Shown in pieces: positions 1 to 64,000 of a DNA stretch of 64,000 bases; position 1 is the first letter of the stretch; each line of letters begins with the position of its first letter. The position numbers were made by a program, and so were the translations under genes. The stretch lies in the NCBI RefSeq assembly GCF_000969905.1, contig NZ_CP009520.1:124001-188000 (forward strand), written 5' to 3'. Origin of the DNA: Methanosarcina vacuolata Z-761 (GTDB lineage Archaea; Halobacteriota; Methanosarcinia; Methanosarcinales; Methanosarcinaceae). The notes beneath the pieces are model-generated. The model made no database searches, was not told the origin of the DNA, and saw nothing but the letters and a program-made list of their open reading frames with translations.

Positions 1-591
1 TGCAATTTCCTTATCGTCTGTAGTGAGCATTCCACCTTCGCTGGTTGTCATATTTTTAGTAGGGTAAAAGCTGAATGCTCCTGTTCCGAAGCTGCCCACT
101 TTTTTTCCAAGGCATTCTGCGCCATGGGACTGGCAGGCATCCTCAATTACAATAAGCTTATTATCATCTGCAATTTCCATTATCGCTTTCATGTCTGCAG
201 GGTGCCCATAGAGGTGAACAGGCAAAATTGCTCTGGTTTTTGGAGTTATTTTCTCCTGAATTCTTTCAGGATCTATATTATATGTATCTGATTCAATATC
301 TGCAAAAACAGGTTTTGCCCCGGTATAAAGGATGCTGTTTGCTGTTGCAATGAAACTGAAAGGACTTGTAATCACTTCATCTCCTTTTTCTATACCATTG
401 GCAAGAAGCGCAATGTGCAAAGCTGCAGTGCCAGAGTTCACAGCAACTCCATGCTCACAACCAGTGTATTCAGAAAAAGCAAGTTCAAATTCTTCGACTT
501 TCGGGCCCTGTGCAATCATGCCTGATCTCAGGACCTCTGTTACTGCATCAACCTCTTCCTTACCCATCAGGGGCTTGGCAATTGGGATCAT
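1..591 (-). CDS. DegT/DnrJ/EryC1 aminotransferase, N-terminal 197 residues (runs off window)
   Basis: This is a PLP-dependent sugar aminotransferase, which moves an amino group from glutamate to a keto-sugar nucleotide. The frame opens at the ATG at 591 ([14 protein letters not shown]) and is still open at base 1, so the C-terminus lies outside the window. Family hallmarks seen are [10 protein letters not shown] near residue 50, the ED-A-Q-SHGA segment near 150 and FYPTKNMTT near 180, whose Lys is the expected PLP lysine. The next gene on the same strand is a left-handed beta-helix acetyltransferase. In other organisms this pair (WbpE/WbpD, WlbC/WlbB) makes 3-acetamido sugars. That substrate is an inference from family and neighbourhood. 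Confidence 0.9.
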
Positions 592-654
592 TTTAGAACC
601 TCTTTTAATAATCTTGATAAAACTAATCTTACTTACGATTGAGTTTTTATAAGT

Positions 655-1323
655 TTATATCTGATTCAATTCCTTTAAATCTTTGGGGAGTTCTTGTATT
701 CTGGCAGGCGCTCCAATTGCAAGTTTCCAGGCGGGCACGTTTTTTGTCACAAGTGCTCCCCCTGCAACCATTGCTCCTTCTCCTATTTCAACATCGGGAA
801 GTAAGGTGGCGTTTGCACCGATAGACGCACCTTTTCTCAATACAGGACCCTTCAATTCGTATTTCTTTCGAATAGGATATTTATCGTTGGCCAGAACAGC
901 ACAGGGCCCAATAAATACATTGTCCTCGATAACAACATTGGTTGGAATGTAGACATTTCCCTGGATGCTTACGTTATTTCCTATTTTTACATGTCCATCT
1001 ATGATGACATTGGTTCCAATAAGAACATTGTTTCCAATTTCTGTATTTTCTCTAATCATTACGTTATGCCCGGTTTTGAAGTTTTTTCCGGTTTTTACAT
1101 TGGAAAATATCGTTGAGCCAGCCCTTACAATTGAGTTTGGACCTATGGTACACCCTGGAAAATCAAAGTTTTCAATTTCGACGTTTTGCCTCAGGATTTC
1201 CATCAGGACCCTATGTTCAGGGTATCCTAGAATCACATTTTCCATTATTACTGTGTCTTTCCCAATTACAGAGGTTCCGTATATCTTAGAGGAATTGTGA
1301 ATTTTAAATTCAGTAGAGTTCAT
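655..1323 (-). CDS. Left-handed beta-helix N-acetyltransferase (WbpD/WlbB-like)
   Basis: The 222-residue protein is built almost entirely of hexapeptide repeats ([20 protein letters not shown] and similar), which fold as a trimeric left-handed beta-helix. The segment [13 protein letters not shown] near residue 145 resembles WlbB/WbpD enzymes, which acetylate the 3-amino group of UDP-2-acetamido-3-amino-glucuronate. The C-terminus ([14 protein letters not shown]) is typical of sugar acetyltransferases. I chose the ATG at 1323 because a GGGGGG run sits just upstream; the frame stays open back to 1386 but has no ribosome binding site there. It lies upstream of the DegT gene on the same strand, probably as one operon. 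Family is secure; substrate is inferred. Confidence 0.88.
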
Positions 1324-1842
1324 TGTTCCCCCCGTTCTTCTGGTTTTTCTTAGCCAGATAAACTTTCTGTTGGAGCATAAAAACATCTGCTTACTTTATG
1401 CAGTTTTTCATAATCATTCATTTCATAGTTTTTCATGTTCCCGAGAATCGGGCTATTCAAGCTCTCAGGACAAACCCAATATATTGTTATTGCTTTTTTT
1501 ATATTCATTTCTTTGATTTTTCTAACTACCTCTAAATTTTTAGTTTAAAGGGCTCTTTAATTATTTAATGATTTGGTTCATTTTTCTACTCTTCTTTCCT
1601 ATCTTTTCTAAGAATTATTCAATTATATTCTGCGTTTATATTTTTACAATATAATTTTTAATTTTATTCTTTTGATTGCAAACTCAAACTCATAGTATTT
1701 TCTTTATCTATTAAGGAAATTTCCTACCGTTTTCCAAAATTCGAATTTTATGCCTCTTCTCTTGATGTTTATCAATTGTATGAGGAGGATTTTTATATCT
1801 TATCGCGTATTTGTTCCTGTAATATGCTAATCAACTCTAGGA
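1324..1842. other. Non-coding spacer
   Basis: AT-rich spacer between divergent genes. I see no supported gene. A TGAGGAGGA motif at about 1780-1788 looks like a ribosome binding site but lies more than 30 bases before any usable start codon. Confidence 0.5.
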
Positions 1843-2103
1843 GTGCTGACTACGCTTACAAGTTTAATAACGTCCAACTCCGTTTCTTCAGGTGTGCTCT
1901 CAGTAACTACCGTAACACCGGGAATTCCTGAAGGCGCATCTGTGGCTGCGGCAGTTTTACTTTTATTGCTTTTGCTCAGGGACTTCCTCCCTGCATCGAA
2001 ACACTGGGAAAGTACGGTAAAGGTTTCTTTGAATATGGGAATTATTCCACTGATGTTTTCCTTTGGTGCAATCATTCTCTTTAAGGTTGTCGCACTATTT
2101 TAA
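1843..2103 (+). CDS. Small membrane protein, related to the 27647-27925 protein
   Basis: This 86-residue protein has two hydrophobic segments (about 30-45, Leu-rich, and 65-85) joined by a basic stretch. I do not recognise a named family. Its second half (FLPASKHWESTVKVSLNMGI and the following membrane segment) aligns without gaps to the C-terminal half of the small protein at 27647-27925, including the shared pattern ASxK then S-x-x-MGIxPL. That supports a real gene rather than a shadow frame. The start is uncertain: GTG at 1843 directly abuts a TAGGAG motif, and a start a little further upstream is possible. The antisense frame at 1827-2075 is rejected. Confidence 0.55.
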   Translation: MLTTLTSLITSNSVSSGVLSVTTVTPGIPEGASVAAAVLLLLLLLRDFLPASKHWESTVKVSLNMGIIPLMFSFGAIILFKVVALF

Positions 2104-2623
2104 TGGCTTTTCAGAGGGCTTCCGTCAGGTGTTCGCTCCGATTCCCATCTCGGCAGAGTGCGGCTCTGCAGTTCACTGCCCTTTCTGCTCCACTTTTCTT
2201 CGCTCATGAGGGCTGAACTATGGGTAAGTAACAGTAATCTTGTCTCATGAAGTATTTCTGGATATAATCACACTTTTTTAAGAATGATTGTCGTACTTGA
2301 CTCGGTTTCGGCTGCCGGGGTAATTTTGGTTATACTCGGCAGTTGATGAGTTTCATTTACTTTTTTATTCTGGCAGAATACAGTTTATACCTGAATTCTC
2401 TGGTTAATTCTCAAAAATGTAAAAAACGCGAAAAGCATAGGGAACTGCTAATATTTACTCTATTCTGTCTCCATTATTGTAGAAACCTAAGTGAGTTTTT
2501 CCTGATTATAATCGAGAGTAAATCTGTAAAGAAGTTCCCGCTATATCGAAGATTTTGCCTTTGGCTTAATTTCCTTTGATCGAATCCTTTCTTTTTTGGA
2601 ATACATTAGTAGACGTAGAGAGT
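2104..2623. other. Non-coding spacer
   Basis: Spacer of about 520 bases. It contains a GC-richer stretch at 2105-2230 without tRNA features and a 20-codon frame at 2284-2346 (MIVVLDSVSAAG, then hydrophobic) that could be a tiny membrane peptide or a gene remnant. No function can be supported. Confidence 0.4.
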
Positions 2624-3466
2624 TTAAAGGAGAAGGGGGATAATCCCGAAAAAGAACACATTCATAAACCCATGAATTAATGCAACCAGCGGTAGGCTTC
2701 GGGTTCCGTAATATAGGTAGCCTATAACAGCACCCACTAAGGTTATGTAAAATATTTCGTAAATGCTCCCATATCCTGAGTGCATTAACCCGAATAAAAT
2801 ACTTGTAACTATCAACGCTTCCCGGCCGCCTAATACTATTTCTAACCGGGTCTGCAGGACTGACCGGAAGATCATCTCTTCTATAGGGCTCACGAGAAAT
2901 ACCATAATTATGGTGAGATTTATGATGTTAAGGATTGAAAGATCCTGAATAAGAGGATTTTTTCCTACTATGATATATTCTCCTGCTCCTAATAAAAGGC
3001 CCATGAATATTGATAATGGAATATATATCCCTATTTTTTTGAAAGTTATCCCAAGCTGTGCGGGAGTAAACTCCTGATTAATGGCTGCAATGCTTACAGG
3101 AATTGCCAGAAGGCAGTATATGAAAATAAGGTTGTAAAGTTTTTCTTCATAGAAAAGAGGCATTGAAAAATCTACCAGACGCAGGATCGGTAGAAGGAGA
3201 AAACTCTGATAGGTTTTCTGAATGTCCTTGTTTTTTATATATATTATGGAAAAGGAAAGCCCAAGCAGAACTAATGCATGTATTTCCATGCCTGGGAGTT
3301 TCCTTCCCGAATATATCATCAGTTCCGCAAGAGCAATAGCTACAATCGGGATTCCGAGATAAACCCATTTGTTTTCGATCTCGGATGTTTTTTCCTTTAG
3401 ATTCTCAGACATCTTCGTTTTTATGCCTTCCGGAGTCTCCACATTATAAATCTCAAATGCTCCCAT
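2624..3466 (-). CDS. CPBP-family intramembrane metalloprotease (CAAX protease-like)
   Basis: This 280-residue polytopic membrane protein belongs to the CPBP/Rce1-like (Abi) family. All three signature motifs are present: EEMIFR (EExxxR) near residue 195, FGLMHSGYG near 225 and HGFMNVFFF near 265. The paired Glu and the two His are the expected metal and catalytic residues. About eight hydrophobic segments are visible. I place the start at the ATG at 3466, preceded by GGAGG, which leaves two bases after the stop of the upstream DUF1616 gene, so the two are translationally coupled. The target is unknown; surface-protein processing is a reasonable guess in this polysaccharide island. Confidence 0.88.
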   Translation of the reverse strand: MGAFEIYNVETPEGIKTKMSENLKEKTSEIENKWVYLGIPIVAIALAELMIYSGRKLPGMEIHALVLLGLSFSIIYIKNKDIQKTYQSFLLLPILRLVDFSMPLFYEEKLYNLIFIYCLLAIPVSIAAINQEFTPAQLGITFKKIGIYIPLSIFMGLLLGAGEYIIVGKNPLIQDLSILNIINLTIIMVFLVSPIEEMIFRSVLQTRLEIVLGGREALIVTSILFGLMHSGYGSIYEIFYITLVGAVIGYLYYGTRSLPLVALIHGFMNVFFFGIIPLLL

Positions 3467-3468
3467 CT

Positions 3469-4356
3469 TCACACCTCCTCTCCAACATTTATCCAGAGGC
3501 GCAGATCTTTGTATGGTATATTCTTTTCAGTTTCATTGAAAAGCAGGAACTCAAGCTTCATATTATCTCCTTCAACAGAAGGTGTAATCTCAAAAGGTTC
3601 TACAAGGGTCTTATTATTGGCAAGCCTGATATGCTGCAGATTTTCCGGAAGAGGCAGAGATTGATTTTTAAGCCTTACTTCCATTGTATAGTCCATTGTT
3701 CTGTGTTCATTATTTGTTATTCCTATAAAGTAGGTCCCACTTTCTCCCTGTATATAATCTGTTTTGTAGTCGTTAGCCGTTCCATTGGCCCCAAGAACGT
3801 AGAACTCCGTATATGGTTCTTTGTCCTGAGGCACAAGAACGACATAAACTCCAGTTCCTATCAAGATAAGGAAAGAAAGAGCTAGAATTATTCTAAGGTT
3901 TTTCTCTGTTCTAGATTCCGGCTTTCCTATTATTCCTGATAGCAGGGTGATAGCAAGATCCTTGAAAGGGACATCAAATTTACTGTCTGCAGGTAGATAG
4001 TTTCTTCTAACGTATGCTGTTGCCAACATGATCAGGGTAAATATGGAGATACTTGTTATGAGAGGTATCTCTTTGATTCCCCAGGAGGTATAATTGAGTG
4101 CAAGCCCTATCAAAGACACAATTGAGACACTCATTGCGACAGAAAGAGCTATCCTTTCCATTCCTTCAAGTCCGCTTTTTTCTGGAAAAAGCATGGCTAT
4201 GAGAGCGTATCCTGGAAGGAAGAGTATCAGTGGTAGACCAAGAGCTGTGCGAATAAGGCTTCCGCTAAGTACAGGAATTAGTACGAAAATATCTGTAAGA
4301 ATTACAAGGCCTGCTACTAACAACAGGTCAGATGGGAACTTCTGGTTTCCGGCCAT
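3469..4356 (-). CDS. DUF1616 membrane protein
   Basis: This 295-residue protein matches the DUF1616 pattern: a hydrophobic N-terminal half with about four membrane segments (LLLVAGLVILTDIFVL onward), a short cytoplasmic stretch with GKPESRTEKN, a further membrane segment (ILALSFLILIGTGVYVVLV), then an extracytoplasmic domain of about 110 residues with several Asn-X-Ser/Thr sites. The start at 4356 is chosen because AGGAG sits five bases upstream; an ATG at 4368 would bury that site in the gene. It overlaps the ribosome-binding region of the CPBP protease gene. The family has no established biochemical role. Confidence 0.82.
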   Translation of the reverse strand: MAGNQKFPSDLLLVAGLVILTDIFVLIPVLSGSLIRTALGLPLILFLPGYALIAMLFPEKSGLEGMERIALSVAMSVSIVSLIGLALNYTSWGIKEIPLITSISIFTLIMLATAYVRRNYLPADSKFDVPFKDLAITLLSGIIGKPESRTEKNLRIILALSFLILIGTGVYVVLVPQDKEPYTEFYVLGANGTANDYKTDYIQGESGTYFIGITNNEHRTMDYTMEVRLKNQSLPLPENLQHIRLANNKTLVEPFEITPSVEGDNMKLEFLLFNETEKNIPYKDLRLWINVGEEV

Positions 4357-4915
4357 ATAACTCCTCATAAAACGGTTTTATGTTTTTTGGCTTCCCAGCC
4401 TTTTCGTTATTCGGGCTAATCTGCCAATTTCTCTGTTCCCTTATGAGGTTTTTCGGAAACCTTCCGATTTCCTCTTACCGGCTGCTTTTCAGTCTTCAAT
4501 TGCGAAGAGTTACGCCGGAAAGGTGAAAGTTGTCCGAGCTTTAATCCCGGTTTTTTTCTTATTTAGCAGAATATATTTCCTGAATTATATTCGTTTTCAA
4601 GAATGTTTTAACCCGATCTACTCAATAACTTAGTTGTATAAAATATCTTTCCCTTTTCCTGAATTGTATTTAAAATACTTTTCCCTTTTTTTCTATATCC
4701 CTTAAAGAACTTTTAGCCTTTTGAGTCTCCCTCTTTCTACTTTTTTAAATATACTTTCGGGGTTGAATCCGCAGGGTTGCAAACGTTGACATCTAACAAG
4801 GAAGTCTTTGAGTTCTTATATCTGTATAATTTTTTCTTTTATTATTCTCTTATTTTTGTAAATAATTGATACCTTTTAAGCTACTATTATGGTTAACAGG
4901 CATTTCACATGGGTT

Positions 4916-4959
4916 TAATTATTTTTCGTTATCGGGGTTACTGGCTAATTATTTTTCGT
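4916..4959 (+). promoter_or_regulatory. Two 14-bp direct repeats upstream of a TATA box
   Basis: TAATTATTTTTCGT occurs at 4916-4929 and again at 4946-4959, exactly 30 bases apart (about three helical turns) and 9 bases upstream of the TATA box. This arrangement suits a dimeric or tandem DNA-binding regulator. The regulator is unknown. Confidence 0.45.
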
Positions 4960-4968
4960 GTCTAAATG

Positions 4969-4977
4969 CTTATATAG
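4969..4977 (+). promoter_or_regulatory. Candidate TATA box of the glycosyltransferase operon
   Basis: CTTATATAG lies in an AT-rich context downstream of the 14-bp direct repeats and is the best TATA match in the 900-base spacer. It points toward the gene at 5258. Confidence 0.45.
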
Positions 4978-5257
4978 CTCGTATATTAAAACAGATACAG
5001 GTCTTGCATTAAATGCTGTGACTCACTTACGGAGTATTTATGTTCCTTCTTTTGGGTAAAAAGAGGAGAACAAGTCCCCCAATTGATTCTCTGTAAATGT
5101 AGCCGTAAAAGACCTTTTGAAACCCTCTAAAAATTATGGAGCGATGACTCTGAAAAATATATTTGCAGAATTTGGACTTTTTACTGATTTTTCCCTAATA
5201 AACTATGTTATCAAGGAGACTTCTTACCTTTATCTTCAAAGAGGTAGATGATTGCAT

Positions 5258-6157
5258 ATGGCCATTACGATTGCAGCCATACCTGCTTATAACGAAGCCC
5301 ATGCCATTGCAGATGTTATCAAGGGTTGCAAAAAATACGTCGACAGAGTAGTAGTTGTAGATGACGGAAGCACCGATAATACTGTCGATATCGCCGAATC
5401 TCTTGGTGCCTATGTAGTTCGTCACGAAACAAATAAGGGATATGGAGCAGCCCTAAGAAACTGTTTTGAAACCGCCCGTAAGCTCGATGCAAATGCTATG
5501 GTCATAATTGACTCTGACGGTCAACATGACCCCTCCGAAATTCCCAAGCTCCTTGAACCCTTGAAAAATGGGTTTGATCTGGTAATCGGCTCAAGATTTG
5601 TCAATGGCAACGGTAAAAATGTCCCTATTTATCGTAAATTCGGGATGAAAGTCCTTGATATCGCAACCTATATTGCAGGCGGTCTGAATGTAACGGATTC
5701 ACAAAGCGGATTTCGAGCTTATGGAAAAAAAGCTATTGAAAACATAAATTTGAATGGAACAGATATGTCTGCGGGCTCTGAAATTCTGATTCAGGCCAAG
5801 GATTATAAATTAAAGTTTACTGAAGTGGAAATCCATTGCAGATATGATCTTGAGGACTGCTCAAGTGAGCATCCTTTCATACATGGTCCTAGAGTCCTGT
5901 TCCGCATCCTTAAAGATATGGAGTACAGACGGCCTTTGTACTATTTCTCTGTTCCTGGCTTGATTATGACATCTACGGGCTTTCTTATGGGATTAATATT
6001 TTTACAGGATTTTCTTATGGGAGGATCCCTGCGCTTTGGGCCAACACTCCTTATGGTCATGCTGACGGTTATAGGAGCATTCATGGTGTTTACCGGAATA
6101 ATACTGCATGCCATCTCAAGAATGATATTTTTAAATGAGAATATTCGAAAACAGTAA
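5258..6157 (+). CDS. GT2 glycosyltransferase with C-terminal membrane anchor (DPM1/DPG-synthase-like)
   Basis: This 299-residue enzyme has a GT-A fold glycosyltransferase family 2 domain at about 1-225 and two transmembrane helices at about 230-290. Motifs are IPAYNEA near residue 9, VVDDGSTDNT near 38 and the metal-binding IDSDGQHDP near 88, then SQSGFRAYG near 150. The anchor and the DSDGQHDP form resemble dolichyl-phosphate sugar synthases, which load a sugar from a nucleotide donor onto a polyprenyl phosphate. Start: ATG at 5258 with GAGGT ten bases upstream. The next GT2 gene follows 22 bases later, so both are probably one operon driven from the TATA at 4969. Confidence 0.9.
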   Translation: MAITIAAIPAYNEAHAIADVIKGCKKYVDRVVVVDDGSTDNTVDIAESLGAYVVRHETNKGYGAALRNCFETARKLDANAMVIIDSDGQHDPSEIPKLLEPLKNGFDLVIGSRFVNGNGKNVPIYRKFGMKVLDIATYIAGGLNVTDSQSGFRAYGKKAIENINLNGTDMSAGSEILIQAKDYKLKFTEVEIHCRYDLEDCSSEHPFIHGPRVLFRILKDMEYRRPLYYFSVPGLIMTSTGFLMGLIFLQDFLMGGSLRFGPTLLMVMLTVIGAFMVFTGIILHAISRMIFLNENIRKQ

Positions 6158-6179
6158 TTTTAAAACGGGGCCAATTTGT

Positions 6180-7193
6180 ATGAAATACCCTTTTGTTTCA
6201 GTCGTAGTAGGTATTCGTAATGAAGAAAAATTCATTGAAGAATGTATTGAGTCACTTCTTAATCTAGATTACCCGAGAGATTCTTACGAGATTATTATCG
6301 TTGATGGTATGTCCACCGACAAAACGCGAGATATTGTACAAAAATATCCTGTCACACTTCTTTTGAACGAAAAAAAGAATGTTGCTGCGGCAAGAAACCT
6401 TGGTGTGGAGAATGCCAGGGGAGAACTTGTCGCGTTTACCGACGGAGACTGTAAGGCCGATCCTCAGTGGTTGAAAACCCTTGTCCATGAAATGCAAGCT
6501 TCTCCAGATGATGTTGTGTGTTTTGGAGGGCCGAACCTGATCTTTGACACTGATCCTGTATTTGGCAGAGTTGTGGGATATGCCCAGGAGTCTTTCTTGG
6601 GGTCTGGAGGTTCGGCTCAGTCTAAAAACTCCACAAAAAAGCATTATGTCAGCTCTCTTCCTAACTGCAATGCAATGTACAAAAAAGCGGCAATTAAGGA
6701 AGTTGGAGGTTTTGATGAGCGGTTTGTGGTGGGTCAGGACGGAGACCTGAACTACAGAATCAGTAAGAAGGGTAACAAGTTTTTGTATATCCCGAATGCA
6801 AAGGTCCTGCACCATAGAAGAGGAACTTTCAAGTCCTTTTCCGTAAGGATGTTTAAGTATGGTGTGTGGATGGCAGAACTTTTCAAGAAGCATGGAGAAT
6901 TTGTCCGTTGGTATGCTTTTTTGCCTTCGATTGCCATCTTATTTGCAGTCATTTTGCTTATTACTTCTATTAAATTTTTCATCCCAAGTTTGCTTCTTCT
7001 TGCACTCATGGCTGTGTACTTTATTCTTGTCTTTATTACCTCAATCCAGGTTACCTATAAAATGAAATCAAAATACGGTCTTTTTACCCTTTTTATTATT
7101 CCTGTGCAACACGTTGCTTATGGGCTGGGGTTTTTGTACAGCTTTACAAATTCCCCTTTGATCTCAAAAGACAGTTCCTGTTCAGATATTTAA
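6180..7193 (+). CDS. GT2 glycosyltransferase with C-terminal membrane segments
   Basis: This is a 337-residue family 2 glycosyltransferase. The GT-A domain covers about 1-235 with VVVGIRNEEK near residue 8, the nucleotide-binding DGMSTDKT near 40, the metal-binding DGDCKADP near 90 and the acceptor/base region GQDGDLNYR near 185. Three hydrophobic helices follow (about 240-320), so it sits at the membrane. I prefer the ATG at 6180 (MKYPFVSV), which matches the usual N-terminus of the family; an in-frame ATG at 6135 would overlap the upstream gene. It probably adds a sugar to a lipid-linked glycan; donor and acceptor cannot be read from sequence. Confidence 0.88.
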   Translation: MKYPFVSVVVGIRNEEKFIEECIESLLNLDYPRDSYEIIIVDGMSTDKTRDIVQKYPVTLLLNEKKNVAAARNLGVENARGELVAFTDGDCKADPQWLKTLVHEMQASPDDVVCFGGPNLIFDTDPVFGRVVGYAQESFLGSGGSAQSKNSTKKHYVSSLPNCNAMYKKAAIKEVGGFDERFVVGQDGDLNYRISKKGNKFLYIPNAKVLHHRRGTFKSFSVRMFKYGVWMAELFKKHGEFVRWYAFLPSIAILFAVILLITSIKFFIPSLLLLALMAVYFILVFITSIQVTYKMKSKYGLFTLFIIPVQHVAYGLGFLYSFTNSPLISKDSSCSDI

Positions 7194-7378
7194 CAATCAC
7201 GAACGATGTCATTTATTTAAATAGAAACCGAAACACTTGAATATATGTGAAGCTTTTCAGGGCAAAATCTTCTTAATCAATAAAGCCCTGATGAATTCTT
7301 GCTGATTTTCAAACACAGAAGTTTGGATGCCAGGTTTGTTAAATTTATTATATGATTATTTAAGGTCATGGAGATAGT

Positions 7379-9358
7379 ATGTTCGGATTAAGTAAAGAAA
7401 CAGGACTCGGATTAGATAATGACCGTCTAATGAGGTTAATTTCTTTTCTGTTTCCGTTAGCTATAATCTTCGCAGTAATATTCGCGTTCTTATGGATGTT
7501 TGCAACCGGAAAGTTCGGTTATGCACTTCGGGGGATATTTACAGGAATACCTGCAATACTTTCCTGTCTTTTCATATTTTTCATTTACAAAAAAGATGTA
7601 AGTTTGCACGATATCGATATCTTTCCATCATTGAGTACAAAGTCCCTTGCGTACCTTTTCGGGATATTTTATATTGGTTCCCTAGTTGTACTTTTGCTGT
7701 CTCCGGGAAGCAGGCCTCTATGCTATTTCCTTTTTATTTTAGGACTTTATCTGTCGGTATTCTTCCAAATTTTCTCTAAAAATATAAATCCTTCTCTTAT
7801 TCTGGCGGAATCTATCTTAATCGCGGGTAATTTAATTTTCAGTGTGACTTTAAATTATGATTTCTATGTCGGTACCACAGACATCCTGCCCCATATCTTT
7901 ATTTCGGAAGTTACTGCACTGACCGGGAAAATAATTCCGACTTCCTTAAGTGATTACGCTTACTTTCCTCTTTATCATGTGTTTATTGCAGAAGCTTCTG
8001 AAATCTTGAAAATAAGCATAAAGAACTCACTTTTTGTGGTAACTGCACCTGTCTATGCAATAACCATAATTTTCCTTTATTACCTTTTTAATTACATAAC
8101 AAACAACAGGCAGATCTCACTCCTTTCATGTGTACTTTTCTCCGCAAGTTCTACCGTACTCTATTATGGTACAAATGTAATCACTCGCACAATGGCATTC
8201 ATAATGTTTATTGTATTATTATACCTGATTTATAGTGTCAATTTCAAAGAGGATAAACTTTCCTTAAAAACCCTTTCAGTAATTGTTGCAGTTTTTTTAA
8301 CTTTAGTTCACAATGTCTCCCTTCCACAGCTTGTTATATTGCTGATCATTCTTCTTGCATCGGAATATGTGATAGGGAATAACAACTATATCAGCAAACC
8401 CTTCTTTATACTGCTTAATGTCATTTTTTCCACTTACTGGTTCTTTGTAGCATACATGTTTGTACAGAGGAGCCTGGCTCCCCGTTTGCAGAGCCAGTTT
8501 TTGGATTCTATAGTTTTAACTGCTGGAGGTTCAGAAGTTCTTCAGGAAAGTTTTACTGATTTAGCAGGGCTTCTGGATAAATCGGTATTTTTATTTTTTG
8601 CATTGATAGGAATAGGTTTTCTCCTGAAAAATTACAAGAAAAATTATGCTTCTGTATTAGGGTTATTTGCTCTGTTGACTCTTATATTTTATATTCCCAA
8701 TCCCCTCAATACGATCTGGCAGTTCAAAGTCCTTTTCAGAGTTGACCGGTTTATGCTTTTCGTCAGTCCCTTTATGGCTTTCATTATGGGGTACGGATTG
8801 TATATATTCTGGAATTATATGACTAAGTATTCTTCTAAGAAATCGAACTCTGCTTTCTTAGTGATCTTATTGTTTTCGATTTTTGTTTTAGTCTCTTCGG
8901 TCTACAGTATTTCAGATTCGGGTTTTCTTGGTCAAGAAGCAAAACACGAATACTTTACTTCCGAAGAGTTGAGCGGCTTTAATCATATTTTTAAGTATGT
9001 TCCTGTCAATTCTCCAACTAAGTCGGTTTACACCGATTATTACGCTTCAAGGTTCTTTTATGTCCCGCTGATTCCTTCGAAATCTGCGGAATTGAATATC
9101 TCATCTTACGATAATTACAGAATCGGTGATGTAAATAAACTCCCGGAATACAAAGGTTATATCGTTCTCAGAACCAGAGAGTTTTTCAGGAGTGGATTAT
9201 ACTTTGGCAGTGAGGAAAGCACCCTGAAAGATACTGCCAACTATTTCTATCAGGGGTTACCCAAAAATGAGCTTGAGCTGGAAAACAACCTCAAAGGCCT
9301 TGACAAAATCTATTCAAATCCATCGACAGACATTTACATTCCGCATAAGGGGATTTAA
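7379..9358 (+). CDS. Large polytopic membrane protein, GT-C glycosyltransferase-like
   Basis: This 659-residue protein has roughly a dozen hydrophobic helices (residues 20-520) followed by a soluble C-terminal domain of about 140 residues. A conserved extracytoplasmic loop near 160-200 contains VGTTDILPHIF and later FPLYHVFIAE, recalling the acidic first loop of GT-C enzymes such as oligosaccharyltransferases and protein mannosyltransferases, which use polyprenyl-phosphate sugars. Related architecture appears at 35786-37723 (GYDAYFHASM, then FYYPLFHIF) and 45530-47338. Start: ATG at 7379 with GGAG five bases upstream. It lies downstream of two GT2 genes, one of which could make its lipid-sugar donor. 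The exact activity is inferred. Confidence 0.75.
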   Translation: MFGLSKETGLGLDNDRLMRLISFLFPLAIIFAVIFAFLWMFATGKFGYALRGIFTGIPAILSCLFIFFIYKKDVSLHDIDIFPSLSTKSLAYLFGIFYIGSLVVLLLSPGSRPLCYFLFILGLYLSVFFQIFSKNINPSLILAESILIAGNLIFSVTLNYDFYVGTTDILPHIFISEVTALTGKIIPTSLSDYAYFPLYHVFIAEASEILKISIKNSLFVVTAPVYAITIIFLYYLFNYITNNRQISLLSCVLFSASSTVLYYGTNVITRTMAFIMFIVLLYLIYSVNFKEDKLSLKTLSVIVAVFLTLVHNVSLPQLVILLIILLASEYVIGNNNYISKPFFILLNVIFSTYWFFVAYMFVQRSLAPRLQSQFLDSIVLTAGGSEVLQESFTDLAGLLDKSVFLFFALIGIGFLLKNYKKNYASVLGLFALLTLIFYIPNPLNTIWQFKVLFRVDRFMLFVSPFMAFIMGYGLYIFWNYMTKYSSKKSNSAFLVILLFSIFVLVSSVYSISDSGFLGQEAKHEYFTSEELSGFNHIFKYVPVNSPTKSVYTDYYASRFFYVPLIPSKSAELNISSYDNYRIGDVNKLPEYKGYIVLRTREFFRSGLYFGSEESTLKDTANYFYQGLPKNELELENNLKGLDKIYSNPSTDIYIPHKGI

Positions 9359-9368
9359 TAACCCCTTA
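9346..9368 (+). terminator. Stem-loop over the stop codon of the 7379 gene
   Basis: TAAGGGG at 9346-9352 pairs perfectly with CCCCTTA at 9362-9368 across a 9-base loop, followed by an AT-rich run (AAATTTATTCTTT). The stem starts inside the last codons of the gene. Confidence 0.5.
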
Positions 9369-9871
9369 AATTTATTCTTTAAACTCACATTCCGATTTCT
9401 AATTTTTTTGTACAATTTCAAATCACAGAAGTATTATTATAATGGTTATCTATTAACGAACTGGCCAATATCAAATGATTATTATCTCAAGTTGGCAGGG
9501 GTTCAGAATGTGCATTTAAAGATGCTTTTTTTCCAGGTGCCCATTTTACTTCTAGTGTCATGGCAACTTAGTTATGATACTTCAATACATAGACAATACT
9601 TCATCTGTAGTCCCGTTCTTAATTATAATGATCCATAACTAAATTGCTTAGACACTAGTGCCGAGTCAACCGCAAAATGTCGTATAAAATCAATTGCAGT
9701 TATTAAGAATCATTGAATCCTTGATGATTGACTCAACATAGGGTGAAATGGTACAGCATTTGTATATGAGTATAAGCTTTTACGAATTTTTATTTTCTAT
9801 TTTGTGGATTTTAGGGTCTGTGATTTACAGCAGACTAAGGAATTAAAAAAGTAGGCTGGAGGGATTGGGAC
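9359..9871. other. Spacer between convergent genes, containing a MITE-like element
   Basis: About 510 bases between two convergent genes. Apart from the terminator stem and the inverted-repeat element at 9553-9658, I see only AT-rich sequence. Confidence 0.5.
9553..9658. mobile_element. MITE-like element, 106 bp, 28-bp imperfect terminal inverted repeats
   Basis: The left end (CTAGTGTC, three mismatches, then GCAA and TTAGTTATG) reappears as the reverse complement at the right end, with about 22 of 29 positions paired. The core has no coding capacity. No clear target-site duplication is visible. Confidence 0.55.
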
Positions 9872-11077
9872 TTATTTCAAAGTCTTCTCCAAAAGCTCTG
9901 AGTATATATCCACAGTCTTTTTTGCATGGGCTTCCCAGGTCAGTTCTCTCTGAATTATGCTTTTACGCCCGAGCTTCCCCATGTTTTCTCTCTGGTTTTT
10001 ATTCTCAAGCAGTTTATTAATTTTTCTGGATAATTCTTCAGGGTTTTTTGCAGGTACCAAATACCCTGTTTCCCCATCGACCATAAGTTCAGGTATCCCG
10101 CCGACGTCGGTTGCTACAACTGGAACCTCACAGGCAAGGGCTTCAAGTACTACATTTGGTCTCCCTTCAGAAAGTGAAGGCAATACGAGGATATCCGAAG
10201 CTGAGATCCAGAGCGGGATGTTCTCATGGTTTACAGGCCCAGTGAATTTAATGTGATCTGCAATTTTGAGCTCCTGTGCTCTTTTTTCCAGACTTTTTTT
10301 CAGGCCATCGTCCCTGCCTACCATAAAAAGATTGGTGTTTGTGTTCACAAAATCCTTTGCAGCTTCAATAAGGTAGTCCACACCTTTTATTTTTCTAAGG
10401 GCTCCAACAAATAGGACGATATTCTTATCTTGTGGCAGGTTTAACAGATTCCTTGCATGTGCTTTTCCTGCAGGTTTGAACTTTACGGTGTTAACACCGT
10501 TTGGAACCACATGGACCTTTTCTTCGTTTATTCCCAGATTTACTATGTGGAGCTTGAGGTCCTCGCTGACAGAAAGAATCTTATCTGCAAAATTCATTGC
10601 CTCTATAATCTGCTTTGATGTATAGGAACCTTCATAAGCAACTTTTCTTTCTATTGTTCCGAGTGCACTTATTACAAGAGGGACTTTCCATTTCTTTGCA
10701 AGTTTCATCATCCCATACCCGTCGGGATATGAGAAGTGTGCGTGGATCAGGTCTGGTTCTGGATTTATATTTTTGATTGCGTATTCGAAAATGAAGTGAG
10801 AGTACGAAAACCCTGTTATGGGATAAAAATATTTTTTGGGGACAGCATATATATAACGTGGATAATGAAGGTCATATTTTTCGGTATGCTCAATCCGAGG
10901 CAGTTTAAAAAAGTTATAATATGGAAATACGGAAAAAGGAAGGACAAAGGGTTTTGGCGAGATGACAGTAACATCTACGCCCTGGTTTGCAATTGAGTCT
11001 ATACTCTGTTTTATGAATGTCCCAAGTTGAGGGTAATACCTGTTAGGAAATTCCTGACATGCTTCCAGTACTTTCAT
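9872..11077 (-). CDS. GT4-family glycosyltransferase
   Basis: This 401-residue GT-B fold enzyme has an N-terminal acceptor domain (about 1-200) and a C-terminal nucleotide-sugar domain. Seen motifs are LGTFIKQS near residue 19, LIHAHFSYPDGYG near 110, VPNGVN near 190, GALRKIKGVDYLIEA near 225, and EGRPNVVLEALACEVPVVAT near 305, which carries the E-x7-E motif contacting the donor sugar. It is a retaining soluble or peripheral enzyme and is single-gene here, divergent from the GT4 gene at 11280. Donor and acceptor are unknown. Confidence 0.9.
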   Translation of the reverse strand: MKVLEACQEFPNRYYPQLGTFIKQSIDSIANQGVDVTVISPKPFVLPFSVFPYYNFFKLPRIEHTEKYDLHYPRYIYAVPKKYFYPITGFSYSHFIFEYAIKNINPEPDLIHAHFSYPDGYGMMKLAKKWKVPLVISALGTIERKVAYEGSYTSKQIIEAMNFADKILSVSEDLKLHIVNLGINEEKVHVVPNGVNTVKFKPAGKAHARNLLNLPQDKNIVLFVGALRKIKGVDYLIEAAKDFVNTNTNLFMVGRDDGLKKSLEKRAQELKIADHIKFTGPVNHENIPLWISASDILVLPSLSEGRPNVVLEALACEVPVVATDVGGIPELMVDGETGYLVPAKNPEELSRKINKLLENKNQRENMGKLGRKSIIQRELTWEAHAKKTVDIYSELLEKTLK

Positions 11078-11279
11078 AATCTTTTGCTCGTTTTCGATTC
11101 GGATGCATCAAAAGCAGACAGAGGAGAGAAGTAATCCTATAAATACTTCTCTGCAAAATGCATTAAATTCTTGTCCATGGATTTTATGCTAAACCCTCGT
11201 CCTTGAACTGAAAAAAATAATAAATAAAGCCATGGGATAAACTAATTAACTACTTTTGCTATTCTGGTAACCGGCTACT

Positions 11280-12464
11280 ATGTTTAAAAAAGTAAATAAT
11301 ATTTTCCTGGTTTATTACGGTTCTTTCAATGCTAAATCAGGTTCGAATATCCACATTCTAGAACTTCTGAAAAATTTAAAAAAATATACTGATATAGTCC
11401 TGTTTGCACCCGGACAGAAGAGTGTAGACCGCACTCTTCCAGGGATAAAATGCGTGCCTGTAATAGACAATAAATATCTTGTACAGCCCTCTTACGAATT
11501 CATGCTTTCTTTTTACCTTCTTTATTCTTGCATAAGAAATAGGCCTGACGTGCTCTATCTTCGCCAGAATTCTTTTCCGTTCTTTCCTATACTTCTATGT
11601 AATATTCTAAAAATTCCTTCCATAGTAGAAGTTAATGGGATAGTTCTGGATGAGTTAAAGGTCGATCCAAATTCACAGTCTTTTGCGTATAGAGTTTTCT
11701 CTCATCTTGCACTCAGGTCTGAAAACTTTAATTACAGGCACTGCGACAGAATTGTTTCAGTCACGGATAAACTCAGGGACGAACTTGTGAGACTATACTC
11801 AGTTCCTGAGAGCAAAATCTATGTTATTAACAATGGGGCAAATACTGATGTATTCAAGCCTCTGGATTCCAAACAGACCAGAGAGAAGCTGCAGCTTGAA
11901 AACTCAAAAAAGTACATATGCTTTGTCGGGAACCTTGCAGCCTGGCAGGGAGTTGAATATCTAATTCATGCCTCTCCTTTGATTCTGGAGAAATGTCCTG
12001 ATGCTCATTTCCTTGTTGTAGGAGACGGAGTTATGAAGGAGAAACTGATGGAAATAGCTTCTAGGTTAGGGCTTTCGGATAAATTTACTTTCACCGGAAG
12101 AATTCCCTACGAACAGGTTCCTCTCTACATCAACGCGGCTGATGTTTGCGTTGCTCCTTTCATCAAGGAAAGAAACTCAAAAATAGGACTTTCAGCATTG
12201 AAAACTTATGAGTACCTTGCCTGTGGAAAGCCTATTGTGGCAAGCGGTATTTCGGGAGTCAAAGATTTAATTGAAGCTTCAGATGGCGGAATTTCCGTAA
12301 CTCCTGAAGATCCTGAACAACTTGCGATTGCTGTAGTCAAATTACTTCTCGATGAAAATACCCGAGCTCTTATGGGAGAGAAAGGCCGAAGATATGTCGT
12401 TGAGAATCACAGCTGGGACGGAGTTGCAAGGAAAATTCTTGACATATGCAAAGATATTATTTAA
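11280..12464 (+). CDS. GT4-family glycosyltransferase
   Basis: This 394-residue GT-B enzyme starts MFKKVNNIFLVYYG. It carries VPVIDNKYLV near residue 60, the hinge motif NNGANTDVFKP near 185, GNLAAWQGVEYLI near 220 and the C-terminal E-x7-E-like region with KTYEYLACGKPIVAS near 310. It is closely similar to the protein at 31590-32810 (shared GNLAxWQGVEYLI, VVGDGVMK, INAxDxCxAPF and GLSxLKxYEYxACGKP patterns), so the two are paralogs within this island. It probably extends a surface polysaccharide repeat unit. No clear ribosome binding site precedes the ATG, but the frame starts where the family starts. Confidence 0.9.
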   Translation: MFKKVNNIFLVYYGSFNAKSGSNIHILELLKNLKKYTDIVLFAPGQKSVDRTLPGIKCVPVIDNKYLVQPSYEFMLSFYLLYSCIRNRPDVLYLRQNSFPFFPILLCNILKIPSIVEVNGIVLDELKVDPNSQSFAYRVFSHLALRSENFNYRHCDRIVSVTDKLRDELVRLYSVPESKIYVINNGANTDVFKPLDSKQTREKLQLENSKKYICFVGNLAAWQGVEYLIHASPLILEKCPDAHFLVVGDGVMKEKLMEIASRLGLSDKFTFTGRIPYEQVPLYINAADVCVAPFIKERNSKIGLSALKTYEYLACGKPIVASGISGVKDLIEASDGGISVTPEDPEQLAIAVVKLLLDENTRALMGEKGRRYVVENHSWDGVARKILDICKDII

Positions 12465-13217
12465 TTAACTCTTTGTAACTTGTAAAAAGAAAGTCTACAG
12501 CTTTATTCATGGCTGTATTCATAAAACAAACGCAGGCTGAGATAGTATTTTTTGTAACTTACGGCATTTTACGGCTTGAGTAAACTACCAATCTTCAATC
12601 CTGCAATTCTTCATTATTTGCTAATATTACAGCGCTGCTGTAACAGAGTTCGGCAACTATGTGATATTTATCCATGTGTCTTCGGTTAAGGAATCATTTA
12701 ACCATAACATGGCTACTAAAATTATTTACACATCTTGATTTACTTTACAGGTTTACAGAAAAACATGATAATAGTAACATTTTTCTAATAGATCGTATCT
12801 TAACCAATGACGAATGGATATTTATCTTAATTGCACTGTTTATTGCAAGGGGTTAATTAGAAACTAACAATAAATTCACTCTTTTCTCAAGATGAATTTG
12901 TGTAATTTGGAAAACTGTAATTTGGAAAACTTAACCTGAGAAACAGGCGATTTATTTTGAATTCTTTACTATAGCATCTTGTCTGGCAGTGTACCGAAAG
13001 TTCTATGAGTTATTAGTTCAGTACTTTTTCTCACATCTTTAAACTCATATAACTATCTTTTATAAAAATTTGACAAACAGTATGAAAAAACGGCCGAATT
13101 TGTAAATATTTTTTGTAAGTGTTCTTAAATTCTGCGACTGTATACGCTGTTACTACACAAATATCTATCTAACAGAAATAATTATGAATTTTTGTAATGA
13201 TTAATACTAAATCATTT
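12465..13217. other. Non-coding spacer with hairpins and a decayed beta-helix gene leader
   Basis: No supported gene. A perfect 7-bp stem (TTACAGC/GCTGTAA) lies at 12627-12643. A bulged hairpin (CCATGT and GGTTAA pairing with TTAACC and ACATGG) lies at 12672-12712. From about 12930 the sequence resembles the leader of the downstream beta-helix genes (for example CCTGAGAAACAGGCGATTTA), leading into the gene fragment at 13220. Confidence 0.45.
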
Positions 13218-13219
13218 CG

Positions 13220-13291
13220 ATGTTAAAACGAGAATTAGGAATCTTTTTATCGATGGGTTGCCTTATCCTTAAAGGTGTTATTATATATTAA
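13220..13291 (+). pseudogene. 5' fragment of a disaggregatase-type beta-helix gene
   Basis: The ATG at 13220 opens MLKRELGIFLSMGCLILKG and meets a stop (TAA) within about 24 codons. This matches the signal peptide of the complete gene at 15874 (MLKRELGIFFLVSCLILAS) almost residue for residue and also at the nucleotide level. Nothing of the mature protein follows; about 230 bases later the intact gene at 13518 begins. I read this as the leftover of a sixth tandem copy. Confidence 0.7.
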
Positions 13292-13517
13292 CCCTTTACG
13301 CTTTCAAAAATTAATTTGCGTATATAAAGCCTTTAAATTCTGAAAGGATCTAATGTTTGTAATATCTTGCCCAATATATCTGAAAATATGGGCAAACTTC
13401 CTCAAATTTTTAGCAAACAATTGTAATTTTTGCGGAGGTGTGGACACGTTACTGCACAAATATTTAATTATCAAAAATATTAATAAATTTTATTCTGATC
13501 ACCTTAAGATGATCCCG

Positions 13518-14993
13518 ATGTCAAAACGAGAATTTGGACTCCTTTTATTGGTAAGTTGCCTTATTCTTGCAAGCGTTCCTACTGCTTTATGCCAAAGTCC
13601 TGCGCCAACTGTTTATGTTGCAGGAGATGGTAGTGGAGATTTTAACTGCGATGGAAAAGATGATCATGTACAGATAAATCAGGCTCTTAAGTTTGTGGCT
13701 GATAACTCTGAATATACCACTGTCCACCTTAAAGGTCCGTTTACGTATGTTATTAACAATACTCTTCTCATCGGCAGCAATACTATTCTTGAAGGTGATT
13801 CGACTGCTGTGATCAAACTGGTTGATCACGCAGGCTGGGTTACAATGAAACCTTTGATCCAGCAGATGAGTAGTTCCGGAAATAATAACATTGTAATAAG
13901 AGGTTTCGAGGTTGATGGAAACCATGACGGTAATTACGATCAAAAAAAATATCCTAAGGGTAAAGGGTTCTATAATGTGATGTACTTCCTTTATTGCAAT
14001 AACGTAACCGTATACGATATGTACATGCACGACGGGCTCGGAGACGGACTGAGGATAAAATATGGCAAGAACGTCCAGTTTTATAACAACAAGATATACA
14101 AGCTCGGACACGACGGTATGTTTGCGATTCAGTGTCAGAATGTAGAGGCCTGGAATAATATAATAACTTGCAGGACTAACAGTGGTCTTAGAATCTGGAA
14201 CTCAAATGATGTAAAACTCCATGATAATTTCATCGATTCTTTCTACGATTGGAGCGCAGGCGGCCCGGGCATTCAGGTAGAAAAGTCTTCAGGTGCTATG
14301 GATGATATTGAGATCTACAATAATATGATCAATAATACCTACGGCCCTGGTATCTGGCTTTTCAACTATGATACCTCTGCTACCAAAGACGAGGGGAAAA
14401 ATGTCTATATCCATCACAACATTTTCTATGACACGGGCACCAATCCTAGCATTACCTGGGTTGGGGGTATCTTGGGAAGTGGATTCCATGATACACTTAT
14501 AGAAAATAATGTCTTTGACAGTGCATATAATGTTGCCATTGTCAGCATGAGTCCCGAAGGTTTTTTCTCAAATTATACGTCAGAATACACAACAATTGTC
14601 CGCAACAATATAATTGTAAATACCCAGAAGCGTACAAAAAGTCCGAGCGGAACAGGATATGGAATTGCCAATTACCTACCTGAAACACATTCCTTTGAGA
14701 TTGCATATAATTGCCTTTACAATAACTCAGCGGGTAACTATAAAGACTGCACCTCGAAAGCCGATATCCACATAAGGCCATTATTTGTAGACCAGGAAAA
14801 CCATGATTACCACCTTCAATCAAGAGGTGGAAGTTGGAACGGGAAAACATGGGTTAAATACAAAGTGAGTTCTCCATGTATTGATACCGGATATCCATCT
14901 GCTGACTATTCCAATGAACCTGAAGATAACGGAAACAGGATCAATATCGGAAGGTATGGGAACACAATCTATGCATCGAAATCAAAGCACTGA
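13518..14993 (+). CDS. Secreted right-handed beta-helix protein, disaggregatase family, single-domain
   Basis: This 491-residue protein has a signal peptide at about 1-25 (MSKREFGLLLLVSCLILASV) and then a parallel beta-helix to residue 485, with many NNx-I/V turns and a conserved block ITCRTNSGLRIWNSN near 215. The mature start has a Ca-binding-like DFNCDGKDD loop. The domain matches the disaggregatase-associated family of Methanosarcina, whose characterised member cleaves the methanochondroitin matrix and frees single cells. This copy ends straight after the helix and lacks the Ig-like and disaggregatase-repeat modules seen at 18686. The start at 13518 matches the paralogs; the frame is open back to 13353. 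A TATA-like box lies near 13320. Confidence 0.85.
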   Translation: MSKREFGLLLLVSCLILASVPTALCQSPAPTVYVAGDGSGDFNCDGKDDHVQINQALKFVADNSEYTTVHLKGPFTYVINNTLLIGSNTILEGDSTAVIKLVDHAGWVTMKPLIQQMSSSGNNNIVIRGFEVDGNHDGNYDQKKYPKGKGFYNVMYFLYCNNVTVYDMYMHDGLGDGLRIKYGKNVQFYNNKIYKLGHDGMFAIQCQNVEAWNNIITCRTNSGLRIWNSNDVKLHDNFIDSFYDWSAGGPGIQVEKSSGAMDDIEIYNNMINNTYGPGIWLFNYDTSATKDEGKNVYIHHNIFYDTGTNPSITWVGGILGSGFHDTLIENNVFDSAYNVAIVSMSPEGFFSNYTSEYTTIVRNNIIVNTQKRTKSPSGTGYGIANYLPETHSFEIAYNCLYNNSAGNYKDCTSKADIHIRPLFVDQENHDYHLQSRGGSWNGKTWVKYKVSSPCIDTGYPSADYSNEPEDNGNRINIGRYGNTIYASKSKH

Positions 14994-15194
14994 TGCATCG
15001 ATATGTTTATCGTTTCTTATATTGCGAATCCAGAGACTTGAGGTTGCATTTAAATTAACATTGATATAAGTGCCATAGCCGTTAGGAAAAACTAGACACG
15101 CGTTAAAAATTATATCCGGGAGGGATTTGAAAAAGATTCTGTATAACTTTAACGATATCATTTGATTGTATTCTTAATGATATTGCAAAGGCTG

Positions 15195-15335
15195 TCTCAA
15201 AACGACATTCAATTCTATAATTGGGATGATTCATTGATGGTAGGGGTTCAACCCTGCGTAAATTTTGGGATGATTTCCGGCTGAATTAAGTCAAAAATGT
15301 TTCCCCCAATTATAGAAATTGTTGGAGTTTTGAGA
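15195..15335. mobile_element. MITE-like element, about 141 bp, with terminal inverted repeats
   Basis: The left end has TCTCAAAAC followed by CTATAATTGGG twenty bases in. The right end, read in reverse complement, has TCTCAAAAC and CTATAATTGGG at nearly the same spacing. This gives an inverted repeat of roughly 32 bp with a few mismatches and one gap. There is no coding capacity and no clear target duplication. Confidence 0.6.
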
Positions 15336-15443
15336 TCTCCCGTAATGTTACTAAAGCTGTTTCTGACTTCGGGCCTGGCTAAAATCTTTATAGACTCTTC
15401 TTTTCATTTTACAAACTGATTAAAAATTCAAAAAGACTGCCAA

Positions 15444-15873
15444 AATATTTTTATAACATAGTGATTTAGTTCATAGTGTTGGCTATAGAAATTATTAAAG
15501 TGTTTATAGTGTTGACTATTAAAATTATTAAAGGCTAATACTCAATTTATTCACTATGATCCTTGGGGGGACTTAGATGAATTTGAGGAATTAGCCTGAA
15601 ATAAAGGGTGATTTCTTCTGGATTCCTTTGTTCCTTTGATAGGATTTAGTAGTTTTTGCTATGAACAATTTCTCTAAGAATTTCTATAGTCTTGAATGTT
15701 GGAGAGTGGATACTATTTGAAAAATCTCATCCATTATTCAATGAACTGAGTAAGAAATTTGTCTAATTATTTGACAGGCAATTTTAATTTTGTAGACAGA
15801 TGGGTACTTTTTGCCCAGCACTTACTCTGTAAATATTTTAATATACTTTTTATAGTAGTCTCAGGTGATATAG
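15444..15873 (+). promoter_or_regulatory. Long leader shared with the 18686 gene
   Basis: This region aligns along its length to 18279-18685. Shared blocks include AATATTTTTATAACAT (TATA-like), GTGTTGGCTATAGA, GGCTAATACTCA, TTCACTATG and TCTATAG-CTTGAA. It implies a 5' leader of close to 400 bases kept in both copies. A short internal duplication (TAGTGTTGGCTAT / TAGTGTTGACTAT, 32 bases apart) is unique to this copy. The ATG at 15874 has AGGTGAT just upstream. Confidence 0.55.
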
Positions 15874-17919
15874 ATGCTAAAAAGAGAATTAGGGATCTTT
15901 TTCTTGGTAAGTTGCCTTATTCTTGCAAGTATTCCTACTGCTTTATGCCGAAGTCCTGCACCAACTGTTTATGTTGCAGGAGATGGGAGTGGGGATTTTA
16001 ATTGCGATGGAAAAGATGATCATGTACAGATAAATCAGGCCCTTAAGTTTGTAGCAGGTAACTCTAAATATACTACTGTCCACCTCAAAGGTCCTTTTAC
16101 TTATGTTATTGACGATACTCTTCTCATTGGTAGCAATACTATTCTTGAAGGGGATTCAAATGCTGTTATCAAACTGGCTAACAACGCAGGTTGGGTTACA
16201 ATGAAACCTATGATCCAGCAGATGAGCAGTTCCGGAAATAAAAACATTGTAATAAGAGGGTTCGAGGTTAATGGAAACCATGACGGTAATCCCAAAGTTT
16301 CTAAGGGTAAAGGGTACTATAATGTAATTTACTTTACTAAGTGTAGTAATGTAAAAGTATACAACATGTATATGCACGATGGACTCGGCGATGGGCTGAG
16401 GATAAAATCCGGAAATAATATTCAATTTTATAACAACAAGATATACAAGCTCGGGCACGACGGTTTGTTTGCAATTGAGTGTCAAAACGTAGAGGCCTGG
16501 AAGAATACAATAACCTGCAGGACTAACAGTGGTCTGCGAATCTGGAACTCAAACCATGTAAAATTCCATGACAATGTAATTAATTCTTTCTACCACTGGA
16601 GTGCAGGCGGCCCGGGCATTCAGATCGAAAAGTCTGCAGGTGTTATGGATGATATAGAGATCTATGATAATACTATCTCTAACACCTATGGCCCAGGCAT
16701 CTGGATTTTCAACTATGACACCTCTGCTACCAAAGACAAAGGGAAAAATGTCCATATCTATCATAATGCCTTCTACGGGACAGGCACCAATCCTAGCATT
16801 ACCTGGGTTGGGGGTATTGTAGCCAGTGGGTTCCATGATACTCTAATTGAAAATAATGTTTTTGACGGCGTATATCATGCTGCTGTTATTCACATGTATC
16901 CAGAAGTTTATTCTCCAAAGTACTCGTCAAAATACACAACAATTGTCCGTAACAACATAATTGTAAATACTCAAAAACGTACAAAGTCTCCTAGTGGGAC
17001 AGGGTATGCAGTGATCAATTACATCACTAAAAACCATGTTTTTGTGTTGGAGAATAATTGCCTTTACAAGAACTCAGCAGGCAAATATAAAGGCTGCACT
17101 TCGAAATCTGACCTCTACTTAAACCCATTATTTGTAAACCAGAAAAAACATGATTATCACCTCCAGTCAGTTGCAGGTCACTGGAATGGGAAAAAATGGG
17201 TTAAGGACAAAGTTAGTTCTCCCTGTATTGATGCCGGATACGCCTCTTCGGACTATTCTAAAGAACCTGAAAATAATGGAAATAGGATTAACATAGGCAG
17301 ATATGGAAACACAATCTATGCTTCACTGTCATCCACACAAGTAAAGACTGTTCAGTCTTTGTTAACAGACTCAATCTCTGAATATACAAATGAGACTGAT
17401 GAAAATGAGACTGATGAAAATGAGACTGATGAAAATGAGACTGATGAAAATGAGACTGATGAAAATGAGATTGATGAGGATCTTAACTTTACGGAGGAAA
17501 TTTTTGACGAGGACGAAGATAATTTCACATACTCCGAAGATCTTTCTGTCGATACACAGGGTCCGGTTATTGAATCAATTCCCGAAACTACAGTTAAGAT
17601 TGGAGAAACTTTGAACTTTACAGTGAAAACGTCTGATGTGAATGGAGGCAATCTTACCTTTTCAGCATCTGATCTTCCTGCAGGCGCAAGTTTTGACAAA
17701 ACAGGGGTTTTTAGCTGGACGCCTTCAAACGGACAGGAAGGGGTATACACTGTATCTTTTGAGGTAAGCGATGGCATTTTCAACGATTCTGAAGTTGCGA
17801 TAATAAGTGTGGTTGAAGAAGCCGCTTTGAACCTTTCTAACGCGTACGACACCTACCTTTACGAAGTATCTCCTGAAGGCCTTTGTTTGAGCAATTTATC
17901 TCTCGGATTGGAGGAATGA
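15874..17919 (+). CDS. Secreted beta-helix protein, disaggregatase family, with acidic repeat linker and truncated C-terminus
   Basis: This 681-residue protein has a signal peptide at 1-25, a parallel beta-helix at about 28-490, an acidic linker at about 505-560 that begins with five NETDE repeats, and a cadherin/He-PIG-like Ig domain at about 564-650 (LPAGASFDKTGVFSWTP). The last 30 residues start like a disaggregatase repeat (YDTYLYEVSPEG) but end at a TGA where the homologous gene at 18686 continues for over 370 residues. Nucleotide alignment to that gene suggests a one-base deletion near 17899 that shifted the frame. The enzyme domain is intact, so it may still act, without its C-terminal modules. 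It is probably exported and acts on the cell matrix. Confidence 0.83.
   Translation: MLKRELGIFFLVSCLILASIPTALCRSPAPTVYVAGDGSGDFNCDGKDDHVQINQALKFVAGNSKYTTVHLKGPFTYVIDDTLLIGSNTILEGDSNAVIKLANNAGWVTMKPMIQQMSSSGNKNIVIRGFEVNGNHDGNPKVSKGKGYYNVIYFTKCSNVKVYNMYMHDGLGDGLRIKSGNNIQFYNNKIYKLGHDGLFAIECQNVEAWKNTITCRTNSGLRIWNSNHVKFHDNVINSFYHWSAGGPGIQIEKSAGVMDDIEIYDNTISNTYGPGIWIFNYDTSATKDKGKNVHIYHNAFYGTGTNPSITWVGGIVASGFHDTLIENNVFDGVYHAAVIHMYPEVYSPKYSSKYTTIVRNNIIVNTQKRTKSPSGTGYAVINYITKNHVFVLENNCLYKNSAGKYKGCTSKSDLYLNPLFVNQKKHDYHLQSVAGHWNGKKWVKDKVSSPCIDAGYASSDYSKEPENNGNRINIGRYGNTIYASLSSTQVKTVQSLLTDSISEYTNETDENETDENETDENETDENETDENEIDEDLNFTEEIFDEDEDNFTYSEDLSVDTQGPVIESIPETTVKIGETLNFTVKTSDVNGGNLTFSASDLPAGASFDKTGVFSWTPSNGQEGVYTVSFEVSDGIFNDSEVAIISVVEEAALNLSNAYDTYLYEVSPEGLCLSNLSLGLEE
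17387..17472 (+). repeat. 15-bp coding minisatellite (NETDE repeats)
   Basis: The 15-base unit AATGAGACTGATGAA is repeated about five times in frame, followed by one degenerate copy (NEIDE). It encodes an acidic, probably disordered, Ca-attracting linker between the helix and the Ig-like domain. The near-perfect repetition suggests copy number can change by slippage. Confidence 0.9.
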
Positions 17920-18278
17920 CTGATGCTTAGTAAGTTCTAAACCAAAAAACTCGCAGTCTGTGGTAAAACCAGCTCTGTTGAATCAATTCTAAATTGTGTA
18001 AATAAAGCAAGTTCTCAGAAAAATGGTCGGAATATCTTAAGAACGCAGTTAGAATGGAGTTGCAAGAATGGAATTGGAGCAATATGATCTGACAATACTT
18101 TTATGATATGTCAGAGTTTTACTCCTAACTTCCACATTCTTCTCCAACTTTTATGTTTTTTTTGTATGGTGTTTTCTCTTTCTACAAATTCATTCTTTCT
18201 GCAAATTTATTCTTTCTACAAATTTATTTGTTCTCTCTAACACTATGCAACTCTTTAAATATTTATCAAGTTTGCACA
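17920..18278. other. Non-coding spacer downstream of the truncated gene
   Basis: No gene. It includes runs of near-repeats (TTCTTTCTGCAAATTTATTCTTTCTACAAATT region, 18185-18230). I find little recognisable remainder of the lost disaggregatase repeats. Confidence 0.4.
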
Positions 18279-18685
18279 AATATTTTTATAACATTACAAT
18301 ATAGTTTACAGTGTTGGCTATAGATCTTTAATTAAGGGCTAATACTCAGACCGTTCACTATGTTTCATGGGAGGATTTGGTGAAGTCGAGAATTGGCCTG
18401 AAAATCAGGGAGATTTATTCTGAGTCCCTTATTCATTGCATTTTATCGGATTCAATATTTTTTGCCATGAATAAATTCTCCGGAACTTTTCTATAGCCTT
18501 GAACGTCTGAGAGTGAGCACTATCTAAAAAACATTATTCACTTTATGAGAATCAGAATATTAAGTTTAAGCAAATTTTTGATAAATAGTAACAAATTTTA
18601 TGGGGATATTGATACGTCACCACATGAACATCTACCTACCAAAATTAACAATATGCGCTGTTGTGATCAATCCCAGATAATCCCG
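18279..18685 (+). promoter_or_regulatory. Long leader shared with the 15874 gene
   Basis: Homologous to 15444-15873 (see that entry), with the TATA-like box at about 18283-18292. The conserved region runs up to the start codon region, where ATCCCGATG precedes the ATG, as it does for the gene at 13518. Confidence 0.55.
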
Positions 18686-21592
18686 ATGTTAAAACGAGAA
18701 TTTGGACTCCTTTTCTTGGTAAGTTGCCTTATTCTTGCAAGCGTTCCTACTGCTTTATGTCGAAGTCCTGCACCAACTGTTTATGTTGCGGGGGACGGTA
18801 GTGGAGATTTTAACTGCGATGGAAAAGATGATCATGTACAGATAAATCAGGCTCTTAAGTTTGTGGCCGATAACTCTGAATATACTACTGTACACCTTAA
18901 AGGTCCTTTTACTTATTCTATTAACGATACTCTTCTCATCGGCAGCAATACTATTTTTGAAGGGGATTCGACTGCTGTGATCAAGCTGGTTGATCACGCA
19001 GGCTGGGTTACAATGAAGCCCTTAATCCAGCAGATGAGCAATTCTGGAAATAATAATATTGTAATAAGAGGTTTCGAGGTCAATGTGAACCATGACGGTA
19101 ACACCGAGTTCGCTAAGGGTAAAGGATATTATAATGTGATTTACTTCCTTTACTGCAATAACGTAACCGTTTGCGATATGTATATGCACGACGGTCACGG
19201 AGACGGGCTGAGGATAAAATATGGCGAGAACATCAAGTTTTATAACAATACTATCTACAAGCTCGGGCACGACGGTCTGTTTGCGATTCAGTGTCAAAAT
19301 GTAGAGGCCTGGAATAATACAATAACCTGCAGGACTAACAGTGGTCTTAGAATCTGGAACTCAAATGATGTAAAATTCCATGATAATTTCATCGATTCTT
19401 TCTACCACTGGAGTGCAGGCGGGCCAGGGATTCAGGTAGAAAAGTCTGCAGGCATTATGGATAATGTAGAGATTTACAATAATACTATCAATAATACCTA
19501 TGGCCCTGGAATCTGGCTTTTCAACTATGATAGCTCTTCTGCTACCAGAGACCAGGCGAAAAATGTCTATATCCATCACAATACTTTCTATGACACGGGC
19601 ACCAATCCTAGCATTACATGGGTAGGCGGTATCATAACAGGTGGATTTGAAGACACTGTCATTGAAAACAATGTTTTTGACGGAATCTACCATACTGCAA
19701 TTGCCAATATGTATATCAACAGTTATTCTCCAACCTATGTGCCAGGAGGCGACGGATTCACAACAATTGTCCGCAATAACATAATTGTAAATACCAGATT
19801 GCGCACAAAGTCTCCGACTGAAACAGGGTATGGAATTATGAATTATCTGCCTGAAACGCATTCCTTTGTGCTGGAAAATAACTGTCTCTACAATAACTCA
19901 GCAGGTAACTATAAAAACTGCGCATCAACAACTGATATCTATGTAACCCCTCTTTTTGCAGACCCAGAAAACCATGACTACCATCTTCAGTCGGTCTCAG
20001 GCCGCTGGAACGGAAAAACCTGGGTTAAAGACAGAGTTAGTTCTCCCTGCATTGATGCCGGATGTTATTTCTCGGATTACTCTAACGAGCCCGAAGATAA
20101 TGGAAACAGAATCAATATAGGAAGATATGGAAACACGATCTATGCATCTCTTTCAGGGGTTTCTGAGGAAAATCATGCTCCCATAATAGAGCCTATTTCT
20201 GAGGTCACGGTTAAAGCCGGAGAGAACCTGAATATTCTAGTAAAAGCTTCTGATGAGGATGGAGACAGCCTTACATACTCAGCTTCTGGCCTTCCTGCAG
20301 GTGCAAGTTTTGATGGGAATTCAGGGCTTTTCAGCTGGAGGCCGGCAAATGAGCAGGAAGGTCTCTACGCGATATCTTTTGAAGTGAGCGATGGTAAGCT
20401 CAGTGCTTCTGAAGTTGCAAATATAAGTGTTGTTTTGAATCTCTTTGGAGATATGTACGACAACCGCATGCGTGAAGCTTCTCCTGAGGATGTTTTTTCG
20501 GATAAATCATTTCTCGATGTAGGAGGAATTAGCAGCGTTGGTAGATACAGAGACCTCATATGGTTTAACGTAAGCGAATACACCAATGCTACTGAAATCA
20601 GTAGTGCAAATCTTTCTCTTTTCTGGTATTATCCTTCCAGCACACGACCAAATGATACTGTTATCGAGGTCTACAGGCCTGTTTCCTGGAATCCTGATTA
20701 TGTGAGCTGGAATAAAAAGAATAAAGACATTGCCTGGAATAACGCAGGAGGAGATTGGTATGACAGAAATGGTGTCCTCCAGGGAAGTACTCCATATGCT
20801 ACATTAACCCTGAGAGCCAGTAGTTTGCCAGATAACAGGTACTATGAGCTCGATGTGACCGATCTTGTAAAAGAATATGTCAATTGCAGTTATGAAAACA
20901 CAGGTTTCCTTATAAAAGCCCGCAGTGAAAATAATAACTATATTGCCTTCTACAGCGCTGACTGCGGAAACACAAGCCAGGTACCAAAGCTTAATATTAA
21001 GAAAAGGGTAACTGCAAATGCAACTATTACTGGCGCAAAAGATAACCGCCTGCGTGAAATCTCACCTGAGGGCGTCTTTTCTGACACATCATTTATCGAT
21101 GTAGGAAAATTGAGCAATGTTGGGAGATACAGGGATGTTATTTCGTTTAATTTAAGTGAATATACCAGTACCACAGAGGTAGAAAGTGCAAATCTTTCTC
21201 TTTTCTGGTATTATCCTTCCAGCACACGATCAAATGATACTGTTATCGAGATTTACAGGCCTGTTTCCTGGAATCCTGATTATGTGAGCTGGAATAAAAA
21301 GAATAAAGACATTGCCTGGAATAACGCAGGAGGAGATTGGTATGACAGAAATGGTGTTCTCCAGGGAAGTACTCCATATGCTACATTAACCCTGAGAGCC
21401 GATAGCTTGCCAGATAACAGGTACTATGAGCTCGATGTAACTGATCTTGTAAAAGAATATGTCAGTGGCAGGTATGAAAACACAGGTTTCCTTATAAAAG
21501 CCCACAGTGAAAGTGATAACTATATCGCCTTCTACAGTGCTGACTGCGGAAATATAAGTCAGGTACCAAAACTGAATCTAGTTTACAGGTAA
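18686..21592 (+). CDS. Full-length disaggregatase-like protein: beta-helix, Ig-like domain, two disaggregatase repeats
   Basis: This 968-residue secreted protein is the most complete member of the tandem set. It has a signal peptide at 1-25, a parallel beta-helix at about 28-490, a cadherin/He-PIG-like Ig domain at about 495-588 (LPAGASFDGNSGLFSW), and two disaggregatase-related repeats at about 592-785 and 786-968. Each repeat begins DNR-x-RE-x-SPE and includes GRYRD, SLFWYYPSS, GGDWYDRNG and ENTGFLIKA. The repeats are related by a 582-base tandem duplication. The characterised Methanosarcina mazei disaggregatase combines these domain types, so matrix depolymerisation is the likely role. The start at 18686 matches the paralogs. 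No transmembrane anchor follows the signal peptide. Confidence 0.9.
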   Translation: MLKREFGLLFLVSCLILASVPTALCRSPAPTVYVAGDGSGDFNCDGKDDHVQINQALKFVADNSEYTTVHLKGPFTYSINDTLLIGSNTIFEGDSTAVIKLVDHAGWVTMKPLIQQMSNSGNNNIVIRGFEVNVNHDGNTEFAKGKGYYNVIYFLYCNNVTVCDMYMHDGHGDGLRIKYGENIKFYNNTIYKLGHDGLFAIQCQNVEAWNNTITCRTNSGLRIWNSNDVKFHDNFIDSFYHWSAGGPGIQVEKSAGIMDNVEIYNNTINNTYGPGIWLFNYDSSSATRDQAKNVYIHHNTFYDTGTNPSITWVGGIITGGFEDTVIENNVFDGIYHTAIANMYINSYSPTYVPGGDGFTTIVRNNIIVNTRLRTKSPTETGYGIMNYLPETHSFVLENNCLYNNSAGNYKNCASTTDIYVTPLFADPENHDYHLQSVSGRWNGKTWVKDRVSSPCIDAGCYFSDYSNEPEDNGNRINIGRYGNTIYASLSGVSEENHAPIIEPISEVTVKAGENLNILVKASDEDGDSLTYSASGLPAGASFDGNSGLFSWRPANEQEGLYAISFEVSDGKLSASEVANISVVLNLFGDMYDNRMREASPEDVFSDKSFLDVGGISSVGRYRDLIWFNVSEYTNATEISSANLSLFWYYPSSTRPNDTVIEVYRPVSWNPDYVSWNKKNKDIAWNNAGGDWYDRNGVLQGSTPYATLTLRASSLPDNRYYELDVTDLVKEYVNCSYENTGFLIKARSENNNYIAFYSADCGNTSQVPKLNIKKRVTANATITGAKDNRLREISPEGVFSDTSFIDVGKLSNVGRYRDVISFNLSEYTSTTEVESANLSLFWYYPSSTRSNDTVIEIYRPVSWNPDYVSWNKKNKDIAWNNAGGDWYDRNGVLQGSTPYATLTLRADSLPDNRYYELDVTDLVKEYVSGRYENTGFLIKAHSESDNYIAFYSADCGNISQVPKLNLVYR
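20459..21592 (+). repeat. Two tandem disaggregatase repeats, 582-base period
   Basis: The two repeats lie exactly 582 bases (194 codons) apart. About 270 bases in the middle (from 20603 and from 21185) are nearly identical, while the flanks differ more, indicating recent duplication or gene conversion inside the gene. Confidence 0.85.
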
Positions 21593-22353
21593 GAGTTGAA
21601 TTCTCAAAAAAGATTTTCCATAACTTCCGACCCGAAAATAAACTTCTGCGGTCGGATATTTTGGAACTTTTTTCTTTTAATGCACGAAAAACATGAATTT
21701 TTAAAATTTTCCATAAGTAATTTTTTAAGTAAGTTAGTGTGGTTTATAGACCTACTAATCAGGTTTAATTATTTGTTTTTGCTTCCAAACTTATTCTTCT
21801 TTTTAAACGTCTTATTCTAATTTCTGGCTATCTTTTGGATTTATGCCTACATCGTGTAAAATTTTTAATTATATTTCCTAATAAGCCAGAACTTGCGGTG
21901 TTCGCATCTTTAATTCTTTTTGTCTCAACTGCATGTTTTTTAGAAAATCATGTCCATATATGCACTGAACTTCTGCCAAAATTTATCTCAACACAAAGGC
22001 TTTTATCTTTTGTAGAAATCTCTTATTGGGGGCAGTTAAAATTTGTCGTTGTTGAAAAAAAATGCCGCTAAAAAAATTTGAAGTTAACACTGAATATAAG
22101 TATAATATATCGAAACTTTTGAATTCAAAATTAAAGGTACTTTGTATGAATGAAACTTATTATAATATAGTTATAAATAGAACTTCTACTGAGAGATTAA
22201 AACTTGAGCAAGATGAGAAGCATTCAAAAGGGTTTAAATATCAGGCGCTGGATATTGAGCCGGGTCAAGTCTTAAGAAATACTTTCATGTAAGGCTATTT
22301 TCATAACTTCTTTCAATGGAAATTCTTAAAAACGGAATTCTTTTTAAGGTGAT
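21593..22353. other. Non-coding spacer
   Basis: About 760 bases, strongly AT-rich, starting with a terminator-like stem (separate entry). A 76-codon frame at 22062-22292 (MPLKKFEVNTEYKY) has no ribosome binding site and no recognisable family; I do not call it a gene. Confidence 0.45.
21626..21656 (+). terminator. Stem-loop downstream of the disaggregatase-like gene
   Basis: TCCGACC (21626-21632) pairs perfectly with GGTCGGA (21650-21656) across a 17-base loop and is followed by a T-rich stretch. Confidence 0.5.
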
Positions 22354-23823
22354 ATGGTGTCATATCAAAAGTTTGCAAAGGATGTTGGTTTTATCGGGAC
22401 AGTTCAGGTACTTACAAGCCTGGGAACTTTTTTCCTGCTTCCGATAATTACAAAGACCCTTGGAACATACGACTATGGACTCTGGGCTCAAATCAATATC
22501 ACTGTATCTCTCATCTCTCCACTTGCACTGATGGGCCTTTCTATGGGTTTTGTCAGGTTTTTATCTTCTGAAACGGAAATCAAAATAATAAGGGAAGCAG
22601 TATATTCAATTCTCTTTTTTGTAACTGTATCCGGTCTATTTGCCTCTTTTTTACTCTATACGTTTGCAGAGCCGCTTGCAACCTTCGGTTTTAAAGACCC
22701 TCATGCAACTTATTTTATCCAGGCAGGTTCCCTTTTAATTCTTCTGAGCGTGATCGAGTCTATATCTCTTTTTTATTTCAGGATTTTCAGGCAGATTCAG
22801 ACATTTTCTTACTTAACCCTTTTTGAAACATTTGGAAAATTGTTTTTTATTCTCTTTCTTCTCAAAATGGGATATGGGCTTCTTGGTGTAATAGCAGCTA
22901 CTCTACTTGTACAGGGCTTCATTTTTTTAATTTCTCTCCTGATGATCATATCACAAATAGGATTCGTTATCCCGAGATTTACTTACATGAAAGAGTATCT
23001 GCAATTTTCTCTACCGTTAACTCCCAATTCACTTGTAAGGTGGATTACAGAATCAAGTGACAGATATATGGTTACTTATTTTCTCGGCCTTAGAAGCGTG
23101 GGCGTATATTCGGCAGCCTGCTCAATTGGCAGTCTTATCCAGCTTTTTGTAAGCTCTCTTCAGCTCATTCTTCTTCCCGAGTTATCAAAGCTTTTCGATG
23201 AAAATAAAATGGATGAAGTCAGAATTTATATGTCTCATTCTCTAAGATATTTTCTTCTCGTCTCAATTCCTGCAGTCTTCGGGCTCTCAGCTCTTGCAAA
23301 GCCTTTGCTTGGGATCCTTACCACTGATGATTTTCTTTCGGGTTGGTTTGTAATTCCCATTACTGCCTTCTCAGGTCTTCTGGCAGGAATTTTCCAGATA
23401 TTTGTCAACACAATGCTCCTTATAAAGCAAACAAAAACAGCAACTTACATTAATATTGTTGCAGCAGTTTCGAATGTATTGATTAATCTTCTACTGATAC
23501 CTTCTATTGGAATTGTTGGAGCCTCACTGTCAACCTTATTTTCTTACTTTTTAATGTCTGTGCTTTGTATGCATATTTCCTTAAAACATTTTAAACTTGA
23601 TTTTTATCTTCATGATATTGCAAAAAGCGTTCTGTCCTCAGTAGTTATGTATCTCTTTGTTTCCTACTTCGCTATCTCAAGCATCATTGAGCTTTTTGAG
23701 ATTGCAGGTATAGGTGTACTTATTTATCTGGTTATGATGTTCCTGGTAGGCGGATTCACAGACCACGAACTTTCTTTAATACGAAGATACTTATTCAGAG
23801 TCAAAAGCGAAGTCAAGCAGTAA
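22354..23823 (+). CDS. Polysaccharide flippase (Wzx/MOP superfamily)
   Basis: This 489-residue protein has about 12-14 hydrophobic helices and the N-terminal pattern of oligosaccharide flippases (GFIGTVQVLTSLGTFFLLPI, then TLGTYDYGLWAQ). Such proteins move polyprenyl-diphosphate-linked oligosaccharides across the membrane by a proton- or sodium-coupled mechanism. Start: ATG at 22354 after AAGGTGAT. It lies between the disaggregatase-like gene and the sugar-nucleotide genes. A second flippase sits at 34229-35701, so the island may export two glycans or one glycan and a glycoprotein precursor. Confidence 0.9.
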   Translation: MVSYQKFAKDVGFIGTVQVLTSLGTFFLLPIITKTLGTYDYGLWAQINITVSLISPLALMGLSMGFVRFLSSETEIKIIREAVYSILFFVTVSGLFASFLLYTFAEPLATFGFKDPHATYFIQAGSLLILLSVIESISLFYFRIFRQIQTFSYLTLFETFGKLFFILFLLKMGYGLLGVIAATLLVQGFIFLISLLMIISQIGFVIPRFTYMKEYLQFSLPLTPNSLVRWITESSDRYMVTYFLGLRSVGVYSAACSIGSLIQLFVSSLQLILLPELSKLFDENKMDEVRIYMSHSLRYFLLVSIPAVFGLSALAKPLLGILTTDDFLSGWFVIPITAFSGLLAGIFQIFVNTMLLIKQTKTATYINIVAAVSNVLINLLLIPSIGIVGASLSTLFSYFLMSVLCMHISLKHFKLDFYLHDIAKSVLSSVVMYLFVSYFAISSIIELFEIAGIGVLIYLVMMFLVGGFTDHELSLIRRYLFRVKSEVKQ

Positions 23824-23883
23824 TTTTGCCTTTGTTTTTATACGGATCCACAAAAAATTGTTAAAAAAAAACTGGAATAAAAG

Positions 23884-24843
23884 TTAGTCTACTAACTTTT
23901 CTCCAAGTAATGCCCTCGCCGTTTCCCTAATACTTCTCTCCGATGTATAGACCGGTTTCCAGCCCAAACTTTTCATTTTTTCAATCCCTAATCTCATCCT
24001 TGGCACATCGCCTTTCCAGCCTCTGTTTCCTCCTGTATAGGTAAATTCAACATTAGAAAGCCCCATCTCTTCTATAACAACCTTTCCTATCTCTGTGGCA
24101 CTGATGGTGTCTTCGGAGCCGATATTAAATATATTTACCTTTTCTTTGCTGTTCTCGATTAAAAATAATATTGCATCAACACACTCTGAAACATGAAGAT
24201 AGGATTTTTCCTGCTTGCCATCTCCCAGGATTTCCAGCAGACTAGTGTTTTTCCACAGTTTTTTTATAAAGTCAACCGTAATTCCGTGTGTACTGCGTGG
24301 GCCAACGATGTTTGCGAAGCGAAATATCCAGGCCTGCATATCAAAGGTATGAGAATATGAAGTAATAAATGCTTCACAAGCCAGTTTAGAGGCACCGTAA
24401 AGAGATATCGGAATAAGAGGGCCATAATCTTCTGGAGTAGGCATAATACTCGCTTCGCCATAAACTGTCGAGGTGGAAGTAAACGCAATTTTTTTGGTGT
24501 TGTTTTTCCTCATTGCTTCCAGAAGGTTATAGGTCGCCAGAATATTCTGATCCAGATGAACTCTGGTATCCGAAGCTCCGAGCCTTACATCAGGATTTGC
24601 GGCCACATGACAAACAAAGTCGATACCTTCACAGGCCTTCTCTATCGCCTCCTGGTCAAGGAGGTCTCCTTTTATCAGGGTGAAGTCAGGGTTTTCAAGA
24701 TGATTTTCGATAAATCCCATTTTTCCTGAACTCAGGTTATCAAAAACAGTAACTCTGTTCCCTTTTTCTATAAGGTGATCTACGAGGTGGCTTCCTATAA
24801 AACCGGCTCCTCCTGTCACAAGTATTTTATTCTTTGCAGGCAT
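23884..24843 (-). CDS. NAD-dependent UDP-sugar 4-epimerase (GalE/WbpP-type)
   Basis: This 319-residue extended short-chain dehydrogenase has the NAD-binding TGGAGFIGSHLVDHL at residue 10, the catalytic Ser/Thr region TSTSTVYGEA near 117, and the catalytic pair YGASK near 144. It resembles UDP-glucose and UDP-N-acetylglucosamine 4-epimerases. With the adjacent galU and ugd genes it would supply UDP-GalNAc or UDP-Gal plus UDP-GlcA, the precursors expected for methanochondroitin. I chose ATG 24843 because AGGAGGA lies eight bases upstream; an earlier in-frame start at 24870 has no such site. It is divergent from galU. Which hexose it epimerises is not decided by sequence alone. Confidence 0.88.
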   Translation of the reverse strand: MPAKNKILVTGGAGFIGSHLVDHLIEKGNRVTVFDNLSSGKMGFIENHLENPDFTLIKGDLLDQEAIEKACEGIDFVCHVAANPDVRLGASDTRVHLDQNILATYNLLEAMRKNNTKKIAFTSTSTVYGEASIMPTPEDYGPLIPISLYGASKLACEAFITSYSHTFDMQAWIFRFANIVGPRSTHGITVDFIKKLWKNTSLLEILGDGKQEKSYLHVSECVDAILFLIENSKEKVNIFNIGSEDTISATEIGKVVIEEMGLSNVEFTYTGGNRGWKGDVPRMRLGIEKMKSLGWKPVYTSERSIRETARALLGEKLVD

Positions 24844-25053
24844 GGAAAATCCTCCTAACAATCTTTCCAAATAATCTTTCTTTCGATTAATACTTTATAA
24901 TTCTTAAAGTAATCAGAAAATGCTTTTATCTCATTTCTTATATGTGGAATGAGTAGAGAACCAGAAAATATTAAAGATATTCTGGTTAAAGAGTATTATT
25001 TGCTTAACTATATGAATAACTTTTCACAGAAATCTTTTACCGGAGAGTTTATT

Positions 25054-25941
25054 TTGACCGTTAAAAAAGCACTTATTCCGGCAGCTGGTCTTGGGACCCG
25101 TTTCCTGCCTGCCACCAAGTCGATGCCAAAAGAGATGCTTCCGATTATTGACACACCTGTGATTCAGTATGTTGTAGAGGAAGCCATTGCCTCGGGAATT
25201 GAGGATATAATCATTATCACAGGCAGGGGTAAACGGGCAATTGAAGATTATTTCGATGATTCTCCCGAACTCGAAATGCATCTTGCGAAAAAGCACAACA
25301 CTGAACTTCTTAAACTTGTCCGGGACGTTTCGTCCCTTGTGGATATTCACTATATCCGTCAGAAAGAACCTAACGGTCTAGGGGATGCGGTCCTCAGGGC
25401 AGAAAACCATATTGGAGACGAACCTTTCGCCGTGCTTCTTGGAGACGATATTATTGTGAATGACAAACCCTGCACAGCTCAGCTCATTGAAAATTTTGAA
25501 AAGTATGGGAGATCCACGCTCGCAGTGGAAGAAGTTCCTCGTGAAAAATTAAGTAGTTATGGAATTATAAAGGGCAAGCCTCTTAGTAATTCTCTCTATG
25601 TACTGGAGGATATTGTCGAAAAGCCTTCACCTGAAAATGCTCCTTCAAATCTGGGAGCAATAGGTCGCTATGTTTTCACTCCTGAAATCTTTGACTGTAT
25701 AAAAGAGGCCGGGACAGGGGTAGGAAACGAAATCCAGCTGACTGACGGAATTCGGGTCCTTAACAGGTCGCAGATGATCTACGCATGCAGGTTCAAAGGA
25801 AAAAGATTCGATACCGGTGACAGGTTAGGATACGTAAAATCAATAGTGGATTTTGCCCTTGAAAACGAGAATCTTAGAAAAGACGTACTTGAGTACCTGA
25901 GAGAAATTCTAGCATCGGTCAAGGAACCTTCAGATAAATAA
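25054..25941 (+). CDS. galU: UTP-glucose-1-phosphate uridylyltransferase
   Basis: This 295-residue enzyme makes UDP-glucose from UTP and glucose-1-phosphate. It carries the nucleotidyltransferase signature PAAGLGTRFLPATKSMPKEM at about residue 9, IQYVVEEAI near 35, QKEPNGLGDAVL near 105 and LLGDDI near 127. The start is most likely TTG at 25054 (LTVKKALIPAAG), preceded by GGAGAG; the frame extends to 24949 but those 35 residues are not part of the family. UDP-glucose would feed the UDP-glucose dehydrogenase encoded convergently just downstream (26130-27413). Confidence 0.93.
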   Translation: MTVKKALIPAAGLGTRFLPATKSMPKEMLPIIDTPVIQYVVEEAIASGIEDIIIITGRGKRAIEDYFDDSPELEMHLAKKHNTELLKLVRDVSSLVDIHYIRQKEPNGLGDAVLRAENHIGDEPFAVLLGDDIIVNDKPCTAQLIENFEKYGRSTLAVEEVPREKLSSYGIIKGKPLSNSLYVLEDIVEKPSPENAPSNLGAIGRYVFTPEIFDCIKEAGTGVGNEIQLTDGIRVLNRSQMIYACRFKGKRFDTGDRLGYVKSIVDFALENENLRKDVLEYLREILASVKEPSDK

Positions 25942-26129
25942 GGTCCCATACATAAGGGAGTTGGCCAAGTTAGTATATAAGTCACTATAGTCACGAGGCT
26001 AAATAATGCAACTACCCAATGAGGTGCAATGAAGTTTTTTGTTGCAACAATTACAGACGTTACTATAAGGAGCTAGCAAAGTATATCATATAACTTTATA
26101 TAAAAAGAGTAAATGATTTCTGCTGGTTT

Positions 26130-27413
26130 TTACCAGCAGAGTCCCTCATAATCTATATTTTTCGCTTTAATTACCCGCCTTCCGTCAACTACTATCTTTT
26201 CTTTCATGACTTCAAATTCAGAATCAAGTTGCTTGAACTCATCCCATTCTGTCATTACAAGGCAGGCGTCAGCACCTTCAAGAGCGTCTTTAGCTTTCCC
26301 ACAGTATTCAATTGTTGGAAATATCCGTTTCATATTCTCAGTTGCCATTGGATCGTAAGCCGAAACTTCTGCTTCTAATCTTAAAAGTTCAGCAATGACA
26401 GGGATAGATCTGGACTCTCTTATATCGTCTGTATCGTTCTTGAAAGCAAGCCCAAGGACCGCAACCTTTTTTCCCGCAAGGCTTCCTATTTTCTTCTGGA
26501 GTATTTCGGTCATAAGAATTGGCTGTTTTTCGTTTACTCCAATTACGGATTCCAGGAGCGCTGGAGAATATCCTATTTCTTTTGCCTTTCCTATAAGTGC
26601 TTTTACATCTTTTGGGAAACAGGACCCTCCAAATCCTGCTCCTGAATTCAAAAACTTTGGGGATATCCTGGAATCCTTACCTACAGCTTTCATAACCTCG
26701 TAGGTATCAACGTTTAACCTTTTGCAAATGTTGCCAATCTCGTTAGCAAAGGATATTTTGGTAGCCAGAAGGGAGTTATTTGCATATTTGATCATTTCCG
26801 CTGTTGATACACCCGTGCGGGTCACCTCACATTTAAAGGTCCGGTAAAGTTCTGAGACAAGATCTCCCGATTTCTGGTCAATTGCTCCTACAACTATTTT
26901 ATCAGGATGCATGAAGTCGTAAACGGCTTTTCCTTCTCTGAGGAATTCGGGGTTCATTGCAACTCCAAAGTCTTTTCCTGCTACCTTTCCTGAAGTTTCT
27001 TCAAGGATTGGAAGTACAAATTTTTCAGTTGTCTCGGGAACGACTGTGCTTTTAACAACGACTACATGGTATCCTTCTTTCTTTGCCAGTACTGCCCCTA
27101 CACTTGCTGTTGCCGCACGAACAATTGAAAGGTCTATGCTTCCATCTTCTGCGGAAGGAGTTCCTACACAGATAAAAGAAATGTTTGTATTCTTGATCGC
27201 AAATTCATAGTCAGTGGTTGCAGTGAGACTTTTTCCGGCATATTTTTGCAAGAGTTCTCCAAGTCCCTCCTCATAGATAGGGGGAATGCCTGCATTTATC
27301 TGATCCATTTTTTTCTTGTCGATATCTACACAGATTACTTCATGCCCGACTTCTGCAAAACATGCGGCTGTGACCGAGCCCACATATCCTGACCCTATAA
27401 CGGAAATTTTCAT
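26130..27413 (-). CDS. ugd: UDP-glucose 6-dehydrogenase
   Basis: This 427-residue enzyme oxidises UDP-glucose twice with NAD to UDP-glucuronate. Visible motifs are the N-terminal Rossmann GSGYVGSVTAACFAEVGHEV, FICVGTPS near residue 73, the catalytic Cys in GAGFGGSCFPKD near 255, and the C-terminal domain with VLGLAFKNDTDDIRES near 318. Length is typical of the family. UDP-GlcA is the donor for the glucuronic acid of methanochondroitin, which fits the neighbouring galU, epimerase and disaggregatase-like genes. An inverted repeat lies in its short leader (27433-27461). Confidence 0.94.
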   Translation of the reverse strand: MKISVIGSGYVGSVTAACFAEVGHEVICVDIDKKKMDQINAGIPPIYEEGLGELLQKYAGKSLTATTDYEFAIKNTNISFICVGTPSAEDGSIDLSIVRAATASVGAVLAKKEGYHVVVVKSTVVPETTEKFVLPILEETSGKVAGKDFGVAMNPEFLREGKAVYDFMHPDKIVVGAIDQKSGDLVSELYRTFKCEVTRTGVSTAEMIKYANNSLLATKISFANEIGNICKRLNVDTYEVMKAVGKDSRISPKFLNSGAGFGGSCFPKDVKALIGKAKEIGYSPALLESVIGVNEKQPILMTEILQKKIGSLAGKKVAVLGLAFKNDTDDIRESRSIPVIAELLRLEAEVSAYDPMATENMKRIFPTIEYCGKAKDALEGADACLVMTEWDEFKQLDSEFEVMKEKIVVDGRRVIKAKNIDYEGLCW

Positions 27414-27432
27414 AAATTGAACCTCTTTATTG

Positions 27433-27461
27433 AGAATTGGAGAGTAATCAATTCCAATTCT
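27433..27461 (-). promoter_or_regulatory. Inverted repeat in the ugd leader
   Basis: AGAATTGGA (27433-27441) and TCCAATTCT (27453-27461) form a perfect 9-bp inverted repeat with an 11-base centre, 20 bases upstream of the ugd start. It could be an operator or a hairpin in the mRNA leader. Confidence 0.4.
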
Positions 27462-27556
27462 TATTTATTTTTTGATAGGAACTCTTTCCAGGTTTACTAT
27501 AGAAACCTCCAATCTATACGGTTTTCTACCACAAGTTCCTAATAATTCTTCACAAG

Positions 27557-27565
27557 TTTATATAG
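27557..27565 (+). promoter_or_regulatory. Candidate TATA box of the 27647 gene
   Basis: TTTATATAG lies 82 bases upstream of the ATG and would give a leader of about 55 bases. It is the only strong TATA match in this divergent spacer on the plus strand. Confidence 0.45.
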
Positions 27566-27646
27566 TTTAAAGGCTAATACCTTGTATAATTAGGGTTTAA
27601 TACATGTTTTGATAACTCCTTTACAGAAGTTTTGGGGGATCTTATA

Positions 27647-27925
27647 ATGTTTTCAATACTTGGTTTGAGCACAGAGTTTGCAGCGGGGAAGTCTCTTTCA
27701 GATTTAGGTATCTGCTTTCTCTCGACGGATTTTGGAATCCCTGTGTATTATCGGATAACGGTCGTGGGACTAATCGCTCTTGTAGGTATGAAGGAAATGC
27801 TGCTGGCTTCTAGAAAAGAAGATGAATTTTCTGTGGATTCAATGGATATGGGAATTTATCCACTTATAGTATGCTTTATTACTAGTTTCCTCTTTGCAAG
27901 CTTTAACATAATTCTAACAAAGTAA
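27647..27925 (+). CDS. Small membrane protein, related to the 1843-2103 protein
   Basis: This 92-residue protein has two or three hydrophobic segments (about 1-12, 32-50 and 70-90) with a charged connector ASRKEDEFSVDSMDMGIYPL. I do not recognise a named family, but the second half aligns without gaps to the small protein at 1843-2103, so this is a paralogous pair in the same island. ATG 27647 follows GGGGGATC with ideal spacing, and a TATA box lies upstream. Function unknown; a membrane location is clear. Confidence 0.72.
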   Translation: MFSILGLSTEFAAGKSLSDLGICFLSTDFGIPVYYRITVVGLIALVGMKEMLLASRKEDEFSVDSMDMGIYPLIVCFITSFLFASFNIILTK

Positions 27926-28521
27926 TCCTCATATACATAATACATTTATTTCTTCAGTATTTCTTCAGTATTTCTTTTGTTTCTTCCAGTAAGTTTATTT
28001 TCTTACCAAATTAAAAAAAGCTAAATAATGTTTATTTTCCTATTTTTTAGAATATAATGTCTATAATTCTCAACACTGATAATTCTCGTTATCTTAGTTC
28101 AGTAACTATGTTTTCCATAGCTATTTATCTTTGAGCCATTTATCTTCTAATCATAATGTTGTTTGTTAATAACTCTAACTATCTTAAATAATTTAATCAA
28201 TCAGGGGCACTATCAAGGGGGGGCTCCATCCACTGGAGACGGATAGTTACCACTTTTTAACATTATATGGGGGAGAGTTCTGTCTGATAGAACAGTTTGA
28301 AATCGGGGTTGAGTGAAAACCAGGATTTGACTGCATATTTTTGTCACAGTAAGAGAGAAAAAGGCAGGAAAATTTCCTGATTTGTTGATATTAATTTATC
28401 TCATATACTTTTGAATCAGGTTCAAGGTTAGTTTCCTAACTCTCAATCTTGAAAGACTACTCAAGCAGACAGACTTTCTTTTGATTATAGTCATGGGAAA
28501 TATTTATTGGGGAGTGAAAAA
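27926..28521. other. Spacer with a candidate structured leader
   Basis: About 600 bases with no gene. The first 280 bases are AT-rich. From about 28200 GC-richer sequence with nested stems appears (separate entry), ahead of the DUF354 gene. Confidence 0.45.
28209..28293 (+). promoter_or_regulatory. Possible structured RNA leader of the 28522 operon
   Basis: ACTATC (28209-28214) pairs with GATAGT (28242-28247) and encloses a hairpin CTCCA/TGGAG (28224-28238). A second hairpin GTTCT/AGAAC lies at 28277-28293. The region stands out from the AT-rich surroundings. No known riboswitch consensus is recognised. Confidence 0.3.
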
Positions 28522-29595
28522 TTGAGAGTTCTTGTCGATATAGGGCATCCAGCCCATGTTCATTTTTTTAAAAACGCTATATGGAGTCTTGAAAAAAAAG
28601 GGCATCAAGTATTGGTGGTCTCTCGAGACAAGGATGTAGTAATAGATCTCTTGAACGCCTACGGAATTTCACATACAGTTTTGAGTAAAGTTAAACCAGG
28701 AAAAATTAATCTGCTTGAAGAATGGTTCATAAGAGAGTTCAAAACTTTTAAAATTACTCAGCAATTTGATCCTGACCTTTTTATAGGTATCCTTTCTCCA
28801 GCTGTAGCTCAGGTAGCCTGGATGCAGCGGAAAAAATCCATAATTTTTAACGACACCGAACATGCAGTACTGGCACAGAAGTTAACCTATCCTTTCTGTG
28901 ACGTAATCTGTACTCCTTCATGCTATCTAAATAATGAAGGGCCAAAACAGATCAGGTATAGTGGATATCATGAACTGGCTTATCTTCATCCATCTTATTT
29001 TACTCCCAATCCTGAGATCCTGAAAGACCTCAAAGTAGAGGAGGGGGAGCCTTTTACGGTCCTTCGCTTTGTTTCATGGGGTGCACATCACGATGTCGGA
29101 CAACATGGAATAAAAAATAAAGTAGCACTTGTCCAGGAAGCCGAAAAATTCGGAAAAGTATTCATAACTTCAGAAGGCCCTCTGGAAAAAGAGTTTGAAA
29201 AATATAGAATCTGTGTATCTCCAGAAAAAATTCACCACTTGCTCTATTATTCCACTCTATATGTTGGTGAAGGAGCAACGATGGCTGTTGAGAGTGCAAT
29301 CCTGGGGACTCCGTCAATCTATATTTCCACTCTTGCAGGAACGATGGGGAACTTTTCCGAACTCGAAAAGAAGTACGGTTTGCTTTTTAATTACAGCGAT
29401 TCGCAATCTGCCCTGACAAAAATTTCAGAACTTTTCAAAGATTCGGAACTTAAGAAAAGCTGGAGTTTGAAAAGAGCGGCTCTTCTCAAGGATAAAATCA
29501 ATGTTACCGAGTTCATGGTCAATCTCATAGAAAGTCTTCCTGAAAAAAAATCTGGGCTTTCTTTATCTTCGGTTTCGGATGAGTCTTATGCATGA
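28522..29595 (+). CDS. DUF354 family, GT-B-like glycosyltransferase
   Basis: This 357-residue protein matches DUF354: it begins LRVLVDIGHPAHVHFFKNAI, with VVSRDKDVVIDLL near residue 38 and, near 250, the donor-site-like GEGATMAVESAILGTPSIY. The fold is related to GT-B enzymes such as MurG and WecB; activity in archaea is not established. The start is TTG 28522, with GGGGAGTG at the right distance; the in-frame TTG at 28507 would lack one. Its stop overlaps the start of the deacetylase gene, so genes 28522 to 32810 form one operon of four overlapping or close genes. Confidence 0.82.
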   Translation: MRVLVDIGHPAHVHFFKNAIWSLEKKGHQVLVVSRDKDVVIDLLNAYGISHTVLSKVKPGKINLLEEWFIREFKTFKITQQFDPDLFIGILSPAVAQVAWMQRKKSIIFNDTEHAVLAQKLTYPFCDVICTPSCYLNNEGPKQIRYSGYHELAYLHPSYFTPNPEILKDLKVEEGEPFTVLRFVSWGAHHDVGQHGIKNKVALVQEAEKFGKVFITSEGPLEKEFEKYRICVSPEKIHHLLYYSTLYVGEGATMAVESAILGTPSIYISTLAGTMGNFSELEKKYGLLFNYSDSQSALTKISELFKDSELKKSWSLKRAALLKDKINVTEFMVNLIESLPEKKSGLSLSSVSDESYA

Positions 29596-30628
29596 ATTAC
29601 TGATGAAAAACCAGGATTTATGGGATCTTTTCACCCGAAAAGAAGAGTATTATCCCGAAAAGCTGGATGAGCACCAGCGTTTTCTTTTCTCTGAAAAAGA
29701 TCTCCTAAATGCCTCTGAGCCCAAGGTCTCCAGGTATCTTATGAAAAACGGGATGCAGGTCGAATTCCCTGAAAATAAATCATTTGCCGTTTGTTTGACT
29801 CATGATATAGACGATATTTACCCGCCTCTTTCCCATAGCTTGTTGTCATCAGTTTACAGCCTTAAACGGTTAAATTTCAAGGATTCTGCAGCTCAGTTAT
29901 TGTGGAAATTGAGGGGAATAGACTACTCTCCTTACCTTAATTTCTCTAAAATTATGGACATTGAAGCCAGGTTTGAAGCAGAGTCCTCTTTTTACTTCAT
30001 TGCTGCAGAAGCCGATCCAGTAAGATTCAGGTATGATATAGAAGACATAGAACATCATCTGGGAGAAATTTTAGATAGGGGATGGGAGGTTGGTCTTCAC
30101 GGAGGTTACTATTCATACGGCAGTCCAGAAAATATAAAAAAAGAAAAAGAAAGACTTGAAGCCGTTTTGGGTAAAAAAGTAATAGGCTTTCGCAATCATT
30201 ACCTCAGGTTCAAAACTCCAGACTCCTGGGAAATTCTTGCAGATGCCGGTTTTAGCTATGACTCCACTTTCGGGCACAGATACTCAGTTGGCTTCAGGAA
30301 TGGAATGTGCCACCCTTTCAGTCCTTATAACCTTAATACAGGAAAAGAAATTGGTATCCTCGAAATTCCGCTTATCGTTATGGACACTGCTCTTTTTGCT
30401 ACTTCTAAATCTTTTGAAGAGGCCTGGGAACGCACAAAAAATCTGATTGATACTACAGCAGGCCTTAACGGTGTTATTACTCTTTTGTGGCATAATTTCG
30501 CGTTCAGTTGTAATTTTCGAAAAGATTGGGTGAGGCTGTATGAGAAGGTGCTTCAGTACTGCTCCGAAAAAAGGGCATGGGTGACAAGCGGAGAAGAAAT
30601 CTACAGGTGGTGGGCAGATAGGAGCTGA
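29588..30628 (+). CDS. Polysaccharide deacetylase-like protein (NodB fold)
   Basis: This 346-residue protein carries LTHDIDDIYPP near residue 65 (the NodB Asp pair), GWEVGLHGGYYSYG near 165 (metal-binding His), IGFRNHYLRF near 200, SYDSTFGHRY near 225, and LLWHNFAF near 300. Such enzymes remove N-acetyl groups from hexosamines. A broken relative sits at 37888-38706. The start at 29588 (ATGCATGA) overlaps the upstream stop; ATG 29579 is an alternative. The stop at 30626 overlaps the ribosome-binding region of the GT2 gene that follows. It probably acts in the cytoplasm or at the membrane; no signal peptide is present. Confidence 0.85.
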   Translation: MHELLMKNQDLWDLFTRKEEYYPEKLDEHQRFLFSEKDLLNASEPKVSRYLMKNGMQVEFPENKSFAVCLTHDIDDIYPPLSHSLLSSVYSLKRLNFKDSAAQLLWKLRGIDYSPYLNFSKIMDIEARFEAESSFYFIAAEADPVRFRYDIEDIEHHLGEILDRGWEVGLHGGYYSYGSPENIKKEKERLEAVLGKKVIGFRNHYLRFKTPDSWEILADAGFSYDSTFGHRYSVGFRNGMCHPFSPYNLNTGKEIGILEIPLIVMDTALFATSKSFEEAWERTKNLIDTTAGLNGVITLLWHNFAFSCNFRKDWVRLYEKVLQYCSEKRAWVTSGEEIYRWWADRS

Positions 30629-30632
30629 ATTA
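30621..30632 (+). promoter_or_regulatory. Ribosome binding site followed by TTA instead of a start codon
   Basis: GGAG at 30621-30624 is spaced five bases from TTA 30630-30632, exactly where the GT2 protein should begin. TTG in place of TTA would be a standard Methanosarcina start. See the CDS entry. Confidence 0.5.
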
Positions 30633-31544
30633 AAAGGAAAGTATCTGCTGGTTACGCCTGCAAAGAACGAAGAACAAAATCTGCCAGAAGTTTCAAAGGC
30701 TGTAATCGGACAGGAATTAAAACCTGAGTTATGGATTATAGTCGATGATGGAAGTATAGACGAAACACCACGTATTCTCGAAGACCTGCAGTCAAAATAC
30801 TCATGGGTCCAGAGTATAAGATTACCTCCAAGACCAAGAGACATCACTTTTCACTACAGTTATGTCTGCAAACAGGGCTTTGACTATGCGCTTGAGTATT
30901 GTAAGGAAAATAATATTGAATTCGAGTATCTAGGCCTTCTTGACGCTGATACGGTGCTTGAAAAAAATTATTTTGGAAAACTTCTGGCTGAGTTTAAAAA
31001 GGATAGTTCTCTAGGAATTGTTAGTGGGGGAATATATTATGATAATGACGGAAAACTTTCCCTGGAAGTAACTGCAAAAGAGCTTCCTCGAGGCACAGGA
31101 AGGATCTGGAAGAAAGAGTGCTTCCTCGAAACTGGCGGTTATCAGGTCGAACCGTCTCCAGATTCAATTTCAAATATAAAGGCTCTTTTGCGAGGTTGGC
31201 GGCTCATGCAGTATACTGATGTGGTCCAGATCCAAAAGCGTAAAACAAGTGCAGCTGATGGGCTCTGGAACGGGCATCTTAAAAACGGCTGGATGGCCTA
31301 TTACCTTGGCAAAAACTCTTTCATGGCTCTTTTAAACATACTTCATCTTTCCGTGAAGCCTCCCTACTATACGGGCATTGCCTATTGCTGGGGGTATTTT
31401 GGCTCGGCAATTAGAAGGGAGAAAAAAATCCAGGACTCTGAAGTAAGGACTTACTACAGGAATCAGGGATTTTCAGGGTTGTTTTCCAGAATCTCAAAAA
31501 ATTTTGGCCACAATTCGAGACATGTAAAGGAGAGAGAGCAGTGA
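30630..31544 (+). CDS. GT2 glycosyltransferase lacking a canonical start codon
   Basis: Translated from 30630 the frame reads LKGKYLLVTPAKNEEQNLPE, then WIIVDDGSIDETP near residue 36 and GLLDADTVLEKNY near 103: a complete family 2 glycosyltransferase N-terminus of 304 residues in all. The frame is open back to a stop just before about 30590, but no ATG, GTG or TTG occurs until GTG 30954, which would delete the whole nucleotide-binding domain. A good ribosome binding site precedes TTA 30630. Either initiation uses an unusual codon or coupling with the deacetylase, or a start codon was lost by one substitution (TTG to TTA), making this a silenced gene, or there is a sequencing error. The rest of the protein shows no damage. 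Confidence 0.7.
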   Translation, partial: LKGKYLLVTPAKNEEQNLPEVSKAVIGQELKPELWIIVDDGSIDETPRILEDLQSKYSWVQSIRLPPRPRDITFHYSYVCKQGFDYALEYCKENNIEFEYLGLLDADTVLEKNYFGKLLAEFKKDSSLGIVSGGIYYDNDGKLSLEVTAKELPRGTGRIWKKECFLETGGYQVEPSPDSISNIKALLRGWRLMQYTDVVQIQKRKTSAADGLWNGHLKNGWMAYYLGKNSFMALLNILHLSVKPPYYTGIAYCWGYFGSAIRREKKIQDSEVRTYYRNQGFSGLFSRISKNFGHNSRHVKEREQ

Positions 31545-31589
31545 AGATTAGCAAACATCTCGAAAAGGCAATTCGTTTAAGGTGATAAC

Positions 31590-32810
31590 TTGAAGATGCT
31601 TTTTCTTGACATGGTAAGGCCACTTTCTCTTGCTGATGGCTCGTTTATTCACAGGTACGAGCTTGTTAGCAATCTTGCCAGGCTTGGCAATGAGATCCAT
31701 ATTTTTACTGTTGGCAAGACTTCCTTTTCGAGCATGACCAATATTCACAGCTATTATATCCCTCCTGGAAATTTCCTTTCACTTACTTTGAGCTATTTCA
31801 GAAACTCCATATTTCTTCTGGGTTCCGAAACTTTTGATGTGCTATATACCCGCAATCCCAATTTTGGCTTTCTTGCTGGACTATTCTGTAAAAACAGATG
31901 CAAAAGAATTATTTATGAATTAAATGGAATTCCTGAAGACGAAAAGAACCTCTTCAGGGAAAAATCTGAAGGAGATAAATTCTCACATCCCGAAAACAGA
32001 AGCAGTTTCTCAAACCGATATTTCTCTACACACGCCAGGTTAAAATTATTTATTCTCAAGAAAGCTCTTGAGTTTTCGGATAAAATTATTGCTGTGACTC
32101 CCGGGATAAAATCAAATCTTGAGAAGGGCTATAACGTCCCGGGAGATAAAATAGTCGTAGTTTCTAATGGGGCAAACACTTCCCTGTTCCGGCCTCTGGA
32201 ACAGGAAACCTGCAGACGAGAACTTGGTCTGGACCTTAAAATTCCTTTTGTATGCTTTGTGGGTAACCTTGCTCCCTGGCAGGGGGTCGAGTATCTAATA
32301 AAGGCAGCTCCATCCATACTTTCCAGATTTCCGGAATGCCACTTTTTGATTATCGGAGATGGGGTTATGAAAGATAATCTTCTCAAACTCTGCAGGGAAC
32401 TCGGAGTCGAAAATAGGTTCATTTTTACGGGTGTGATTGCCTACGATCGCGTGCCTTTCTATATTAATGCGAGCGATATTTGCACCGCTCCTTTTATATT
32501 TGCCAGAAACGCAAAAATAGGCCTGTCTCCTTTGAAGTTATATGAATACATGGCTTGCGGAAAACCTGTAATTGCAAGCAATATCAGTGGGGTCTCCGAT
32601 GTACTTGAGGCTTCTGAAGGGGGGATTCCCGTCCTTCCTGAAAACCAGGGTGCTCTTGCAGAAGGCATCTTAAAACTACTTGAAAATCCCGATTTAAGAA
32701 TGAAATTGGGTTCAAAAGGTTTAAGTTATGTTACTGAAAATTACAGCTGGTATAGCGTTGCGAAAAAGGTTAATGAAGTCTGTAAGTCAGAAATTGAGGC
32801 CAGGAAATGA
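31590..32810 (+). CDS. GT4-family glycosyltransferase
   Basis: This 406-residue GT-B enzyme is paralogous to the protein at 11280-12464. Motifs are YTRNPNFGFLAG near residue 85, VVSNGANTSLFRP near 190, GNLAPWQGVEYLIKAA near 225, IIGDGVMKD near 255 and LYEYMACGKPVIAS near 315. The start is TTG 31590, five bases after AAGGTG; ATG 31596 is the alternative. It is the last gene of the 28522 operon. Donor and acceptor are unknown. Confidence 0.9.
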   Translation: MKMLFLDMVRPLSLADGSFIHRYELVSNLARLGNEIHIFTVGKTSFSSMTNIHSYYIPPGNFLSLTLSYFRNSIFLLGSETFDVLYTRNPNFGFLAGLFCKNRCKRIIYELNGIPEDEKNLFREKSEGDKFSHPENRSSFSNRYFSTHARLKLFILKKALEFSDKIIAVTPGIKSNLEKGYNVPGDKIVVVSNGANTSLFRPLEQETCRRELGLDLKIPFVCFVGNLAPWQGVEYLIKAAPSILSRFPECHFLIIGDGVMKDNLLKLCRELGVENRFIFTGVIAYDRVPFYINASDICTAPFIFARNAKIGLSPLKLYEYMACGKPVIASNISGVSDVLEASEGGIPVLPENQGALAEGILKLLENPDLRMKLGSKGLSYVTENYSWYSVAKKVNEVCKSEIEARK

Positions 32811-32817
32811 GGGCTTG

Positions 32818-32924
32818 AAATCATCCTTATGTTTCCTATGACTCATCAGGATAAGAATAGTCATCTATTTAAATCATCCTTATGTTTCCCTATAACTCAT
32901 CAGGATAAGAATAGTCATTTATTT
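32818..32924. repeat. 53-bp tandem duplication upstream of the acyltransferase gene
   Basis: The segment at 32818-32870 is repeated at 32871-32924 with three differences (AAATCATCCTTATGTTTCC start, TCAGGATAAGAATAGTCAT end). It lies in the leader of the gene at 32939 and contains ATTTAAAT-like promoter-type sequence at the junction. Confidence 0.85.
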
Positions 32925-32938
32925 GTACGGGGCTTAAA

Positions 32939-33946
32939 ATGGACGAAATTGAAGTTAGAGAATTAGCGCCATCAGAATATAATGAATGGGATTTGCTCGT
33001 AGAAAACGCTCAGTCTGGTACACTCTTTCATACCAGTGAATGGCTTGGAATTTGCAGGGATGTCCTATCAAAGGATCTTAGAATTTATGGTTGTTTCAGA
33101 AAAGGCGAGCTTGTGGGAGGATGTCCTCTTTTTGTTAAAAACATTAAGGGCGCTTTAAAGGTAGCGAATTCTACCTGTGATATGACCAGCTACAGCGGGC
33201 CTCTTATAAAAGAGAGTCCCAGCTCTAAAGCAAGTAAACAGGTCCAGGAAGTTCACGACATTCTTAATCCTCTCAGGGAATTCCTTTGCAAGCAGGGATT
33301 TGATAGCATTCACCTTGCGTTCGCTCCAGGTTTTAAAGACGTAAGACCTTTTACGTGGTACGGATGGGATTCCACTGTGCACTATACCCATTATTTGAAT
33401 CTGAGCGAAGATGTAGATAATAACATTGCAAGAAAGATTCGAAGAGAACTTAAAACCGCAAATGAGGCAGGACTTAAAACCAGGGTATGGAACGATCCTG
33501 AAACATATTACCATCTGCTCTCAATGGTCTACGAAAAACAGAAATTAGCTCCTCCTCTTCCCAGAGGATTCTTTGAAAGAGTGTTTAAGCTAATTCAGGA
33601 AAAAGATATCGGCTACATGTTTGTTACAGAGACCCCTGAGGGCGAAGTTGTTGCAGCTCACTTAAACCTATATGGTAAAAAATGCACTGTAACCTGGACC
33701 TCGGCCCTTAACCCGGATTTTGGCCGTCTGGGTCCCAATGCTCTTCTGTATTATAACGAATTTCTTGACCTGAAGTCCCGAAATTTCGAGTATATGAACG
33801 TAATGGCAGCAAATATTTCCAGGTTTGCGGATTTCATTATGGGCTTTTCTCCTGAGCTAATTCCCTATTATAGTGTGACTCTTGAGAGCAAAAAATATTC
33901 AATTGCAAAAGCCCTGTATAAAACTACTCACAAAGAAACTTACTGA
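32939..33946 (+). CDS. FemAB-like GNAT acyltransferase
   Basis: This 335-residue protein fits the FemAB/Acetyltransf_6 group of double GNAT domains: WDLLVENAQSGTLFHTSEWL at residue 17, GELVGGCPLFV near 57, then a second domain at about 160-320 with AAHLNLYGKKCTVTWTSALN. Bacterial relatives add amino acids or acyl groups to cell-wall precursors; archaeal copies occur in surface-glycan clusters and probably acylate an amino sugar. That would follow naturally on the deacetylases encoded nearby. The ATG at 32939 is preceded by a weak GGGGC motif. It is transcribed separately after the 53-bp duplication. Confidence 0.8.
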   Translation: MDEIEVRELAPSEYNEWDLLVENAQSGTLFHTSEWLGICRDVLSKDLRIYGCFRKGELVGGCPLFVKNIKGALKVANSTCDMTSYSGPLIKESPSSKASKQVQEVHDILNPLREFLCKQGFDSIHLAFAPGFKDVRPFTWYGWDSTVHYTHYLNLSEDVDNNIARKIRRELKTANEAGLKTRVWNDPETYYHLLSMVYEKQKLAPPLPRGFFERVFKLIQEKDIGYMFVTETPEGEVVAAHLNLYGKKCTVTWTSALNPDFGRLGPNALLYYNEFLDLKSRNFEYMNVMAANISRFADFIMGFSPELIPYYSVTLESKKYSIAKALYKTTHKETY

Positions 33947-33961
33947 TAAAAATCAAAAATA

Positions 33962-34065
33962 TGGCTCTTCGTTGTTTTTTGTGGATATCCTTATAACGTC
34001 CTCATAAAAACCAATGCGGTCTTGAATTGAAAATCATTTTATCCATAGGGAATAGCGAAGAGCCA
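33962..34065. mobile_element. MITE-like element, 104 bp, with terminal inverted repeats and possible 7-bp target duplication
   Basis: The left end TGGCTCTTCG and the right end CGAAGAGCCA are exact inverse copies, and pairing continues to GGATA/TATCC (about 19 of 25 positions). Flanks are AAAAATA at 33955-33961 and again at 34066-34072, a likely target duplication, although low in complexity. No coding capacity. Confidence 0.65.
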
Positions 34066-34228
34066 AAAAATAAAAGTCGGGGAAATCCCAAAATTATTTT
34101 TTCATTATGTTTTTCTAATGTTCTTTCCTTTTTCATTCCTGACTGAAACTCTACTTTTCCTTCATAAAAGTGATTTCTTAAGAGATCAACTTTCAGTAAG
34201 TTTTTTTCTAAAAAGGAATTACACCCTT

Positions 34229-35701
34229 TCAGGTTCTATTTTTTATATTCACGAGAAAGGCTGAAAGTAACTTCTTGAAAGCAGGATCGTCACGAAGAGC
34301 TATTCCATAATATATAGGGGTTATGATGATAGCTGCAAGCATAATAATATAAAAATTCGCAGAGAGCGTTTCCAGTAGAATCAATGGGATTGAGATAACT
34401 ACCCCAATTGTTGTATATTTAATGAGGATTTCCAGGCTTTCCCTTTTACTGATCCCTACAAGATTAAGCAAGTATGCATTATTCCATAGAGCGAATATAA
34501 CTCCTGTGAAGCTAAACAAGCAAAGGGAAAACTCGGCACTTTTTGCATAAATTCCTCCTATGGCAAGTGCCACGAACCTTGAGATTAAAAGAGCCGTACT
34601 GTAAGTAAACCAGACTTTTTGCTTGTCAAATATACTATAGAGAGTTGAAATGGGTAAGGCAAGGAAAACAAGGAATATGAATGGCACAAGGATTTTTACA
34701 TAAGTGCCTGCTATGTACCAGTTTTTCCCAAAAGCAAACGTAAATATTTCTTCTCCCAGAATTAACAGGAGTATCATAGGGAATATTCCTATTAAAATTA
34801 GCTTTTTGTAAACTTCGCTTACAATAGCTTTCATATCGCCGCTCGAATTCCCATTTTTCACCTCACTGATTTTCTGGAAGAAAACCTGTTGTATAGCTGT
34901 CCCGACAAGTCCCATGGGCATATTTACTACCTGATTTGCAAGTGAAAAATATCCAACAACGGTTGTGCTGTAAAAATATGCAAGCAAAAAAGTAGGCACC
35001 TGTGGCGAAATTGTATTTGCAAGTGTTGACCATGAACTAAATAAAGGAAAATTTTTATATTCAATAGCCATTTCTTTCATTTTTTTAACTGAAACTTTTT
35101 TGAAGACCGTTAAGTCTTCTTTTACTCCTTTAAGCATGGCCAGGTCTGCGAGTCCATATCCAAGGGTATAACCTGCTATTAGACCCAAAGGTGATGCAGT
35201 CCAGAGAGGAATTAACTGAAGTACTTTGGTCGATAAAGCGTTTAACACTCTGGACCCTGCAACAACTCCAAAACGTAGTTTTCTTGAAAGCCAGTAATTC
35301 TGCACGAAAAAAAGGCCATTAAAAAATACTATTACAGGAAGATAGATTAAATATTTTGAGGATCCCTTAGTATGAAATATATACTCAATAATATGCTCAA
35401 TATCCTCTGGAAAGATTATCACTGCTACAGCTGTGAGTAAGGATATAAAAGTGACTAAAATCGAGGAAAGGAAAAACACATTTGCGGAATCCTCTTCGGA
35501 TTTTGGTAACATAATAGCAAACTGGTATGAAAAAGTAGAGAAAATTACCAGTATACCTGATACTGCCACAAAAAGCTGAAAGACTCCCATATCGTCAGGG
35601 CTGTAAATTCTAGTGACTATTGGTACCAGAAGTATACCCAGAATCTGAGCAGCAACGCTTCCTGATACAAGTTTTAACACATTACCGATAAAGTTTGACA
35701 T
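34229..35701 (-). CDS. Polysaccharide flippase (Wzx/MOP superfamily)
   Basis: This 490-residue protein has about 12-14 hydrophobic helices. The N-terminus (VLKLVSGSVAAQILGILLVP then RIYSPDDMGVFQLF) is typical of O-antigen/teichoic acid exporter proteins, which flip lipid-linked oligosaccharides. I prefer the ATG at 35701 (MSNFIGNVLK), preceded by GGAAA, over the further upstream start at 35752, which would add 17 residues without a binding site. It is followed upstream by the GT-C-like gene at 35786 on the same strand, suggesting that glycan export and transfer are coupled. Confidence 0.9.
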   Translation of the reverse strand: MSNFIGNVLKLVSGSVAAQILGILLVPIVTRIYSPDDMGVFQLFVAVSGILVIFSTFSYQFAIMLPKSEEDSANVFFLSSILVTFISLLTAVAVIIFPEDIEHIIEYIFHTKGSSKYLIYLPVIVFFNGLFFVQNYWLSRKLRFGVVAGSRVLNALSTKVLQLIPLWTASPLGLIAGYTLGYGLADLAMLKGVKEDLTVFKKVSVKKMKEMAIEYKNFPLFSSWSTLANTISPQVPTFLLAYFYSTTVVGYFSLANQVVNMPMGLVGTAIQQVFFQKISEVKNGNSSGDMKAIVSEVYKKLILIGIFPMILLLILGEEIFTFAFGKNWYIAGTYVKILVPFIFLVFLALPISTLYSIFDKQKVWFTYSTALLISRFVALAIGGIYAKSAEFSLCLFSFTGVIFALWNNAYLLNLVGISKRESLEILIKYTTIGVVISIPLILLETLSANFYIIMLAAIIITPIYYGIALRDDPAFKKLLSAFLVNIKNRT

Positions 35702-35785
35702 AATTATTTCCAACTTTAAAACATAAACCCCAACATATGGGCTTTTTTTCATTCCGCAATAAGTAACGGAGACTATCCTGAGCTC

Positions 35786-37723
35786 TTAGTTTCTGGACGT
35801 TTTTCTTTCCTTTGTGTAAGCAAACACCTCGTCGTTATCATATACTCGGGCATAATCATGTGTGTTGAATCTATTGAAAAATCCCTCTGGCAATGTCTGG
35901 ATAATATTTACTCCATAGCGTTCAGGATCATTGATAGAGATAGGTTCTTTAACAGTTGACTTTCTCAGCAAAACCGTAGGACTGCCATCAATCTCTCCAG
36001 TCTGTATATGCTGAATGTTAAAATATGTTGCGTTACTGGAATCATATGCTCTGTCCCTGTAAAAAAGACAACTGTCATAGGGAGAGTCCATCAAAATATT
36101 TCCAGAGTACTTCATGGTTACTGTTTTAATGGCCTCGATTTCAATACTTTTAAACTGGTTTCTTACAGTTGTGTCCTTTGCCACAAGTGGGTTGTCTTTA
36201 TTTATGCCTGGTGTTGTAACCATTACAAACGAAAATAGAAAAATGATTAAGAGCATCACAGAGATCTTTGCTTTTTTTGAGTTAAAGAGACTTATCAATT
36301 TCAATATATATGAGGCGGATACAAGTACCAGGAACACTGCTATCAGTGGGAACCAGCGGCTTGTAAGGAAATTCCTCATTCCAAGCAAAGGAATTCCATA
36401 AGCAAGACTGTAAAGTATTATAACAACTAAGGCAATAGAAAATTTATTGACTTTTTTGATGTCTCTGTGAGAAAGCCATGCTAATACCCCTCCTATTGCA
36501 AAAAAAGGTAGGGCGAGATAGCTTATATGGAGTAAGAGCGTTTCCAGTGTTTCCTGATTATTTATGGAACCTACAATAAGTTCATCACTTGAGTAGCTTG
36601 ATCCGATTTTAAGGACATCCATAAGAGGACTGAGAACCATTTCAAGAAACGAGGTATTTGAGTTGACATACGTGAACATCCAGTATGTTTGTAAACTAAT
36701 TATAAAAAAAAGAATGTAGTTAAAACTGTTTGTTTTCACGAAAAGACTCTTATATACACGATTATGCAGATATTTGCCTGCGCAAATTGAGACTAAAGAA
36801 AGAAATACTACAAAAGTTGTCAACTGGTGGGTCAGAACCATTAGAATGGTAATTAACAGAATGAATCCTGTATATCTCAAGTTCTGGTTCTCGCTAAATA
36901 TCGCGTATATAATGAATATAAAGTAGCAAAGAACAAGAGAACCAGGAGTTATATTTGTAATGCCTGCAACGATATTATGATTATTTATGTTTATTAATAA
37001 AGTCGCCAGCAAACCCATCTGAACACCTTCAAGTTTCTTTCCTACAAGGTAAACGCCTACTGTACTGAAAACGCTGGCAAACCCTATGGAATAAAATATT
37101 GCGTCTTTGATATCGGTTTCGCCCATTACCTGGATAATTGAGACAAAAATATGAAAAAGTGGGTAGTAGAAGTACTTACTGCTTGTTTCAATTGGAGCAA
37201 CAAACCCGGTATCAGTAACTGCCCGCGCCATGCTGGCATGGAAATAAGCATCATAGCCCATTAGACTTGGAAAATTATAAAAAATTCCAACTCTGATGAG
37301 AATTGATAGCAGGAATATCTGCAATAATAGAGAGGACACTCCATCTCCCTCTCTAACATAAAGAATCTGGGAAGCGATAATAGCTGCAAGGATACATATC
37401 AATATAAAGGAAGAGATTGGCCTGTAGTACAGATTCGTGCTATATATAAAAATGCATGCCAGAAAAATGAGATAAAACGAGATTTCCAGTATACTTTTAA
37501 GCCTGTCTTCTCGGGAAGATATTGCGGTCTCACTCTTAAATTTATTTCTAAATATAAAGTAAATCAAACAAGAGGAAAGAATGGCAATTCCAATATCTTT
37601 CTGGTTCAGGTTGATGATGTAGTATAAAGAAATAATTAATAATCCTAAACCAAATCCCATGACGCTGAGAATCACATCAAGATTTGTTGTAAATCTCTCC
37701 GCGTATCCTTTTGCAGTTTCCAT
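35786..37723 (-). CDS. Large polytopic membrane protein, GT-C glycosyltransferase-like
   Basis: This protein of about 645 residues has roughly 12 hydrophobic helices and a soluble C-terminal domain from about 520. The first large loop contains GYDAYFHASMARAVTDTGFV and later FYYPLFHIFVS, the pattern shared with the 7379-9358 protein and similar to acidic loops of GT-C enzymes that accept polyprenyl-linked sugars. I place the start at ATG 37723, with TGGGGT upstream; ATG 37738 is possible. It probably forms an operon with the flippase at 34229. Specific reaction unknown. Confidence 0.72.
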   Translation of the reverse strand: METAKGYAERFTTNLDVILSVMGFGLGLLIISLYYIINLNQKDIGIAILSSCLIYFIFRNKFKSETAISSREDRLKSILEISFYLIFLACIFIYSTNLYYRPISSFILICILAAIIASQILYVREGDGVSSLLLQIFLLSILIRVGIFYNFPSLMGYDAYFHASMARAVTDTGFVAPIETSSKYFYYPLFHIFVSIIQVMGETDIKDAIFYSIGFASVFSTVGVYLVGKKLEGVQMGLLATLLININNHNIVAGITNITPGSLVLCYFIFIIYAIFSENQNLRYTGFILLITILMVLTHQLTTFVVFLSLVSICAGKYLHNRVYKSLFVKTNSFNYILFFIISLQTYWMFTYVNSNTSFLEMVLSPLMDVLKIGSSYSSDELIVGSINNQETLETLLLHISYLALPFFAIGGVLAWLSHRDIKKVNKFSIALVVIILYSLAYGIPLLGMRNFLTSRWFPLIAVFLVLVSASYILKLISLFNSKKAKISVMLLIIFLFSFVMVTTPGINKDNPLVAKDTTVRNQFKSIEIEAIKTVTMKYSGNILMDSPYDSCLFYRDRAYDSSNATYFNIQHIQTGEIDGSPTVLLRKSTVKEPISINDPERYGVNIIQTLPEGFFNRFNTHDYARVYDNDEVFAYTKERKTSRN

Positions 37724-37887
37724 ACAACCCCACAACATAATAATTTTTATAATTTATTTTTTCAACTTATTTTTTCAACTTATAATATTTTTTGTTGTAA
37801 GCCCAGATGAATTTTTACGTACTTCTTCTCCTTTTCATGTCCTTTCTCTTTTGCATTTCAGCTTGTCTTAATTTCAATATTATTCTT

Positions 37888-38706
37888 CCATCATCTGTAT
37901 ACTTCAGCTCACGATGCCGTCCAGCCGTCCTTTTCAGCGCAGCACTGAAATCTTTTTTTGTAAAACTCCAGGTAATCCCCCTCTGGATAGTTTCCCTCTG
38001 GATAGTTCCCCTGATATATATTATACCAAAGAACCATAAGTACGCCTCGGAATTCAACTGTATCAATGAGCTTTTCTGTAAGCTTCCATGCCTGATTGAA
38101 GTCAAGATGCATCTGGTTGAAAAGAGTGGTGTCTATTACACTTAACGGGATTTCAAGGATATCAATTTCTTTTCCTGTGTTAAGATTATATGGACTGAAA
38201 GGATGGTCCATTCCGTTCCTGAAGCCTGCACAATAATGATGTCGGAAAGTGGAATCATAGCTGAACCCCGCATATTCAAGGGTCCGGAAATAAAAAGTGG
38301 ATTTCTCTCCGTAGTTTTCTTCAAGTTCCATAATTTGCCTAAAGTTCCATAAAGGACTCCAGGTTTTGTTTATTCTTGAAAATGGAAGGATAGATGCCCG
38401 TACAAACTGCCCCTTTTTAAGAGTTTTTATGGTTCTGGCTGCGGTCTTCGACATTTCGGGGCATACAAAATCGATGTCATGAGTAATGTCATGAATAAGG
38501 CATACAGCAAATTTTTTTCCTTCAGGATATTCGGGACTCAAGCCGTTTTTTATCAGAAAGCTTGAGACCTCTGGCTCAAAAACATTTCTTTGACTGCCTA
38601 AATAATAGGAAAGCCTTCCGTATTTATCTAAAATAATAGGATTATACTCTTCTTTTTTTGTAAATAGTTCCCACAGCTCTCTGTCTTGTTTTACTTTTTT
38701 GATCAA
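37888..38706 (-). pseudogene. Polysaccharide deacetylase pseudogene
   Basis: This is a decayed relative of the gene at 29588. It starts at TTG 38706 after GGGGGAT and keeps LWELFTKKEEYNP, KKFAVCLIHDI and the NGMDHPFSPYNLNTGKE block. Compared with the intact paralog it has lost about 77 residues: FYFRTLEYAGFSYDST joins directly where the other protein has the whole GWEVGLHGG metal-binding core. It then meets TGA at 37909 where the paralog has Gly (WTAS then stop), and a second TGA at 37891 where the paralog has Trp, while the intervening codons still match (E-x-Y-R). The in-frame deletion plus two nonsense changes make it non-functional as a deacetylase. Confidence 0.85.
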
Positions 38707-38724
38707 AGTATCCCCCTTAACCAT

Positions 38725-39721
38725 ACTTCTTGGATCTTTAACTTTATTAAATATTTGGTCCAGTCTTCTTTTGTTTTTCCCATTTAGGAACCTATCTCGA
38801 TGATCCTGTCATACCAATCTCGCCCCCATTGAAAAACCGAATCGATTTCTCATATCTCTCTTATATCTTTCAAATCACGACTGAGAAATCTTAACTTTTA
38901 TCTCTTCAGTACGGGTTTTTCCATATTCTGCCATTTTCTTATTTAAAAATCGATTGTCTTTGATGATCAAGAAAAAACAATTATTCTATTAATCGATATA
39001 TTTAATATAAAAATAACAAAGTGATCCTAAATATTTTATAGCTTTGTAATTAAGTCGGGGCCAAAAAGTCACCCTTATTTTATAATGTAGCCCCACCAAA
39101 CAAATAAAAATTATTATAGTGTAAGTTCTGGCGGTGAATTGAAATTCTTTTTCCAGTGCTCTTTCACTATTATACTATTTTGCTCATTTTGCCTGTTGAT
39201 TTTTAAGCTGTTCAGTATCTTCCTGCCTTAGTATTTCTGGTAGTTACCCTCTGGAAAGTCGCTAGCTTAGTTTCGGCTTACCCTATATTGGGAATCTATA
39301 GTTTGCAGGTGCCAGCTTCAAACCCCTGTTATACTGTATGACATTAATCCTTTCAATATACTAATCAAACTCTTGCTAAACTTATAAAATTATCTTCACA
39401 ATACACTAATGCTTATTTCAATATTTACTTTAGTGGCAAGCTTTGTTCTTCTCTATTTGAATTATCCTTCTCTATTTGAATTATTCTTTCCTATTTGAAT
39501 TATTCTTCCCTATTTGAATTATTCTTCGTTTTTATTTTTATTCATAAAGATCATTTGTAAGGATAACTTTTCCTTATTAATATTTTTACGAAACTATCCT
39601 TGTCAGATGTTAACCTTATATATATCTAACTCTCATAATTTTTAGTATGATAGCCTTTAATATTTTTCCACTTATACAGATAAAGGGGGTTATAGCATAT
39701 GCATATGTATAAGGGGGTGGA
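38725..39721. other. Long non-coding spacer
   Basis: About 1 kb, AT-rich, between divergent genes. It contains a 19-bp tandem array at 39453-39528. A TATA-like AACCTTATATATATC lies at about 39609-39623, suiting the gene at 39722. No gene is supported. Confidence 0.45.
39453..39528. repeat. 19-bp tandem repeat, four copies
   Basis: CTATTTGAATTATTCTTYC-type units follow each other exactly 19 bases apart at 39453, 39472, 39491 and 39510, with one or two differences between copies. Confidence 0.9.
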
Positions 39722-41323
39722 TTGGGTTTGTTTTCAGCCCTTGCACTTGGTCTTAATTCTCTAATCTCTGATCCTATTAGCATAGTATCTTCGCCATCTC
39801 AACTTCCCGATAGGTTGCTCAGGCATGAATTTACGGTCTTAATTCCAGCTCAGAATGAGGAAACTTCAATTGGAAGCAAAGTCTTAATTGCGGCAAGTTA
39901 CGCGGACCGTGTACTCGTTCTTGACGAAGGTTCTACTGATCGAACTATGGAAGTAGCTGCTTTGGGAGGGGCACGAGTTATTCCTGTCTCCGGCGGGGAG
40001 GAGGCATTACTTGATGTCTTCTACAAGGTATCTCTTGATTCTGAACTTGTGGTTCTTATCTATCCGGAATGCATGCAGGACATAGATTTGCTTTCTCATG
40101 TCCTTGAGCCTTTAAGAAATGGGTTTGACCTATCTGTGGGTTCGTGGCCCTGTCGCATTACCTGTGAGCAGGAAACAGTAATGCTCTTCAATGGAAAAAA
40201 CACCTTTAAGGAAAAAATAGGCTTTCTTGCAATAACTGCGGATTCAATGCAGAAAATCAGTTCACACAAACAGCATTTAACTTTAAAGTCCTTGCTTTCT
40301 GCAGCGAAAACCGAAGGACTCAAGGTTAACTATCTGAGTTTTGATGTGGACCCTATATTCAGGAAACTTGAGAGCACGCGTATTGGAGTTGTCGTGCCTG
40401 CTTATAATGAGGAATTACTTATAAGCGAGACTCTAAGCGGTATCCCCGAATATGTGGACCGAATTTACGTAATCGATGACGGTAGCACAGATCGGACAGG
40501 GGAAATTGTAAAAAAGTTCGGAGACTCCAGAATCGTCTATTTGCGCCATGAAGTAAACAAAGGGGTAGGTGCGGGAATAATTGACGGGTATAAACTTGCC
40601 CTGAAAGACGAGATGGATATCGTTGCGGTTATGGCCGGAGATAATCAGATGGATCCTGTTCAACTTCCCAGGTTGATTTTCCCAATCATTGAGGGAAGAG
40701 CTGATTATACAAAAGGAAACAGATTACTCACTGACAATTTTAGGACCGGAATGAGCAAATGGAGATCTCTTGGAAATCTTCTCCTCAGCTTTATTACAAA
40801 AATAGGCAGTGGTTACTGGCATGTTATGGACCCTCAGAATGGATATACAGCTATTTCCAGGCAGGCTCTGGATGTTATCGATTTAGACTCAGTCTACCCT
40901 TATTATGGCTATTGTAACGACCTGTTGATCAAGCTTAATGCCTTTGGAATGAGAGTAATGGATGTGGTAATGCCCGCCCGGTACGGTAGAGAGAGATCAA
41001 AGATTCACTACGGCAAGTTTATTCGCAAAGTAGCTCCCATGATCTTTAGAGGTTTTCTATGGAGGCTGAGGGTCAAATATACGGTGCTGGACTTCCATCC
41101 ACTTGTACTATTTTATTTCCTTGGAATGGTTGCCTTGCCTGTGGGTGTTATTTTAGGACTATGGGGTCTTTTGCAGGTCTTGTTGCAAAATCCTCTTCCT
41201 TCTTACTACCCTCTGCTTGGTTTCCTTGTGTTGGGCATGGGGCTTCAGATGCTTCTTTTTGGAATGCTTTTCGATATGCAGGTCGAGAAGAAAAGGAATG
41301 AAAGAGTAGGATTCGCTCGTTAA
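39722..41323 (+). CDS. Double GT2 glycosyltransferase: degenerate N-domain fused to an intact C-domain
   Basis: This 533-residue protein has two GT2-like halves. The second (about 225-450) is canonical: VVVPAYNEELLISE, VIDDGSTDRTGEIV, AVMAGDNQMDP, then two membrane helices at about 460-515. The first (about 30-215) keeps VLIPAQNEETSIGS and VLDEGSTDRTMEVA but lacks the DxD metal site (LIYPECMQDID at that position) and is shortened, so it is probably non-catalytic. The intact half resembles dolichyl-phosphate hexose synthases. Start: TTG 39722 lies very close to GGGGGTGG; the in-frame TTG at 39728 has better spacing and may be the true start. It is monocistronic and ends in a terminator hairpin. 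Confidence 0.85.
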   Translation: MGLFSALALGLNSLISDPISIVSSPSQLPDRLLRHEFTVLIPAQNEETSIGSKVLIAASYADRVLVLDEGSTDRTMEVAALGGARVIPVSGGEEALLDVFYKVSLDSELVVLIYPECMQDIDLLSHVLEPLRNGFDLSVGSWPCRITCEQETVMLFNGKNTFKEKIGFLAITADSMQKISSHKQHLTLKSLLSAAKTEGLKVNYLSFDVDPIFRKLESTRIGVVVPAYNEELLISETLSGIPEYVDRIYVIDDGSTDRTGEIVKKFGDSRIVYLRHEVNKGVGAGIIDGYKLALKDEMDIVAVMAGDNQMDPVQLPRLIFPIIEGRADYTKGNRLLTDNFRTGMSKWRSLGNLLLSFITKIGSGYWHVMDPQNGYTAISRQALDVIDLDSVYPYYGYCNDLLIKLNAFGMRVMDVVMPARYGRERSKIHYGKFIRKVAPMIFRGFLWRLRVKYTVLDFHPLVLFYFLGMVALPVGVILGLWGLLQVLLQNPLPSYYPLLGFLVLGMGLQMLLFGMLFDMQVEKKRNERVGFAR

Positions 41324-41328
41324 GGCCT

Positions 41329-41344
41329 GGAAGATTATTCTTCC
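41329..41344 (+). terminator. Intrinsic-terminator-like hairpin
   Basis: GGAAGA and TCTTCC pair perfectly around a TTAT loop, followed after ATA by an eight-base T run. It is located six bases after the stop of the 39722 gene. Confidence 0.65.
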
Positions 41345-41757
41345 ATATTTTTTTTAATTTTTCCGTTTTTTTATTCATTACTCTTTGAATGACAGTGTAC
41401 TGGTTTTTCTGTAAAATCACAAATCTCAATAAGTTATTGAATAAAAAATTCCCTCTCGGAAGGTCAATTTCTCCATAGTACTCAAAAACTTGTCTTCAAA
41501 TTTACAGCAAATCCGATATACTGCTCGATTTTCCTATTGTTTTGTCTATTAAGTTAGGCAGGAGAGTTCCAATAACAAGATATTTCTGATCTACCAGAAC
41601 CTTCAGTTGGGGTATAGAAATCCCAAACACTAAAGGTAACCCCAAAGTAATCTCAGATGTTCAAAGAGTAGCATCAAAAGTTAAATACTTCTTCATTTAT
41701 GCCTATATGTTCTTTTCTTCATGAATCAAAATATTTCCAGACCAACTTTATTGACAT
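41345..41757. other. Non-coding spacer between convergent genes
   Basis: About 410 AT-rich bases. I see no gene or strong structural element. Confidence 0.5.
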
Positions 41758-43845
41758 TCAGGTATACTCTATAGTGAGTTTGGGTCTCTGATTTTTATTT
41801 TGCCAGTTAGAACTGTAAAAAGCTATATAGTTTTCATCTTCTTCGCGAGCCTTTATAAGGAAACCTGTATCCTCGTACTTTCCACTTATATATTCCTGCA
41901 CAAGTTCTGTTACATCCAGGTCGTAGTAGCGGTTGTCAGGGGTCTCATCTCCACTGATAGTTATCGTGGCATATGGGGTGCTTCCCTGGAAGACCCCATT
42001 CCTGTCATACCAGTCCCCTCCAGAATTTTTCCAGGGGTCATTAGATTCCCTTTGCTGCCAGGTAACATGTTCTCTGCACCATTTCATAGGTCTGTATACT
42101 TCCAGTATAGTATCTTTTGATCTTATCTGGTTCTCCGGGTAGTGCCAGAATAAAGATAGAGTTGCCTCTTCAACCTGGTCAGTCTGATTAAGTGAACTCA
42201 GCTCAAAGATTATAACGCCTCTATAAATGCCCCCATCGGATTTTTTTCCGATATCGATATATTCACTATCACTAAAAGTGGTATTTGGGGCTTCTTCTCT
42301 CAGCCTGTTGTCAGAAATAATTAAAGGTAAAGCAATTTTAAGGTTTTCCGCCTTATCAAACTGCATCGAAATATTTAATAATAATTTTTTCAGGAACTTT
42401 ATAAACTCTGAAAAAGCTCTTTTAAGGCTCGACTCAAAGCTTTCTTCCTGGCCGGTCTGGGCTTTGCTTTCATTTATCTCATAAGGCGTCTGCGGTCCGG
42501 CAGACATAGCTTCACTCCAGGGAAAGTCCTTGCCCAAAGACTCATTGGCGTTCAACTTTGCTGCAAGTTCGGAGTCAGCTTTAACGTCTGAGGTAGAGTT
42601 TGCACCCATATAGTTCCCGCCGGCGTTGCCTGAAAGACAATTGCTTTCCAGGATAAAGGAATGGGTATTTTTTAGCTGGTTGTATACAGCATATCCTTTC
42701 CCAGCTGCAGGACTGGACTGTGTATTAATTATTATATTATTTTTCACGATAGTCATATAGCCTGAACCTGGGGCTGAAAATTCATCACTGACCTGTTTAT
42801 GGGCAATAGCAGCGCCATAGCAGCCATCGAATTTATTATTCTCTATCACAGTATTTTGGAAACCACTAAGCACTATGCCCCCTGCCCAGTCCGCACCCTC
42901 GTTAATCCCGGTTTTATAAAATTTATTGTGATGTATGAATATGTCTTTTGCAGAATCTTTCGAATACTCGGGCCCATAGCCTGTGATCCATATGCCTGCT
43001 GCATTCGTCTCGTATAGCAGATTATTGTAGATTTCAATATCATTCATCACAGTTGACGGACCAATTTTCTGGATTTCAATTCCTGCCCCTCCTCCTCCTT
43101 CTGAGTCAATTATATTGTTATAAAATTTTACATGGTTTGTATTGTAAATTCTCAAACCGCTATTCGTTCTGCACGTTATTTTATTATTCCAGGCCTCTAT
43201 ATTCGAAGAATAGATAGCGTAGAGGACGTCATGACCTAACTTATATACCCGGTTATTGTAAAACTTAACACCTGAACATTTTACGACTTTAAGTCCATCG
43301 CCGTGACTGTCATGCATATACATATCGTGAACCTGTATATTCTTGCAATTAAGGAAATATATCAGGTTGTAATACCCCTTTCCCCTATTTTTTTCATTAT
43401 TTTTGTCGTGATTTCCGTCAATCTCAAATCCCCTTATGGTAATATCATGATTTTCAGCACTGTTCATTTGCGTAATCATAGGTTTTTCTAGAGGCCAATC
43501 TGCTTTATCTTCAAGTTTGATTACGGCTGTCGGATCTCCTTCCAGAATAGTATTGTTTCCAATTAAAATACTGCCCGAGATGATGTATGTACTGGGGCCT
43601 TTCAGATGAACGGTTGTGCATTTTGGGTTTTCTGCAGCATATGCAAGAGCTTTGTTTATTTCTACCTGGTCATCACTTCCATCACAGTTAAAATCTCCAC
43701 TTCCGTTGGTAGCAACATAAACTGTTGTACAGGATGTCTTTGATAGAGTGAGGGTTATACTTACAATTATACAAACAAAAATTATACCAAGAAACAATAA
43801 CTTTTTTCTGTCTCCCCATTTGTACGTTTGCTTCTTTCCATTCAT
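41758..43845 (-). CDS. Secreted or anchored beta-helix protein with one disaggregatase repeat
   Basis: This 695-residue protein has a signal-anchor at about 16-36 (LLFLGIIFVCIIVSITLTLS), a parallel beta-helix at about 40-420 (DFNCDGSDDQVEIN, then ITCRTNSGLRI), a linker containing a short amphipathic stretch (EFIKFLKKLLLNI), and one disaggregatase-related repeat at about 525-695 (DNRLREEAPNTTFSD, GGDWYDRNGVF, EDTGFLIKA). It belongs to the same family as the 13.5-21.6 kb genes but forms a second subgroup with the gene at 51638 (both start MNGK and share AYAAENP). The start at 43845 is set by GGGGATT upstream. It likely acts on the extracellular matrix. Confidence 0.87.
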   Translation of the reverse strand: MNGKKQTYKWGDRKKLLFLGIIFVCIIVSITLTLSKTSCTTVYVATNGSGDFNCDGSDDQVEINKALAYAAENPKCTTVHLKGPSTYIISGSILIGNNTILEGDPTAVIKLEDKADWPLEKPMITQMNSAENHDITIRGFEIDGNHDKNNEKNRGKGYYNLIYFLNCKNIQVHDMYMHDSHGDGLKVVKCSGVKFYNNRVYKLGHDVLYAIYSSNIEAWNNKITCRTNSGLRIYNTNHVKFYNNIIDSEGGGGAGIEIQKIGPSTVMNDIEIYNNLLYETNAAGIWITGYGPEYSKDSAKDIFIHHNKFYKTGINEGADWAGGIVLSGFQNTVIENNKFDGCYGAAIAHKQVSDEFSAPGSGYMTIVKNNIIINTQSSPAAGKGYAVYNQLKNTHSFILESNCLSGNAGGNYMGANSTSDVKADSELAAKLNANESLGKDFPWSEAMSAGPQTPYEINESKAQTGQEESFESSLKRAFSEFIKFLKKLLLNISMQFDKAENLKIALPLIISDNRLREEAPNTTFSDSEYIDIGKKSDGGIYRGVIIFELSSLNQTDQVEEATLSLFWHYPENQIRSKDTILEVYRPMKWCREHVTWQQRESNDPWKNSGGDWYDRNGVFQGSTPYATITISGDETPDNRYYDLDVTELVQEYISGKYEDTGFLIKAREEDENYIAFYSSNWQNKNQRPKLTIEYT

Positions 43846-44611
43846 TTCAAATCCCCAATACATTGAACTATAATTCTTCAATGTTAAAAAAATTTATCTT
43901 TTCAGGACTGTAAATAAACTCCCCTTGAAATTATTTGCATTCTTTCCGTTGTTTAAATCCCACGAATAAAATTCTAAAAAGTTCATCTTAACTTTAAAAA
44001 TAAAAGTAAACTCATGGGAAACCTGAATTTTTAAAATTTATTTGATTTTAATTTATTGATTGATCTCTTCCTAAAATCAATTTTGTTCCTAAATTGATAG
44101 GAAAGTCAGAACTATTTCCCACGATAAAAAACTCCCTTGATTATTCAGAATACGGATTAAGAAACTTAATTTTGAGTTTTGGGGTCAACTAAAATTTTAA
44201 AATTTGCCTATTAATTTTCACTTCAATGTTGAAGTAAAACTAACCATTAATAAGTAATTCTTATAAGAAGTACTCTTACTCTAATTTTTATATAAATCCT
44301 TACCATAATTGATTGGATTGTTTACGGTTATATATTTTAGGCTTCTGAGCGCGTAAATCTCTTAGGACTTACGCTGTTGGACTGAGAAATCGATAGCATT
44401 AAACCTTCAATTGTCTAAAACACTAAACAAGTCACAATGTCGAAAGTGCTTGATTTTGTACTTCAAGTGCGTAAGTCCTATCTCTTTAATCCGTAGGGTT
44501 TATCGTTTTACCTATATTCTACTTCAGGGAGTTTGGGAAGTTAAACTTTATCAGATTCTAGGAACTATCGAAACTTCTAAATTCTGCAAAAGTAAGTAAA
44601 GGGGTATAGTT
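43846..44611. other. Spacer with a MITE-like element
   Basis: About 770 AT-rich bases between divergent genes. It contains the 116-bp element at 44364-44479. Candidate short frames here have no ribosome binding sites and are not called. Confidence 0.5.
44364..44479. mobile_element. MITE-like element, 116 bp, copy 1, with 7-bp target-site duplication
   Basis: The ends AGGACTTACGC (44364-44374) and GCGTAAGTCCT (44469-44479) are perfect 11-bp inverted repeats. The element is flanked by ATCTCTT on both sides (44357-44363 and 44480-44486), a direct 7-bp duplication. A related copy lies inverted at 48019-48135. There is no coding capacity, so it would need a transposase encoded elsewhere. Confidence 0.82.
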
Positions 44612-44617
44612 ATTATT
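44601..44617 (+). promoter_or_regulatory. Ribosome binding site followed by ATT codons instead of ATG
   Basis: AAAGGGG (44598-44604) is seven bases from ATT 44612 and ten from ATT 44615, the position at which the acetyltransferase protein is expected to begin. Confidence 0.45.
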
Positions 44618-45199
44618 AAGTCGAAAGCAGATTATGATTTTTACGTAAAAGCAGACAAGTTTGCTTTAGGGAAACATTGTAGACGCCCTAGACTAATTGG
44701 TGATGATATATGGAAATTTCAGAGATTACTACGAAAAACTGAGTATTATAACAACTGTAAGAAATCTCTAATTTCCAAATTATATCTCAAATACTTGTTA
44801 TTCAGGTTCTACATGATGAGTGTTCATCTAGGGTTCAGTATTCCAATAAATGTCTTTGGTCCAGGGTTGTGTATTGCCCATAGAGGAACTATCATCATAA
44901 ACAAAAATGTCAGGATTGGAGAGAACTGCAGAATACATGCATGTACTAACATAGGATCTAATCGGAATGAGGCTTCAGCCCCACAAATTGGAAATAACGT
45001 ATATATCGGGCCTGGTGCCAAAATTTTTGGAAATATCCTAATTGCGGACAATATAGCAATTGGGGCAAACTCCGTTGTAAATAACTCATTTTATGAAAAA
45101 GGCATTTCAATTGCAGGTCTCCCTGCCAAAAAAATAAGCACTAAAGGATCAGATGGCATTATAGTTGAAGCTACGCAAATTGTAAAAAATAATCCCTGA
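44612..45199 (+). CDS. Serine-acetyltransferase-like hexapeptide protein lacking a canonical start codon
   Basis: From 44612 the frame reads IIKSKADYDFYVKADKFALG, then RRPRLIGDDIWKFQRLLRKT near residue 30 and, from about 75, hexapeptide repeats (NKNVRIGENCRIHACTNIGS, IGNNVYIGPGAKIFGNILIA) ending in AGLPAKKIS. This is the full serine O-acetyltransferase-like architecture (about 195 residues) found in polysaccharide clusters, where such proteins acetylate sugars. A stop codon precedes the region, and no ATG, GTG or TTG occurs before TTG 44795, which would remove the entire N-terminal domain. A ribosome binding site stands before two ATT codons. Non-AUG initiation, loss of the start codon or a sequencing error are all possible. 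The stop lies inside the first unit of a 19-bp tandem array. Confidence 0.72.
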   Translation: MIKSKADYDFYVKADKFALGKHCRRPRLIGDDIWKFQRLLRKTEYYNNCKKSLISKLYLKYLLFRFYMMSVHLGFSIPINVFGPGLCIAHRGTIIINKNVRIGENCRIHACTNIGSNRNEASAPQIGNNVYIGPGAKIFGNILIADNIAIGANSVVNNSFYEKGISIAGLPAKKISTKGSDGIIVEATQIVKNNP

Positions 45200-45340
45200 T
45201 TCTTAAAATAATCCCTGATTCTTAAAATAATCCCTGATTCTTAAAATAATCCCTGATTCTTAAAATAATCCCTGATTCTTAAAATAATCCCTGATTCTTA
45301 AAATAATCCCTGATTCTTAAAATAATCCCTGATTCTTATA
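45190..45340. repeat. 19-bp tandem repeat, eight copies, overlapping the stop codon
   Basis: The unit AATCCCTGATTCTTAAAAT recurs with CCC at 45194, 45213, 45232, 45251, 45270, 45289, 45308 and 45327, always 19 bases apart and virtually identical. The TGA stop of the acetyltransferase is part of the first unit. No spacers are present, so it is not a CRISPR array. Confidence 0.95.
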
Positions 45341-45529
45341 AGTGAACACTCCGTAAGTGAATGCCACGGTCAGTAAATGAATTTTAAATTGTTTAATCCT
45401 GTTTTTCTCATAGCTAAATATTCTGTTAATAAAAGTGCTTTCATTCCAAAAAAACGAAAAAGTCAAACCTTCAAAAATTGGAAATTAACTTCTCTAGAGA
45501 CCCAACTTCCAGACGAAACAGAGGGGAGT
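45341..45529. other. Short non-coding spacer
   Basis: Sequence between the tandem array and the convergent gene at 45530. It contains ACTCCGTAAGTGA at 45348-45360, an inverse copy of a 13-mer at 5023-5035; its meaning is unclear. Confidence 0.35.
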
Positions 45530-47338
45530 TCACGGAACATATTCATAAATTTCTATGTTAAGGGAATCATAGATCTTATATACAGGATAAGCAGCCTGGG
45601 GTTTGAAGGTACTTCCGCTTGTAGAAACTGATGTTTTATTGGATTCCTGTTCCCTGGCATTCAAAGCCTCAGAAAAAGTTGTTTCTGCAATATAGAAAGT
45701 TTCGTTTTCTGCTGCTTTTTCTACAGAGATACTGTCTTTAGAATCATTTTTAGAGGCATAATGAGACTTTTGGGAAACCTCATCAAGCCTAGCCCGGCTC
45801 ATATTGCTGCTAAGTATCTCAGGCTGGGCGATGATTTCGTACTTGTCTGTACAAGACATAACATATGGATAAGTTTCTTTCACGCAGGATAACCACTGAA
45901 CCCCATCGGCCTCATTTTCCGAAATAGCTTCAGAAACTCCACCTGTATACGGCGAACTGAAACAGGTGAAGAATCCCAGTGTCCAGAGCAGACAGAGAAC
46001 CAGCACTGCAGAGCCAAGGCCAAGAGTATACCCTTTTCTAAGGAAAATAATGTAAAGGGAATACCCCAACAAAGGAATCTGGGCAAAAATAATGAAGCTC
46101 AAATTTGCAAACTTATCTGGAGGGTAAGGAATGAAGGGGTTTAAAAGGAAAGCAATCTCCAGGAAAAAGGTTACTATGTAGAGGACCAGAAAACGGGGGT
46201 ACCTGCGAACAAAATGATGGCAAAACCTTTTACGATTCTGCCATACGATTACGGAATTGATCAGGATAAAAATTAAAGGAATATAGTATTTGCCGTAGTA
46301 GAGATTCAAGAGATGTACAAACTCTAAAACTCCGTTTTCAGTTGATGGAAACGTGGAAAAGCCTGCGGACACTATCATTTTAGTGCGCAGGATAAGGTTT
46401 GAAATAGATATATCAAAGAACTGAAGAGTATATTTTGCACAAAGCAGGAAGCCTACCGAGATAAGTGACAGGAAGACAAATATATTCATTTTTTTTCCTG
46501 CAGGGTGGGAACCGTCAGAGAAGAAAAAGTTGATACTCAGTATTTTACGGACAAATTCAGGCTTCAGTATTTTACTCGATAGGGCAAGGGATAGGGAGAA
46601 ACAGACAAGATATGCAAAAATAAAGGGATGAGCTAAAGGAATCAATGGTATCATGAAAAGAAGGCAAACAGCCATTGCCTTGTTTTTATCTGAAATTACG
46701 CTTCTCAGCACAAGAAGGTATAGAGGTATCAAGCAAAAGCAAAGATAATAAGGAACTGCTGAGGTCTGGAAATGGCCAAAATACGGAATAAGCGAGGAGA
46801 GAAAAGCTGTTAAGACCAATTTTTCCCTGCTCATAAAAATCCGATAGAACAGGAACATTCCAGTAATAAATATTATTGAGAAAAATACTGGCAAGAAGTA
46901 AGAAAGTGCCGACGTTTCAAGGCCTGAAATCTGAGCCAGAGCTGAAACGAGCAGAGGACCCGTGGGAGAAAGGTTGGAAAAGCCCGAAAGGTTACAAAAT
47001 GAACCATGTCCTGCAAGTCCGAGGTACGAAAATTCATCTCCCCTGCCTATTGAAACATAACCAAGCATGTGAGGGGTTATCAGTACTGTAGTATGGACAA
47101 GAAACAGTATAAGAACTGCGCTCATTTTTCGGTATGCAAGAAGCAGAACGCAGGCTGAAACGTAACAAAAGAGCAGGGTAAGGTAAAAATGAAAAGGAAG
47201 CTGTTCATAGATATCGACTGTGTATCCTTTGGGCTGAATTCCCCTGAGAATAAAAAGGCTATAAACCAATAGTAATAGAGAAATTGAGGTTATAAGGTTT
47301 AATATGTTATTAGTAGTTTTAGACAATGTGTCCCCCAT
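45530..47338 (-). CDS. Large polytopic membrane protein, GT-C-like
   Basis: This 602-residue protein has about 12 hydrophobic helices to residue 470, then a Ser/Thr- and Glu-rich extracytoplasmic tail that includes KNDSKDSISVEKAAENETF. The loop GRGDEFSYLGLAGHGSF near residue 98 and the region around SPTGPLLVSALAQISG resemble the layout of the two other large membrane proteins here (7379, 35786), though similarity is weaker. It could be a glycosyltransferase of the GT-C type. The start is uncertain: ATG 47338, or TTG 47326, which has GGGGG at good spacing. Confidence 0.65.
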   Translation of the reverse strand: MGDTLSKTTNNILNLITSISLLLLVYSLFILRGIQPKGYTVDIYEQLPFHFYLTLLFCYVSACVLLLAYRKMSAVLILFLVHTTVLITPHMLGYVSIGRGDEFSYLGLAGHGSFCNLSGFSNLSPTGPLLVSALAQISGLETSALSYFLPVFFSIIFITGMFLFYRIFMSREKLVLTAFLSSLIPYFGHFQTSAVPYYLCFCLIPLYLLVLRSVISDKNKAMAVCLLFMIPLIPLAHPFIFAYLVCFSLSLALSSKILKPEFVRKILSINFFFSDGSHPAGKKMNIFVFLSLISVGFLLCAKYTLQFFDISISNLILRTKMIVSAGFSTFPSTENGVLEFVHLLNLYYGKYYIPLIFILINSVIVWQNRKRFCHHFVRRYPRFLVLYIVTFFLEIAFLLNPFIPYPPDKFANLSFIIFAQIPLLGYSLYIIFLRKGYTLGLGSAVLVLCLLWTLGFFTCFSSPYTGGVSEAISENEADGVQWLSCVKETYPYVMSCTDKYEIIAQPEILSSNMSRARLDEVSQKSHYASKNDSKDSISVEKAAENETFYIAETTFSEALNAREQESNKTSVSTSGSTFKPQAAYPVYKIYDSLNIEIYEYVP

Positions 47339-48196
47339 CCTTTTTGAAAATTGCAGAGTCCAGTTTCCGCACCTAACTATGATCTATTCCTGAAAACTTG
47401 GTTTCACTCTAAAAGAGTTTTTCTTTTACAGGCAGCACACAGGCCCAAAAACTTTCGATCCTAAAATTTTGTTTATTTGTTTCTTCTCTTCCTTATTCCT
47501 TCTATATTCAAACGGCCCAACAAATAATTAATGGTTGTGCCCTAAGTGCAGTTTGATATACCTGCCTTAACCTAATTAATGTTTTGATGGTGAAATGTTT
47601 CGACAATTAAAGGCTTTCAGATATATACCCTTATCCAGAGACTTTATTGTTTCTGTCACAATAACTCACAGTATATTAAGTATATCCTTTTTGAGTACAG
47701 ATCCTCCGAAGACTATATGCAGCTTTTAACCTACGAAGTGAACATCATTTATCAGATTTATTTGTTATTCCTGCCAACGTCTGCATGTCCCTAATTAGTC
47801 CATCAGAAGAAATCATTCGTTTAAGATCAGGATAATTAGGCGGTTCCCTGAAAAATAGATGGAGTGAGGAAATACATGGAGGAATATAATGTAAAATCTC
47901 GCAAATCAGATATAACTAAAATCTATTTAAATAAACAATTAAAGTTTAGGGTATAAATATTTGTCCTATATAATTAATATTCAGTGTTGATTATTCTTTA
48001 TTATAATTGTTATTATATAGTACTTACGCACTTGAGGAACAAAATCAATTATGGCAAAGGCTGTGGATTAAAGTCGTGTTTTGTACAGCTAACGTTCTGA
48101 TGCTGTTGACTCTTCAGTTCAACCGCGTGAGTCCTATTTAGACTTGCCAGGATCCTTTTCAAATTTTCAATTATATCTAGAAAACCTTTCTAAAGG
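47339..48196. other. Spacer with a second MITE-like copy
   Basis: About 860 bases. Apart from the element at 48019-48135 and a TATA-like run at 47940-47970, I see nothing that supports a gene. Confidence 0.5.
48019..48135. mobile_element. MITE-like element, 117 bp, copy 2 (inverted relative to 44364-44479)
   Basis: Reverse-complemented copy 1 aligns along the whole length: shared ACTTACGCACTTGA, ACAAAATCAA near the left end, GTGTTTT in the middle and GACT/TCTTCAGT-CAAC with GCGT-AGTCCT at the right. The ends are diverged (AGTACTTACGC against GCGTGAGTCCT) and there is no clear target duplication, so this copy is older than the one at 44364. Confidence 0.75.
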
Positions 48197-49093
48197 TTAT
48201 ATTCCTGGGTAATCCCTCAGGCACTCTTTTTTAACATCAGTCAGGGCTTTCAGAATGTGACGAATTCTACGTTCTATAAGCTTTCCTTTCATACACCAGT
48301 AAAATGGCCTGTTGTTCCCTACTGAAGGAAATTTAGTGCAGGAAATATCAATCGGGTGGAAATAAAAGATAGTATGTCCTCTTTTCAAACTCTGGATAAG
48401 CCCATTCAATACCAGAGGAGCTCCAAGAAAGCGGAGTATTGGGCCACCAGATGCTGGAATTTTAAGTACGTTCTGATAGTATGCCCAGGGGAACTCAATA
48501 AAGTTTCTGTCGTCGCCTGCCTCAAGCCCGTTCTCTAAAGGGTAGTAAGGAAAAGATGAGACTGTCTTGAGGGACGAATCCGTTTTATTATAAAGAGAAT
48601 TTACGGAAACTGAGGAATCATATTTGAACCCGATGTTTTCAAGTGAATCTAGCATCCAGCCACCTACAAAGGCATTTGGTGCCCTGTAGCCTACAACTCT
48701 CTCTCCACTAACTTTTTCAAGAATTTTTTTTGCAAACAATGTTTTCTGCTCGAATTCGTCGTTACTCATTAATCGCTCCTTTGTCTCAGGATTGATTTTG
48801 CAGGCGTGATGCAGACCATGACATGCAATTTCATGCCCTCTTTCCGCAATTGTCTCAACAAGTCCAGGATAATGTTCGACAATGTCTGCGACTACAAAGA
48901 AAGTAGCAGTCACATTAAACTCATCGAGAATATCCAGTGACTTTTTTGTAGGTTCAGTCAGGTAATCATACCTGCCGTCCCATTTTTCAAAAAACTCATT
49001 CACAGTCCTGTAAACAGCGTAAGGAGAACTGCAGACTGAAGGAATATGATACCAATCTTCAAGATCCACTGTGACTGAAAAACTCCCCCTCAT
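48197..49093 (-). CDS. Polysaccharide deacetylase (NodB-type)
   Basis: This 298-residue enzyme starts MRGSFSVTVDLEDWYHIPSV, with the Asp-Glu-Asp metal/base motif, then TATFFVVADIVEHYPGLVE near residue 65, HEIACHGLHHACKI near 88 (two metal His), VVGYRAPNAFVGG near 135 and FYFHPIDIS near 248. It resembles the DUF3473-containing polysaccharide deacetylases of exopolysaccharide clusters (WbmS/EPS type). It would remove N-acetyl groups from amino sugars in the matrix. I use ATG 49093, preceded by GGTGGGG; the frame extends to 49114. It is not closely similar to the deacetylase at 29588. Confidence 0.9.
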   Translation of the reverse strand: MRGSFSVTVDLEDWYHIPSVCSSPYAVYRTVNEFFEKWDGRYDYLTEPTKKSLDILDEFNVTATFFVVADIVEHYPGLVETIAERGHEIACHGLHHACKINPETKERLMSNDEFEQKTLFAKKILEKVSGERVVGYRAPNAFVGGWMLDSLENIGFKYDSSVSVNSLYNKTDSSLKTVSSFPYYPLENGLEAGDDRNFIEFPWAYYQNVLKIPASGGPILRFLGAPLVLNGLIQSLKRGHTIFYFHPIDISCTKFPSVGNNRPFYWCMKGKLIERRIRHILKALTDVKKECLRDYPGI

Positions 49094-49420
49094 AAGACCC
49101 CACCGAGCGACCAACTGTGCTTATAATCACATAACAAATTTTTGACTTATAGTGAAATTACATAAGACTGGGAATAAACGAGAACGCAACTTCGCAAAAA
49201 ACTTGATGTTTTAAAAAAGGGGCACAAGGGTATAAAAAATTTTTTGATGTTCTGCTTGAAATGCACAGTAGCAATAATCTTAAAAATTGTTTTTGTATTT
49301 AATTTTGAAAATTTAATTGTGAGTTCAAACTTTGCTTTCAAAGATGAGTGATTTTACGTTATCCGGCGGCTTTATCTGTGTATGCCTAACAAAAGAATAA
49401 TCCTACCAACAACGATTCCA
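49094..49420. other. Spacer between the deacetylase and the transposase
   Basis: About 330 AT-rich bases. The left end of the insertion sequence is expected here, probably near 49391 (AATAATCCTACCAAC), but I cannot fix it. Confidence 0.35.
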
Positions 49421-51175
49421 TTACGATGGCAGATATTTCTCCATATTCAGAAAAGAAAATAACGATGCTTGTTTAGTGTCCATTTCTTCCACAATAATTT
49501 TGCTTTTTTTGGATTCTTTTTCCTGAACTACTGCAATCTTAATTTCAGACAGTTTTTCAATCAGTTGTTTCATAGAAAACCCATATATCTTTGCTTCCCA
49601 GGCCAAATATCTGTAGAAAAGCAGGCCAATCATAGCCAAAAATACATGAACCCTTATATTTTCATCCTTGTGGTGATAAACTGGTCCTACAGGGACAAGT
49701 AAATGGTCGTTCAACAGCTTAAAATCGTCTTCAACAAGGTTTTTACTGTTATATGTTTTCACTATCTTTTTAGTATGCCACTCCTGCTTATCCGTAAACA
49801 GAATATTCTTACCAAACGTTTTTTCACACCTTTTTTCGTTTTCCCCATCAACCCAGAACTTCAACTGAGGTTTTTTCCTACCTTCAGGAGCTTCAATTAT
49901 TTCGTATTTAATGACAGTCCTGAATTTTTTAAGAATAATTTCTGCAACTTCATTTTCGACACTGCTTCTGTTTCTCTCTTTTCCTTTACTGCTTTCTAAT
50001 CTTCTCTGCAGGTCTTTCAGTTGATCAATTATTTTTGATTTGTTTGTTTCATAAGTGCTTTTTTGGAGTTTGTAAGTCCCTTCATTATAGGTAATTACGG
50101 TTGTGAATTCTGTTCCGTAGAACTGATGTTTTGTCCGGCACCCAAAAATCTCGTTACCTTTTGTATTCTTATACAGGTATTCATACCTTGAAAGTGGAAC
50201 ATCAAGGAGATCCTCAGCTTGATTTGCTTTTGCGGCTCCTACAAAACTCATTTTTGAGATTACCTTTTCAATGTTATCCTTAGAGTTGTTACCCTTATCG
50301 AAAACAAGAACAAGATCTTCAGAACAGATATTTAATTCAGTTAGTCGATTTATGATTTTGTCTACAATACCCGAAAATTCTTCCGAATCAGGAACATTTC
50401 CAGGATAAGTTTCGTGAATAAAGGGTATATTGTTTTCATTTACAGCCAGTGATACACAAATTTGATTTTTGTCTTTACGATGCTTTTTGTTATATCCTTT
50501 ATGAAGCAGTTCACTTTTTTCATCATAATTAGTGGCAAAGGTAAACCAGTTTGATTCATCAACAAACATTATTGATGGAGTTAACCCCTTCTCAACAAGA
50601 ACCCGACAAAGGTCGTCTTCAATCTTTTTCATCGTATCTGAATCAATGTAACTCATTTGGTTCAGGAAATTCTGGCAATTTAGTTTGTGAGGAAACTTCC
50701 ACATGAAAGATATTGGGGATTTTTTGAACCAGTCTTCGATCCCGTTTTCACTTAAAATGCCGTGACTTTTCCCAATTATATCGAGTAAAAGGTATTCTCC
50801 AACACTCAATCCATCTATTAATTTTTTGTCAGTATGCTTGTTTACTATGTCAATGAATCCAAGTTCTTCATTTACATGAAGGAGTGCGGCAAGCTTGCCG
50901 TACTCAAAAGACTTAAGTTTATCATAAGGCATCGATTCACATTGTTTTTTCATTTCAAGTATTTTTTCTGCACTACCCAGATAAATCTGAAAAACAGTCT
51001 TTACCTTTCCGTTAACCCTGGCAGCTTCTACAATGTACCAGTAAGGTTTGCCTTTGATAAGTTTCTTTCTCAAAAATACCATACTCTTTAATTAGGATCA
51101 ACCTTTATATATACTTTTCCAAGTAAATCATTATCAATAGACTTATTAAAGTGAATTTAGTAGTTAGGATCAACA
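49391..51175 (-). mobile_element. Putative IS1634-type insertion sequence (ends tentative)
   Basis: A transposase gene occupies 49421-51082. The best end candidates are AATAATCCTACCAAC near 49391 and, inverted, GTTGATCCTAACTAC near 51160-51174, which match at about 10 of 15 positions. A second TTAGGATCAAC at 51092-51102 complicates the right end. A length of about 1.8 kb fits the family. No target duplication was identified. Confidence 0.4.
49421..51082 (-). CDS. IS1634-family transposase
   Basis: This 553-residue protein has the N-terminal MVFLRKKLIKGKPYWYIVEA region of IS1634 transposases, which reads like a short nucleic-acid-binding strand, followed by an RNase-H-like DDE domain: FVDESNWFTF near residue 172 (first Asp), LVLVFDKGNNSKDN near 260 (second Asp), and a C-terminal segment HVFLAMIGLLFYRYLAWEAK near 480. 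The gene appears intact with no frameshift and could be functional. It splits the polysaccharide island from the 51638 beta-helix gene. ATG 51082 is preceded by TTAAAGAGT. Confidence 0.88.
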   Translation of the reverse strand: MVFLRKKLIKGKPYWYIVEAARVNGKVKTVFQIYLGSAEKILEMKKQCESMPYDKLKSFEYGKLAALLHVNEELGFIDIVNKHTDKKLIDGLSVGEYLLLDIIGKSHGILSENGIEDWFKKSPISFMWKFPHKLNCQNFLNQMSYIDSDTMKKIEDDLCRVLVEKGLTPSIMFVDESNWFTFATNYDEKSELLHKGYNKKHRKDKNQICVSLAVNENNIPFIHETYPGNVPDSEEFSGIVDKIINRLTELNICSEDLVLVFDKGNNSKDNIEKVISKMSFVGAAKANQAEDLLDVPLSRYEYLYKNTKGNEIFGCRTKHQFYGTEFTTVITYNEGTYKLQKSTYETNKSKIIDQLKDLQRRLESSKGKERNRSSVENEVAEIILKKFRTVIKYEIIEAPEGRKKPQLKFWVDGENEKRCEKTFGKNILFTDKQEWHTKKIVKTYNSKNLVEDDFKLLNDHLLVPVGPVYHHKDENIRVHVFLAMIGLLFYRYLAWEAKIYGFSMKQLIEKLSEIKIAVVQEKESKKSKIIVEEMDTKQASLFSFLNMEKYLPS

Positions 51176-51637
51176 AATCAAAGAGAAATGAAAAGGCATC
51201 TGATAGTGGTTTTGAGGAAAAATCCAGGCAAAAATCGCACTTCTTTGAAAGTAAAGTCAAAGGGACTCTGTTCCAAAATCCAGTGATTTTTGCATTTTTG
51301 GATTGAAAATCTGAATTAGCAAGAAGAAGCCAGTTATCATCAAAATCAATATTCGATATCTAAAGACTTCAATTCTTAAGTCGTATCACAAGGATTGTGA
51401 CTAATTACAAAATCCAGTGATTTTAATCTTTATATTCACCACTAGATTAGCATGAAAGTTCTTTCAAGTACTTTCATTTCTTTGTGCCTGTTATTCGGAG
51501 AATTTCATGTGCGTTTTGGTACTGAGTCAACGGAATTAAAAAGAAATATTAATCTATGCCAAAATTTAACTGATAATATTCTCTGAAAATGGTTTTTTCA
51601 TGCCCGGAGAGTTAATACTAAAAATCTAGGAATAAAA
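51083..51637. other. Spacer with one copy of a 53-bp direct repeat
   Basis: About 555 bases with no gene. It contains a duplicated GATTTTTGC/AATCCAGTGATTTT motif (51280 and 51413) and the direct repeat at 51467-51519. Confidence 0.45.
51467..51519. repeat. Direct repeat flanking the 51638 gene, copy 1
   Basis: AGTACTTTCATTTCTTTGTG at the start and TCATGTGCG near the end match 53388-53440 with a handful of differences over about 53 bases. Confidence 0.85.
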
Positions 51638-53251
51638 ATGAACGGGAAAATTCTGAGACATAGATTGCAAAAAAGGGAAAAAACCGTAGTCTACTTTACA
51701 ATTTTAGTTTTTTTGATTGCATTAGGAACAACCGCTCTCTCCACTACATCACCAGATATTACTGTTTATGTTTCTGCCGATGGGAGAGGGAATTTTAACT
51801 GTGATGGGAGTAACGACCAGGTAGAAATAAACAAAGCTCTCGCATATGCTGCAGAAAACCCTCAATTCACAACTGTTCATCTGAAGGGCCCCAATACATA
51901 CATCGTCTCGGACAGTATTTTAATTGGAAACGACACTATTCTGGAAGGAGATCCGACAGCCGTAATTAAACTTGAAGATAACGCAGATTGGCCGAAAAAT
52001 AAGCCTCTGATTACGCAGATGGACAATTCTGGAAGCCAGAATATTACTATAAAAGGATTTGAAATCAATGGAAATCATGACAAGAATAAGGAAAAAAATA
52101 GAGGAGAGGGATATTACAATCATATTTATTTCTTAAACTCCAGCAACATTCAGGTTCACTCTATGTACATGCATGATGGGCACGGAGATGGGCTGAAGAT
52201 AGAGAGAAGCTCTAATATCCAGTTTTACGATAACCGGATGTATAAACTGGGGCATGACGGTCTTTTTGCAATCCAGTGTCAAAATGTAGAGGCCTGGAAT
52301 AATACAATAACCTGCAGGACTAACAGCGGTCTTAGAATCTTGAATTCAAACCATGTAAAATTCCATGATAACATAATAGATTCCTTTTCCCATTGGAGTG
52401 CGGGTGGTTCTGGAATTCTGATTGAGAAAACAACAGGAGTGATGAGTGACATAGAGGTGTATAATAATACTATTCATAACACCTATGGGCCCGGGATATG
52501 GCTGTTAGGATATGGTTATTCTTATCCCATGGAAGAGGCAGAGAATGTATATATTCACCACAATGTTTTCTACGGCACTGGTACGGACCCAAACATAGAT
52601 TGGGTAGGTGGTATAGTAACAAGTGGATTTTACAATACCCTTGTAGAGAATAACGTGTTTGATGGTACGTATCACGCTGCAATTATCCATATGTATCCTA
52701 CAGGTGGTTCTACCGATCTTTCACCCAAAGGTACAGGATATACCACAATTGTCCGCAATAATATTATTGTAAACACGCTGCAACGTACGAAAGACCCGAG
52801 CGGAACAGGATATGGAGTTATTAATTATCTTCCTGAAACGCATTCCTTTGTGTTGGAAAATAATTGCTTTTACAATAACTCCGCAGGAGACTACATGAAC
52901 GCCAGTTCGACAAGCGATATCCATGTAGACCCTCACTTTGCAAACGAGATAAATCACGATTATCACCTGAAATCAACAGGTGGAAGATGGAATGGAAAAA
53001 CGTGGGTAAAAGACACTATGAGTTCTCCATGTATCGATGCCGGTTATCCAGAATCTGACTATTCAAAGGAGCTAGTAAATAATGGAAACAGGACCAATAT
53101 AGGCAGGTACGGAAATACTGAATGGGCTTCGGTCTCAGGGAATAGGCCCGGGTATGTTGTATGGTGGAACCAGCTATTTTCACCAGAATGGAAAACTTTC
53201 AGGCTGTTTCTGAAGATGTTTTTCTTATTCTGCTTTAATGTGTTATATTAA
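51638..53251 (+). CDS. Secreted beta-helix protein, disaggregatase family, mosaic of two subgroups
   Basis: This 537-residue protein has a signal peptide at about 20-38 (YFTILVFLIALGTTALS) and a parallel beta-helix at about 42-495. Residues 1-170 resemble the 41758 protein (MNGK start, AYAAENP, DPTAVIKLEDNADWP). From about residue 205 the protein, and even its DNA, matches the tandem genes at 13.5-21.6 kb: FAIQCQNVEAWNNTITCRTN is almost base-for-base identical to the 18686 gene. It ends in a hydrophobic 25-residue tail (FRLFLKMFFLFCFNVLY) with no Ig or disaggregatase repeats, so it may be membrane-anchored at the C-terminus. Direct repeats of 53 bases flank it. ATG 51638 has GGAATAAAA upstream. 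Confidence 0.85.
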   Translation: MNGKILRHRLQKREKTVVYFTILVFLIALGTTALSTTSPDITVYVSADGRGNFNCDGSNDQVEINKALAYAAENPQFTTVHLKGPNTYIVSDSILIGNDTILEGDPTAVIKLEDNADWPKNKPLITQMDNSGSQNITIKGFEINGNHDKNKEKNRGEGYYNHIYFLNSSNIQVHSMYMHDGHGDGLKIERSSNIQFYDNRMYKLGHDGLFAIQCQNVEAWNNTITCRTNSGLRILNSNHVKFHDNIIDSFSHWSAGGSGILIEKTTGVMSDIEVYNNTIHNTYGPGIWLLGYGYSYPMEEAENVYIHHNVFYGTGTDPNIDWVGGIVTSGFYNTLVENNVFDGTYHAAIIHMYPTGGSTDLSPKGTGYTTIVRNNIIVNTLQRTKDPSGTGYGVINYLPETHSFVLENNCFYNNSAGDYMNASSTSDIHVDPHFANEINHDYHLKSTGGRWNGKTWVKDTMSSPCIDAGYPESDYSKELVNNGNRTNIGRYGNTEWASVSGNRPGYVVWWNQLFSPEWKTFRLFLKMFFLFCFNVLY

Positions 53252-53387
53252 AGCTTCATTAGCTTATTTATCAAATTCTTTTATGGCAATTCCCTGATTA
53301 GTTTAGCGATGGCTTGAAAAACCATAGTTAGGACAACCTTACCACTCAAGGCAATGACGAGACCAATTGGAAAAAAAGGTAAAGTAG

Positions 53388-53440
53388 AGTACTTTCATTT
53401 CTTTGTGCCTGTTATTCAAAGAATATCATGTGCGGTTTTT
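53388..53440. repeat. Direct repeat flanking the 51638 gene, copy 2
   Basis: Second copy of the sequence at 51467-51519. It overlaps the last codons and stop of the YdjM-like gene (53426-53968). Confidence 0.85.
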
Positions 53441-53968
53441 GTTATAGCAGAATTCTTTTTTCTTCTCGCTTATATACTTAACAGTAAGAAGGACAATTAT
53501 AGTCAGTCCGACGGTTTCTGAGATAAAAACTTCTGTGAATGCTGGGTGGTAGGATCTACTAAAAATTATCATAAGATACTCAATAAAGCTTGCTGAAATC
53601 GTGTCTTTCGGAAACCCCCAGCCCAGGAGCGGCCAGAAAAATACTTCAGGGGTATTCCATATCTGATCTTCTAAAATGTGGCAAAAGGATGCTCCTGCAA
53701 TAATCATGAGTTCAGGTTTCCCCTGTCTATAGAGATAGTAACCTGTCAGGCCCAGCAGAAGGCCAAAAAGGAGAGTGTGGGCAAAAATTCGCCCGCTTCC
53801 TATGGTTTCGGCAAGAATTATCCTGCCAAGAGGTTTATCGATAAAGTCTGGAAGGAGCGCTCCAAATGCAATCCACGGAACCTTTACCCAGAAGTTATTT
53901 TTTGAAAGTAATCGGCTCAGGAGATAAAAGATCCCTAGAGTGATCCCGACGTGTCCGAAAACAAACAT
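53426..53968 (-). CDS. YdjM/DUF457-like membrane-bound metal-dependent hydrolase
   Basis: This 180-residue protein has the family pattern: HVGITLGIFYLL at residue 6 (His), FGALLPDFIDKPLG near 36 (Asp), HTLLFGLLLG near 64 (His), and GASFCHILEDQIW near 92 (His and Asp). Four hydrophobic helices are visible. The conserved His/Asp residues suggest a metal site within the membrane, but the substrate is unknown. The last residues (NKNRT) and stop fall inside a 53-bp repeat, so its present C-terminus may have been set by the duplication. Confidence 0.78.
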   Translation of the reverse strand: MFVFGHVGITLGIFYLLSRLLSKNNFWVKVPWIAFGALLPDFIDKPLGRIILAETIGSGRIFAHTLLFGLLLGLTGYYLYRQGKPELMIIAGASFCHILEDQIWNTPEVFFWPLLGWGFPKDTISASFIEYLMIIFSRSYHPAFTEVFISETVGLTIIVLLTVKYISEKKKEFCYNKNRT

Positions 53969-54004
53969 CAGACCAAAAATAGTTATTTACTTATAATTCT
54001 TTTT

Positions 54005-54030
54005 CGGCAGGCCTGTCTGGTGACCTGCCG
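54005..54030 (-). terminator. GC-rich hairpin downstream of mfnB
   Basis: CGGCAGG (54005-54011) pairs perfectly with CCTGCCG (54024-54030) across 12 bases, between mfnB and the YdjM-like gene. In the direction of mfnB transcription it is followed by an A-rich rather than T-rich run, so termination is only a possibility. Confidence 0.35.
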
Positions 54031-54065
54031 GCACAAAATTTCAGTTTCAAATCAAAAAGAGTTTT

Positions 54066-54770
54066 TCAAGCCTGGCATTCAGCTACGAGCTTTTCTACCA
54101 GTTCCTGCCGGATTGCATTTGTCCTATCTCCTCCGCAGACCATACCCCGAACCCCGATAATATCCGGTCCGATTCTCTCAAGCACTGGAAGGTCCTCAAA
54201 TTTCAGGGAGCCTGCAATCGCGTTTTCAAGTCCGCACCCATGGGCAAGGTCCGTGAACCTTTTAAGTTCTTCCTCGTCCATAAATTCGAAGGTAGATTTT
54301 CCATCCTTAATTCCTGTATCAACCATCACCACATCTGCTCCAGCTTTTGCGGCGATTGAAGGAAGCAGTAATGGAGAAATTGAATTGATGCGCTTGTAGT
54401 CCGAATACCCTGAGGCAACAACTTTTTTTGTCGAGTCGTAGTCCTTTACGGCCTGTGTTATTTTTGTGATAAGCTCGAAAGCCTGATCTTCAGTATGGAT
54501 ATCGTAAAGGCCAACTTTAATATAGTCTGCTCCTGCAACGGCTGCTCCAAATGCTGCAAGGGAAGCAGTTCCTGGTTTATAGTTAAAATCTCCTATGGTT
54601 GCGCTTATTGGCTGTCTACCGTCTACAGCTTCTTTTACGTCCCTTATTACCCATGGGAAATTCGCGCCAAGGGAACCTTCTTTCGGATTCTTGACATCTA
54701 CAATGTCTGCGCCGCCTCTGGAAGCAATTATTGCTTCCTCTTTATTAATTGGACTTATAAGCAGTTTCAT
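54066..54770 (-). CDS. mfnB: (5-formylfuran-3-yl)methyl phosphate synthase, methanofuran biosynthesis
   Basis: This 234-residue TIM-barrel enzyme condenses two glyceraldehyde-3-phosphate molecules to 4-(hydroxymethyl)-2-furancarboxaldehyde phosphate, the first furan precursor of methanofuran. The family's active-site lysines are in place: Lys27 in VDVKNPKEGSLGANFPW and Lys85 in GADYIKVGLYD. MVDTGIKDGKSTF near residue 150 is also characteristic. Length is normal. It is divergent from a HisA-like gene at 54883. It marks the organism as a methanogen or close relative. Confidence 0.95.
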   Translation of the reverse strand: MKLLISPINKEEAIIASRGGADIVDVKNPKEGSLGANFPWVIRDVKEAVDGRQPISATIGDFNYKPGTASLAAFGAAVAGADYIKVGLYDIHTEDQAFELITKITQAVKDYDSTKKVVASGYSDYKRINSISPLLLPSIAAKAGADVVMVDTGIKDGKSTFEFMDEEELKRFTDLAHGCGLENAIAGSLKFEDLPVLERIGPDIIGVRGMVCGGDRTNAIRQELVEKLVAECQA

Positions 54771-54882
54771 AAAAAGCCTCTAAATAAACATCTAATTGGA
54801 ATCTTACAGTGAATATTACTCTTTTTATACAATATTCTTTATTTTATACTTTTTTATAGGATGATACAACTATTGAATAAGT

Positions 54883-55617
54883 ATGTTCCGAGTAGTTTTT
54901 GTGATGGATATATTTAACCGTAACGTAGTTCTTGCAAAGGGCGGGGTCAGGGAAAAATACCTTCCGGTTTCAGATTCAAGTACTGTATGTAGCAGCTCGG
55001 ACCCTGTAGAGATAGTGGAACTCCTGCATCCCAGTGAAGTCTATATTGCCGACCTCAATGTGCTTCAGGGCAAAGGGCCTCTTGAAATCAATGCCAGAGT
55101 AATTAGGGAAGTAAGCTTAAGGGCAGACACAATGCTTGATTTCGGGATATCAGCTCCAGAGGACGCGGACAAAGCCCTTTCCATTGCAGGAACTGCCGTG
55201 ATAGGCACAGAGACAGGTACTCTTTCGGCAATAAAAGATGCAGCTTATGGAAACTCCGGAAGGATCAGTGTCAGCATTGATATAAAGCATGGTAAAGTCC
55301 TGAAAAATGATCCTGAGCTTCCGGAGTCTCCTTTTGAAATAGTAAAACTGTTAAATAATTTACCCTTAAAAGACCTCATTTTCCTTGACCTTGACAGGGT
55401 TGGAACAGCCTCAGGCTTTGACCCAGAATTCCTTCGAAAACTGGTCAAATGTTCCAGGCATAGCGTGCTGCTTGCCGGAGGGGTCAAGGATATGAAGGAT
55501 CTTTTTACTCTTGATAAGCTAGGAATAAAAGGAGCCCTGGTCGCAACTGCCGTGCATTCGGGAATGGTCCCTCCGGCCGTGTTGAGTTCAGGGCTTAAGT
55601 CAGATGACTTAATATAA
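54883..55617 (+). CDS. HisA/HisF-like (beta/alpha)8-barrel protein
   Basis: This 244-residue protein belongs to the HisA/HisF family: VVLAKGGVREKYLP near residue 15, VYIADLNVLQGKG near 52 (the Asp at the HisA catalytic position), VSIDIKHGKVL near 127, LIFLDLDRVGTASGFD near 163 and VLLAGGVKDMKDL near 193. It is not the true histidine enzyme, because key phosphate-loop and substrate residues differ, and archaeal genomes encode this protein in addition to HisA. Its divergent placement beside mfnB may be meaningful but does not prove a role in methanofuran synthesis. The start is ATG 54883 or in-frame ATG 54904; no strong binding site, possibly leaderless. Confidence 0.75.
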   Translation: MFRVVFVMDIFNRNVVLAKGGVREKYLPVSDSSTVCSSSDPVEIVELLHPSEVYIADLNVLQGKGPLEINARVIREVSLRADTMLDFGISAPEDADKALSIAGTAVIGTETGTLSAIKDAAYGNSGRISVSIDIKHGKVLKNDPELPESPFEIVKLLNNLPLKDLIFLDLDRVGTASGFDPEFLRKLVKCSRHSVLLAGGVKDMKDLFTLDKLGIKGALVATAVHSGMVPPAVLSSGLKSDDLI

Positions 55618-55820
55618 AATCGAATAACAAAATAAAATCGAGTAACAAAATAAAATCGAATAACAAAATAAAATCGAATAACAAAATAAAATCGAATAAC
55701 TAATATAAAATCTAATAACTAAAATAAAATCTGATAACTTACTATAAAATCTAATAACTAAACTAAAATCTGATGACTAAATTAAAATCTAATAACTGAA
55801 CTAAAATTTGATAATAAAAA
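55611..55820. repeat. 18-20-bp tandem repeat, about eleven copies, directly after a stop codon
   Basis: Units of the form AAAATCGAATAACAAAAT repeat with AAAATC at 55616, 55634, 55652, 55670, 55688, 55707, 55726, 55746, 55765, 55784 and a last degenerate copy at 55803. The first four are almost identical; later ones change CGAATAAC to CTAATAAC. The array begins at the stop codon of the HisA-like gene. Confidence 0.92.
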
Positions 55821-55941
55821 CTAACTGTTACCTGGAAATCCTTTTATTTCAGCCTAATATGTCTTGTATATAATCGCGTATTTTAGTATTAAGAAAAGAT
55901 CACAGATTTCATTTAAAAATAGGAAACTATGAGGTTTACAT

Positions 55942-56202
55942 ATGGTAAAGAAGGATACATCTGAAGAGAATATCGAAGAAAGCACTGAGGGGAAAAGCGG
56001 AGATGGATATGTGGAGATTAAGATGGGAGGAGGCTGGTATATGACGATCTCCCTGGCACACAGTGACCGCTTTGAGAAAGAGTATGTCGAACTTGCAAAG
56101 GAGCGGGGAGGCGTAAAGAGGTCCAGGTTCAACCTTAACCCCACTCATGTCAGGATGTTAGGAGAAACCCTGATAAAATTTGCGGATGATAACGGTCTCT
56201 AA
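55942..56202 (+). CDS. Small conserved hypothetical protein
   Basis: This 86-residue protein starts with a charged, probably disordered stretch (VKKDTSEENIEESTEGKSGD), followed by a compact domain from residue 21 (GYVEIKMGGGWYMTISLAHS, then ERGGVKRSRFNLNPTHVRML). I do not recognise a family. A GAGGT ribosome binding site precedes ATG 55942, and composition is like genuine genes. It lies next to, and convergent with, tmk. Function unknown; soluble. Confidence 0.72.
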   Translation: MVKKDTSEENIEESTEGKSGDGYVEIKMGGGWYMTISLAHSDRFEKEYVELAKERGGVKRSRFNLNPTHVRMLGETLIKFADDNGL

Positions 56203-56242
56203 CAGTTATTTGAGTTTAATTTCGGTTCACTCTTGTTTCTGG

Positions 56243-56860
56243 TCAGTTCCTGCTCAGAAACTCTTGAATTTTTTTCACAACTTCTTTTTCTACGTATTCA
56301 GGAGAATGGGAAGCATCGATTACAATAAAACGTTCTGGATCGTCTGCCGCAAGCTTGAGGAAAATTTCCCTGACTCCCCGTAAAAACTCTAATTTCTCGA
56401 ATTTGCTTTGTTCTCCTCGTTTCCCACAGCGTTCAATTGAAATTTCGGGCCTGATATCAAAGAGAAAGGTTAAATCTGGAACGATAGTCCAGCTCCGGTG
56501 CAGATCCTTTACCCATTCAAGAGGATTTTCCAGGTGAGTTTTCAGGGTGATGCCCTGGTAAGCATATCGGCTGTCGGAATAGCGGTCAGAAATTACTATT
56601 TTTCCGTTTTCAAGTGCAGGCTTTATAAGTTTTGCCAGATGTTCGGCATGGTCAGCTGTAAAAAGGAAAAGCTCGGCAAGCTGGTCGGTATCTGATTGAA
56701 TAGCTTTTTCCACGGCGTTTCCAGTTAGAGTCCCTCTTGTTGGTTCCCTGGTAAAAATAGGGTTAAAGGCTTTAATTTCAGGGTTCTTTTTAAGTTTTTC
56801 CGCAACGGTGCTTTTGCCTGAACCGTCAATGCCCTCAAGTGTGATCAGTTTTCCTCTCAT
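56243..56860 (-). CDS. tmk: Thymidylate kinase
   Basis: This 205-residue enzyme phosphorylates dTMP to dTDP. It has the P-loop GIDGSGKST at residue 10, FTREPTRGTLTG near 35 (the DR[YH]-preceding Arg region), VISDRYSDSRYAYQG near 88 with the DRY motif, and DLTFLFDIRPE near 130. Length and motifs are normal. It is followed on the other strand by a DUF166 putative thymidylate synthase (57038), so both enzymes of the dTMP branch sit side by side. Confidence 0.94.
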   Translation of the reverse strand: MRGKLITLEGIDGSGKSTVAEKLKKNPEIKAFNPIFTREPTRGTLTGNAVEKAIQSDTDQLAELFLFTADHAEHLAKLIKPALENGKIVISDRYSDSRYAYQGITLKTHLENPLEWVKDLHRSWTIVPDLTFLFDIRPEISIERCGKRGEQSKFEKLEFLRGVREIFLKLAADDPERFIVIDASHSPEYVEKEVVKKIQEFLSRN

Positions 56861-57037
56861 AAATACCGTCTTTTTTCTTTAGAGATTTTTAGTGAAACGC
56901 GTTATCTGTATTTATAATCTACATGCTTTCTGGACTCATGATAAGATCCCAATTTCATGTATAGCTGGCAAGTCAGGTCTAAATTCCAGACAAAATAAGC
57001 ATCTATTTATGTAATATTAAAAATAGCTTAGAATAAT

Positions 57038-57700
57038 ATGACTGTAATAGGAGTAATTACGCGGGGCAAGTACGGGCACCGCTTGATTGAGACTGTCAGG
57101 GAGCATAGTGATTTTTCAATCGTAACTGCGGACCTGCCTGAATTTGTGCCTGTATTTATTGAAGAGCCTGATGAATATCTGGAAGCCCTTAACTTCGATA
57201 GGCGTGTATTCTCTGCCGAAATTATAATTACTTACTCTCTGCATCCGGATCTGACATCTGCAATTGCAAAACTTGCGGCAGAAGCCGGTGTGCGCTCTCT
57301 TATAGTTCCGGGTGGACCATCCAGGGCTTCAGTTCCTGAACTCAAAAAGATCTCCGAAGTTTCAGGTATGGATGTCGAGGTAGATGAGATCTGCTGTAGT
57401 CTTGAGCCCAATGATTTCAATAGACCGTTTGCGGAACTCTTTGGGTCTCCTATCTTGAAGGTAAAAACAAAAGATGGAAAAATTGCCGATGTCGAGGTAA
57501 TAAAAGGTGCTCCATGTGGGAGTACCTGGTATATGGCAAAGGAAATAGTCGGAACGGAGGTTAAAGACGCACCTCCAAAAGCCGGGCTGTTGATCCAGCA
57601 TTACCCCTGTCGGGCGACACGTGGCGAGGTCGGTGGAATCCATGAGTCAGGGGAACTGCATAAACAGGCGTTTATAAAAGCCCTTGTAAATGAGGAGTGA
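57038..57700 (+). CDS. DUF166 protein, putative archaeal thymidylate synthase
   Basis: This 220-residue protein matches DUF166, a methanogen family annotated as a putative thymidylate synthase unrelated to ThyX and only distantly related to ThyA. Recognisable stretches are GVITRGKYGHRLIETV at residue 4, TYSLHPDLTSAIA near 69, SLIVPGGPSRASVPEL near 88, VIKGAPCGSTWYMAKEIVG near 153 (Cys in a CGSTW motif), and LLIQHYPCRATRG near 185. Its neighbour tmk acts on the same product, which supports the assignment. Direct biochemical proof is not visible here. Confidence 0.8.
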   Translation: MTVIGVITRGKYGHRLIETVREHSDFSIVTADLPEFVPVFIEEPDEYLEALNFDRRVFSAEIIITYSLHPDLTSAIAKLAAEAGVRSLIVPGGPSRASVPELKKISEVSGMDVEVDEICCSLEPNDFNRPFAELFGSPILKVKTKDGKIADVEVIKGAPCGSTWYMAKEIVGTEVKDAPPKAGLLIQHYPCRATRGEVGGIHESGELHKQAFIKALVNEE

Positions 57701-57811
57701 TTATATATTCTTTGAAAAAATATATTATAAATATGACCGGAAAGTCGGATCCAGCTTTTCATTTCTGAGAAGCCTTTAATTTGTGTCTTTCCCGGTCTCA
57801 AGTAATTTACA

Positions 57812-57825
57812 GGGGTGAAAAGATT
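57812..57825 (+). promoter_or_regulatory. Ribosome binding site ahead of an ATT codon
   Basis: GGGGTG (57812-57817) is spaced five bases from ATT 57823, the position where the DUF2111 protein should begin. No ATG, GTG or TTG is found at that site. Confidence 0.45.
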
Positions 57826-58206
57826 ACTACCCTAACTATCTCAGAAGATTCAGGGCCTGAAGACCTCGAGTCACTAGCAGTTGCGATACACTCGGTCATT
57901 GGACTTCCTACAACCATTCGCAGTCTCAAGCGAAAAGGACTTCGCCTGGAAAAGGGTCAAATCCTTGACAGAGACTACACAGGGCCTGTGCTCGAAGAAG
58001 TATTGAAAACAAACAAAGTTGTCCACGAAGTCCCTACAGAAGGCGTGTACAGGGGAAAACATGTAGTTGTTGCTCCCATTCACTCGAAAGACGGAGAAGT
58101 TATTGCAGCTCTTGGAGTTGTGGACATACTGGCTACTATAGATCTTCACTCTGTTTTTCAGGAATATACATCGGTACTGGAAGAAGTTGAAGATGCTAAG
58201 AAATAG
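57823..58206 (+). CDS. DUF2111 protein, apparently initiating at ATT
   Basis: From ATT 57823 the protein is ITTLTISEDSGPEDLESLAV and continues through IGLPTTIRSLKRKGLRLEKG near residue 29 to a PAS/GAF-like core (KHVVVAPIHSKDGEVIAALG), 127 residues in total, the usual size of DUF2111. Perfect GGGGTG lies five bases upstream. An in-frame TTG at 57781 is the only standard start but has no binding site and would add 14 unrelated residues, and the binding site would be inside the gene. I therefore favour ATT or a lost ATG. Function unknown; a small-ligand sensor is possible. It follows the DUF166 gene at a distance of about 120 bases. Confidence 0.75.
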   Translation: MTTLTISEDSGPEDLESLAVAIHSVIGLPTTIRSLKRKGLRLEKGQILDRDYTGPVLEEVLKTNKVVHEVPTEGVYRGKHVVVAPIHSKDGEVIAALGVVDILATIDLHSVFQEYTSVLEEVEDAKK

Positions 58207-58223
58207 AACTCGTAAAATATAGC

Positions 58224-58343
58224 CTGAAGTTTGTATAATAAATTGAAAAATTACTGAAGTTTGTATAATAAATTGAAAAATTACTGAAGTTTGTATAATA
58301 AATTGAAAAATTACTGACATTTAAATAATAAATTGAAATACTA
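58224..58343. repeat. 30-bp tandem repeat, four copies, after the DUF2111 stop
   Basis: CTGAAGTTTGTATAATAAATTGAAAAATTA-type units start at 58224, 58254 and 58284 and are identical; a fourth, diverged copy starts at 58314. It is the third array of this kind placed just after a stop codon in the window. Confidence 0.92.
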
Positions 58344-58465
58344 CCAAGTACTTGCACAACAATTTAAAAAAGTAGTTATTGGAGGACCGTCTTCCTCTTA
58401 TTTATCAAGGGAATTATTCGCTCCTCCCTTTAAGCTTCCGATTTAAGCCTTAAGGTTTTCCGGGC

Positions 58466-59296
58466 TTACTCTGGCTTCTGGTATAATTTTACTTTCTTCA
58501 GCAGAGTACCGTTCTTTGCATGGGGTTGCCTGAGTACGGTATCATTGGATTTTTCAATCTCTCTTGCCTGTATTGCAAGCTGAGCGGCGGCTCCCATTAT
58601 TTCGTGTCCGGCTGCTGCTGTCAGGCATACCTGATCGATTTCTTTTAACATGAAACATGCAGGGAAGTTAACCTGTGCCACTTTTTCAGCCATGTGAAGG
58701 GCGGCAAGAGCTTTTGCTTTTGCATAAGGGTTTTCGAAGCCTGCATACTCAACACATTTTTCAGGTTTTGCAAAAATGTGTGGAAGCTCCAGTTCCTTTC
58801 CTGATTTTCCGGAAGCAACCTGGTCAGTTACTTTATCCAGTTCTTCCTGGACGAGTCTAACGACACCACAAACGGATAACACTTTCATTGCATCGGAATT
58901 GAAGGATGCCATCTCTACAGGGTCAAGAAACTCTCTTTTGGCTCCGATAAGAGGGTCTACTGGGAGGATCATATATCCGAAACCTTCCTTTTCAAGAGCC
59001 TCTCTGGCTTCTTTCTTTGTTGGGCCATCTGAGACCACAATGCAGGGAACGTCTTTCCATATTTCACGAGCTGCTTTGGGGCCCGGAGCTGCTGCATTCG
59101 GGCTGATAATTATCACAAAATCTGCATCCCACTGCTTGAAACTTTCAGAAGCTGCAGCTTCGGCAGGGCTCATTTTGGCACCTGTGCCAAATACACGTAC
59201 CGTAATTCCCTCTCTTGCTGCAATTTCATCCTGGAGCAGATTGATAACCTGGCTCATTCCCAGGTTGCCCATTTTTATAAAACCTATGTTGACCAT
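58466..59296 (-). CDS. mtd: F420-dependent methylene-tetrahydromethanopterin dehydrogenase
   Basis: This 276-residue cytoplasmic enzyme interconverts methenyl- and methylene-tetrahydromethanopterin (sarcinapterin) using coenzyme F420, a central step of methanogenesis. It begins MVNIGFIKMGNLGMSQVINL, with VFGTGAKMSPAEAA near residue 40, DFVIIISPNAAAPGP near 65 and CVVSDGPTKKEA near 88, all characteristic. Length is as expected. I place the start at ATG 59296; the frame extends three codons upstream to TTG. A TATA-like GTTTTTATAAAAG at about 59390-59402 (minus strand) would give a leader near 70 bases. Confidence 0.96.
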   Translation of the reverse strand: MVNIGFIKMGNLGMSQVINLLQDEIAAREGITVRVFGTGAKMSPAEAAASESFKQWDADFVIIISPNAAAPGPKAAREIWKDVPCIVVSDGPTKKEAREALEKEGFGYMILPVDPLIGAKREFLDPVEMASFNSDAMKVLSVCGVVRLVQEELDKVTDQVASGKSGKELELPHIFAKPEKCVEYAGFENPYAKAKALAALHMAEKVAQVNFPACFMLKEIDQVCLTAAAGHEIMGAAAQLAIQAREIEKSNDTVLRQPHAKNGTLLKKVKLYQKPE

Positions 59297-59699
59297 TTTT
59301 CTCAAAATCCTGTGTTAACCAATTTCTTCAATAATGGAATTCCTAATGGGTTTATAATCCTTTTGGCGAGTTATGTCCTTATCAACTTTCTTTTATAAAA
59401 ACATATGCAATATATAACTATTATTCAATATCTTTCTCTGCCCCTCCGAAAAGCTTAAAAAGGATGTGATTTATTTCACTCAAAAACGTTGACATCAATG
59501 TGTTGTTTTGTGGTCTTGTTTCACAGAACCCGTATTATAATTTGAAAACTTTATCCATTGGTGGGCTTTTAATGTCAGGGCAAATTTATTATATTAAATT
59601 GCGGGGGTACCCCTGAAGAAGGTACACCAGGCAGCATGCCCTTTTTCGGGAAATTATCCCGCTATATCTAATAGTTATTCAGGTCCAGGTTTTGATTGA
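59297..59699. other. Divergent promoter region of mtd and serB
   Basis: About 400 bases holding promoters for both directions. The serB side has a TATA-like TTATTATATTA (about 59586-59596) and the palindrome at 59604. Further GC-rich sequence to 59665 could fold (GGG/CCC stems) in the serB leader. Confidence 0.45.
59604..59613 (+). promoter_or_regulatory. Perfect palindrome between TATA box and start of transcription of serB
   Basis: GGGGTACCCC lies 8 bases after the TATA-like box, where a bound repressor would block transcription initiation. The regulator is unknown. Confidence 0.35.
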
Positions 59700-60404
59700 G
59701 TGAACTGTCCTATGCATAATTTTACTGGAAACAAATTGATTGTTTTTGATATGGATAGCACCCTTATAGACGCTGAGACTATCGATGAGCTCGCCAGGGC
59801 TGCAGGTGTTGTAAGCAAAGTAGAGGAGATTACGAAGAAAGCGATGTATGGAGACTTCGATTTTGAGCAAGCGCTTATTGAAAGGGTTAGGCTTCTAAAG
59901 GGACTTCCTCTCGAAGCTGCCTTTGATGCAGTAAACAAGATCGATCTAATGCCTGGAGCGGCAGAACTTATCCTCTATGTCAAAAGTAGAGGCTATAAAA
60001 CTGCAATGATTTCCGGTGGATTCACCATCTCTGCCGATACGATAGGCAAAGCGCTTGGTATTGATTTCATTGTTTCCAACGAACTGCTTGTGGAAGACGG
60101 CTGCCTTACAGGCAAAGTTGTCGGCCCAATAACACAGAGCGACTCCAAAGCAAAGGTGTTCGAAGAACTCACCCGACTAAATGGGGTTCGGCCAGAGCAA
60201 TGTGTAGTTGTCGGGGACGGCGCAAACGACGCCTGTGTCTTTGAGAGAGCAGGTTTTGCCATAGCTTTCAATCCCAAGCCCATCCTGAGGGAATATGCGG
60301 ACGTGGTCATAACAAAAAAAGACCTTAGAGCCGTTATCCCTGTTCTTGAATCTCTTTCTTATCAATGTTGTAATCAGGCACAGCATGTCGACATCGAACA
60401 ATAG
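59700..60404 (+). CDS. serB: Phosphoserine phosphatase
   Basis: This 234-residue HAD-family enzyme releases serine from phosphoserine. Motif I is FDMDSTLID at about residue 16, motif II MISGGFTIS near 103, motif III Lys in SDSKAKVFEE near 150 and motif IV VVGDGANDACVF near 170. The size is typical. The annotated GTG 59700 has no strong binding site; ATG 59712 (MHNFTGNKL) is a good alternative. It is followed at 49 bases by the COG1340 coiled-coil gene, an arrangement common among archaea. Confidence 0.93.
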   Translation: MNCPMHNFTGNKLIVFDMDSTLIDAETIDELARAAGVVSKVEEITKKAMYGDFDFEQALIERVRLLKGLPLEAAFDAVNKIDLMPGAAELILYVKSRGYKTAMISGGFTISADTIGKALGIDFIVSNELLVEDGCLTGKVVGPITQSDSKAKVFEELTRLNGVRPEQCVVVGDGANDACVFERAGFAIAFNPKPILREYADVVITKKDLRAVIPVLESLSYQCCNQAQHVDIEQ

Positions 60405-60453
60405 AGCTACTAAAATGCCAGCTTTTTTGCTGGATCGGGAGGCACAATAAGAG

Positions 60454-61311
60454 ATGCTAAAGGAATTGCAGAAAAAAAGATCAGATTTGAAAGACATTTC
60501 TGAAGAATCCAAGGAAAAAAGGAATACTTTAAACGCAGAGGCTAGTGCACTCGCTGCAAAGCGTAACGACCTGAACAAGAAGACGAAAGACCTTATCAAT
60601 GAAGCCCAGGAATTAAAAGTCCTCAGAGACGAAATTAATGAGAAGGTCAGCGAATACAAGAATAAGCGTGATGACACCAATGCTAAGGCAAACGAGCTCT
60701 TTGCAAAGGCTGACTCCATCAGAAAACAGAGCAATCTTGGTGGTCCTTCGATCAAAGCTCTGAGAAAAGACATCGATCGCCTCGAATTCGCCCAGCAGAC
60801 TGAAGTCCTTAGCACAACCAAGGAAAGGGAACTCGTTGGGAAGATCACTCAGCTTCAAAAGCAGTATCAGGTCAAAAAAGTTCAGCTAGAGAGCAACTCC
60901 GAACTGAAGACTCTTCTGGACGAAGCCCAGAAAATCCGAGATGAAGCCTCAGAATTCCATACCGAGCTGGCTGAATATGCCAGGCAGGCCCAGGAATATC
61001 ATGAGAAGATGATTGCAGCTTTCAAAGAGGCTGACAGAACCCGGGCAGAGTCTGACGTTGCCCATAGGGAATTTGTAAAAGCCCAGGAAGCAGCTGACGA
61101 GCAGCACAAGGCTTTCATCAATGCCCAGAAAGAAATCCGGGACCTTGACAAAGAAATCTTCAAGCTTAAGAAGAAAGACAAAGAAGGGAAATCCCGCGTT
61201 GTTAAGTCCGAACTTCAGAAGGATGCTAAATCTATCTTCGAAAAGTTCAAGGGCGGAGCAAAACTCACCACCGAAGACCTTATGACTCTTCAGAGGTCTG
61301 GTTTAGTCTGA
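60454..61311 (+). CDS. COG1340 archaeal coiled-coil protein
   Basis: This 285-residue protein is almost entirely charged heptad repeat (about 1-255): LKELQKKRSDLKDISEES, SKEKRNTLNAEASALAAKRN and onward, interrupted by a GGPS break near residue 97. A short C-terminal segment (KGGAKLTTEDLMTLQRSGLV) is the conserved COG1340 tail. It has no signal or membrane segment. Function unknown; a cytoplasmic scaffold or nucleoid-associated structure is possible. It lies downstream of serB and is probably co-transcribed. A GGGAGG motif lies some 12 bases before ATG 60454. Confidence 0.88.
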   Translation: MLKELQKKRSDLKDISEESKEKRNTLNAEASALAAKRNDLNKKTKDLINEAQELKVLRDEINEKVSEYKNKRDDTNAKANELFAKADSIRKQSNLGGPSIKALRKDIDRLEFAQQTEVLSTTKERELVGKITQLQKQYQVKKVQLESNSELKTLLDEAQKIRDEASEFHTELAEYARQAQEYHEKMIAAFKEADRTRAESDVAHREFVKAQEAADEQHKAFINAQKEIRDLDKEIFKLKKKDKEGKSRVVKSELQKDAKSIFEKFKGGAKLTTEDLMTLQRSGLV

Positions 61312-61357
61312 TTTGTCTCACAAAACAAAAATTTAGCTGAAAGGCTTCAATTTCCAT

Positions 61358-61377
61358 TGCAGGTATATTTACCTGCA
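61358..61377 (+). terminator. Terminator hairpin of the serB-COG1340 operon
   Basis: TGCAGGTA (61358-61365) pairs perfectly with TACCTGCA (61370-61377) over a four-base loop and is followed by TTCTTATTTTT. Confidence 0.65.
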
Positions 61378-61856
61378 TTCTTATTTTTCAAGTTCATTTC
61401 GGCTTATTCTCTACTGTATTGATTCTGTTTTATCTGATTAACTGTTCTATATTCTATTGTTCTGTATTACTGTTAACTTAAGCTTTGTTAGCTATCGCGG
61501 TAATGTACTGATTCTTCTGTAAATTTGCTTTCTAGTTTTCATAGGTTTCATAGTGAAACCTATGGATATTCTAAAAGTTTCAGATTTTGTTGTATCCTGA
61601 AATGATTTCGCAGACTCACAGCCATTTGGAAGTCTAATTCATAATACAATCGCAGGAGACGCAAAAGTTTAAATGTTGAATAAATTCCAATTTCATTTTG
61701 GTATTGTGGAATGATTGCGTAAAATGAAACAAATCCAAAGTTTAAGTAAAATAATGTGTTATCTGTATACGATATACAACTGTAATAAAAGATGTTTAAA
61801 AAGCGAAATAATTTTGGGATAAAACATTCATAGAGAAAAGCTGAAAGCTTTTCTGG

Positions 61857-62026
61857 TATCCTCTTCAAATTCAATGGAAAATTTTCCAACTCAATAAATA
61901 TACCACAATTTTATCATCTAGTTATAAAGTTGGGTGCATCGCTTGATGTTGTTTCTCATACTTGATAAAATTCATAAATTTTCAGCAAATACATGAAATT
62001 TACTTTTACCCATACAATTTGAAGAG
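61857..62026. mobile_element. Possible MITE-like element, about 170 bp
   Basis: GTATCCTCTTCAAATT near 61857 and its exact inverse AATTTGAAGAGGATAC near 62009-62024 form a 16-bp inverted repeat that continues imperfectly (ATGG/CCAT). The core has no coding capacity. No target duplication is recognised. Confidence 0.4.
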
Positions 62027-62105
62027 GATACTCAAAAAACATTTATTGCATGTTACAAATAAAACAGCATTTATAGTGTGAATTTGAAGGCTGCACATCC
62101 GCTTA

Positions 62106-63026
62106 TTATTCTTTCACTGCATGAACAAATGACATTAGACTGCACACTTCCTTGTCTTTATTTGCTCCATGAAAATACATTTTCTTGTAACCGTCAGCAG
62201 TAACATTAGTAATTTGAGAAAATCCCCTTTCTGAAAGGAAAGTCTTCACTGTTCCCTCCTTAATCCCGAATTTAAAAGGCTCTCCTCGCTTTGCCGCATA
62301 CTCTCTCATATTCTTTCCCACATCCAGCATGCAGCTCCCATCAATTACGGATTCCGGAAAGTAATCTAAAAGAATAGTACTGCCTTTTCCTGAATTCTTT
62401 ACAATAAAAGCCAGAGTTTTGTCAACAGCTTTGGGAGGAATATACATAACAAGTCCTTCCATGATAAAGAGAGTTTTCAGCAGCTTATTGTATCCCTGTG
62501 CTAGCAGCCGTTCACCAAATTCTTCGGTCTCAAAATTAACAGGAACATACACAACATAATCTGGCATAAAACCGAATATCTCTTTAATTTTTTCAATTTT
62601 TGCTTTCTGAGTATTCGGATGGTCTACTTCAAACACTTTGATTTTCTCTTTTATGCCTTCAATCCGGTATGCTCTGGTGTCATATCCCGCGCCCAGAATA
62701 ACCAATTGCTCAAGCATTCCTTCATCTATTGATTTCTTAATAAAATCATCAAAATATCTGACTCTAGCTCTAACAGAATTGGTGAATCCTGGTAAAATAC
62801 GCTCAAAATATTCGTGTGATGCCTTTGCTTTTTGAGGATCACTGAATGGTTCGAGTGTCTCTGGGCTGATAAAATATATGGCATAAGGATCATAACAGAT
62901 ACGTTCGTTTTCTGGCTTTTGGGACTCTAAGGCTCTGTGAAGTGCAATTCCCTCAGCCATTTTACTGGATTTTCTTTCCTGAATGTTTATTCCACTTGAA
63001 TTTATGAAATTTTTAGATTCCTGCAT
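62106..63026 (-). CDS. SAM-dependent methyltransferase, LCMT/TIGR00027-like
   Basis: This 306-residue class I methyltransferase resembles the leucine-carboxyl-methyltransferase-like group (TIGR00027): SSKMAEGIALHRALESQKPE near residue 20, RVRYFDDFIKKSI near 88, the SAM motif QLVILGAGYDTRAYR near 107, VFEVDHPNTQKAKIEKIKE near 132 and TLFIMEGLVMYIPP near 180. In other microbes such enzymes O-methylate polyketide or small carboxylic acids, but the substrate here is unknown. Start ATG 63026, with GGTTGA upstream. It is followed upstream by the TetR gene at 63114 on the same strand, probably one transcript. Confidence 0.86.
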   Translation of the reverse strand: MQESKNFINSSGINIQERKSSKMAEGIALHRALESQKPENERICYDPYAIYFISPETLEPFSDPQKAKASHEYFERILPGFTNSVRARVRYFDDFIKKSIDEGMLEQLVILGAGYDTRAYRIEGIKEKIKVFEVDHPNTQKAKIEKIKEIFGFMPDYVVYVPVNFETEEFGERLLAQGYNKLLKTLFIMEGLVMYIPPKAVDKTLAFIVKNSGKGSTILLDYFPESVIDGSCMLDVGKNMREYAAKRGEPFKFGIKEGTVKTFLSERGFSQITNVTADGYKKMYFHGANKDKEVCSLMSFVHAVKE

Positions 63027-63113
63027 TTGATTCAACCTTCATTTGTTTTCACTAAAAAATAAACAATACAGTAATAAATTTCATGAAGCCTGCTTTTTTA
63101 CTTGTTCGCCTCA

Positions 63114-63788
63114 TCATTTTTCATTTTTTTCTTCTCTTCCTGTGTTCATAAGCAAACGGTGCATGAAACCTGTAACATCCTCATAAAATCGGTATTGACC
63201 TATCCCTTGTTTTTCCAGTACTGTTTTGAAATCAGAGCGCATTTCTGTGATACCTTTCAAAATCATAGTTAAGAGAATGGTCACTTCCACAGGATTCATA
63301 TTACGTCGGATTAATCCTTCATCGATTCCTGATTTTATTGCATTACACGTTATGTCAAAAGTTTCCTGACGCAGGTTGAGAATCTCCTTTGCTATTTCGT
63401 TTACATCTTCAACATCCTCGATGGCGAACCTTCCTGAACGAAAATAAAGGTATGCCCGATTATAATCCGGGTACTTATTGACGAACTCAAAGTATACTGC
63501 TCCAATCGCATCCAGTATTTCGACACCGTTTTTGCAATTTTTAATTTCTTCCTCGATCATGGCATTTAGGATTCTTGCTCCTCGCAGGACTATTGAAAAG
63601 AAAAGTGACTCCTTGTCTTTGAAGTAGAGGTAAAGTGCTGCTTTACTTAGCTCAACTTCGTTAGCAACGTCGTCCATCGAAACATTATCAAAACCTCTGG
63701 AGAAGAACAGTTTTTCAGCTGCATCTAGGATGTAGTTGCGTCTTCGCTCTTTTTCTTGTTTTTTCATTTCCTTTATTGACAATCTCAT
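63114..63788 (-). CDS. TetR/AcrR-family transcriptional regulator
   Basis: This 224-residue protein has the N-terminal helix-turn-helix of TetR (YILDAAEKLFFSRGFDNVSM, then DVANEVELSKAALYLYFKDK near residue 43) and a C-terminal ligand domain (about 70-210). It is upstream of, and likely in an operon with, the methyltransferase, and likely controls it. I place the start at ATG 63788. Two ATTGTGACT direct repeats lie around the predicted transcription start (63819-63846), fitting autoregulation. Its ligand is unknown. Confidence 0.9.
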   Translation of the reverse strand: MRLSIKEMKKQEKERRRNYILDAAEKLFFSRGFDNVSMDDVANEVELSKAALYLYFKDKESLFFSIVLRGARILNAMIEEEIKNCKNGVEILDAIGAVYFEFVNKYPDYNRAYLYFRSGRFAIEDVEDVNEIAKEILNLRQETFDITCNAIKSGIDEGLIRRNMNPVEVTILLTMILKGITEMRSDFKTVLEKQGIGQYRFYEDVTGFMHRLLMNTGREEKNEK

Positions 63789-64000
63789 CACTGAATCTCA
63801 TTCGTTTTAATTACTTAAAGTCACAATTATTACCTATAGTCACAATACAATATAAAAGTTTTGTTTCCGTTGCAAAAAATCTCAGGATAGGCATGTAAAT
63901 CTATGGACAATAACCAAAAGTTAAAATATTCAAGAAGATTTGTCAATATAAAACCTAGATTCGGCAGGTCAACATAAGGAATTTGAAGATTTTTCTTGAT
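63789..64000. promoter_or_regulatory. Promoter and candidate operator of the TetR-methyltransferase operon
   Basis: AGTCACAAT occurs at 63819-63827 and 63838-63846 (ATTGTGACT on the transcribed strand), 19 bases apart. A TATA-like TTTTATATTG lies at about 63848-63857 on the minus strand, just upstream. The repeats sit where transcription would begin. A 24-codon frame at 63903-63977 (MDNNQKLKYSRRFVNIKPRF) on the plus strand has no supporting evidence. Confidence 0.4.

Follow-up and report, generated by a model that had tools for sequence, protein, structure and literature searches.

Which genes build the matrix polysaccharide of Methanosarcina, and do they lie beside the genes of the enzymes that would cut it? 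Methanochondroitin is the main matrix of the aggregating Methanosarcina species, which matter in anaerobic digesters, and its biosynthesis was outlined decades ago from intermediates. Aggregation has been linked with the ability to resist a virus and oxygen, and the methanochondroitin biosynthesis genes are still unidentified according to a 2025 review (PMC12369344). The 64,000-nucleotide stretch of Methanosarcina vacuolata Z-761 DNA analyzed here (the window) holds five disaggregatase-like genes, DAG1 to DAG5, within a polysaccharide locus of about 50 kb (Table 1). Because the genes of probable coat-cutting enzymes sit inside this cluster, it is the best candidate for the coat-building genes, and we think it probable that DAG1-5 encode Dag-type depolymerases of a matrix polysaccharide most likely built by the locus in which they lie.

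In a profile search, all five genes matched PF08480 (E 4e-71 to 4e-90, far over the cut-off) as well as Beta_helix, the DAG4 match being without the C-terminal part of the PF08480 domain. Together with the matches to PF06848, this bears out the assignment to the disaggregatase family made in the preliminary description, and with it the tandem of three complete, related, secreted beta-helix genes at 13518-21592 and the two further members starting at 41758 and 51638. The remnant of another gene proposed there is real but small, consisting of the leader and about 20 signal-peptide residues only; the leader shared among the copies gives the likely starts of DAG1 and DAG3. The catalytic domains of DAG1-3 are 78 to 82% identical, and the DNA identity between copies, 77 to 83%, extends into the 5' flank. 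Five of the 11 PF08480 genes of the genome are found inside 40 kb (scan bound 1.4e-5); the other six lie outside the locus, away from glycosyltransferases of the type seen in the window.

Pairwise omega between the tandem copies was 0.15 to 0.18, indicating purifying selection. This rules out positive selection between the copies and contradicts the earlier term "diversifying" in its selection sense. The catalytic domains of DAG1-3 are thus not diversifying by sequence, and diversification sits in the C-terminal modules instead. Here the ends were found as first described: none in DAG1, He_PIG plus a truncated DNRLRE repeat in DAG2, He_PIG plus two PF06848 stretches in DAG3, one repeat in DAG4 and a hydrophobic tail in DAG5. 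The type of end at each gene position is kept across species, with tail lengths of 10 aa for DAG1, 179 to 203 for DAG2, 396 to 487 in most cases for DAG3 and 41 to 46 for DAG5.

The gene content of the locus supports the matrix-polysaccharide setting that had been proposed for the DAG genes. It comprises GalU, a UDP-glucose dehydrogenase (UGD), a 4-epimerase-like SDR, two flippases and eight predicted glycosyltransferases (four GT2, three GT4 and one DUF354), which together with the flippases suit a lipid-linked repeat. A supply of UDP-glucuronate is indicated by GalU, which scored over its cut-off, and the adjacent UDP-glucose dehydrogenase. The frame 49421-51082, considered as a further membrane protein, has no predicted TM segment and looks like a transposase.

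Table 1. Features of the locus, by position in the window (TM, transmembrane segments).
Feature	Position	Strand	Evidence
GT2a glycosyltransferase	5252..6157	+	PF00535 E 1e-28; syntenic
GT2b glycosyltransferase	6135..7193	+	PF00535 E 3e-31; syntenic
mem659, multi-TM, no family, possible polymerase or GT-C enzyme	7379..9358	+	13 predicted TM; absent from G001, G023
GT4a glycosyltransferase	9872..11077	-	PF00534 E 7e-49
GT4b glycosyltransferase	11280..12464	+	PF00534 E 8e-34; orthologue missing in G001, G023, G025
5' remnant of further disaggregatase-like gene (leader, signal-peptide start)	13149..13279	+	131 bp; 74% DNA identity to 13448-13568, E 5e-14
DAG1, secreted beta-helix, without C-terminal module	13518..14993 (open from 13353)	+	PF08480 E 1.8e-79; 10-residue tail kept in orthologues
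DAG2, beta-helix, acidic linker, Ig-like, truncated DNRLRE repeat	15874..17919	+	PF08480 E 5e-81; He_PIG E 6e-14; positional orthologues
DAG3, beta-helix, Ig-like, two DNRLRE (PF06848/CBM96-like) repeats	18686..21592 (open from 18545)	+	PF08480 E 3.5e-82; PF06848 E 9e-168, two stretches; CBM96 E 1.6e-15
Wzx1-type flippase	22354..23823	+	PF13440 E 2e-22
SDR, UDP-hexose 4-epimerase group	23884..24870	-	PF01370; PDB 3ehe GalE-1 E 1e-109
GalU, UTP-glucose-1-phosphate uridylyltransferase	24949..25941	+	TIGR01099 378.7 bits vs 326.8 cut-off
UDP-glucose 6-dehydrogenase (UGD; UDP-glucuronate supply)	26130..27413	-	AglM model 601 bits, below 670 cut-off but best; PDB UDP-glucose dehydrogenases E 1e-99
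DUF354 glycosyltransferase-like protein	28507..29595	+	PF04007 E 2e-23
Deacetylase-like protein	29579..30628	+	VimE model E 4e-29, below cut-off
GT2d glycosyltransferase, 319-codon open frame	30594..31544	+	PF00535 E 2e-15
GT4c glycosyltransferase	31590..32810	+	PF00534 E 6e-34
FemAB/GNAT-like transferase	32939..33946	+	PF13480 E 3e-12
Wzx2-type flippase	34229..35752	-	PF13440 E 8e-19
Multi-TM protein, no family	35786..37738	-	11 predicted TM
GT2c glycosyltransferase	39722..41323	+	PF00535 E 2e-27
DAG4, beta-helix PF08480, one DNRLRE repeat, hydrophobic N-terminal segment (possible anchor)	41758..43881	-	separate orthologous clade
Multi-TM protein, weak DUF6541	45530..47338	-	profile and TM prediction
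Polysaccharide deacetylase-like protein	48197..49114	-	PF01522 E 4e-17
DAG5, beta-helix PF08480, conserved ~45-residue PGYxxWW...hydrophobic tail	51638..53251	+	separate orthologous clade

The locus is syntenic in nearly all Methanosarcina examined, the order GT2a-GT2b-mem659-GT4a-GT4b-DAG-Wzx1-SDR-GalU-UGD-DUF354-...-GT2c-DAG4-DAG5 recurring genus-wide at 59 to 99% identity. UGD and the nearest PF08480 gene are 6 to 16 kb apart in all 11 genomes measured, a closeness expected by chance at 2 to 4% per genome under random placement, the genomes being related and hence not independent. The locus is also present in M. mazei (genome G009, identified as this species by 100% PylRS identity), where it holds a protein with PF08480 and three PF06848 domains that is, from its ATG, exactly 1077 aa long. 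The proven M. mazei Dag of Osumi's 2008 work is reportedly 1077 aa, and by this length the locus gene is a candidate for the proven one. DAG1-3 fall in one clade with the 1077-aa protein, and DAG4 and DAG5 form neighboring clades. This candidate for the proven disaggregatase, identified through its length, is thus encoded in the locus and groups with DAG1-3.

M. acetivorans (G001) and G023 are without GT4b, mem659 and the canonical DAG1-3. In M. acetivorans, GT4b and mem659 are absent genome-wide and GT2a and GT2b are absent at the site, a pattern that could reflect one block deletion; an apparent loss of the GNAT gene was discarded, as the orthologue was found elsewhere in the genome. M. acetivorans is reported to be without a capsule (PMC12369344); if the locus is the matrix-building one, this trait may result from the loss of specific assembly genes. 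Confinement of the locus to Type I species was rejected, since six Rnf genomes keep GT4b and mem659. G001 and G023 each carry a second polysaccharide-type locus (flippase, glycosyltransferases, DUF354, deacetylase) with three PF08480 genes, in each case a clade of their own, independently expanded, with one long member (Ig and DNRLRE) and the rest short. On the same condition, M. acetivorans may produce a different polymer, served by a separate set of depolymerases.

Beyond the genus, PF08480 was detected in 55 of 186 Methanosarcinales genomes, including other genera of the order, and in Clostridiaceae MAGs, which means that the family as a whole is not dedicated to this matrix polymer. Virus tail proteins carry the domain as well; two IMG/VR viral contigs have clear homologues, and a search of deposited phages with query P0005 returned none. 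The AlphaFold model of the DAG3 catalytic domain is a beta-helix (pLDDT 89) whose nearest fold neighbors are AlgE epimerases, GH28/GH87 and RbmB, a biofilm lyase; no solved structure of the domain was found with DAG3 (P0003) as query.

The following scheme would account for the locus. GalU and UDP-glucose dehydrogenase would provide UDP-glucuronate and the 4-epimerase-like SDR may provide UDP-GalNAc; the glycosyltransferases would assemble the repeat unit, the Wzx-type flippases would carry it out of the cell, and its polymerization may fall to the multi-TM proteins. Five secreted or surface-anchored right-handed beta-helix depolymerases would then cut the cell's own matrix polysaccharide. DAG1-3 would be in-locus tandem duplicates with a common catalytic domain, set apart by C-terminal modules that bind the substrate or the wall, DAG1 being the free short form, DAG2 the Ig form and DAG3 the form with Ig and CBM96-like repeats; DAG4 and DAG5 would be older paralogues, possibly membrane-tethered. 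The preliminary description had placed a toolkit of matrix-cleaving enzymes among matrix-building genes and had suggested that one locus could control both packet formation and dispersal. Gene content, family, synteny, clades, conservation of the modules by position and purifying selection are directly observed parts of this picture, and the M. mazei Dag candidate adds to them by its place in the locus and its grouping with DAG1-3. What we infer is catalysis on methanochondroitin, which polymer the locus makes, tethering, timing, and the control of packet formation and dispersal.

The locus might instead make a different glycan (an N-glycan, an S-layer glycan or another glucuronate-containing capsule) that the disaggregatase-like enzymes trim or remodel. 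The epimerase and glycosyltransferase matches fix no specificity, a second nucleotide-sugar dehydrogenase (479-aa type) is encoded just upstream (G000:C2:121811), and three polysaccharide clusters are listed in the M. barkeri CM1 paper (PMC4582637). However, GalU and UGD suit a glucuronate polymer, the M. mazei Dag candidate lies in the locus, and carrying up to three CBM96-like repeats is atypical of glycan-trimming enzymes. The STT3/oligosaccharyltransferase genes are more than 650 kb away, and no linkage pointing to an N-glycan locus was found. We consider a different glycan unlikely.

Somewhat less likely still is that only the long DNRLRE form is an enzyme, while DAG1, DAG2, DAG4 and DAG5, their catalysis lost or altered, serve as structural or adhesive proteins that bind the matrix. 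Some beta-helix proteins are adhesins, among them PfbA, which came up in the fold search; the AlgE catalytic triad is not preserved where the sequences align, and the incomplete PF08480 domain of DAG4 would fit such a role. Against this, all five proteins keep D220, H242, D243 and R269 (P0003 numbering), polar residues that are invariant or nearly so, and purifying selection acts on the tandem copies. Co-location could also be incidental, the outcome of frequent gene duplication at a hot spot within a rapidly evolving surface locus, with which a tandem copy number of 1 to 4 across genomes and the presence of a truncated copy would agree. This is improbable, because the association is kept genus-wide, survives the rearrangements seen in G001 and G010, and recurs in the alternative loci of G001 and G023, where other PF08480 clades are involved. 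The best reading is that a matrix-synthesis locus and the depolymerases matched to it move together, and the locus in the window is a strong candidate for methanochondroitin synthesis. Counting against it are the six PF08480 genes outside the locus, the occurrence of the family in other genera and in Clostridiaceae MAGs, and the chance that M. acetivorans lost its genes in a single block.

If this is right, the locus yields a short list of deletable genes in genetically tractable species, physically links matrix synthesis and dispersal, and allows a prediction of which Type II species have retained a capsule. More tentatively, and with slightly less than even confidence, the matrix types of Methanosarcina could be encoded by interchangeable polysaccharide loci that each bring cognate disaggregatases, expanded independently: the window would carry the methanochondroitin version and M. 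acetivorans and G023 the alternatives, and viruses would have taken the domain as tail depolymerases that breach the matrix.

Among the closest known systems, M. mazei Dag has in common with the window genes the catalytic family, the DAG1-3 clade, the same locus in M. mazei and DNRLRE repeats as in DAG3 and DAG4; the window differs in holding five paralogues, which carry 0, 1 or 2 repeats and additional Ig domains, whereas the M. mazei candidate lacks an Ig domain and has three repeats. AlgE-type mannuronan C5-epimerases/lyases are the best fold and sequence neighbors of the DAG domain among solved structures, but an AlgE-type active site was rejected, as the positions of Tyr149, Asp152 and His154 align to non-matching residues. 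The DAG3 and DAG4 repeats match the CBM96/DNRLRE domain (PMC9971899), which supports a polysaccharide-binding role for them; CBM96 itself was characterized on alginate. Finally, the structural neighbor RbmB of Vibrio cholerae (PMC11637428) is, as proposed for the DAG proteins, a right-handed beta-helix matrix depolymerase encoded with biofilm genes, but it is a single bacterial enzyme, gave no match in the sequence-profile search and acts on another polysaccharide.

All five disaggregatase-like proteins of the window, DAG1 to DAG5, matched Pfam PF08480 (Disaggr_assoc) and Beta_helix, in agreement with the preliminary description of three complete tandem genes and two further members. The remnant of another gene proved real: 13149-13279 shares 74% identity with 13448-13568 (E 5e-14), although it covers just the leader and the beginning of the signal peptide. 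The C-terminal modules are indeed unequal, with an Ig-like He_PIG domain in DAG2 and DAG3 and PF06848 repeats in DAG3 (two) and DAG4 (one). The tandem copies are 77-83% identical in DNA, and the similarity extends into the 5' flank. Their catalytic regions showed 78-82% amino-acid identity and an omega of 0.15-0.18; the copies, called diversifying in the preliminary description, are therefore conserved at the sequence level.

Disaggregatase-like genes of the window and PF08480-containing second loci in two compared genomes
Feature	Coordinates	Strand	Remark
DAG1	13353-14993 (frame)		tandem copy 1; likely start codon 13518, from the shared leader
DAG2	15874-17919		tandem copy 2
DAG3	18545-21592 (frame)		tandem copy 3; likely start codon 18686, from the shared leader
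DAG4	41758-43881	-	
DAG5	51638-53251	+	
Second polysaccharide-type locus	G001:C1:1228744-1282216		three PF08480 genes of its own
Second polysaccharide-type locus	G023:C5:80667-108468		three PF08480 genes of its own

The neighbouring genes encode glycosyltransferases (GT2a, GT2b, GT4a, GT4b, GT2d, GT4c, GT2c and a DUF354 glycosyltransferase-like protein), nucleotide-sugar enzymes (a 4-epimerase-group SDR, GalU as an equivalog above cut-off, and the UDP-glucose 6-dehydrogenase UGD), membrane proteins (the 13-TM protein mem659, a Wzx-type flippase, a second flippase and two more multi-TM proteins), a deacetylase-like protein, a FemAB/GNAT-like transferase and a polysaccharide deacetylase. This is the set that an exported glucuronate-containing polymer would be expected to need. 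Methanochondroitin is built from glucuronate and N-acetylgalactosamine; papers of 2015 and 2025 both described the genes for it as unidentified (PMC4582637, PMC12369344). GalE-1 (3ehe) is among the closest solved relatives of the SDR, as is an SDR from a methanogen (8rdg), and they point to no single substrate. The GT2d frame (30594-31544, + strand, 319 codons) has no ATG, GTG or TTG in its N-terminal half, so that start-codon-based gene calling trims it to 196 aa. A frame without TM segments at 49421-51082 (- strand) resembles an insertion-sequence transposase by eye; it had no Pfam match and no counterpart in the loci of other genomes. Immediately upstream of the window (G000:C2:121811-122386) lies a second nucleotide-sugar dehydrogenase, of 479-aa type, in an adjacent cluster that stays near the locus in many genomes.

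The gene order recurs throughout the genus, with proteins 59-99% identical and one to four tandem DAG copies per locus. In 11 of 11 genomes measured, 6-16 kb separate the UGD orthologue from a PF08480 gene, a proximity with a 2-4% chance per genome taken singly, the genomes sharing ancestry. In G001 and G010 the locus is broken, yet this link persists. The 4.56-Mb genome holding the window has 11 PF08480 genes, five of them within about 40 kb in the window (scan bound 1.4e-5); the other six are surrounded by unrelated genes, and one of these dispersed copies (L010) has a MurG-like glycosyltransferase nearby, as judged by eye. Eleven PF08480 proteins were also reported for M. barkeri CM1 (PMC4582637).

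Genome G009 was assigned to M. mazei on the basis of a PylRS with 100% identity to that of this species. One PF08480 protein in its version of the locus carries three PF06848 repeats; it is exactly 1077 aa long when started at the ATG at frame residue 19 and falls inside the DAG1-3 clade of the tree. Osumi et al. 2008 reportedly published the proven disaggregatase Dag as 1077 aa (3234 bp) with three DNRLRE repeats. The sole other long M. mazei frame, beside Wzx1, has no start codon where 1077 aa would result. The Dag candidate (G009:C1:194535-197822) runs in the opposite orientation; together with extra glycosyltransferases it is placed between mem659 and a copy of GT2a, and it adjoins a second DAG5-like gene.

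GT4b and mem659 were found in nearly all good genomes; G025 lacks GT4b alone, and neither is present in G001, which we take to be M. acetivorans, or in G023. The latter retains SDR, GalU, UGD and GT2c and has no close orthologues of GT4b, GT4c, mem659, GNAT or DUF354, and no canonical DAGs at all. The second loci of both genomes are similar in the flank (72-83% identity) and divergent in the middle (flippase, GT4, DUF354-like, deacetylase). Several transposase-like frames were seen in that of M. acetivorans, a species reported to be without a methanochondroitin capsule (PMC12369344). Their PF08480 triplets form separate clades, and each triplet has one long protein with an Ig domain and 2-3 DNRLRE repeats, the shorter members having neither. 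This recurring long-and-short pattern speaks more strongly than any other finding for depolymerase sets travelling with matrix loci.

DAG4 (19 rows) and DAG5 (21 rows, dispersed copies included) also form separate clades. In the M. barkeri group, positional orthologues of DAG2 and DAG3 occur in several species and of DAG1 in some. Each gene position keeps its own tail length past the catalytic domain: 10 residues in DAG1, 179-203 in DAG2, 396-487 in most DAG3, and 41-46 with a PGYxxWW motif in DAG5. The DAG repeats have matches to CBM96, a family of modules that bind polysaccharides (PMC9971899). From the position-kept tails and these matches we reasonably infer that the DAG proteins may be targeted differently through their C-terminal modules.

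PF08480 was found in 55 of 186 Methanosarcinales genomes, and also in Clostridiaceae MAGs (L024:10007-12430, L023:9950-12016) among bacterial neighbours (SLH, Ku, LysM). The L024 protein additionally carries a cohesin domain and is possibly a bacterial enzyme acting on the Methanosarcina matrix. On a viral contig (L109:5896-11007, IMGVR_UViG_2627853753_000003), a 1703-aa tail protein combines three disaggregatase-type domains in tandem, which are 47, 43 and 31% identical to DAG1, with a fused second copy of the tail protein encoded beside it (47% identity); it is likely a virus-borne matrix depolymerase. Another (L110:5998-10836, IMGVR_UViG_3300025000_000137) encodes a 1612-aa protein with such a domain at its N-terminus, its gene directly following one for a tape measure (phrog_1533, E 3e-113). 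These viral occurrences are independently in keeping with a matrix-breaching function.

The preliminary description of the genes is confirmed, and the proposal of a disaggregatase toolkit inside a matrix-building locus is partly supported, by the PF08480 family, the polysaccharide gene setting, the C-terminal modules kept by position and the M. mazei Dag candidate in the same locus. This candidate adds weight to it, as do synteny across the genus and the presence of alternative loci. The DAG proteins are putative matrix depolymerases, with methanochondroitin as the candidate polymer. AlphaFold, with a 64-sequence alignment, predicted a confident right-handed beta-helix (pLDDT 89, pTM 0.91), and its nearest structural neighbours among solved proteins are AlgE epimerases, GH87, GH28 and RbmB, a biofilm lyase of Vibrio. 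A sequence-profile search also recovered AlgE4 (E 8e-8), and the AlgE catalytic residues had no match in the aligned catalytic domain. Two residues, H242 and R269, are invariant, and two more, D220 and D243, almost invariant; judged by sequence spacing, the four lie on successive turns and would be the best active-site candidates. The enzymes may be either lyases or hydrolases. RbmB, with its fold among the nearest to the predicted DAG beta-helix, is an earlier example of a depolymerase whose gene lies with those of the matrix that it cuts (PMC11637428).
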